From the IMG/VR virus record IMGVR_UViG_3300025162_000148, positions 1 through 28,544 of that record: a DNA stretch of 28,544 bases; one strand, 5' to 3'. Each line of letters begins with the position of its first letter. Within the stretch, counting starts at the first letter, position 1. Both the position numbers and the translations under genes were made by a program. Positions 1 to 28,544 of this stretch are shown piece after piece. The DNA is from a virus. The notes beneath the pieces are model-generated. The model did no database searches. It was not told the origin of the DNA and saw only the letters and a list, made by a program, of their open reading frames with translations.

Positions 1-190
1 AATGCAAATCGCACAAGTCATGGTCCAGACTCAGCATTCGTGGCATTCCCTTTTCGGTTATAGTTTTAACAAATTCGTCATAATTTTTCACAATAGTCCA
101 CCCAAGTAGGTAAACTTGATTATATGTACGATCAAAACAATCTTCTGGATTGCGGAAGTCATCCAAAAATAAATGGTAAGTATTATTCAT
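1..190 (-). CDS. Cyclic-phosphate-processing receiver-like protein (partial)
   Basis: The gene starts at an ATG at 190 and reads leftward off the window, so only about 63 N-terminal residues are visible. They begin MNNTYHLFLDDFRNP and continue through WTIVKNYDEF to MLSLDHDL. LFLDDxRNP near the start, then W-x-IV-x-x-YDEF and a DHDL motif, is the pattern I associate with the cyclic-phosphate-processing receiver (cPP-REC) domain. That domain is a phosphate-processing relative of response-regulator receivers, predicted to act on RNA or nucleotide ends. The acidic pairs (DD at residues 10-11, DHD near 58-60) would be the putative catalytic or metal-binding residues. Its ATG lies 8 nt inside the end of the upstream gene (stop at 183-185), so translation is probably coupled. 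The domain call is pattern recognition only, and the C-terminus is outside the window. Confidence 0.7.
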   Translation of the reverse strand, partial: MNNTYHLFLDDFRNPEDCFDRTYNQVYLLGWTIVKNYDEFVKTITEKGMPRMLSLDHDLCDLH

Positions 191-392
191 AATTTCTTTT
201 GGTATTATCTTTTACGTTAATAGTAAATTTTGGTATATAACCATCTTTAACTTTCTCTAGTATAAAAAATGAAACATCATATTGCATTTCAGTGGGATCG
301 TACATGGTTGGCGATGTAATGCATTTATAATCTTCACTCAATTCTCTTTCAACATGTTCTTTAATTGATTTTAAAATTTCTTCTGCTTCCAT
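183..392 (-). CDS. Small hypothetical protein (69 aa)
   Basis: The protein begins MEAEEILKSIKEHVERELS. I chose the ATG at 392 over the upstream in-frame start at 467. The 467-392 stretch is hydrophobic, unlike the rest, and contains a good host-type promoter (TTTG, 19 nt, TATCTTTA) at 408-438. The N-terminal third is a charged probable helix. The C-terminal two thirds (DVSFFILEKVKDGYIPKFTI) looks like beta strands. No domain recognised. It overlaps the start of the downstream receiver-like gene by 8 nt, so the two form a leftward pair. They are probably expressed apart from the virion genes because the promoter is host-like. Confidence 0.6.
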   Translation of the reverse strand: MEAEEILKSIKEHVERELSEDYKCITSPTMYDPTEMQYDVSFFILEKVKDGYIPKFTINVKDNTKRNYE

Positions 393-407
393 AATTAAGA
401 TTTTTTG

Positions 408-438
408 TAAAGATACAAAATTAAAATTAAATTTCAAA
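408..438 (-). promoter_or_regulatory. Bacteroidota-type promoter (TTTG / TATCTTTA)
   Basis: On the minus strand a TTTG (438-435) is followed 19 nt later by TATCTTTA (415-408). This is one base off the Bacteroidota primary-sigma consensus TTTG-N19ish-TAnnTTTG. It lies 15 nt upstream of the ATG at 392 and supports that start. Inferred from consensus and spacing only. Confidence 0.45.
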
Positions 439-466
439 GCATATTTAAAATGTCCCAGAAATAGCA

Positions 467-916
467 TTAATCGGGGACAATTTCAGTTTTTATAGTATCG
501 GAATAATTCTTTTCAAGATATGATATTGCTGATTTTAATATTTCAATACTATCTTTACTATTTCCCAATAAATTATTACAATTCGGACACAATAAACCTC
601 TAACATTACCGTTTATGTGATTGTGATCAATAAGAGTCAACCTATTTGATTTAAATTCATTATTACAAATTGCGCATTTATTGTTTTGATTATTTAACAT
701 ACGAAGATAATTTTCTTGTGTTATTTTATATAAATTTCGTAAACCATTAAATTTTAGTTTATTTCTATATTCAGAACTATTTAAGTATCTAATCCTATGA
801 TCTTCATTATTACATGATTTACAATAATGATGAAAACCATCTTTATTATATTTATTTTTAGGATACATTTCAATTGACTTTATTTCTTTACACTTTGAGC
901 ATTGTTTTTTTTTCAT
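467..916 (-). CDS. Endonuclease VII-like HNH endonuclease
   Basis: This 149-aa protein has two zinc-binding parts. The N-terminal part has C6-x2-C9 and C32-x2-C35, a treble-clef or zinc-ribbon motif common in phage HNH enzymes. The second part has C81-x2-C84, then IDHNH around residues 96-100, then RGLLCPNCN with C110-x2-C113. Y-K-I-T-x-x-x-Y (63-70) followed by CxxC, D-H-x-H, G-x-x-RGLLC and N is the layout of the T4 endonuclease VII (gp49) family, a metal-dependent His-Me finger nuclease that resolves branched DNA. Many family members act as free-standing homing endonucleases, and the extra N-terminal zinc finger and short length make that role as likely here as Holliday-junction resolution. 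A late-type GTATTTAT box lies 16 nt upstream. Confidence 0.85.
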   Translation of the reverse strand: MKKKQCSKCKEIKSIEMYPKNKYNKDGFHHYCKSCNNEDHRIRYLNSSEYRNKLKFNGLRNLYKITQENYLRMLNNQNNKCAICNNEFKSNRLTLIDHNHINGNVRGLLCPNCNNLLGNSKDSIEILKSAISYLEKNYSDTIKTEIVPD

Positions 917-932
917 GTTAAATTTATTTTAT

Positions 933-940
933 ATAAATAC
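933..940 (-). promoter_or_regulatory. Candidate late-promoter box GTATTTAT
   Basis: GTATTTAT on the minus strand, 16 nt upstream of the HNH endonuclease ATG at 916. One member of the recurrent box described in the findings. Confidence 0.45.
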
Positions 941-948
941 TCATTAAA

Positions 949-983
949 TATATTTGCGACAATTTACGACAAATTTTGTCGCA
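949..983 (+). promoter_or_regulatory. Host-type -7 box overlapping an operator-like dyad
   Basis: TATATTTG (949-956, plus strand) matches the Bacteroidota -7 consensus TAnnTTTG. It runs directly into an inverted repeat: TGCGACAA (955-962) pairs with TTGTCGCA (976-983). A further direct CGACAA copy at 967-972 lies exactly 10 bp from the one at 957-962. Three half-sites on the same helical face at a start site look like an operator. No rightward gene follows; a transcript from here would run antisense to the tRNA cluster. Function is inferred. Confidence 0.35.
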
Positions 984-1031
984 CATATAGCAACAATTTA
1001 CCCTCAAAACATTAAACAACAACTTAATAAT

Positions 1032-1066
1032 AAAGGGGGTGCAAGATTTATTTTGCGCACCCCTTG
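1032..1066 (-). terminator. Rho-independent terminator after the tRNA cluster
   Basis: On the minus strand, GGGGTGC (1063-1057) pairs with GCACCCC (1042-1036). The stem is extended by weak pairs on the outer side and followed by a T-rich run (TTTATTATT). It sits 9 nt past the encoded CCA of the last tRNA. The plus-strand orientation has no T tract, so I assign it to leftward transcription. Confidence 0.7.
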
Positions 1067-1074
1067 GCTAAAAA

Positions 1075-1148
1075 TGGATGTCCCAGTAGGATTCAAACCT
1101 ACACTAACAGAACCAAAATCTGTGTTGCTATCATTACAACATGGGACA
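1075..1148 (-). tRNA. tRNA-Gln (anticodon TTG)
   Basis: Full cloverleaf on the minus strand. The acceptor TGTCCCA pairs with TGGGACA. The anticodon stem ACAGA/TCTGT closes a 7-nt loop TTTTGGT, giving anticodon TTG (Gln, CAA codons). The T arm is GTAGG/CCTAC with loop TTTGAAT. A CCA tail is encoded (1077-1075) after discriminator T. It is third and last in the leftward Pro-His-Gln order and directly precedes a terminator. Confidence 0.9.
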
Positions 1149-1155
1149 ATATTAT

Positions 1156-1229
1156 TGGGTGTGGCAGGGACTCGAACCCTATTCCTCTCATTCACAGTGA
1201 GATACATTACCGAATATGCTAACCACACA
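1156..1229 (-). tRNA. tRNA-His (anticodon GTG), slightly atypical
   Basis: On the minus strand the anticodon stem TCTCA/TGAGA encloses CTGTGAA, giving anticodon GTG (His). The T loop TTCGAGT and the D arm with GG are present. The acceptor GTGTGGT pairs with GCCACAC only if the last pair is T-G and the T stem is shortened to 4 bp (AGGG/CCCT). The base before position 1 is T, not the G-1 normally required by histidyl-tRNA synthetase. After the acceptor only C-C-A remains, so the CCA tail may need completing by the host. Identity is clear; the deviations may mean a divergent or decaying tRNA. Confidence 0.75.
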
Positions 1230-1230
1230 G

Positions 1231-1304
1231 TAGCGCAGGAGGTGTACGATACCTCAACCTCCTCATCCCAAATGAGGTAATCTAGCCAATTGATACACTG
1301 CGCT
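1231..1304 (-). tRNA. tRNA-Pro (anticodon TGG)
   Basis: On the minus strand the acceptor AGCGCAG pairs with CTGCGCT. The anticodon stem CCTCA/TGAGG encloses TTTGGGA, giving anticodon TGG (Pro, CCA codons). The T stem GAGGT/ACCTC is intact, but its loop reads ATCGTAC rather than the canonical TTCGANY form. The D stem is about 3 bp. The discriminator is A, and CCA is not encoded. It abuts the tRNA-His gene with one base between them, so the cluster is probably processed from one transcript. Confidence 0.8.
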
Positions 1305-1322
1305 ATATTTATAAACAAAAAA
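1303..1322. repeat. 20-bp direct repeat, copy 1
   Basis: The 20 bases at 1303-1322 (CTATATTTAT then AAACAAAAAA) recur exactly at 2572-2591. This copy sits between the tRNA-Pro 5' end and a terminator T-tract, and its complement contains TATAAATA. Confidence 0.7.
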
Positions 1323-1345
1323 CCCCACTCTTGCGAATGGGGTTT
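1315..1345 (-). terminator. Rho-independent terminator upstream of the tRNAs
   Basis: On the minus strand AAACCCCA (1345-1338) pairs with TGGGGTTT (1327-1320), 8 bp with a 10-nt loop. A run of six T (1322-1317) follows. It would end leftward transcripts from the 2550-1539 genes before they reach the tRNA cluster. Confidence 0.8.
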
Positions 1346-1374
1346 ACTAATCCTTACTCTTTTCCTCGAAAAAT

Positions 1375-1449
1375 TTAGATATAGTTTCCCCATTCACCAT
1401 CATGTGGATGTTGTTGGGGTTGGTGTACTATACTAACTAAATTTTTCAT
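1375..1449 (-). CDS. Possible small ORF (24 aa) in the gene-poor gap
   Basis: A leftward ATG at 1449 opens a 24-codon frame (MKNLVSIVHQ, then PQQHPHDGEWGNYI) ending at TAA 1377-1375, just before the terminator. A GTATTTAT box lies 48 nt upstream at 1505-1498. The same frame stays open upstream of the ATG, past the promoter box, without another ATG, so it could be the tail of a decayed gene. No family recognised. Support is the promoter, open frame and terminator only. Confidence 0.25.
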   Translation of the reverse strand: MKNLVSIVHQPQQHPHDGEWGNYI

Positions 1450-1497
1450 CGCTTCTAAATAAATTAAATCTCTATGCAAACATATGCATTTAAAATC

Positions 1498-1505
1498 ATA
1501 AATAC
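1498..1505 (-). promoter_or_regulatory. Candidate late-promoter box GTATTTAT
   Basis: GTATTTAT on the minus strand just downstream of the 1539-2162 gene. It could drive the small ORF at 1449-1375 or a short untranslated RNA ending at the 1345-1315 terminator. Confidence 0.3.
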
Positions 1506-1538
1506 AAACGTTTTTGAAAAAAATTAAAAATATTTTTA

Positions 1539-2162
1539 TTATTGTGTTTGTCCGTAAGCAATATTATATGTTTGTGCGTATTTTTGTTTAATAAATTCTC
1601 TTAATTCATTAAAAAAATTAGGTACTGGATCAGTATCTGGCATTGAGTTTAGTTTATTTACTGCGAATTCTATGAATTCATCTTCAATTCTATCATCCAA
1701 TAAAACAGAAACTTCTGAATCAATATTTAATAGTTGCATAAATCCTGTTGGTGTTTTGGGTGCTGCTTTTGTTTTCGGTCCAAGTAATTTCTTAAAAACC
1801 TTCCAAGTATCATGTCCAGTAGATGCAGCACCTGCACCGCCCATTGCAACACCACCAGCAACAGCAGCTAACGCTCCACCAGTTCCAATTGTTCCAGCAA
1901 CAAAGCCAGCAACACCTATTAATCCAACGACACATTTTAAAACGTCCACACCTGAACTTTTTGCCTTAGCAAGTGCTTCTTCTTTACTTGCTGAATGTTC
2001 ATAAATATTAATTGCTTCTCTCAATTCGCCAACACTTAATGTGTTATCATCAATAAATGAAGGGTTTCTTCTGTTTGGTGTAGGTGCTGCCATCTCCTTA
2101 ATAATAAAATCGGGGTTAACTCTATGCATTACTTCAAACAATCTTTCTTTATTGTTTTTCAT
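1539..2162 (-). CDS. Predicted virion protein with N-terminal capsid-signal-like module (207 aa)
   Basis: The N-terminus MKNNKERLFEVMHRVNPDF matches the module shared by five proteins in this window. An IKE tripeptide follows at residues 21-23, a T4-type prohead-protease consensus. Past that, an acidic/helical segment (SVGELREAINIYEHSASKEE) leads to a Gly/Ala/Val-rich hydrophobic stretch at about residues 75-115, which could form one or two membrane helices or a membrane-active segment. The C-terminal part (from about 140, LLNIDSEVSVLL onward) is ordinary soluble alpha-helical sequence. No enzymatic family recognised. It is second in a two-gene leftward operon, 7 nt after the 2170-2550 gene. 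I infer it is carried in the capsid; a membrane-active role at DNA entry is possible but unproven. Confidence 0.7.
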   Translation of the reverse strand: MKNNKERLFEVMHRVNPDFIIKEMAAPTPNRRNPSFIDDNTLSVGELREAINIYEHSASKEEALAKAKSSGVDVLKCVVGLIGVAGFVAGTIGTGGALAAVAGGVAMGGAGAASTGHDTWKVFKKLLGPKTKAAPKTPTGFMQLLNIDSEVSVLLDDRIEDEFIEFAVNKLNSMPDTDPVPNFFNELREFIKQKYAQTYNIAYGQTQ

Positions 2163-2169
2163 GGTAATT

Positions 2170-2550
2170 TTATTTAAATCCCATTTTCATCATCATATCA
2201 CCAACAACTTGTTTAACCTTCATAATGCTTATTGCTGGGTTTTCTGGTTTATATCCCAAGCCAGAAAACCAAACTCTAAATGCTTCAGGAAATTCTGTTG
2301 CTGTATTAATCCGTTTACTTGCACTTTGAACAGTCGAAGCATTCTGTGTTGCCCTACTCAATGTTTTGACATCTGAAGGCTGATTTGGCATTGCTGGTTG
2401 TGTTGGTTGTACAGGTGCTGAACCAATAGGTGATTGTGCTGATGTTGTACCAATTTGTGATGCCTCATCGATTATGTTTGATTGGAATGTTGGGTCTATT
2501 TTAGATAACATTTCAAAAAGCATTTGTTTTGTATTTTCTTTGTTTTTCAT
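2170..2550 (-). CDS. Predicted virion protein with N-terminal capsid-signal-like module (126 aa)
   Basis: The start MKNKENTKQMLFEMLSKIDP carries the shared module, in a slightly divergent form (MLFEML instead of RLFEVM). An IDE tripeptide follows at residues 27-29. Next comes a Pro/Gln/Ser-rich linker (about 33-58). A compact C-terminal part follows, containing SRATQNASTVQSA, then TEFPEAFRVWFSGLGY (about 86-101) and a Lys/Met-rich end. No named domain recognised. The ATG at 2550 is favoured by the late-type box 14 nt upstream. It heads the operon with the 1539-2162 gene. The layout of signal, cleavage site, flexible linker and small domain fits an internal head protein, by analogy with T4 internal proteins. 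Confidence 0.7.
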   Translation of the reverse strand: MKNKENTKQMLFEMLSKIDPTFQSNIIDEASQIGTTSAQSPIGSAPVQPTQPAMPNQPSDVKTLSRATQNASTVQSASKRINTATEFPEAFRVWFSGLGYKPENPAISIMKVKQVVGDMMMKMGFK

Positions 2551-2564
2551 TATGAAAATTTATA

Positions 2565-2572
2565 ATAAATAC
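2565..2572 (-). promoter_or_regulatory. Candidate late-promoter box GTATTTAT
   Basis: GTATTTAT on the minus strand, 14 nt upstream of the ATG at 2550, followed by TATAAAT. The same extended form (A-GTATTTAT-TATAAAT) precedes the 6151-4112 gene. Confidence 0.5.
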
Positions 2573-2591
2573 TATATTTATAAACAAAAAA
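2572..2591. repeat. 20-bp direct repeat, copy 2
   Basis: Exact copy of bases 1303-1322. Here its left base overlaps the late-type box upstream of the 2550 gene. Confidence 0.7.
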
Positions 2592-2819
2592 TTGTGTCAC
2601 ATAACATGGCGCAATTATAATCATTATTGTCAAGCATTAAAATTTTACGTAACCACTATCTGGCAATAAAATTTTAAAAATCATTCCCGATTTCCCAGAC
2701 ATAGCCTAATTCATCAATTAAGCAATGATTTTTCACATATAAATACTAACGATATTAATATTTATTGCATTTGTCCATGTTTTGACCGCGCATAAATTAA
2801 AATTATTAAAATATAAATG
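2592..2819. other. Gene-poor divergent region
   Basis: No convincing gene. A minus-strand GTATTTAT box at 2746-2739 points leftward. Behind it are two tiny frames: one coding CLIDELGYVWEIGNDF (with an upstream GTG), and one in the next frame containing KILLPDSGYVKF. They join into plausible protein sequence across a 1-nt frame change near 2680, so this may be the remnant of a decayed gene. The rest is AT-rich with no hairpin terminator that I can see. Confidence 0.3.
2739..2746 (-). promoter_or_regulatory. Candidate late-promoter box GTATTTAT (no clear gene)
   Basis: GTATTTAT on the minus strand inside the divergent region, preceding only the possible gene remnant at about 2735-2640. Confidence 0.3.
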
Positions 2820-2858
2820 GTATTTATGTAAATAATATTTGTGAAAAATAGTATTTAT
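2820..2858 (+). promoter_or_regulatory. Two tandem late-promoter boxes GTATTTAT
   Basis: GTATTTAT occurs at 2820-2827 and again at 2851-2858 on the plus strand, 31 bp apart. The second copy ends 15 nt before the ATG at 2874, the spacing seen at other genes. This argues that the GTG at 2841 and the ATG at 2859 are too close to, or upstream of, the expected transcript start. Confidence 0.45.
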
Positions 2859-2873
2859 ATGAAAATAATAAAA

Positions 2874-3473
2874 ATGATAAATAACGATATAATAAAAATA
2901 ATAACCGAAGAAATTTCAGAATTTGATTTTCTTGGCAATGATAAGTATCAAAAAGAAACCGAATCTATAGATTTACTAAAAAATGAAGAATTTCAAAAGC
3001 AATTCATTTGTGATGCACTTTTAAGTAAGAGCAATATTGGTATTAATATTTATGATTCAAGAATTGGTGGTGATTGGGAGAATGATGCTGAGGATGCATC
3101 AAGGCTTACAATCGAATATATGACAAATATCACGTATCAATATGATAAAGAAAAAGAACCCGTTAAATTTAATTTAGATTTTAGAAGTGATGGAATTCAA
3201 ATAAGCAAAGGAGAGAGAGAGGATTTTGCCACATATGATACACCGGCATATGGTGAAGCATGGTTTAATTATTTTAATTGGGACGATATTGAGGTTAGCA
3301 TGTACACCGATGATGGCGATGATGTTGATTTTATTGCATTTAGAAAAGCACCTGCAAAAATTCAGACATTATTTATTAGACATTTTACTCAAGAATATAT
3401 TGGTGAATACACTGGATTGGAAATTCGTACATCTGAAATGAAAAATAATATTCAAAATACACCATATTGCTAA
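2874..3473 (+). CDS. Conserved-looking hypothetical phage protein (about 199 aa)
   Basis: I start at ATG 2874 (MINNDIIKIITEEISEFDFL) because the promoter box at 2851-2858 overlaps the earlier GTG 2841 and abuts ATG 2859; ATG 2859 remains possible. The protein is acidic and mixed alpha/beta, with an N-terminal helix and the motif FLGNDKYQKE. Its middle (GGDWENDAEDASRLTIEYM, then NITYQYD) looks like strands of a beta-rich domain. The C-terminal helix is rich in Phe, Ile and Tyr. No catalytic motif recognised. It is the first gene of a rightward pair with the cupin-like gene 6 nt downstream. Function unknown; the late-type promoters suggest expression with virion genes. Confidence 0.65.
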   Translation: MINNDIIKIITEEISEFDFLGNDKYQKETESIDLLKNEEFQKQFICDALLSKSNIGINIYDSRIGGDWENDAEDASRLTIEYMTNITYQYDKEKEPVKFNLDFRSDGIQISKGEREDFATYDTPAYGEAWFNYFNWDDIEVSMYTDDGDDVDFIAFRKAPAKIQTLFIRHFTQEYIGEYTGLEIRTSEMKNNIQNTPYC

Positions 3474-3479
3474 TTTGTC

Positions 3480-3896
3480 ATGAATGAGCAAAAAGAAAAA
3501 ATATTAAAAAGAATTGATGAACTTATTGATAAAAGACGAGGAGAATTATTAAAATCGTTTACATTTATTCACGAACTTAATGATGGAATCGTTCTTCGGT
3601 CATTTAACGAATGGAGCAATTGTAGTAATGATAAAGACGTTAAATATATAGTAATTCCCAATAGAAATGATGTTGACGAAATTGTTCTTTTAAACTTTAT
3701 TCCAAAAGGTACAAAACTAGAACGTAAAAATTACTCGCACATTCAATGCATAACTATGTTAAGTGGTAAGATGGAATTAAATATTGGTGAGGAAACCGTA
3801 TTAATTAATAGTTATAGTAAAATAGTTTTAGAGAACGGCGAATTTGGGTGTGTTGCTCTTGAAGACACATATACTGTGACATCTAATAAGAAATAA
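3480..3896 (+). CDS. Cupin-like small protein (138 aa)
   Basis: The first 30 residues are a charged helix (MNEQKEKILKRIDELIDKRR). The second half reads as a short beta barrel: IPKGTKLERKNY, then IQCITMLSGKMELNIGEE, then INSYSKIVLENGEF. The pattern of strand, G-x-x-E/H turns, 'LSGKMELNIGEE' and a late 'VLENGEFGCV' is that of an RmlC-like cupin fold. The metal-binding His/Glu set of true cupin enzymes is not obvious, so a binding or structural role is more likely than catalysis. It follows the upstream gene closely and converges directly on the opposite-strand Cys4 protein, with the two stop codons adjacent and no visible terminator between. Confidence 0.6.
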   Translation: MNEQKEKILKRIDELIDKRRGELLKSFTFIHELNDGIVLRSFNEWSNCSNDKDVKYIVIPNRNDVDEIVLLNFIPKGTKLERKNYSHIQCITMLSGKMELNIGEETVLINSYSKIVLENGEFGCVALEDTYTVTSNKK

Positions 3897-4109
3897 CTAC
3901 CATAATTTTAGATTACATTTAGAATCAGGATTTCTTACTTTTGCTGACATATAACAACCGCATTTCCCACACGATTTACGTCTAGTTTTAAATTGTTTAC
4001 ATTTGTTACTTACGCAAATTTCAATTCTTTTTTTTGCCAATTCCTCTATTTCTGGACTTGAAAATATTAGATTCTTCCACCCCTCGTATATTTCTAATAA
4101 TATGTTCAT
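3897..4109 (-). CDS. Cys-rich zinc-ribbon-like mini-protein (70 aa)
   Basis: The N-terminus MNILLEIYEGWKNLIF is amphipathic. It is followed by a Cys cluster: ICVSNKCKQF (C-x4-C), SCGKCGCYM (C-x2-C-x-C) and a final Cys in DSKCNLKLW. Four or more of these cysteines could bind one zinc. I have the impression that small proteins with this 'YEGWKN...CGxCGCYM.AK' layout are common in large T4-like phages, but no function is established that I know of. Its ATG begins 2 nt after the stop of the 682-codon structural gene upstream, so the two are a tight leftward operon. Confidence 0.7.
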   Translation of the reverse strand: MNILLEIYEGWKNLIFSSPEIEELAKKRIEICVSNKCKQFKTRRKSCGKCGCYMSAKVRNPDSKCNLKLW

Positions 4110-4111
4110 AT

Positions 4112-6151
4112 TTATCGATATATAATTCTCCCGCCTTTGCTTACAACAATATCAGGATTTTGTTTGGATTCTACCAAAGCGTTATGCAATATTTCTGGAG
4201 AAGTTAATGCATTGTTATAAATTCTTAATTTTTGAATCCCACCAATAAAACTTGTGTTGAAATTCTGTTCAATTAATAAATTATTTTTTCTATCATCTTG
4301 TATTAAAACATCTGATGCGGTATATGTGAAATCTTTAATAAACAATGGTTTATCAATGTTAAATTTATCACTGGTTTCAATTAACACCCCAATAAATATA
4401 AAATGTTGACCGCAATTGTCTGGAGTTCTAAAAACACTTTTTATTTTATTCCAAACTCCTTGACCACCAACAATACCATCATGATTAGTGTTACCAGATA
4501 AAATACTTATTACAGGGCTTCCATCACTTAAACTACCAAATTCATTAACAACTGGAAGTCCAGATACCCCATAATACATAACACTGTTTTTATATATATA
4601 CTCATATTCCTGTTTATCGACAAATGGGTGTAAACCAAGTGCTCGTAATTGTTCTATGGTTAAGTTGGACATGGGGTATAAATATTCTGTGTCATAAAGA
4701 ACATTTACATCAGTCGTATTACTATAAGGTAGAATTGAAATTTTATTATTTACCGCATTATCATTATCATCAAGATTTTTAAAGAATTCGTCATCAAAAA
4801 TAGATAAATTTACAGTATAATCCCTATTTGACAATACTGATATTGGGTGACTAAATTTGATAAGGTAAGTATTTCCCGTACCACCAGTATAATTAACACG
4901 CATAACAGAATAATCAAAAGTATTACTATCGGCACTTAACACCAAGTCGGTAACGGGAACATTATTTTCTTCAACAACAAAATTACTATTAATATAGCTC
5001 TTGCTCTGACCACTATATATATTATATGTTTGGTAATCGTAATGCCATGAATGTTTAAGTCCAAACGACCCACCACCCCAACTAATCGAATATGGTACGC
5101 CAATTTGTTTTTCTTTTTGATTATTGAATGGATGAAAATAAAACTCAGGAAAGTTATTTATTATCCAAACAGCCCTACCGTTGACATAAAAGATCATTTT
5201 GCCAGTTCTTTGTTTTGCACAATTAATCAACGCAGGGTCTGTAATAATACTACTTGGTGTGAATGCAATGTCGATTACTGTAAAGCCTGTTGCGGTAATG
5301 ATTGTTGGTGATGAATTGGTTATAATAAGTCCATCATTATTAATATATTTGTACGCTATTTTTCTATCTGAAGTTATTTCAAACGAAATTACATTATTTT
5401 TTATATTATCAATTTCAGGTGCTTCAGAATATACTGTAATTTTATCGTCTTCAGGTAATCTAAATGCTTTTTTTGTTTCTTCTTTTCCCATAAGAGCATT
5501 TAAATAATTATTTTCACTGGTTGTTACACCACTCATGGTTGTTAGTCCAGTAATTGTTTCCCCAGAAAAATATGGGTTATATTTATCTTCAGCACGTGCT
5601 CCCATCATATAAAATATGCCGTGTGATTCGGGATGTAGATATAATACAGTTTCAATTGTTATTCCATTATTATATCTTGCTGGAAACAATTCATAATTAT
5701 ATCCATTTAACTTAAAAAACCCTTGTAAATATCCACCATTAAGATCAAAGTAATATTGGTTGGTATAACCACTAGTAATAGCACTAATTGGGAGATAAAC
5801 AGTATTTATGGTAATGCCACTAGTATTTCCAGTTGTGCCACCACTAGTATTTCCAGTTGTGCCACCACTGGTTTCACCACTAATTACATTGTATCCAACC
5901 CTATACATTGAGAATAAGGTGTCATTTGGTGTAAGTGTAATGCCACCCCACATTTTATTTGTTCTGCCGTTATCAAATTCTGTTAATCCAAAATCAATTA
6001 AATTAATATTATCTGAAATCGCCCCACCCCATTTAGTTAGACTGATTGTTGTCAAACCTGAATTATAGTTAATCCATGATTTATCATTGGTTAAATCTAT
6101 TTGGATTGCCAATTCATCCGTAATTATATCGTTTAAGCATTCTAAATTCAT
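4112..6151 (-). CDS. LamG-like virion surface/tail structural protein (679 aa)
   Basis: I start at ATG 6151 (MNLECLNDIITDELAIQIDL), 18 nt after a late-type box, rather than the in-frame TTG at 6160. The protein is rich in Asn, Thr, Gly, Ser and Tyr and almost entirely beta-type. An early domain (about 1-95) is followed by a low-complexity linker built from an 8-residue tandem unit (SGGTTGNT). Long beta-sandwich-like segments follow, including GKMIFYVNGRAVWIINNFPE and, near the end, IQKLRIYNNALTSPEILHN. The last motif is the classic closing strand of LamG / concanavalin-like jelly rolls, which bind sugars. I infer an adhesin or tail/capsid-surface decoration. The exact location in the virion cannot be told from sequence. 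Confidence 0.7.
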   Translation of the reverse strand: MNLECLNDIITDELAIQIDLTNDKSWINYNSGLTTISLTKWGGAISDNINLIDFGLTEFDNGRTNKMWGGITLTPNDTLFSMYRVGYNVISGETSGGTTGNTSGGTTGNTSGITINTVYLPISAITSGYTNQYYFDLNGGYLQGFFKLNGYNYELFPARYNNGITIETVLYLHPESHGIFYMMGARAEDKYNPYFSGETITGLTTMSGVTTSENNYLNALMGKEETKKAFRLPEDDKITVYSEAPEIDNIKNNVISFEITSDRKIAYKYINNDGLIITNSSPTIITATGFTVIDIAFTPSSIITDPALINCAKQRTGKMIFYVNGRAVWIINNFPEFYFHPFNNQKEKQIGVPYSISWGGGSFGLKHSWHYDYQTYNIYSGQSKSYINSNFVVEENNVPVTDLVLSADSNTFDYSVMRVNYTGGTGNTYLIKFSHPISVLSNRDYTVNLSIFDDEFFKNLDDNDNAVNNKISILPYSNTTDVNVLYDTEYLYPMSNLTIEQLRALGLHPFVDKQEYEYIYKNSVMYYGVSGLPVVNEFGSLSDGSPVISILSGNTNHDGIVGGQGVWNKIKSVFRTPDNCGQHFIFIGVLIETSDKFNIDKPLFIKDFTYTASDVLIQDDRKNNLLIEQNFNTSFIGGIQKLRIYNNALTSPEILHNALVESKQNPDIVVSKGGRIIYR
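5817..5864 (-). repeat. 24-bp tandem repeat coding SGGTTGNT
   Basis: Two identical 24-bp units (5817-5840 and 5841-5864), with a partial third, encode the Gly/Thr-rich linker of the structural protein. Because the unit keeps frame, copy number could vary without breaking the gene. Confidence 0.8.
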
Positions 6152-6169
6152 TTTATACAAGAATTTATA

Positions 6170-6177
6170 ATAAATAC
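6170..6177 (-). promoter_or_regulatory. Candidate late-promoter box GTATTTAT
   Basis: GTATTTAT on the minus strand, 18 nt upstream of ATG 6151. It sits back to back with the rightward box at 6202-6209, making a divergent late promoter pair. Confidence 0.5.
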
Positions 6178-6201
6178 TGCAGTACTTTAATTAATAATCC
6201 C

Positions 6202-6209
6202 GTATTTAT
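6202..6209 (+). promoter_or_regulatory. Candidate late-promoter box GTATTTAT
   Basis: GTATTTAT on the plus strand, 30 nt upstream of ATG 6240. It is the only such box ahead of the 6240-9202 gene run. Confidence 0.5.
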
Positions 6210-6239
6210 ATAAAATAATAAAATTAAACGTTTTGTATT

Positions 6240-7619
6240 ATGATTAAAGATAGTAAACAAAGATTGTTTGAGATGATGAATAGGGTGGGTGGAATGCCAA
6301 TAAAAGAAAACGTATTTGAATCACCTATTATTCAAGAATCTGGTGGACTATCTGATTTACCACCCGGGTTTTCAGCAGAAGATTTTGTTCCACTTAAAAC
6401 CGATATTGAATTAACTCCTTGTCGAATTGGTACTAACGAAGAAGTCGAAGTTGTTGATAGAAGCGTGGATGAGGATATGATTGATAAAGTAAAAACTGGG
6501 GAAATAGACCCAATGATATTACAACCAGAATTTAAGAAAAAATTGGCTGCTTATCTTAGGGGCGATAAACAGGGAATTGGCACTGCGGGAAGAATACATT
6601 CGGGAACACTCAAAGACATTATGGTTGATTTAAACAATGTCGTGGATAGGAAAACAGGTGAATATATTGATCCAACAAAATTAACAGGTAAAAATAGAAA
6701 ATATTATAACGTTGAGGATGAAGATATTCCAAATTTTGATTTATATAAATTAAAAAAAATATTAATGACAATACCTAATGAAGAACAATTATTAGGTAAA
6801 AATCAAAAAATGGCTAAAAGTAATTTTTATAATATTTCTTTACCTGCTTTAAAATCACTAATATACCACGAAAATACCGATAAATTTTACGTAATTACTA
6901 CATGTAGTAAGGCAAAAGAATGTATTGCATGGTGTTATGCTCAAATGGGAAATTACGTACAATACGATGCACCAATCAGACTTAAAATGCAAAAGTTGAA
7001 TTATTTGATAAATCATTGGGATGAATGGAAAAATAGAGTAATTGCAAGAATTCAACACGTAAATAAATATAAAAAAAGGGATACTGAAACCGTTGTTAGA
7101 TGGCATGATTCTGGTGATTTCATTTCACCAGATTATTTGGAAATTGCATTTGATATTGCTAGAGCAACTCCAAATGTTTATCATTATGCATATACCAAAG
7201 AAGTTTCAATGGTAAAAGGAGCAAATGTTCCACCTAATTTTGAGTTTAAATTTTCTCTTGAGGGACATGAAAGGAAAGAAATTACTCCCGAAGACCCAAC
7301 AGGTGTTGTTGCCCCAGAAGATTTGTTTAAAGAATTTTGGAAAGAAAAACCAGAAGGTATTGATGATAAAACTTGGAAAGCGAGTGGTATGTGGAATTTC
7401 ACACCTGAAGAAAAAAATATTGTGAGAGACAGAATTGCTCGACATTATGGAATTAAAGACCCAAATCAAATTTTATGGCATGATGATTACATAAAATTAC
7501 CACACGATAGAACTCAAGAACATGAGAGAAAATGGTATGTGATTGGCAAACCGGGGGATACTGATATTCCAGCATCAAGAAAAGATACTATGGGCATTTT
7601 CAATTTATTACACAAATAA
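6240..7619 (+). CDS. GP88-like protein with capsid-signal-like N-terminus (459 aa)
   Basis: The start MIKDSKQRLFEMMNRVGGMP is the shared module; IKE (21-23) and IQE (31-33) follow as candidate prohead-protease sites. The core domain has cysteines at 222, 228 and 232 (C-x5-C-x3-C, in TTCSKAKECIAWCYAQ), then RWHDSGDF (287-294), then HYAYTKE (315-321). This order (Cys cluster next to WCYA, WHDSGDF, YAYTK) resembles the mycobacteriophage gene-product-88 (GP88) family. That family has been likened to iron-sulfur/radical-SAM-type proteins, but its reaction is not known to me. The C-terminal third (about 330-459) is charged, with several His/Asp residues. It leads a rightward operon with the acidic protein and the nucleotidyltransferase. 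If the signal works, this enzyme is packaged and delivered into the host. Confidence 0.75.
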   Translation: MIKDSKQRLFEMMNRVGGMPIKENVFESPIIQESGGLSDLPPGFSAEDFVPLKTDIELTPCRIGTNEEVEVVDRSVDEDMIDKVKTGEIDPMILQPEFKKKLAAYLRGDKQGIGTAGRIHSGTLKDIMVDLNNVVDRKTGEYIDPTKLTGKNRKYYNVEDEDIPNFDLYKLKKILMTIPNEEQLLGKNQKMAKSNFYNISLPALKSLIYHENTDKFYVITTCSKAKECIAWCYAQMGNYVQYDAPIRLKMQKLNYLINHWDEWKNRVIARIQHVNKYKKRDTETVVRWHDSGDFISPDYLEIAFDIARATPNVYHYAYTKEVSMVKGANVPPNFEFKFSLEGHERKEITPEDPTGVVAPEDLFKEFWKEKPEGIDDKTWKASGMWNFTPEEKNIVRDRIARHYGIKDPNQILWHDDYIKLPHDRTQEHERKWYVIGKPGDTDIPASRKDTMGIFNLLHK

Positions 7620-7653
7620 AAATATTAATATATAAAATTAAAAACAATTAATT

Positions 7654-8127
7654 ATGAAAAAAGATAGTAGAACAAGGTTATTCGAAGTCATGGGTAGACT
7701 CGATAAAACATTCAAACCTAGATTGAATGAAGAATTTGAACAGGCTAATCCAGTTGCATTTGCTCAACCAATGGGTGGAGAAGAAACTCCTGAAAAGGAA
7801 GAATTAACTGTTGAGGAAAAATATGAGGAATTGAAAAGCAAGGTTGAGGAATTGTATGCTATGATTCATGGTGAAGAGTCTGAAGAAGAACCAGAGGGTG
7901 AAGAATCTGAAGAAGAACCAGAAGAAGAACTTACCGAAAGAAAAAAATGGAATTTCGAAAAGAAAAAAGGTGAAAAGGATGATGATTCTGAAGAACATGA
8001 AGAAAATGAAACACCAGACGAAGAAAAAAAGGAACATGAAAAAGGTGGTTACGAATTTGGTAAAAAAGAACAAAACGAATCAAAACCCAAAATTCCAGTA
8101 AACAATATTGCAAAAGTAGGTAAATAA
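7654..8127 (+). CDS. Highly acidic core-like protein with capsid-signal-like N-terminus (157 aa)
   Basis: The start MKKDSRTRLFEVMGRLDKTF is the clearest copy of the shared module. LNE at 24-26 is the candidate cleavage tripeptide. The rest is extremely Glu/Lys-rich: a predicted coiled coil at about 50-72 (TVEEKYEELKSKVEELYAMI), then a tandem GEESEEEPE unit twice, then mixed charged sequence with many Glu, Asp and Lys. No catalytic residues. Small acidic proteins that are packaged and cut by the maturation protease are typical of T4-like prohead cores (for example gp67), and I suggest that role by analogy only. It starts 34 nt after the GP88-like gene, without its own promoter box. Confidence 0.75.
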   Translation: MKKDSRTRLFEVMGRLDKTFKPRLNEEFEQANPVAFAQPMGGEETPEKEELTVEEKYEELKSKVEELYAMIHGEESEEEPEGEESEEEPEEELTERKKWNFEKKKGEKDDDSEEHEENETPDEEKKEHEKGGYEFGKKEQNESKPKIPVNNIAKVGK

Positions 8128-8135
8128 TAATTGTA

Positions 8136-8957
8136 ATGGTTGAGAATAAAAAATTACCACGTTCGTGGTCAAGTAGATATTGGTCAAGGAACAACATTTC
8201 CGATACATTAAAGGAAGCAGTTGAGCCTAATAGTGTTGATGTGTCATCAATACAAATGCACGATGATTTAAATCCGCTTATTTGGGACGATAACGAAAAA
8301 TTGAAAACTGAAATTAGAAAAGTATTGTTGTTGAATGCAAAAAGATTTGTTGGGTTTTCGGATATTGAGAATCTTAAGTATAATGACATAATACTTACAG
8401 GAAGTCTTGCCAATTTTAATTATAATGAGAATTCAGATTTAGATGTACACATTATACTTGATTTTAGTCAAATTTCGGAGAATAAAGAATTTGTGGGCGA
8501 TTTTTTAAAACTAAAAAAACAATTGTGGACAGAAAATCTTCCAATTCAAGTAAAGGGACATGATGTAGAAATGTATTTTCAAGATAGCGGAGAACCTCAT
8601 CATTCAACAGGTGTTTATTCATTAATGAAAGATGAGTGGGTTAGAAAACCCACCAAAAAGATTATAAACATTGATACTGCGGATGTTCAATTAAAATCGT
8701 CAGATTTTATGAATGCAATTGATGATTTGGGGTCAAATAAAAACCAGAAAAATTTTTTAACTCGATACGATAAATTAAAAAATAAAGTTAAAAAATATAG
8801 ACAAAGTGGACTTGATAAAAACGGAGAGTTTTCAGTTGAAAATCTTGTGTTTAAAATATTAAGAAATACTGGATATTTAGAAAAAATGATTGAATTGAAA
8901 AATAATTATTTGACTCAAGAATTGAGCATTGACGAAATTTTAAATTCAGAACAATGA
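8136..8957 (+). CDS. Predicted nucleotidyltransferase (273 aa)
   Basis: The segment from G89-S90 to D101-L-D103 (GSLANFNYNENSDLDVHI) is the signature of the polymerase-beta-like nucleotidyltransferase fold: GS on the first strand/helix and a D-x-D metal pair. HDVEMYF (142-148) supplies the third acidic residue. Such enzymes transfer NMP to a protein, RNA or small molecule; the substrate cannot be read here. An N-terminal stretch of about 80 residues (WSSRYWSRNN, then DDLNPLIWDDNEKL) and a helical C-terminal half (RYDKLKNKVKKYRQ) flank the catalytic core. It lacks the shared N-terminal module. It overlaps the next gene by the ATGA sequence, so translation is coupled. Start ATG 8136 follows the acidic gene by 8 nt. 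Confidence 0.8.
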   Translation: MVENKKLPRSWSSRYWSRNNISDTLKEAVEPNSVDVSSIQMHDDLNPLIWDDNEKLKTEIRKVLLLNAKRFVGFSDIENLKYNDIILTGSLANFNYNENSDLDVHIILDFSQISENKEFVGDFLKLKKQLWTENLPIQVKGHDVEMYFQDSGEPHHSTGVYSLMKDEWVRKPTKKIINIDTADVQLKSSDFMNAIDDLGSNKNQKNFLTRYDKLKNKVKKYRQSGLDKNGEFSVENLVFKILRNTGYLEKMIELKNNYLTQELSIDEILNSEQ

Positions 8958-9202
8958 AAAGATTCATAGTAAAAAAAGAACAATTGGTCGAATACTTTGA
9001 AAATAAAAAAACCAATAAAGTTTTCTACGATATATTAGAACGTTTGAACATGAATGTGAGTTTGTTAACAGAAAATGTTTCACATGAAAAAGTCAACCAA
9101 TCTGTTATTGATGATTATCAAAGAAAAAATTTAATTACTCCTAAAGTTTATGAAATGTTGATTAAGAACAAAATAATAAACGAAGATTACAAAATATTGT
9201 AA
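8954..9202 (+). CDS. Small hypothetical protein coupled to the nucleotidyltransferase (82 aa)
   Basis: The ATG at 8954 overlaps the TGA of the nucleotidyltransferase gene (ATGA). The protein is Lys/Asn/Glu-rich and probably all helical (MKRFIVKKEQLVEYFENK, VFYDILERLNMNVSLL, VYEMLIKNKIINEDY). No family recognised. The 1-nt coupling suggests a partner or regulator of the upstream enzyme. The stop codon lies in the loop of a hairpin at 9191-9217. Confidence 0.65.
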   Translation: MKRFIVKKEQLVEYFENKKTNKVFYDILERLNMNVSLLTENVSHEKVNQSVIDDYQRKNLITPKVYEMLIKNKIINEDYKIL

Positions 9203-9217
9203 ATTCAATATTTTTTT
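9191..9217 (+). terminator. AT-rich hairpin terminator
   Basis: AAAATATTG (9191-9199) pairs with CAATATTTT (9206-9214) around a 6-nt loop holding the stop codon, followed by more T. The stem is weak, but position and T tract fit the end of the 6240-9202 operon. Confidence 0.5.
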
Positions 9218-9229
9218 ACTCTTAATTAA

Positions 9230-9237
9230 GTATTTAT
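9230..9237 (+). promoter_or_regulatory. Candidate late-promoter box GTATTTAT
   Basis: GTATTTAT on the plus strand, 43 nt upstream of ATG 9281, the longest leader among the boxes. It restarts transcription right after the 9191-9217 terminator. Confidence 0.5.
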
Positions 9238-9280
9238 AAAAAAATGTAAAGTAAATAATAATATTTTTAAAAATATAAAA

Positions 9281-11599
9281 ATGAAAAATCACACTTCGGA
9301 AGATGCGTTTTATGAGAGAATGAGAAATTTAGCGGAAGTTAATAAAACCTCAATAAAAGAATCACAAAATCGTACACTAGGTACTTTAATTGATTATAAG
9401 AGAGCAACAGATGGTGTTGCTTATGGTATTATCAAAGAAAATCACCACTATTATGTAAAAAAAGGTGGTATTAAAAATGATCCAAATGTTGCAGATTTTG
9501 CATATATTGGTGGATTGGGAAATATAACAAGTTTCCAATATAAATCATTGGCAGAAGCAGATAAACAAAGAAATATGCTGTTTCACACAATCAACGAAGC
9601 AGTTTCGTTGAGACCAAGTAATACTGGTAGCAAAAAAAGAATAAATGAAGACAGAGCAGGTGAAGAAATTGATAATGCAGAAGGAAAACTAGGGGATTTG
9701 GATGCAGCAACTGCTGCTGCCGATAGCGCAGGTGTTCCACTTGCTCCAGACGGTGGTGATGAAGAAATGGCTGCTGGATTACAAGCCGAACCCACAGGTG
9801 AAGAAATGCCAGACATGGGTGGTGAAGAAGTACCTGATATGGGTGATGAAGAAGAATTACCAGAACCAGAGGGTGGTGAAGATATGGGCGGTGAGGAAGT
9901 TCCCGAAGTTCCAGCTGATGATGTTAACAAAGAACTTGAGAAAGGAATTGGCAAAATAACAAATACTATCAGGAAAACCGAATTAGAACCAGCACAAGTT
10001 AAATCATATCTCAAATCATTCATCCAAGCATTCAAAGACAAACTTCCTGAACTTGAGATTGAAGAAAGAAAAGATATTGCTAATTTAATCATCAAAATTG
10101 TTCCGCCTGAAGATATGGAGGATTTGAGTGCAAGTGTTGAAGATACTGACGGAGAAGAGGTTGAGGAAGGAAAATGTTCAGAATGTGGCAGATTTACAGA
10201 ATATGCCAAATCAAGAGGATATAATTCTGCAGAATCACTTATGGAATGTGGTGAAGAAGAAGTAACTAATTTAGTTAGTGGTTATGCAAACGCACATAAC
10301 GATGGAATGAATGATGGTGATGTTGACGGTGTTGCATTGGTAATTAAAATTGTTAACCCTGAAATATTAAATAAACTAAAAGGAGATTATGGTCATAATG
10401 ATTATGCACAAAAATTAGAACCACAAGTTAATGCAATGTCCGAGTCAACCGATGAGGAAAACATTGCAAAATTAAACGAATTGTTCGGTGGTTTAGGTGC
10501 TTTAGGTAGAGCTGCAGGTTCAGCTATTGGCAAAGGTGTTAGTGCTGTTGGTAAAGGCATTGGTAACGCTGCTACAAGTGCTGGACAAGCAGTTGGTGGT
10601 GCGGTTCAAAGAGGTGCACAAGCAGTTGGTAACGCTGCAACAAGTGCTGCACAGGCAGTTGGTCAAGCAAGTCAAAGAGTAGGTCAGGCGGTACAACAAG
10701 GTGCTGAAAAAGTAAGTCAAACATATCACGGTGGTGAGGTTTCTGGTGAAGTAAAAAGGCTAGAAGGACTTGCTAATGATTTGGGTTCACAAGTTGCTGC
10801 ATTAAATACGAGACTAAAAAAAGCTGGACAAGAAGAAGTGAACGTACAAAAATTAATTGCAGGCATCACCAATCAAGTTAGATCAGGTAAAGGAGCTAGT
10901 GTTGCAGGAACAACTGCGGGTGCTGGAATACAAAAAGAAAATACTGACCCAGCATATACCGAAACACAACCATTATATGAAGAAGATGATGATTTAGAAG
11001 GAATTGAAGGTGGTGAAGATATTAAGGACGATGAAAATGGAGAAAATGATAATTTTTTCGCACCTGCTTCACAATCATTAGGTGCTGCTGTTGCTAAACC
11101 AGATGGTGCTCCAACAACAATAAGCGTTACTTCTCAAAATGGAACTAAAGTTGATGTTGGTTTAAATGAAGTGTTTAAACAACTAAGAAGAGCAATGAAC
11201 GAAGCCAAAACAAAGAAACCTTCACAAGGTTTATCAAAAGAAAAGAAATCTGATGTTGTTAAGGCAGCAAAAAAAGGTGAAGACATTGGTAAAAAGGGTA
11301 AGGGTTTTGAAAAAGTAGCAGATAAAGCAGCTAAAGAATATGGTAGTAAAGAAGCTGGTAAAAAAGTAGCTGCTGCTGCAATGTGGAAAAATGTTAAAAG
11401 AGAAGGCAAAGACGAAAAGAAACCACTTAGCGAAAGTGAAGCTAAATTAAGAAAATATATTCGCAGTCGCCTTATGGAAAATGCTGGAACGAAAAAAGCA
11501 ACATTGAATGAAAATCAAAAATCTGCAACATTAAAAAAACTTGATGAAGCAATTGACAAACAATTCCAATTGTATGGTAATAGTTTTAAGAAAAAATAA
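9281..11599 (+). CDS. Large low-complexity prohead-core/virion-like protein (772 aa)
   Basis: The N-terminus MKNHTSEDAFYERMRNLAEV is a diverged form of the shared module, with IKE at 25-27. Residues about 30-105 form a small globular-looking domain (LGTLIDYKRATDGVAYGI, KENHHYYVKK, FAYIGGLGNI). Next is an acidic Gly/Glu/Met/Pro repeat region (about 120-216, units like GGEEVPDMGDEE), then a helical segment. A Cys pair C299-x2-C302 with a further Cys near 324 may bind metal. Residues about 402-480 are an Ala/Gly/Gln amphipathic repeat (AAQAVGQASQRVGQAVQQ). A Lys-rich tail ends in KLDEAIDKQFQLYGNSF. No enzyme motif. Size, charge and repeats suit a prohead core, scaffold or DNA-associated internal protein. 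It has its own promoter box and a strong terminator, so it is a single-gene unit. Confidence 0.7.
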   Translation: MKNHTSEDAFYERMRNLAEVNKTSIKESQNRTLGTLIDYKRATDGVAYGIIKENHHYYVKKGGIKNDPNVADFAYIGGLGNITSFQYKSLAEADKQRNMLFHTINEAVSLRPSNTGSKKRINEDRAGEEIDNAEGKLGDLDAATAAADSAGVPLAPDGGDEEMAAGLQAEPTGEEMPDMGGEEVPDMGDEEELPEPEGGEDMGGEEVPEVPADDVNKELEKGIGKITNTIRKTELEPAQVKSYLKSFIQAFKDKLPELEIEERKDIANLIIKIVPPEDMEDLSASVEDTDGEEVEEGKCSECGRFTEYAKSRGYNSAESLMECGEEEVTNLVSGYANAHNDGMNDGDVDGVALVIKIVNPEILNKLKGDYGHNDYAQKLEPQVNAMSESTDEENIAKLNELFGGLGALGRAAGSAIGKGVSAVGKGIGNAATSAGQAVGGAVQRGAQAVGNAATSAAQAVGQASQRVGQAVQQGAEKVSQTYHGGEVSGEVKRLEGLANDLGSQVAALNTRLKKAGQEEVNVQKLIAGITNQVRSGKGASVAGTTAGAGIQKENTDPAYTETQPLYEEDDDLEGIEGGEDIKDDENGENDNFFAPASQSLGAAVAKPDGAPTTISVTSQNGTKVDVGLNEVFKQLRRAMNEAKTKKPSQGLSKEKKSDVVKAAKKGEDIGKKGKGFEKVADKAAKEYGSKEAGKKVAAAAMWKNVKREGKDEKKPLSESEAKLRKYIRSRLMENAGTKKATLNENQKSATLKKLDEAIDKQFQLYGNSFKKK

Positions 11600-11618
11600 A
11601 CTGAAAATAATTTAACCT

Positions 11619-11645
11619 AAAAGCCACTAAACAGTGGCTTTTTTT
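11619..11645 (+). terminator. Rho-independent terminator
   Basis: AAAAGCCACT (11619-11628) pairs with AGTGGCTTTT (11633-11642) around the 4-nt loop AAAC, and the T run continues to 11645. It ends the 9281-11599 transcription unit. Confidence 0.85.
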
Positions 11646-11653
11646 ATTTCTCT

Positions 11654-11661
11654 GTATTTAT
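11654..11661 (+). promoter_or_regulatory. Candidate late-promoter box GTATTTAT
   Basis: GTATTTAT on the plus strand, immediately after the 11619-11645 terminator and 14 nt before ATG 11676. It rules out the upstream in-frame TTG at 11634, which lies inside the terminator stem. Confidence 0.55.
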
Positions 11662-11675
11662 GGGAAAATCACAAC

Positions 11676-12161
11676 ATGAATTACGATGATAATAAACTAA
11701 AACTCATTTTCATATTGAAAATTGGGTACAATTCGAAAGACGAAGGGCTATATGAATTTATATTTTCATTGGATGAAACCAATATAGATATGGAAGGATG
11801 GTGTTGGGATATTGCACCCGCTTGTGATAATGCTATGCCACCAACCGAAGAATACATAAACGCAGTGATTAACCTAAAAACAAGCTCCTTTGACCTATTC
11901 TGTTTGCATGAAGCTGTTGATAGAGAGTATATGCATGGATATCATACAATTCATGCATTAGCATTTGAGGTTGAGAGAATTAATGATGAAAATTCTGGAT
12001 TTAGTGATTACGAAAAAATGTTTGAAGGAAATAATGATGATTTGCCACTATTGGTTTTTCATTATGGTATGACTTTAACAAAAGTTAAAGACATGTTGAG
12101 TGCCAGAAAGATTATTTTAAAGAATAATGAATTTATTGAGACCTCTTCAATAAAATTTTAG
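11676..12161 (+). CDS. Conserved hypothetical phage protein (161 aa)
   Basis: Start ATG 11676 (MNYDDNKLKLIFILKIGYNS) is set by the promoter box 14 nt upstream. The sequence is well ordered and acidic, with GLYEFIFSLDETNIDMEGW, WDIAPACDNAMPPTEEYI, LFCLHEAVDREYMHGYHTI and FHYGMTLTKVKDMLS. I have the impression of a strongly conserved phage family in this lineage, but I know no function. The HEAVDREYMHGYHTIH segment is rich in His and Glu and could bind metal, although it is not a textbook HExxH. It is monocistronic up to the homing endonuclease gene and lies upstream of TerL. Confidence 0.65.
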   Translation: MNYDDNKLKLIFILKIGYNSKDEGLYEFIFSLDETNIDMEGWCWDIAPACDNAMPPTEEYINAVINLKTSSFDLFCLHEAVDREYMHGYHTIHALAFEVERINDENSGFSDYEKMFEGNNDDLPLLVFHYGMTLTKVKDMLSARKIILKNNEFIETSSIKF

Positions 12162-12185
12162 TAAGTAATAATTTAACTATATTTG
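12157..12185 (+). promoter_or_regulatory. Host-type promoter of a homing endonuclease
   Basis: TATATTTG (12178-12185) fits the Bacteroidota TAnnTTTG -7 box, with an imperfect TTTA (12157-12160) 17 nt upstream. It ends only 4-7 nt before ATG 12190/12193, so the mRNA may be leaderless. Inferred from consensus. Confidence 0.45.
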
Positions 12186-12189
12186 CGAA

Positions 12190-13623
12190 ATGATGACAAA
12201 AAGCGAAATAGTAAATTATCTTAGTTTTGATAACGCTGGTGGAAGAAAAACAAATAAGAAAAATTTTATAAAGAATTTTCCAGAAGAATATTTAACAATA
12301 ATTACATTCAACAATAACCATCACCCAAATAATAATTTTATTTGGAAACAGTACATTTTTAACTATACTAACAATATAATCGAAATTCCCAAATGTGAAA
12401 ATATTGGTTGTGAAAACAATCTTAATTTTCACAGAATCAAAAACAGATATCACAACTATTGTTCAAACAAATGTCAAATTATTGGAGAGAACGATAACAA
12501 AAAATTGACATGTGTTATTAAATATGGACACGAAAATCCAATGAAGTCCAAGATAGTAAAAGATAATTTAAATATAACTAACCAAGTCAAATATAATATT
12601 AATAGATATTTTTTAAGTGAAGATTATTTAATTAAACAAAAGAAAAATAATCAAACCAAAGCACTAAAAATATATGCACAAAAACTTGGTTTAAGTATAG
12701 AAAACATCACAATTTCAGAAAACGATATTTTGGAAATTAGAAATTATTGTGAGAAACATAATAAGTTCGTTATTTCAAAAAACAACCTGAGAAATAGACT
12801 TCTCTATAAAGTTAATATTTGCACCGAATGTCATCCAATCGATAAACAGGATTCCATTGGACAAGAGGAAGTTAAATCGTTTATTGAAAATGATTTAAAA
12901 ATTAAAACAGAAAAAATTAAAATAAATAAAAAAGAAATTGATATTTATATCCCCGAACATGGTATTGGACTTGAATATAATGGGCTTTATTGGCACAGCA
13001 AAAAATATAAAAAGAAAAACTATCATTTAGATAAAACTAACTTATGTGAAAATAATAATATTCAACTAATTCACATATTCGAAGACGAATGGTTACATAA
13101 AAGGGAAATTATTAAAAATATCATTAAATATAAACTAAATTTAATTTCTAATATAATTCCAGAAAATAAATTAACGATTCTTGAGGTTGATTTAGAAACA
13201 TCAAATAACTTTTTAATTAAAAATCATATTAATGGCGATACTGTTTCTGAATTTAGATTCGGACTATTACTCGAAAATGAATTGGTGTCGATAATAACTC
13301 TTAATAAAATTAACGATAACTATGAACTAATTAGGTTTTGTGATAAAATAAATTATTCCGTTACCAATGGAATTAATTCGCTTCTTAATTATTTTATAGA
13401 AAAACACAAACCAAAAACAATTACAACATTAATTGATAGAAGATTTAACCAAGGATCGTTTCTTAAATCAATTGGTTTTCAATTCTTAAAGTATTTAGAA
13501 CCAAATTGTTGGTCTTATATTAAAAACGAAAATGGGGAATATTGTAGATTTAAGACAAGCGACAACAGTCAAACAAACCAAATTTATGATTGTGGGGAAA
13601 TTGTGTTTGAAATGAAATTATAA
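12190..13623 (+). CDS. Free-standing Vsr-like (EDxHD-type) homing endonuclease (477 aa)
   Basis: The N-terminal third has a Cys-rich zinc-binding part (KCENIGCENN, then NYCSNKCQIIGEND) and the motif KYGHENPMKS, a layout frequent in phage homing endonucleases. The catalytic part is GIGLEYNGLYWHSKKY (258-273), then CENNNIQLIHIFEDEW (about 286-301). The order E262-Y-N-G, W-H-S, then IHIFEDEW resembles the very-short-patch-repair/EDxHD nuclease fold (I-Bth0305I type). The C-terminal 170 residues probably bind DNA. It is inserted just upstream of the intein-bearing terminase gene and has a host-like promoter, unlike its neighbours. ATG 12193 is an equally good start. Confidence 0.8.
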   Translation: MMTKSEIVNYLSFDNAGGRKTNKKNFIKNFPEEYLTIITFNNNHHPNNNFIWKQYIFNYTNNIIEIPKCENIGCENNLNFHRIKNRYHNYCSNKCQIIGENDNKKLTCVIKYGHENPMKSKIVKDNLNITNQVKYNINRYFLSEDYLIKQKKNNQTKALKIYAQKLGLSIENITISENDILEIRNYCEKHNKFVISKNNLRNRLLYKVNICTECHPIDKQDSIGQEEVKSFIENDLKIKTEKIKINKKEIDIYIPEHGIGLEYNGLYWHSKKYKKKNYHLDKTNLCENNNIQLIHIFEDEWLHKREIIKNIIKYKLNLISNIIPENKLTILEVDLETSNNFLIKNHINGDTVSEFRFGLLLENELVSIITLNKINDNYELIRFCDKINYSVTNGINSLLNYFIEKHKPKTITTLIDRRFNQGSFLKSIGFQFLKYLEPNCWSYIKNENGEYCRFKTSDNSQTNQIYDCGEIVFEMKL

Positions 13624-13640
13624 AAAATTATAATTCAATC

Positions 13641-13648
13641 GTATTTAT
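13641..13648 (+). promoter_or_regulatory. Candidate late-promoter box GTATTTAT
   Basis: GTATTTAT on the plus strand, 14 nt upstream of the TerL ATG at 13663. Confidence 0.55.
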
Positions 13649-13662
13649 TGTAAACATTATCA

Positions 13663-16600
13663 ATGAGACGATATTTATCTGATGAAGAAAAAGAAGCAGA
13701 AAAAATAAAAGAATTCGAAGACTTAGTACCCGAACATACCCCAGCAATACCTCTCGACCTTCAAAGAGAAAAGGAAAAAGAAACAGCCAGAAAAAAAGCA
13801 GATGAACTAAGAAAAAAAACTGGTAAAGTAGAAGCATACGTTTACACCAAAAACGGAGTCACCAAAAAAGCAAGTGAATTAACAATACCCGAACAAGAAT
13901 TTGAATATATTCACTGTGCAACAGACCCAATATACTTTATCGAAACCTATTTAACAGTCTTTGACCAAACACAAGGCACTGCTGGTCAAATAGTTCCATT
14001 TAGATTATTCGATTTTCAGAAAGACTTGATTAACACATATCTGGATAGTAGATTTACAATTGCAAATAAATATAGACAGGCGGGAGTCTCCACAACCACC
14101 TGTGCATACATAGCTTGGTATATAATGTTTAACGCAAATAGACAAGTCGCAATCATTGCAGATAAATTAGAAACAGCACGTGATGAAATTATGAGCGATG
14201 TGGTTTTATTTATTGACTGCTGTCCAGCGTGGTTGAGACCTAAAACTGGTAGAGAAAGTAACGAAAAATTCAAAGACACTCAAAAATTAAAAATTTATGA
14301 TAACAATTCAAGATTAGGTGCATTTTCCGCAAAAGGTGGTCTTCGTGGTATGACACCGACTTTGATTTTTTGGGATGAAACTGCGTGGACAGAAAAGGGA
14401 GATAAATTTTGGACTGCTGCTAAACCAACGTTGGGTACTGGTGGTGGCGCTATCATGGTGTCTTGTGTAACTAAAGATACTTATTTATTTACCGATAAAG
14501 GAATTAAACAAATCAAAGATTTTATTTCAAACGAAGAGTTGGGTGCACACATCATTGAAGATTATAATATTCTAGGTAAAGATAAATTAAGAAAAGGTAA
14601 CATATTTTTCAATAATGGATTTGTAGATACGTTAAAAATTAAAACTACATTCAGCGAACTCGAATCAAGTTGTAATCATAAGTACTGGGCATATTGCGTA
14701 AAAGAAGCTAAATACGACTGGTATAAGGCATCTGAACTAGAGCTGGGAGATTATGTGTCAATTCAATATGGAATGAATATATGGGGCAATAATGATGATT
14801 GTAGCGACTTTAAACCAACTTTAACAAGAAATACGAAAAATGTATTTAAACCTACAGAAATTAATCAAAATTTAGCATATTTCATTGGATTATATTTAAG
14901 CGAGGGTTATATGCGCAACGTTAATCGAAACGGAAAAAGACACACAACCCAAATAACATTAACGTGCGGAGATTCATTGTCACATGTTTTTGATGAAATA
15001 GGGTTTAAATATTATTTCGATGGAATTCACTATACGATAAACTCAAAAAATATTGGTGAATTTTTTGAATACTTGGGATTTGATTTATCAAGAAAAGCAC
15101 CTCAGAAAATTATACCTTCTCGTTTACTTGAAATGAGTAGAGAAAACACTATTGCAATGATCCAAGGAATAATGGATGGTGATGGTTGGTCAACATTCAA
15201 AAAATCCAATAAAATTAGTGTTGGAATTGGGTTATCTTCATTTGAAATGATTAATCAAATTAGGATGTTATTGGGAAATTTTGGTATTTTAACCGATTAT
15301 AGAAAATCAACAACACCTCCAACAAAAAAAGTTAAAGTAAGTTCGGTTGTATATACCATTGTTACAACAAATTCGTTTGCTATTAAATATTTTACTGAAA
15401 TTGGTTTTAGGTTTGAAAGAAAACAAATTAAAATGAGTATGTTTAATTCAGAATTAATTAAACATAGTGGTGTTGTTGATAACATACCCAACGGTAAGGA
15501 AATTGCATACAAAATATATAACGAAATTAAATATTATGGAAAATTACAAGAATTACAATCAAAAGGAATAAAAATTGAAAGTTGGATTAATAGAAAAAAA
15601 CAAGATTCTTTACCTTCATCAAGACAGACCTTATTAAAATTTGTTGAATTGGAAAAAAATAATATTAGTAACGAATTATTAAATGAAATTTCGCCAATTT
15701 TAAATAAAAATCAATACTGGACAAAAATAAATTCAATCGAGAAATCACAAAACTATACATATGATTTCTCGTTACCAAATGAACCCAATGAAGAAAATGA
15801 TTTTCATCATTCATTAATTTACAATCAAGCAATTACTCATAATACGCCTTCTGGTCTCGATGCAGTTTTTTATAAGCATTTTGACGGTGCACGCAAAAAA
15901 GAAAATAGTTTTGTTGCCGTTGAGTTATGGTGGTATAATGACCCCAGATATAACAAAGACTTGTGTTGGATAAAGAATAAGAGCAAACAAAATGAAATAA
16001 GATTTCAAGACGAAAATTGGAGTAAGGAGAGAAGAATTCAATTAATGGATGATGGTTGGGAAGCAAGTTCACCTTGGTTTGAAGAACAAGTAAGAGATTC
16101 AAATGGGGATATGCGTAAGATAGCCCAAGAGTTATTATGCAGTTTTTTGGGGTCAGGTGATAATTTCATTGCTGAAGAATATTTAAAAAGGGTCCAAGAA
16201 GAAGAAATTAAAACACCAATTCGTCAAGAATACATGGATAATAATATGTGGATTTGGGAAGACCCATTGGCTGGTGAAGACTATATCATGGCAATTGATG
16301 CGTCTTCAGGACACGGTGAAGATAACTCAACAATTAACATGTTAAAAACAATTGAGATTATTGAAGAAAGAGTAATTAAAAAGGGTGACAAAATAAAAAA
16401 GGTTAAAATCAAAAGACATAAAGTTGAACAAGTTGCCGAATATTACGGAAAAGTAACACCACAAATGCTTTCTGAAATTGCATATCAATATGGAAAAAGA
16501 TATAATGATGCATATTGTGTTGTTGATATCACAGGTGGACTTGGTATACAAACTATTGAGAAATTACTTGAAACTGGATACGAAAGTGTCCACTATGCAG

Positions 16601-17106
16601 AGGTAACACATAAACCTTCAAGAGATAGACTTCAGGGATATATTAAAAAAGGACATAAAACAATGGGTGATGGTGCTACAATGGTGGTGGATTTGATCCC
16701 CGGTTTCTTTATCGGTAACAATCGTGCTTCCGTCCTTCTTGAACTGCAAAGAGCCGTTCACTTGGGTGATGTAATTATTAGATCAATTAGGCTGTTGAAT
16801 GAGCTAAAAACGTTCGTTACAATTGCTGGAAATCGGGTTGCGGATCACAAGCGATCCTTCCACGATGATTCAATCATGGGACTTTCCATTGGTCTATATG
16901 TTCTAAATTTTGACATGGCTAGATTTAAGCAAAGTAAAGGGATTTCGGAAAAATTAATTAACGCACTTTTAACAAATAATGACATAAGCGAAATGGAAAG
17001 AAATGGTGCACCCAAAAATAAACCGATGATGTCACCAAGCAATTCATCTAATTTAAATCCATATATTGCAAACGCATGGCTATTTAGTGGTTTAGAGAAG
17101 AAATAA
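13663..17106 (+). CDS. terL: Large terminase subunit (gp17-like) with an in-frame intein
   Basis: This is the DNA-packaging motor ATPase/nuclease. The ATPase domain shows Walker A-like RQAGVST (138-144) and Walker B LIFWDE (234-239). The coupling motif AIMVS...TPSG is split by an intein at residues 268-727. After splicing, the protein would be 687 residues, near the usual size of T4-type TerL. The RNase H-like nuclease domain follows: MAIDASSGHGED (D879), YCVVDITGG (D955) and HDDSIMG (D1068/D1069). These supply the acidic metal-binding cluster that cuts concatemeric DNA at packaging. The N-terminal 90 residues are charged and helical. Start ATG 13663 lies 14 nt after a late-type box. The last 23 bp overlap, antisense, the end of a homing endonuclease gene. 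Confidence 0.95.
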   Translation: MRRYLSDEEKEAEKIKEFEDLVPEHTPAIPLDLQREKEKETARKKADELRKKTGKVEAYVYTKNGVTKKASELTIPEQEFEYIHCATDPIYFIETYLTVFDQTQGTAGQIVPFRLFDFQKDLINTYLDSRFTIANKYRQAGVSTTTCAYIAWYIMFNANRQVAIIADKLETARDEIMSDVVLFIDCCPAWLRPKTGRESNEKFKDTQKLKIYDNNSRLGAFSAKGGLRGMTPTLIFWDETAWTEKGDKFWTAAKPTLGTGGGAIMVSCVTKDTYLFTDKGIKQIKDFISNEELGAHIIEDYNILGKDKLRKGNIFFNNGFVDTLKIKTTFSELESSCNHKYWAYCVKEAKYDWYKASELELGDYVSIQYGMNIWGNNDDCSDFKPTLTRNTKNVFKPTEINQNLAYFIGLYLSEGYMRNVNRNGKRHTTQITLTCGDSLSHVFDEIGFKYYFDGIHYTINSKNIGEFFEYLGFDLSRKAPQKIIPSRLLEMSRENTIAMIQGIMDGDGWSTFKKSNKISVGIGLSSFEMINQIRMLLGNFGILTDYRKSTTPPTKKVKVSSVVYTIVTTNSFAIKYFTEIGFRFERKQIKMSMFNSELIKHSGVVDNIPNGKEIAYKIYNEIKYYGKLQELQSKGIKIESWINRKKQDSLPSSRQTLLKFVELEKNNISNELLNEISPILNKNQYWTKINSIEKSQNYTYDFSLPNEPNEENDFHHSLIYNQAITHNTPSGLDAVFYKHFDGARKKENSFVAVELWWYNDPRYNKDLCWIKNKSKQNEIRFQDENWSKERRIQLMDDGWEASSPWFEEQVRDSNGDMRKIAQELLCSFLGSGDNFIAEEYLKRVQEEEIKTPIRQEYMDNNMWIWEDPLAGEDYIMAIDASSGHGEDNSTINMLKTIEIIEERVIKKGDKIKKVKIKRHKVEQVAEYYGKVTPQMLSEIAYQYGKRYNDAYCVVDITGGLGIQTIEKLLETGYESVHYAEVTHKPSRDRLQGYIKKGHKTMGDGATMVVDLIPGFFIGNNRASVLLELQRAVHLGDVIIRSIRLLNELKTFVTIAGNRVADHKRSFHDDSIMGLSIGLYVLNFDMARFKQSKGISEKLINALLTNNDISEMERNGAPKNKPMMSPSNSSNLNPYIANAWLFSGLEKK
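14464..15843 (+). mobile_element. LAGLIDADG intein in TerL (460 aa)
   Basis: The intein begins at Cys268 (CVTKDTYLFTDKGIKQ) and ends ITHN before Thr728, so splicing joins AIMVS to TPSGLDAVF. Block B is SSCNHKYW and block F is YTYDFSLPN. Two dodecapeptides, FIGLYLSEG (407-415) and IQGIMDGDG (500-508), mark a LAGLIDADG homing endonuclease between the splicing halves. All standard class 1 residues are present: Cys1, His and Asn at the C-end, and Thr+1. The insertion point is the ATPase coupling motif, an essential site where loss by imprecise deletion is lethal. Confidence 0.92.
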
Positions 17107-17782
17107 TATTACTCATTTCTTGATGAAGATTTTCATTGTGTGAAATTCTGAATAATTTAATATTATTTGATAGACAATAGTTATTTTTGATGTTATCTTT
17201 GTGTTTTATATATTTAAACTCTTTATCACCACCAAAATATTCAATGGATTCGAAGTGTTGAATACCATCATATTCAATACAAACATTATGATCAGGTAAA
17301 TAAAAATCGAAAGATAGTTTTCGTTTATTAATACATCCATCAAATTTCTTTTGATTAATATATTTTATTGAATGTTCTTCAAGAATCTTAATTATATCCA
17401 ATTCCCCCTGAGATAATTTACATTTTGAACAGCCGTGTTTAGAAACATGATTATCTGGTGTTATTTCAAATTCTCCATGAGTAGGACAAATAACTATCAC
17501 TTTTATTTTACTGTTAATATAATTTACTTTAGAATAATCATATTTATTATTATGAACTAAATTAGATTTTTTAATGAACTCTTCTTGAGATTTTAAAATA
17601 GAATTGCCGCAAATTCCACATCCCTGTCCCCCTAAATGTGCATCGCCTCTTTGTTTAAAGACACCGTGAATGGAACAAATAATTTCAAATTTTTCTCTAA
17701 TTTGCTTTTCAATAATCAACGAATAATCGTATTTATTATTATGCTTTAAATTTCCTCTTTCAATAAAAACATCAACTTTCAT
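17084..17782 (-). CDS. Free-standing homing endonuclease with repeated DNA-binding motifs (232 aa)
   Basis: Two copies of a roughly 55-residue repeat fill the N-terminal part: HNNKYDYSLIIEK... and HNNKYDYSKVNYINSK, each ending in HG with a C-x2-C pair (CGICG, CSKC). These match the DUF723-type DNA-binding units seen in phage homing endonucleases. The C-terminal half is a nuclease domain: FDFYLPDHNVCIEYDGIQHF, then KHDNIKNNYCLSNNIKLFRI. This is a PD-(D/E)xK/Vsr-like arrangement with D, E and Q-H residues. The gene is antisense to the surrounding packaging genes and ends inside the last codons of terL. A TATATTTG box lies 30 nt upstream of its ATG. Confidence 0.82.
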   Translation of the reverse strand: MKVDVFIERGNLKHNNKYDYSLIIEKQIREKFEIICSIHGVFKQRGDAHLGGQGCGICGNSILKSQEEFIKKSNLVHNNKYDYSKVNYINSKIKVIVICPTHGEFEITPDNHVSKHGCSKCKLSQGELDIIKILEEHSIKYINQKKFDGCINKRKLSFDFYLPDHNVCIEYDGIQHFESIEYFGGDKEFKYIKHKDNIKNNYCLSNNIKLFRISHNENLHQEMSNIISSLNH

Positions 17783-17812
17783 TATTTCGCTATCCCAGAA
17801 TTAATAATTTGA

Positions 17813-17820
17813 CAAATATA
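17813..17820 (-). promoter_or_regulatory. Host-type -7 box TATATTTG
   Basis: TATATTTG on the minus strand, 30 nt upstream of the homing endonuclease ATG at 17782. It matches the box at 12178-12185 ahead of the other homing endonuclease. No convincing -33 TTTG. Confidence 0.4.
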
Positions 17821-17830
17821 CATATAAATA

Positions 17831-17870
17831 GTATTTATATATGAATTTTCGAAATTAATTCAGTATTTAT
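17831..17870 (+). promoter_or_regulatory. Two late-promoter boxes upstream of the portal gene
   Basis: GTATTTAT at 17831-17838 and again at 17863-17870 (32 bp apart), the second 23 nt before ATG 17894. The tandem arrangement mirrors 2820/2851. Confidence 0.5.
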
Positions 17871-17893
17871 AATAAATTATAATATTTTATAAA

Positions 17894-20800
17894 ATGGCAG
17901 AGCAAGGAAAAAAGGGAACTATATATCAAGAACTAAATGCACTTTTAAATCTTGATGGATTTGGATTTCAAGACCAAACACAAGCAGCTAATTCAATAAT
18001 ACCAACCAAAGAGACCAAGGTTATTATTAAAGGTAATAGCCCAGAAGAAATTCAAAGAAAAGGTTTAGAATTACAACAAAAAAAAGAACTTCAAAGTAAA
18101 TTCTTTAGAACTACGGATAGAGGATTCCAAAAGGCTCTTCAGTATGAGGCAGCAAGACTGCCTGCATACATCGATTATGAAGGCATGGAATACTATCCAA
18201 TCATCTCTTCTGCCTTAGATTTATTCATGGAAGAAGCCACTTCAATTGGTTATGACGGTAAGATGTTGAATATTTATTCCAGTAAGGAAAGAATAAAATC
18301 ATTATTAGAAGAATTTTTCTATGATATTGTTAATGTAAATGTTAATCTTCCATTTTGGACAAGGAATTTGCCTATTAAACATGATAGCATAATTCCTTTA
18401 TTAAACGGTGAAGAAATTACAATAAAGGAATTATCTGAAAGATTAAAAAACAATCCAAATGATGAAATTTGGACATATTCTGTTCAAGACCACACCAAAA
18501 AAATTGTTGCAGGTAAAGTAATTTGGTGTGATTTAACTAGGGAAAATAGTGAAATTTTGAAAGTTACTTTTGATGATGGTACTTATATTGAAACAACTCC
18601 AGATCACGAGTATTTGCTCAGGAACGGCACGTATGTGAGGGCAGATGAACTTAAGGAAGGTGTTAGCTTAATGCCTTTTTACACTAATTTAAGCATAAAA
18701 AATAAAGATGGTATTGTTGGATATGAAAAGGTATTTAATCCAAATAGTAACTATTTTAAATTTACTCATAGATTTGTTAGCGAAGAATGTGTTACCGATT
18801 CATCTAAAGAATCAAACGATAATGAAAAATATTGTACACATCACATCGATTTTAATAAAAAAAATAACAATCCTTCGAATTTATCAAGAATGACTATTTC
18901 TGAACATTTTAAATATCATAATGAACATGCAAACATAATATTACAAAGGGAAGACGTTAAGAAAAACAGAATGTTGGGTATAGATAAATATTTGCGCTCC
19001 GAAAAAAGAAAAAATAGGTTATCAAACGAAATGTCTGGAATTTATCCAAAATATTTTAATGAATATAATAATAGTTCACTACATGAAGAACATGATGTTA
19101 TTCGTAAAAATAGAATGAATGAATTATGGTCTAACCAAGAATATCAAAATATGGTTAAAAATAAAATGACTTTAATTATTGATGACCATTGTTTAGACAT
19201 TATTGTTAATTACATTAAAAACAGTCAAAAGTATGTCGATACCAATAAATTGACTCAGCTTTTAAAAGCCGATAATAATTTTATGGGTCGTTTCACCGAA
19301 ATTAATAACCATTTTAATAAAAATAAGGATTTATATAAATCAATTAATACAAGAACCTTAAATTTTTTAATTAAAAGAAAAACGAATAAAAATTATTGTG
19401 ATTTTAATTTGGAAATTAATCCGAATATAATTAATCAAACAATTTTTAAAAGAACGTATGCCATTTCTAAAACAAAGCAACAGAAAAAAGAACTGGAAAC
19501 AATAATCAATCACAAAGTATTATCAATAGAAAGAATTGCAGAAAAACATGATGTTTATTGTATGGAGGTTGTTGGTAAAAATGGTGAGCAAGATAGACAT
19601 AATTTTCCTGTGTGTAGTAAAAATGAAAATGGTGTGCATACAAGAAATGGTGTGTTTGTTTCAAATTGTAAATATGGTGATAATTTCATATTACTTTACG
19701 GTGAACCGAAAAAAGGCATTTCACATGTGAAGCAAATGGTTAATTATGAAATTGAAAGATTTGAAAGAATTCAAAACGGAAAACCAAGTGTTAAGTTTAA
19801 GGAAAGAATGACTGGTGATGAATTTAATACTTTTGAAATTGCGCATTTTAGATTACTTGGTGATGATAAATATTTACCATATGGGTCATCAATTTTAAAT
19901 AAAGTTAGAAGGGTATTTAGACAACTCGTTATGGCAGAAGATGCGATGTTAACATATCGTATTATTCGTGCTGGAGAAAAGAAGGTATTTAAAATTGATG
20001 TTGGAAACATTGACGAAGATGATATTGAGGATTATATTTATAAAGTAGCGACCAAATTTAAAAAAACTGCTAATGTTTCTCCAAATGACGGTCAAATAGA
20101 TTATCGTTTCAATATGTTGGGGAATGACGAAGATTATTTCCTACCAATGAGGAATTCAAATTCTCAAACGGGTATTGATACATTGGCAGGGGCATGTTTG
20201 GCTTTAAACACAAATATAGATTTACTTGATGGCAGAAGTATTACGTTAAATGACATTATTAACGAATTTAACGAGGGTAAAGAATTATGGACATATTCCA
20301 TTAATCCCGAAAACGGATTGATTGTACCCTCTCCAATTACATGGGCGGGTATTACTAGAAAGAATACTGAGGTATTAAAAATTACTCTAGATAATGGCGA
20401 ATCGATTACATGTACTCCAGACCATAAATTTCCAACTAAATTTAATGGGACTAAAGAAGCTAAAGATCTAAATGTAGGTGAATCAATGTGGGCGTTTAAT
20501 AAAAAATTTGAGAAAATAAAATCAAGCACAAGCAATGGAAAATACGATAAAGAATATGAAATGATTTACGATCATTCCACCAATGATTGGATATACACTC
20601 ATAGGATGGTTAATAATTACATGAAAAGCAACAATGTTAACAATGATTTTATTTTTGATGAAAGACATGTTAACGATGATAAATATGTAACACATCATGT
20701 TGATTTTAATCGTTATAATAATAATCCAAATAACTTGGTTTCAATGTCACATATTGACCACTTTAAATATCATTCATATTTAGGAATTAAAAACATGTCT

Positions 20801-22510
20801 GAGGTTGACATGGTAGAAAGAGCGAAAAAACTAAACGATGGATTTTTTAAATATTACGATAATTTAAATGATGATGATAAAATTGCCAGAAATAAGAATA
20901 TTAGTAAAAAAAGAAAAGAAAAACTAAATAGTTTGTCCGAAATAGAATATAATAAATTTGTTGATAATAGTACCACAAGGCTACAAACAGAAAAATCTAG
21001 AGATAAACTAAGGGAGGTTATGCAAACCCCAGAATATAAAGAAAAAATGCGCATTAACGGCAAAAGAATTAGAGATAATGTTGAAATTAATAATAAAATT
21101 AAAATATCTCAATCATACACATACGATAACAGTCTTTTGGATTTTATCATTGAGTTCGTTAACGATAATGATGATAGATTAGAATTGCTAGTTGAATATA
21201 TTAACACAGAAAATAATGAATTTAAAAACAAATTTATTGAACTCAATAAAAATAAACCATTTTTCAAATCTTTTAATAAATTTGGCAGGAAAAACATATT
21301 AAAATTAATTAGATTTTTTAACTATGCCGATTGGAAGGACTTCACGGAAAAAATTCCTTGTTATAATCATAAAATAGTTTCAATCGAATTTTTAGTTGAA
21401 AAACAAGATACTGGCACAATTACTATTGATGGAGACGAAAAATTTCATAACTATCACAACTTCGCATTAACCTGTGGAATATTCACAAAAAATAGCAATC
21501 TAGATGCCATTGCAGACATTGAATATCTTCGTGACAATCTTTTTATAGGGCTTGGAGTCCCAAAACCATTTCTTTCATTTCAAGATGCTGCTGGTGCTGG
21601 TAAGAATATGGCACAATATGATATACGTTTTGCAAAGAAAATAAATCGTATTCAACAAGCAATCATTCAGGAACTTAATAAAATGGCAATGGTTCATTTA
21701 TATTTATTAGGTTACACTGGTGAGGATTTGAATAGTTTTCAATTAACATTAACCAATCCATCAATACAGCAAGAATTATTGAAGTCTGAATTAATGCGCG
21801 ATAAAGCACAAACATATACTGAGTTAACTCGTAGTGAGGGTGGTATTGCAGCAATGTCACACACGAACGCAAAACGTTTAATATTTAACATGAGCGATAG
21901 AGCAATTGTTGAGGACTTGAAACAACAGAAAATGGAAATGGTTATTAAGCAAGAACTCGTTGACTCTCCAGTACAAATTAAAAAAACTGGTTTGTTTGCT
22001 GACATTGATAAGAGATTTGCCGAACCAGAGGGTGCAATTATTGGTGCTCCTTCGGGTGGAACTGAGGGGGGTTTGCCACCAGCGGGTGGAGGTGGATTAC
22101 CGTCAGCCCCAATGGGTGGTGAAATGGGCGGTTTACCGCCTGCAAATGGAGCGGCTGGATTACCACCAACTGGAAGTGATATGGGCAGTATGCCACCAGC
22201 AGGTGGTGAAATGGGAGGACTACCACCAGTAGCCGAGGGCAGATTAAGTGAAGAGAATTTTAATAAACATCTTGAGAGAACTGTTTTCGGTAATAGTATA
22301 GAACCTGAACATAAAAATGTTGATAAAAACAAAAAAATTATAAACGAAAATAACGAAAAAAATGATGAGTTAAATAACAATGCAAATAAAATGGTTGACG
22401 AAATTGATGTTTTATTGAAGAATTCTGCGGGTATCAACAGAAAACGAAAAGAGAATATTGCAGAAGACATTAATTTTGAGGACATTGAGAGCATTGACTT
22501 AACAGAATAG
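17894..22510 (+). CDS. Portal protein (gp20-like) with two in-frame inteins
   Basis: This is the portal vertex protein through which DNA enters and leaves the head. Extein sequence: LPAYIDYEGMEYYPIISSAL near residue 95, then FWTRN...CKYGDNFILLYGEP (split by intein 1). Next comes LPYGSSILNKVRRVFRQL, then GIDTLAGA...SNLDAIADIEYL (split by intein 2), then GLGVPKPFL. These follow the T4 gp20 order. Removing residues 160-591 and 768-1200 leaves 673 aa, larger than T4 gp20. The C-terminal extension has a Gly/Pro/Met repeat (about 1388-1446, GGLPPAGG-like units) and then a charged helical tail of about 90 residues. The repeat could be a flexible tether in the head. Start ATG 17894 is 23 nt after a late-type box. 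Late in the packaging order: terL, then portal. Confidence 0.9.
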   Translation: MAEQGKKGTIYQELNALLNLDGFGFQDQTQAANSIIPTKETKVIIKGNSPEEIQRKGLELQQKKELQSKFFRTTDRGFQKALQYEAARLPAYIDYEGMEYYPIISSALDLFMEEATSIGYDGKMLNIYSSKERIKSLLEEFFYDIVNVNVNLPFWTRNLPIKHDSIIPLLNGEEITIKELSERLKNNPNDEIWTYSVQDHTKKIVAGKVIWCDLTRENSEILKVTFDDGTYIETTPDHEYLLRNGTYVRADELKEGVSLMPFYTNLSIKNKDGIVGYEKVFNPNSNYFKFTHRFVSEECVTDSSKESNDNEKYCTHHIDFNKKNNNPSNLSRMTISEHFKYHNEHANIILQREDVKKNRMLGIDKYLRSEKRKNRLSNEMSGIYPKYFNEYNNSSLHEEHDVIRKNRMNELWSNQEYQNMVKNKMTLIIDDHCLDIIVNYIKNSQKYVDTNKLTQLLKADNNFMGRFTEINNHFNKNKDLYKSINTRTLNFLIKRKTNKNYCDFNLEINPNIINQTIFKRTYAISKTKQQKKELETIINHKVLSIERIAEKHDVYCMEVVGKNGEQDRHNFPVCSKNENGVHTRNGVFVSNCKYGDNFILLYGEPKKGISHVKQMVNYEIERFERIQNGKPSVKFKERMTGDEFNTFEIAHFRLLGDDKYLPYGSSILNKVRRVFRQLVMAEDAMLTYRIIRAGEKKVFKIDVGNIDEDDIEDYIYKVATKFKKTANVSPNDGQIDYRFNMLGNDEDYFLPMRNSNSQTGIDTLAGACLALNTNIDLLDGRSITLNDIINEFNEGKELWTYSINPENGLIVPSPITWAGITRKNTEVLKITLDNGESITCTPDHKFPTKFNGTKEAKDLNVGESMWAFNKKFEKIKSSTSNGKYDKEYEMIYDHSTNDWIYTHRMVNNYMKSNNVNNDFIFDERHVNDDKYVTHHVDFNRYNNNPNNLVSMSHIDHFKYHSYLGIKNMSEVDMVERAKKLNDGFFKYYDNLNDDDKIARNKNISKKRKEKLNSLSEIEYNKFVDNSTTRLQTEKSRDKLREVMQTPEYKEKMRINGKRIRDNVEINNKIKISQSYTYDNSLLDFIIEFVNDNDDRLELLVEYINTENNEFKNKFIELNKNKPFFKSFNKFGRKNILKLIRFFNYADWKDFTEKIPCYNHKIVSIEFLVEKQDTGTITIDGDEKFHNYHNFALTCGIFTKNSNLDAIADIEYLRDNLFIGLGVPKPFLSFQDAAGAGKNMAQYDIRFAKKINRIQQAIIQELNKMAMVHLYLLGYTGEDLNSFQLTLTNPSIQQELLKSELMRDKAQTYTELTRSEGGIAAMSHTNAKRLIFNMSDRAIVEDLKQQKMEMVIKQELVDSPVQIKKTGLFADIDKRFAEPEGAIIGAPSGGTEGGLPPAGGGGLPSAPMGGEMGGLPPANGAAGLPPTGSDMGSMPPAGGEMGGLPPVAEGRLSEENFNKHLERTVFGNSIEPEHKNVDKNKKIINENNEKNDELNNNANKMVDEIDVLLKNSAGINRKRKENIAEDINFEDIESIDLTE
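18371..19666 (+). mobile_element. HNH intein 1 in the portal, non-canonical N-terminus (432 aa)
   Basis: Comparing with intein 2, the intein begins at Pro160 (PIKHDSIIPLLNGEE) and ends VFVSN before Cys592, joining FWTRNL to CKYGDNF. The start could be one residue earlier (Leu159). There is no Cys, Ser or Thr at position 1, and the penultimate residue is Ser instead of His. Block B is TTPDHEYLL (His238). Block F reads HDVYCMEV, with Cys556 where Asp is usual. An HNH endonuclease sits inside (CTHHIDF at 314-320, then NNNPSNL, RMT, and H338/H342). Cys at that block F position is a hallmark of class 3 inteins. Confidence 0.8.
20195..21493 (+). mobile_element. HNH intein 2 in the portal (433 aa)
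   Basis: The intein runs from Cys768 (CLALNTNIDLLDGRS) to FTKN before Ser1201, joining DTLAGA to SNLDAIADIEYL. Block B is CTPDHKFPT and block F/G is YHNFALTCGIFTKN. Position 1 is Cys, as in class 1, but the penultimate residue is Lys instead of His. The HNH core is VTHHVDFNRYNNNPNNL (932-948), then VSMSHIDHFKYH. It parallels intein 1 over this core and in total length (432 vs 433 aa), so the two are likely paralogs or two arrivals of one family. Confidence 0.88.
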
Positions 22511-22562
22511 TTTAAGCATTTCATTAACATATAAAATATAATAAACATTTAACATTATTGCA

Positions 22563-22570
22563 GTATTTAT
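22563..22570 (+). promoter_or_regulatory. Candidate late-promoter box GTATTTAT
   Basis: GTATTTAT on the plus strand, 20 nt upstream of ATG 22591. The flanks (CA-GTATTTAT-AATAAAT) are identical to the box at 17863-17870. Confidence 0.55.
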
Positions 22571-22590
22571 AATAAATCAAATTAAGTCAT

Positions 22591-23367
22591 ATGAAAAATA
22601 TCAACATTGGAATTGTTAATTTCATGATTTCAAATAAATTGAAAGATTCTTATTTTAATAACAACTTGATTGAGGAGTCAAAGAAAATAACTTCCAATTT
22701 TATAGATGTTATTAAGAATTCACCAATATTGCAATTGGAATTCAGGGTATTTAACAATATTGAAAATAAACATATTGAGAACGATGTGACTGCAACTCGT
22801 TATATTGATCAAAACATCAAATTATTTGAGATATATACGATTCAAGAAATCAACGAAGAACGTAAAAAACTAAAACCATTTGTTTCTGAGATAGATGACT
22901 CAGGTAATAATAAAATATTGTTATACAATGCTATCGATAATTTAATTAAAGAATCACTTAAAGATTATTCCGATGTGGATGTTGATTGTATTCACGAATC
23001 TTTCACAACTGTTTTAAACCATATTAAAGAACCTAAAAAAATGTTGGTTGAGAATGTTGAGGTTCAAGAAATAAATGATAATATTATTGAAATTGCCGTA
23101 AATAAATTTAATAAAAAATATGAGTCATTAAATGAAGACGATAGAAATCTATTTCAAAAATTAATTACTTATAACGATAAAGAAAAGGAAGAACTTTTGG
23201 AATACTATAAAGATGAAAATCTATTAATTTTAGAAAAAGTAAATAAAGACAGTGTTAAAGATAATATCTTAAAAGCAATTCAAAAAATAAAGGAAACTAA
23301 ATATAATAAGTCTAGCGTGAATGATGATATAATAGGTTTATATGAGTTAAAAAAAGAGCTACTTTAA
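22591..23367 (+). CDS. Hypothetical helical protein downstream of the portal (258 aa)
   Basis: No family recognised. The sequence is Lys/Asn/Glu-rich and reads as nearly all helix: IGIVNFMISNKLKDSYFNN, LIKESLKDYSDVDVD, and a long charged C-terminal part ending KSSVNDDIIGLYELKKELL. Several [IL]-x-E tripeptides occur (for example LIE at 26-28), but the shared N-terminal module does not, so I do not count it among the capsid-signal proteins. In T4 the small prohead-core genes (67, 68) follow the portal gene. Position alone makes a core or scaffold role conceivable. It has its own promoter box, and its stop codon lies in the loop of the bidirectional terminator. Confidence 0.6.
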   Translation: MKNINIGIVNFMISNKLKDSYFNNNLIEESKKITSNFIDVIKNSPILQLEFRVFNNIENKHIENDVTATRYIDQNIKLFEIYTIQEINEERKKLKPFVSEIDDSGNNKILLYNAIDNLIKESLKDYSDVDVDCIHESFTTVLNHIKEPKKMLVENVEVQEINDNIIEIAVNKFNKKYESLNEDDRNLFQKLITYNDKEKEELLEYYKDENLLILEKVNKDSVKDNILKAIQKIKETKYNKSSVNDDIIGLYELKKELL

Positions 23368-23384
23368 GTAGCTCTTTTTTTAAC
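23346..23384. terminator. Bidirectional terminator, perfect 39-bp inverted repeat
   Basis: The 19 bases at 23346-23364 pair perfectly with 23366-23384 around one central T. The core is GAGCTACTT / AAGTAGCTC, flanked by A7 and T7, so both strands end in a T run. It serves the converging genes at 22591-23367 and 23380-24240. Both stop codons (23365-23367 and 23382-23380) fall inside it. Confidence 0.9.
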
Positions 23385-24240
23385 CATCCCCCCTATTTTT
23401 TGTTTCTTTAATATCAGCTTCGAAGTTGTTAAATGGTTTATCCATTCCCAAATCATATCCAAAATAATAACCCTTTAAATTTGAATTATTTTTATTTCCC
23501 AGCATATTAAATATTTTGTAAACATAATCAACACCCTCACTCTCATAGCCAACAATATCACCCTTTTCCCCTCTAAATAAACTAGCAGCAGTAATAGAGT
23601 CGGTATATGCAGGTCTAATGAACCCCGGTCCTCGATTATACCCAAACAACGCATTACTTGTTAATGAACTGTGCTTATTTGCAATACTTTTCATATATAC
23701 AAATTGTGCTTTAATCATAATTTCGGGATTGTCTATAATATTTTGGTGCATTGTTGCTCTATTTAACTTTCCCTCTGGGAATGCTACTTTGTAAGCATTA
23801 ATACTATTTAGATTGCCAGTAAGCCCCTTAGTAATAGCTGCCTTTTCTTCGGAAGTAAACGAAGAACTACCATTTAATATAATATCAAATACTGTAGTGC
23901 TTAAAAATTGACTAATGCCAGACGCTGTACTTGTTTGAGCATAATTCCATATAATATATGCCGATTCTTGATATGCTTGTGCTGCAAGAACATTTGCATC
24001 CATTTGGTAAGTTTGACCGAATTTATCATACCAACCAATCAGAGCTTCGGCTAATTCCCCATTTGTGGTGATTAATTTACCATTATATTTTGAATTTGAC
24101 ACCCACTCTTTGTCAGGTAAAGTTTTTGGTTCACAATAGGGTAATACATAACTATTCTTACCCCTAATTTTCGAAGTACTACTGTCACAAGCTTTTTTAA
24201 TAAAATTTTTACCATCAACAGTTAATTTTACATATCCCAT
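23380..24240 (-). CDS. Tail-associated lytic transglycosylase (286 aa)
   Basis: Start ATG 24240 (MGYVKLTVDGKNF) is chosen because it lies 1 nt after the stop of the upstream hub-like gene; the longer frame to 24393 only overlaps that gene. Motifs of the goose-lysozyme/SLT fold are in order: AAQAYQESAY with catalytic Glu92-Ser93, ASGISQFL (107-113), and FGYNRGPG (199-206). The enzyme would cleave peptidoglycan glycan strands to form anhydromuropeptides. There is no signal peptide or membrane helix, which fits a virion-borne enzyme better than a secreted lysin. An N-terminal part of about 60 residues (with KKACDSSTSK and LPYCEP) may dock it to the baseplate. It is coupled to the hub-like gene, as in the T4 gp27/gp5 pairing. 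Confidence 0.82.
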   Translation of the reverse strand: MGYVKLTVDGKNFIKKACDSSTSKIRGKNSYVLPYCEPKTLPDKEWVSNSKYNGKLITTNGELAEALIGWYDKFGQTYQMDANVLAAQAYQESAYIIWNYAQTSTASGISQFLSTTVFDIILNGSSSFTSEEKAAITKGLTGNLNSINAYKVAFPEGKLNRATMHQNIIDNPEIMIKAQFVYMKSIANKHSSLTSNALFGYNRGPGFIRPAYTDSITAASLFRGEKGDIVGYESEGVDYVYKIFNMLGNKNNSNLKGYYFGYDLGMDKPFNNFEADIKETKNRGDG

Positions 24241-24241
24241 A

Positions 24242-27200
24242 TTATTGAATTTTAAATGTATACATTGAATTATATTTAGCCTTATTAGCATTACTAACAG
24301 TGCCTTTGCCAGCAGTAACACCACCACTAAGTTGACCAGCAGATGCACCACCAATTGTTGAGGTGTCGTTTGAGTCCCCACCATCATACCCAATGATTGC
24401 AGAAGGACTTAATACTCTAGGTACGGGAAACTTAAGAATTTTTGTTCCAGAAAATGATGTCATCATTTTATTTGGCTCAATTGTATGTTCAACAGATAAT
24501 ATTAAATATGCCCCGTTAAACATTGGTATATTATCCAATTGAAAATATTGTGTTGGTTGAATCATAACGTTTCCAAAACCAGTTATTGTTGCCTTATATG
24601 CTCTATTTTCATATACATTATATAAGTTTTGCCCTTTTGGTATTGGCGCATTTAACTTATTATCACCAGCCAATTTCGAAAGAATTTTTAGTGATTCATT
24701 GGTTTCTGGAAACTCTTTACTATCTATCTTTATGTCAGTAAACATTGATTGATTTTGTTCACCAAATCTTACTCTAAATGCTCGAACTTGTCTATAAAAA
24801 TTGAATCCACTACCTTCAACCTGATTATCATCACTCGCTACAGGCATCTCTGGTTTTGTGTTGAAGTCTGAAACATCTGTAGTTCCAATATTTTCAATAC
24901 CATCTTCTTTAAACCCATTATTAATGTTGCTAGGATAACTTGATGTGCCACCAACGTACATGCATATATATGCTGGTGTTTGTTCAATATCACCATTTGG
25001 GTCTATTTTAAAGCAATCTTCCCACGATTTCAAGTCATCTGTTCTCATAAAATTTTGAATAGGAAAAAACACAAACCCATTTTCGGATATTATTCTAGAT
25101 AATACAGTGAAAATTGAGATTGTAGTATCTTCAGCCAATTCAATCAGTGATTCAGCATTTATTATTGTATCACCAATAGGATTCATTGCTCTATCAACAA
25201 ATGCAAATAAATCAATCAGATTTTTACCGTTTTTTGCAAATGGGTAGCCTTTACTAGATTTTGAATCTGGGTTACATAGCCACTTATCATTAATATTTTT
25301 AAACGAATAATACGTCTGATTTATAATATCCTCATCCCCAGTTAATTTTTTGTTTTCTTCTTCAGCTTCTTTAGTTTCTTTTTGTTTTGCACCTATTAAT
25401 TCAACAACCTTGGGAAAAAATATTTTAAAATATTTGTCATTTATGGTTTTAATATTTTCATTATTACCAGTTTTTTTGGCTGCCAAATCATTTATTGTTT
25501 TTAGTGACACATATGCTAAGGGTGTTGCGATATTTTTAAACGTATTTTGACTATAACAAAGAATATTTGTTTCACTAATCAATGGTTGTAGTACTGGCTG
25601 GAAAAATGTTCCACCCTTATCTTCTTTTGATGTTGGGTTTAATAATATTTTATATGAATCGATCTTAGTTTTTCCAGCTGTAACCATTATTTTAACCTCT
25701 TCGTATAATTTAATTAGTTGCGGATGGACATCATTTTTGTATATATTATCAAAAAACGAATCATATGCATTTTTAAACACTTCTTTATCTTTAATTGAGA
25801 GATAATTATTAACATCGTGAATATCGGCAAAAACAAATAAACCTGCACTATCTAAACCCTTTCCAGAGCCCATAAGATAAAAATCTTTTAACTGATTTAT
25901 AAAATCATCGCTTGCATCGACAAGTGCACCAATATATGCTGGGAGATATTTGGGAACACCAATTGCTGCTGGGTTTTGAAAAATAATTTCGTTTAAATTT
26001 TTTGGGACAATATTAAATGGACTTAATGTAAATCCAAAATTAGATAAAAATAATAGTGCGCCTAATTTTGATGTTGATGCATCAATAGGATAACCAGATA
26101 TTAACGAATCATTAAATAACGCATCATCATTATTATTTTTCGATAATTGGTCTGCCCACACATCACATACATTATTAAAAAAGTCCAAACTATTTGCAAA
26201 CGAATAAATATTTCCCCCAATTTTGGAAATGTCCGAATTACCATTATTAAGCAATAAATTAATTGATTCTTTTGTAGAATGATAACCACCGCTTTGAATA
26301 CCTATTTTATCGGGAGGACCTTGTGCTCTTCCAATTAATAATGTGGGCGCAATATATCTTGTATCAAGATTAACATTATTATATTTAACAACTTTGTCAT
26401 TAACCACTTTATTGTCATTAACACAATCATCTATAATATATAATACATTTTCGTTTGAAAATACGTATGATGCTTCGGGTAAACTGCTTTTAAATATTCT
26501 ACTAAACCAAGAACCCTTTACACCACTAGCAAACTTATTAATGGGTTTTGTACCACCATCTATTGGTATTTGTTTTTGAATATCAGCATTATAAATCATT
26601 GAGCCAGAATAATTTGGGTGGGTTTTTTCGACATATGCCCCATTAATTACAAATTTACTATCATTTGGGAAGCTATATGCATCAATAAATTCGGCAGTAT
26701 CCAAATAGGTGTAAAATTCATCAACTGATTTATTGGCAAATTTTGACATAAATTCTTTCACAACAGAAGCATAATTTGTTTGGGTTATTGACGTAGCTAG
26801 GTTAGTGGCTTCGGCATTTGCATATAATTCCACATACGCTTGACTTGCATCACTATTACCATAAAATTTCTCAGGAAGTGAACTTTGTGTAAGCACATAG
26901 AATCTATCTAAAATAATTTTAAGAATTTGTGTTATTCTCTTATCAGGATTAAGATTAATTGATTGTTGTCCACCGCCAGTACTAGTATCAATGCCAGCAT
27001 ATGGACTCGAAACATTACTACTTGATAACTTAGAATCTAACGGTGATATTGGAAACCATTTATTTGTACCGTCAGCATCTTGCTCAGATTTCATGTTAGC
27101 AAGTGCATTTACGTTTCTTTGGGTTGTGAAAGTTTCAATAAATTTATTAACCAAAATACTTTCGGGAAACGGTGTTGGTAATAATTGATTTAATCTGGTG

Positions 27201-28544
27201 GGTGCTACTCTTTCTTCTCGAAGACCACCAGTTATTTGTTTTTTGTCAATTATCAATGGAAAAGAATATATTCTCTCATCAGGTTTATTACCAGAATCAT
27301 TCATTTGGCTTCCAGCAATTATTCCCCTATTAGCACTATCATTATGATGCCCCTCTGCATCAAATGATGTTGATCTTAATTTATTAAAAACAGTATCAAC
27401 ATCATTCAATAGAATTTTAAATATATTATAGATTGTTGGTCTCATACCAAGCTCACTTAAAAACATACTATTAATTTTAGTGTTAATTGTTGAGCTAAGT
27501 TCAGTTTTATTTTTATTTAATTCAATTTGTTGTCTATATAGTTTCAAATAAAAAACTGTGACATCAATTGCAATATATTTTGAAGTTACTTCAGTATCAC
27601 TACGATTGTCTTTAATATTATAGTTGTTATTAAAAACAATTGGTTGTGAAACATCGGTATCAACAAATTGAATTGTCCCAGCAGCATCTTTTACCCTTTT
27701 TAACAATAACGCTCTGTATGTTTTTAATATCTTATTTATTTCCGTTGGATCATTGGATACAAGTGGTGCTCTATTCACACCAATCATAAATCCAATATAT
27801 AGCCTATCATTAATTTTTGAAGGCACGGTATTTGTTGAGAGTAATTCTATTCGAGAATCATAATCAGATAATTTTGTCAACTGAGTTATAACCGATTGTG
27901 CGTTTATTTCGGTTGGTGGATAATTTAAAACATTTGATATAATTAGAGTGGACGTTTGGTTTGCACTAAATGCGTTTTCAGATAGAGACACATCATTAAC
28001 AAAAATGTATGGAGTACCCTTTGTACCTAAATCACTTTTAAAATTACCCAAAATTCCCAATATAGAAGCATTTTGACCAATTTTAGCTAGGGTACTGTCA
28101 TATTGTTTGGTAATATCATCTGTTTTTAATTTATTATTTATTGCTGAATATAAGTTTTTAGACTTTAATATTAATTCATTGGTATTTCTTGGTGGTAAAT
28201 TAGGGTCTGGTGTTAATGTAGTACCAGCATCTATCAATGGGAAGTTAATTGAGTACCTGAATAATATATCGCTCAATGGTGCATATGTTATTGCAACAAA
28301 TTGGGCATCGATTATAAAATTACCATTATCTGCTTTAAATTCTGTTGTATATTTAACCAAATGTAATTCATAATTCAAAGTCTTTCCATAAAATCCCTTA
28401 ATTTTTAAATTAAAAATTGGTGGTGGAAAATCAAACAATACTCTATATGGTGAATTTTTTTGATTAAAAAACGATAGTCCCCTAATGTCAACAAATTGTA
28501 TATTAACTTGGGGAATAAATGATGTGTTGAGTGATGTTTTAATA
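24242..28544 (-). CDS. Very large baseplate hub-like structural protein (5' end outside window)
   Basis: The frame stays open from its stop at 24244-24242 to the right edge, past the TTG at 28438 (codons before it include VDIRGLSFFN and SPYRVLF). At least 1430 residues are therefore visible and the start is missing. Near the visible N-terminus, FNLKIKGFYGKTLNYELHL and GNFIIDAQFVAITYAPLSD are beta-rich. A long middle section has no motif I recognise and includes a Lys/Glu helix (KQKETKEAEEENKKLTG). The C-terminal 200 residues include YKATITGFGNVMIQPTQYFQ, then FNGAYLILSVEHTIEP, then SFSGTKI. That is the pattern of the closing barrel of gp27/gpD-type tail hubs. The tail ends in a Gly/Ser/Thr linker. 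Adjacency to the transglycosylase supports a hub role; the identification is moderate. Confidence 0.65.
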   Translation of the reverse strand, partial: IKTSLNTSFIPQVNIQFVDIRGLSFFNQKNSPYRVLFDFPPPIFNLKIKGFYGKTLNYELHLVKYTTEFKADNGNFIIDAQFVAITYAPLSDILFRYSINFPLIDAGTTLTPDPNLPPRNTNELILKSKNLYSAINNKLKTDDITKQYDSTLAKIGQNASILGILGNFKSDLGTKGTPYIFVNDVSLSENAFSANQTSTLIISNVLNYPPTEINAQSVITQLTKLSDYDSRIELLSTNTVPSKINDRLYIGFMIGVNRAPLVSNDPTEINKILKTYRALLLKRVKDAAGTIQFVDTDVSQPIVFNNNYNIKDNRSDTEVTSKYIAIDVTVFYLKLYRQQIELNKNKTELSSTINTKINSMFLSELGMRPTIYNIFKILLNDVDTVFNKLRSTSFDAEGHHNDSANRGIIAGSQMNDSGNKPDERIYSFPLIIDKKQITGGLREERVAPTRLNQLLPTPFPESILVNKFIETFTTQRNVNALANMKSEQDADGTNKWFPISPLDSKLSSSNVSSPYAGIDTSTGGGQQSINLNPDKRITQILKIILDRFYVLTQSSLPEKFYGNSDASQAYVELYANAEATNLATSITQTNYASVVKEFMSKFANKSVDEFYTYLDTAEFIDAYSFPNDSKFVINGAYVEKTHPNYSGSMIYNADIQKQIPIDGGTKPINKFASGVKGSWFSRIFKSSLPEASYVFSNENVLYIIDDCVNDNKVVNDKVVKYNNVNLDTRYIAPTLLIGRAQGPPDKIGIQSGGYHSTKESINLLLNNGNSDISKIGGNIYSFANSLDFFNNVCDVWADQLSKNNNDDALFNDSLISGYPIDASTSKLGALLFLSNFGFTLSPFNIVPKNLNEIIFQNPAAIGVPKYLPAYIGALVDASDDFINQLKDFYLMGSGKGLDSAGLFVFADIHDVNNYLSIKDKEVFKNAYDSFFDNIYKNDVHPQLIKLYEEVKIMVTAGKTKIDSYKILLNPTSKEDKGGTFFQPVLQPLISETNILCYSQNTFKNIATPLAYVSLKTINDLAAKKTGNNENIKTINDKYFKIFFPKVVELIGAKQKETKEAEEENKKLTGDEDIINQTYYSFKNINDKWLCNPDSKSSKGYPFAKNGKNLIDLFAFVDRAMNPIGDTIINAESLIELAEDTTISIFTVLSRIISENGFVFFPIQNFMRTDDLKSWEDCFKIDPNGDIEQTPAYICMYVGGTSSYPSNINNGFKEDGIENIGTTDVSDFNTKPEMPVASDDNQVEGSGFNFYRQVRAFRVRFGEQNQSMFTDIKIDSKEFPETNESLKILSKLAGDNKLNAPIPKGQNLYNVYENRAYKATITGFGNVMIQPTQYFQLDNIPMFNGAYLILSVEHTIEPNKMMTSFSGTKILKFPVPRVLSPSAIIGYDGGDSNDTSTIGGASAGQLSGGVTAGKGTVSNANKAKYNSMYTFKIQ

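Follow-up and report, generated by a model that had tools for sequence, protein, structure and literature searches.

A shared N-terminus on otherwise unrelated proteins

On a viral DNA of 28,544 nt, the whole stretch that was analysed (the window), five proteins begin with a similar peptide and then go separate ways, and the question is what such a peptide is for. The sequence-only reading had listed open reading frames starting at 2162(-), 2550(-), 6240, 7654 and 9281, and had taken their N-terminal module, together with an [LI]xE triplet after it, as a candidate capsid-targeting signal. The positions and N-termini of all five were found as described, with the triplet ending at residue 23 (IKE, 2162-), 29 (IDE, 2550-), 23 (IKE, 6240), 26 (LNE, 7654) and 27 (IKE, 9281). 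A profile HMM made from relatives matched four of the five window proteins N-terminally (E 4e-7 to 5e-12), and for these four the claim of a common module holds, while 9281 has a divergent version and is the weaker case. A sixth protein, absent from the earlier reading, carries a tag of a second class. The tags of the window are the following:

2094..2162, minus strand: class A tag, residues 1-23 (MKNNKERLFEVMHRVNPDFIIKE) of protein 1539-2162; HMM E = 3e-10
2464..2550, minus strand: class A tag, residues 1-29 (..KQMLFEMLSKIDPTFQSNIIDE) of protein 2170-2550; HMM E = 3e-8
2859..2909, plus strand: class B tag (MKIIKMINNDIIKIITE) of protein 2859-3473; class B HMM E = 8e-7
6240..6308, plus strand: class A tag, residues 1-23 (MIKDSKQRLFEMMNRVGGMPIKE) of the GP88-family protein 6240-7619; HMM E = 5e-12
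7654..7731, plus strand: class A tag, residues 1-26 (MKKDSRTRLFEVMGRLDKTFKPRLNE) of the acidic protein 7654-8127; HMM E = 4e-7, obtained with a truncated start call
9281..9361, plus strand: probable divergent class A-like tag, residues 1-27 (MKNHTSEDAFYERMRNLAEVNKTSIKE) of protein 9281-11599; profile-profile comparison

The protein 1539-2162 continues with a hydrophobic stretch rich in Gly and Ala, and its homologs in the related records G001 and G013 bear the same tag. Tagged members number seven in the family of protein 2170-2550 and eleven in that of protein 7654-8127, and in the tag of 6240 the residues R8, L9, F10 and E11 are invariant across 12 homologs. The class B protein 2859-3473, the start of which may be at 2841 or slightly downstream, has a body of family B0 (17 members). 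In the case of 9281, a single-sequence search with the module profile HMM gave no match, and the module is detected only when the N-termini of the 9281 family are compared with the module profile by hhalign (28 columns, E = 4e-4, probability only 35%; six unrelated families as controls gave E 0.15-0.83), which is why 9281 is rated a probable, divergent member of the class. [LIV]xE is present in 16/16 distinct homolog N-termini listed for this family, a set chosen partly by that triplet.

Spread among related viral contigs

The sequence-only reading had called for a genome-wide search for the module plus [LI]xE, and such a search finds it again on unrelated proteins. Among related large viral contigs there are 82 non-redundant copies of the class A tag on 32 unrelated cargo families, counts that are not independent, as the copies share descent. 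Of these, a single copy is not N-terminal. The carriers are uncultured T4-like phages of 200-365 kb; each of the five largest records has 3-7 class A copies, and the tagged genes are dispersed across the genomes. Copies inside one genome are clearly related. The tag is 20-29 residues long with the consensus M-K-K-D-S-K-Q-R-L-F-E-V-M-x-[RK]-[LV]-x-x-x-F-x-x-x-[LI]-x-E. HMM matches at E < 1e-3 comprise 78 N-terminal and three called internal, just one of which is truly internal, a second tag followed by LNE within an already tagged protein of G003.

A degenerate DNA pattern for RLFEVMGR, scanned over 2.9 million viral contigs, gave 53 matches, 50 of them at residue 6-9 of an open reading frame and three in frames cut by the sequence end; nearly all of the 50 are recognisable tags, apart from one spurious 18-aa frame and a few cut by contig ends. 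A chance origin of the module is excluded. Blind clustering of N-termini picked out the tags of G003 and G007 and, at the thresholds used, missed the 10-residue capsid-targeting sequence (CTS) of T4, while a motif search found IPII and IPIII. The module profile gave nothing convincing against T4 and three other isolated phages, isolated close relatives of the carriers were not found (best capsid identity < 40%), and the open-access literature searched, which excludes subscription papers, holds no prior description of this tag.

The triplet and the end of the shared sequence

[LI]xE follows the module in 75/82 non-redundant copies. The triplet is seen in 27.7% of windows taken at the N-terminus of other proteins and in 16% of windows further along in the tagged proteins themselves, and shuffles yielded 22.8 on average and at most 33. 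With one vote per cargo family it is still found in 28/32 (p ~3e-12). The spacing from LFE to the triplet is variable, mostly 11-22 residues, and the triplet is kept regardless. Its middle residue is N in 47/75 copies against a background of 11.5%, and so it is at the capsid site. The strict triplet is absent from seven of the 82 copies; in four of these an E is still present, either out of register or following a different hydrophobic residue, and the site is missing altogether from the ART protein and the two tagged kinases.

That the proteins diverge after the module, as had been observed for the window, is borne out with some precision, as shared sequence ends directly past the E: cross-family identity is 0.40 at position -1, 0.12 at +1, 0.08 at +2 and 0.05 at +3, with a background of 0.062. 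Codons at shared residues match at 0.578, where codon usage predicts 0.569. They are thus as different as chance predicts, so that it is the peptide, not the DNA, that is under selection, and a recently copied mobile DNA repeat is ruled out. It could also be thought that the N-terminus is functionless and only reflects shared ancestry, in a duplicated family the bodies of which have diverged or been replaced. The clear relatedness of copies within a genome would fit this, but synonymous positions are saturated and the peptide is conserved nonetheless, conservation stops directly after the E, and one kinase locus holds orthologs that have the tag (G001, G009) or lack it (G002, G013), with a clean junction, and such an explanation is hardly credible.

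Protease, capsid protein and scaffold

A gp21-like protease, which the sequence-only reading had wanted to see in the genome, is encoded in the relatives, whereas the 28,544 nt of the window contain no S77 protease. Peptidase_S77 (gp21-type) is present in 10/10 tag-carrying records of at least 98 kb and scores up to 85 bits against a curated cut-off of 27; with fragments included, 13/16 and 10/12 related records, i.e. 23/28, exceed the Pfam cut-off. The relatives also encode a gp23-type capsid protein with [IL]NE around residue 60, and a cut close to it would be expected by analogy to T4, whose gp23 is cleaved at residue 65. Their proteases have [LI]xE near residue 35, and in both proteins the triplet lies at the point expected for propeptide removal. 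The scaffold reading frame of the main clade contains 3.5-4.1 [LI]xE per 100 residues (proteome 1.4; scaffold of two outlying records 1.1-1.6).

Just ahead of the predicted cut, the capsid propeptide reads QLFENQ...MINE, and of 22 untagged reading frames with LFE...[LI]NE nine are capsid proteins. As evidence for homology between class A and the capsid propeptide this is a suggestive pattern only, and the profile comparison was not significant (E = 0.066).

With these data another use of the module can be weighed, namely that it docks proteins onto the tail, the baseplate or an intracellular assembly, and that [LI]xE merely ends the peptide. The dispersal of the tagged genes over the genomes and the copies that have no site would agree with this. 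Against it, the triplet is kept despite its variable distance, the same [LI]xE occurs in the capsid protein, protease and scaffold of these phages, and the preference for N in the middle (47/75 versus 11.5%) is like that of the capsid site, which makes docking elsewhere improbable.

An upstream element common to tagged and head genes

In the window, a promoter-like element and two head genes are placed as follows:

2565..2572, minus strand: promoter-like element GTATTTAT, starting 22 nt upstream of the 2550 ATG
6202..6209, plus strand: GTATTTAT, 38 nt upstream of the 6240 ATG
9230..9237, plus strand: GTATTTAT, 51 nt upstream of the 9281 ATG
13663..17106, plus strand: terminase large subunit with intein, GTATTTAT upstream, in a head-gene neighbourhood (1147 aa; 679 aa in the G001 homolog)
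17894..22510, plus strand: portal protein with two inteins, a context gene (1538 aa; 661 aa in the G001 homolog)

GTATTTAT is found 20-29 nt upstream of 34/85 tagged genes versus 252/2375 others (p = 7e-12). Anywhere within 120 nt upstream it precedes portal (21/26), terL (22/32) and scaffold genes (7/9), and 0/8 helicase genes. It may be a late promoter, judging by its position and gene set only. The T4 late promoter TATAAATA, unlike GTATTTAT, is not enriched upstream of tagged genes.

Cargo proteins

That an enzyme is among the tagged proteins of the window, as had been said, is loosely put: the product of 6240 is a Pfam GP88 protein well over the curated cut-off (103 bits vs 24.4), a match that does not assign an activity, and a structure search with it gave nothing at E <= 0.001 (best match E = 0.14). 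Across the relatives, cargo with enzyme-like domains includes kinases, an ADP-ribosyltransferase-type domain (ART-PolyVal) and SprT/HExxH-type proteases, besides a cupin, short acidic proteins and many proteins without assignment. In T4, the packaged protein Alt belongs to the ADP-ribosyltransferase class (PMC9026906), and the internal proteins Ip1-3 are anti-restriction factors (PMC12373910), which makes the tagged proteins without assignment candidates for counter-defence or take-over functions.

Enzyme-like cargo might suggest that the peptide is a pro-region without a targeting job that holds enzymes inactive until the protease removes it. The same peptide, however, is found on many cargo types, short acidic proteins included, and on kinases that have no cleavage site, and inhibition of 32 different families by one peptide is hardly plausible, so that this explanation is very unlikely.

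Proposed function

It is quite probable that the module directs proteins to the capsid and brings its own removal site, as the sequence-only reading had proposed, with packaging and cleavage inferred. The proposal is supported by the recurrence of the module, the [LI]xE triplet, the S77 protease and the boundary at the E, and also by selection at the peptide level, the GTATTTAT element in common with head genes, and the tagged and untagged orthologs. Newly made cargo would bear the N-terminal peptide of 20-29 residues, a short helix around RLFExM would bind the prohead core (scaffold), and the cargo would thereby be enclosed during head assembly. The S77 protease of the phage, which would also trim the capsid protein and degrade the scaffold, may then cut the tag after the E of [LI]-x-E, leaving mature cargo free within the head; this cargo would then reach the host together with the DNA. 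Core binding, cleavage, head retention and injection of the tagged proteins are what we infer.

The class B tag, IINEEIxxFLNE, is short and unrelated in sequence to the long class A tag (RLFExM...[LI]NE), and is found on further proteins, one of them in the window. It is possible, albeit on the unlikely side, that there are two packaging addresses, with A and B loading separate cargo sets onto the prohead core; tags would be gained and lost at fixed loci, some copies without a site would keep their cargo tethered, and class A may imitate the capsid propeptide.

If the capsid-targeting reading is true, a plain sequence rule predicts head-carried and possibly injected proteins for a whole uncultured phage lineage, among them ADP-ribosyltransferase-type, kinase, protease-like, cupin and many unknown proteins. 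It would also mean that the T4-style removable head address differs in sequence between lineages, and would offer a new peptide with which phage heads could be loaded with proteins.

Relation to known systems

The best reading is that the tag works like the T4 CTS, by analogy and unrelated in sequence. The CTS of IPI, IPII, IPIII and Alt is likewise N-terminal on otherwise unrelated proteins and ends in (L/I)-X-E, and a gp21-family protease is encoded in both cases (PMC9026906, PMC3012670, PMC12373910); ADP-ribosyltransferase-type cargo is also common to both (PMC9026906). The class A tag, however, is longer (20-29 residues versus ~6-19 for the T4 CTS), some copies have no cleavage site, and the cargo comprises 32 families across the clade with 3-7 class A copies per genome (five largest records), unlike the T4 CTS. 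HMMs of both tag classes gave no match to T4 internal proteins, and the tag is not filed in the T4 IP-type CTS sequence family MKTYQEFIAE, the likeness appearing to be functional only.

In phage P1, the N-terminal 30 residues of DarB suffice to direct a reporter to the capsid (PMC9024508), but P1 is of another phage lineage, and DarB is likened by its N-terminal role and not by sequence. In the giant phages SPN3US and phiKZ, a gp21-related protease removes N-terminal propeptides from head proteins by cutting after E, although its site is of the form A-X-E or S/A/G-X-E and several of the propeptides are longer than 100 residues (PMC5694885). A similar arrangement is seen in Flavobacterium phage immuto, which has an S77 protease and in which three proteins share an N-terminal peptide (M-x-x-F-[DN]-L-[KR]-[KS]-F-L-x-E-N-[KR]-L-T-x-N-[SA]-[KQ]-[LI]-[LI]-[KN]-E) and then diverge; this candidate tag differs in its sequence, is found on three proteins only, and belongs to an isolated phage.

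Tagged proteins and their spread

Five proteins of the window, starting at 2162(-), 2550(-), 6240, 7654 and 9281, had been claimed in the sequence-only reading to begin with one module, and these ORFs and N-termini are present exactly as described. Relatives were collected by a viral-contig search with the 9281 and 6240 proteins as queries, and 15 related records were fetched, whole or nearly whole and up to 365 kb long. Two loci (L037, L038) matched solely via residues 1-24 of the 6240 protein, which is the module on an unrelated protein. A profile built from the N-termini finds 78 copies of this class A tag (RLFExM...) at protein starts (E < 1e-3), and three more matches called internal are two wrong start calls and one genuine second copy, KSKVRLFEVMQRVTPNFTGKALNE, within a tagged protein of record G003. 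This protein (26156; L166 6156-7325), in which the second complete tag is followed by LNE at about residue 217, looks like a fusion of two tagged proteins. When the bodies are clustered, the window and its relatives hold 82 non-redundant copies in 32 unrelated families (9281 put in by hand). When 2.9 million viral contigs were scanned independently, DNA encoding RLFEVMGR was matched 53 times, 50 times at ORF residue 6-9, nearly all in recognisable tags, and three times in frames truncated by the sequence end.

The 9281 protein is missed by the class A profile on its own; in a profile-profile comparison its family matches class A with E = 4e-4 at a probability of only 35% (controls 0.15 or worse), and it is taken as a probable carrier. 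Residues 645-707 of the protein (9281-11599) are 75% identical to a stretch of LR756501, a 735 kb uncultured phage that has no match to the remainder of the protein.

The putative cleavage site and the tag boundary

The proposed pairing of module and [IL]-x-E holds in 75 of the 82 copies, compared with 27.7% at the N-termini of other proteins and 16% downstream in the same proteins. Counted by cargo family, it holds in 28 of the 32. The spacing from LFE to the site is variable, the triplet nonetheless kept. Seven copies are strict exceptions: in four an E is retained behind a different hydrophobic residue or out of register (IVNE, VQE, MVE, MNE), and in the other three, the two kinases with a tag and the protein of ADP-ribosyltransferase type, there is no site at all. 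With the alignment anchored on E, cross-family identity drops to background right after it. The middle residue is N in 47/75 copies (11.5% in the proteome), and INE or LNE stands at the expected cut in the relatives' capsid proteins. Codons agree at 57.8% of identical residues in same-genome tag pairs, and as codon usage alone predicts 56.9%, it is the peptide that is kept, not the DNA.

The tag is also modular at the level of genes. A polynucleotide-kinase-like gene (phrog_505; AAA_33) with the same neighbours in four phages is tagged in G001 and G009 and lacks the tag in G002 and G013, where the kinase starts at the point at which the tag ends in the tagged orthologs; likewise, cargo family F5 is tagged in G007 and G014 and untagged in G005 and G009. 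Cargo domains are ART-PolyVal ADP-ribosyltransferase, cupin, DUF3293, kinase, DUF5661, a weak metallopeptidase match, GP88 (the 6240 protein) and many unknowns. In the AlphaFold2 model of 6240, residues 6-17 form a helix and confidence is below 50 for most of the first 78 residues, a picture loosely consistent with a flexible leader before a folded domain.

A second tag and a promoter-like element

Blind N-terminal clustering found a second peptide, class B, typically [IL][IV][NK]EE[IV]xx[FY][LD], whose profile gives 47 N-terminal copies in 16 families, an SprT-like protease family among them, with [LI]xE within the first 26 residues in 42/47 (control 31%). In the window it begins the protein at 2859-3473 (+) as IIKIITEEISEF, on body family B0, which has 17 tagged members in relatives. 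Its layout resembles that of the short T4 peptide; no T4 internal protein is matched by its profile.

The promoter-like element GTATTTAT (for example at window 2565-2572) lies 20-29 nt upstream of 34/85 tagged genes versus 252/2375 others (p = 7e-12) and of 26/47 class B genes. It is followed by an A-rich stretch, and its commonest position is 22-24 nt before the tagged-gene ATG. Within 120 nt upstream it occurs at portal (21/26), terL (22/32), scaffold (7/9) and 9281-family genes (19/21), and at none of 8 helicase genes. It is probably a late promoter of this phage group.

Head-maturation genes and other window features

The gp21-like (S77) protease expected for such a system is absent from the 28,544-base window, a genome fragment, but all tag-carrying records of 98 kb or longer encode it; it exceeds the Pfam cut-off in 13/16 and 10/12 related records, and gp23-type capsid proteins occur in 12/16. 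An intein-like insert splits the protease gene in G006, G007 and G010 (L051, L049, L050). Between the protease and capsid genes lies an ORF in the position of the T4 scaffold, which gp21 cleaves into many fragments at [LI]xE (PMC9026906). This ORF has an [LI]xE density of 3.5-4.1 per 100 residues in main-clade records, compared with a proteome average of 1.4; in two outlying records the density is 1.1-1.6.

Other features of the window
1075-1304, -, consecutive tRNA genes Gln, His, Pro
8136-8957, +, untagged nucleotidyltransferase-like gene (phrog_36119, E = 3e-50; weak NTP_transf_2 match), flanked by tagged genes
12190-13623, +, homing endonuclease (phrog_3339, E = 3e-69), located after the 9281 gene and before that of the terminase
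13663-17106, terminase large subunit, 1147 aa versus 679 aa in the G001 homolog; appears to hold one intein
17894-22510, portal, 1538 aa versus 661 aa in the G001 homolog; appears to hold two inteins

Comparison with known packaging leaders

In the literature searched there is no published description of the tag sequence, the lineage, the number of cargo families or the second class. Flavobacterium phage immuto, an isolate (NC_055915, L188), carries a peptide of its own, shared by the N-termini of three proteins (1803, 117631, 118632), which ends in [LI][KN]E.

From analogy and from the sequence tests on module, site, selection and genes, we infer that the tag would serve as a packaging leader. 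This kind of system is already known: in T4 IPIII the first 10 residues are enough for packaging, targeting depends most on residues 4 and 7 and processing on 8 and 10, and when position 10 is Asp, processing is blocked and targeting still occurs (PMC9026906). The T-even internal proteins are diverse, with the leader as their sole common part (PMC3012670, PMC12373910), T4 Alt is a packaged ADP-ribosyltransferase cut at ITE-6 (PMC5694885), and DarB of P1 carries a similar signal (PMC9024508).
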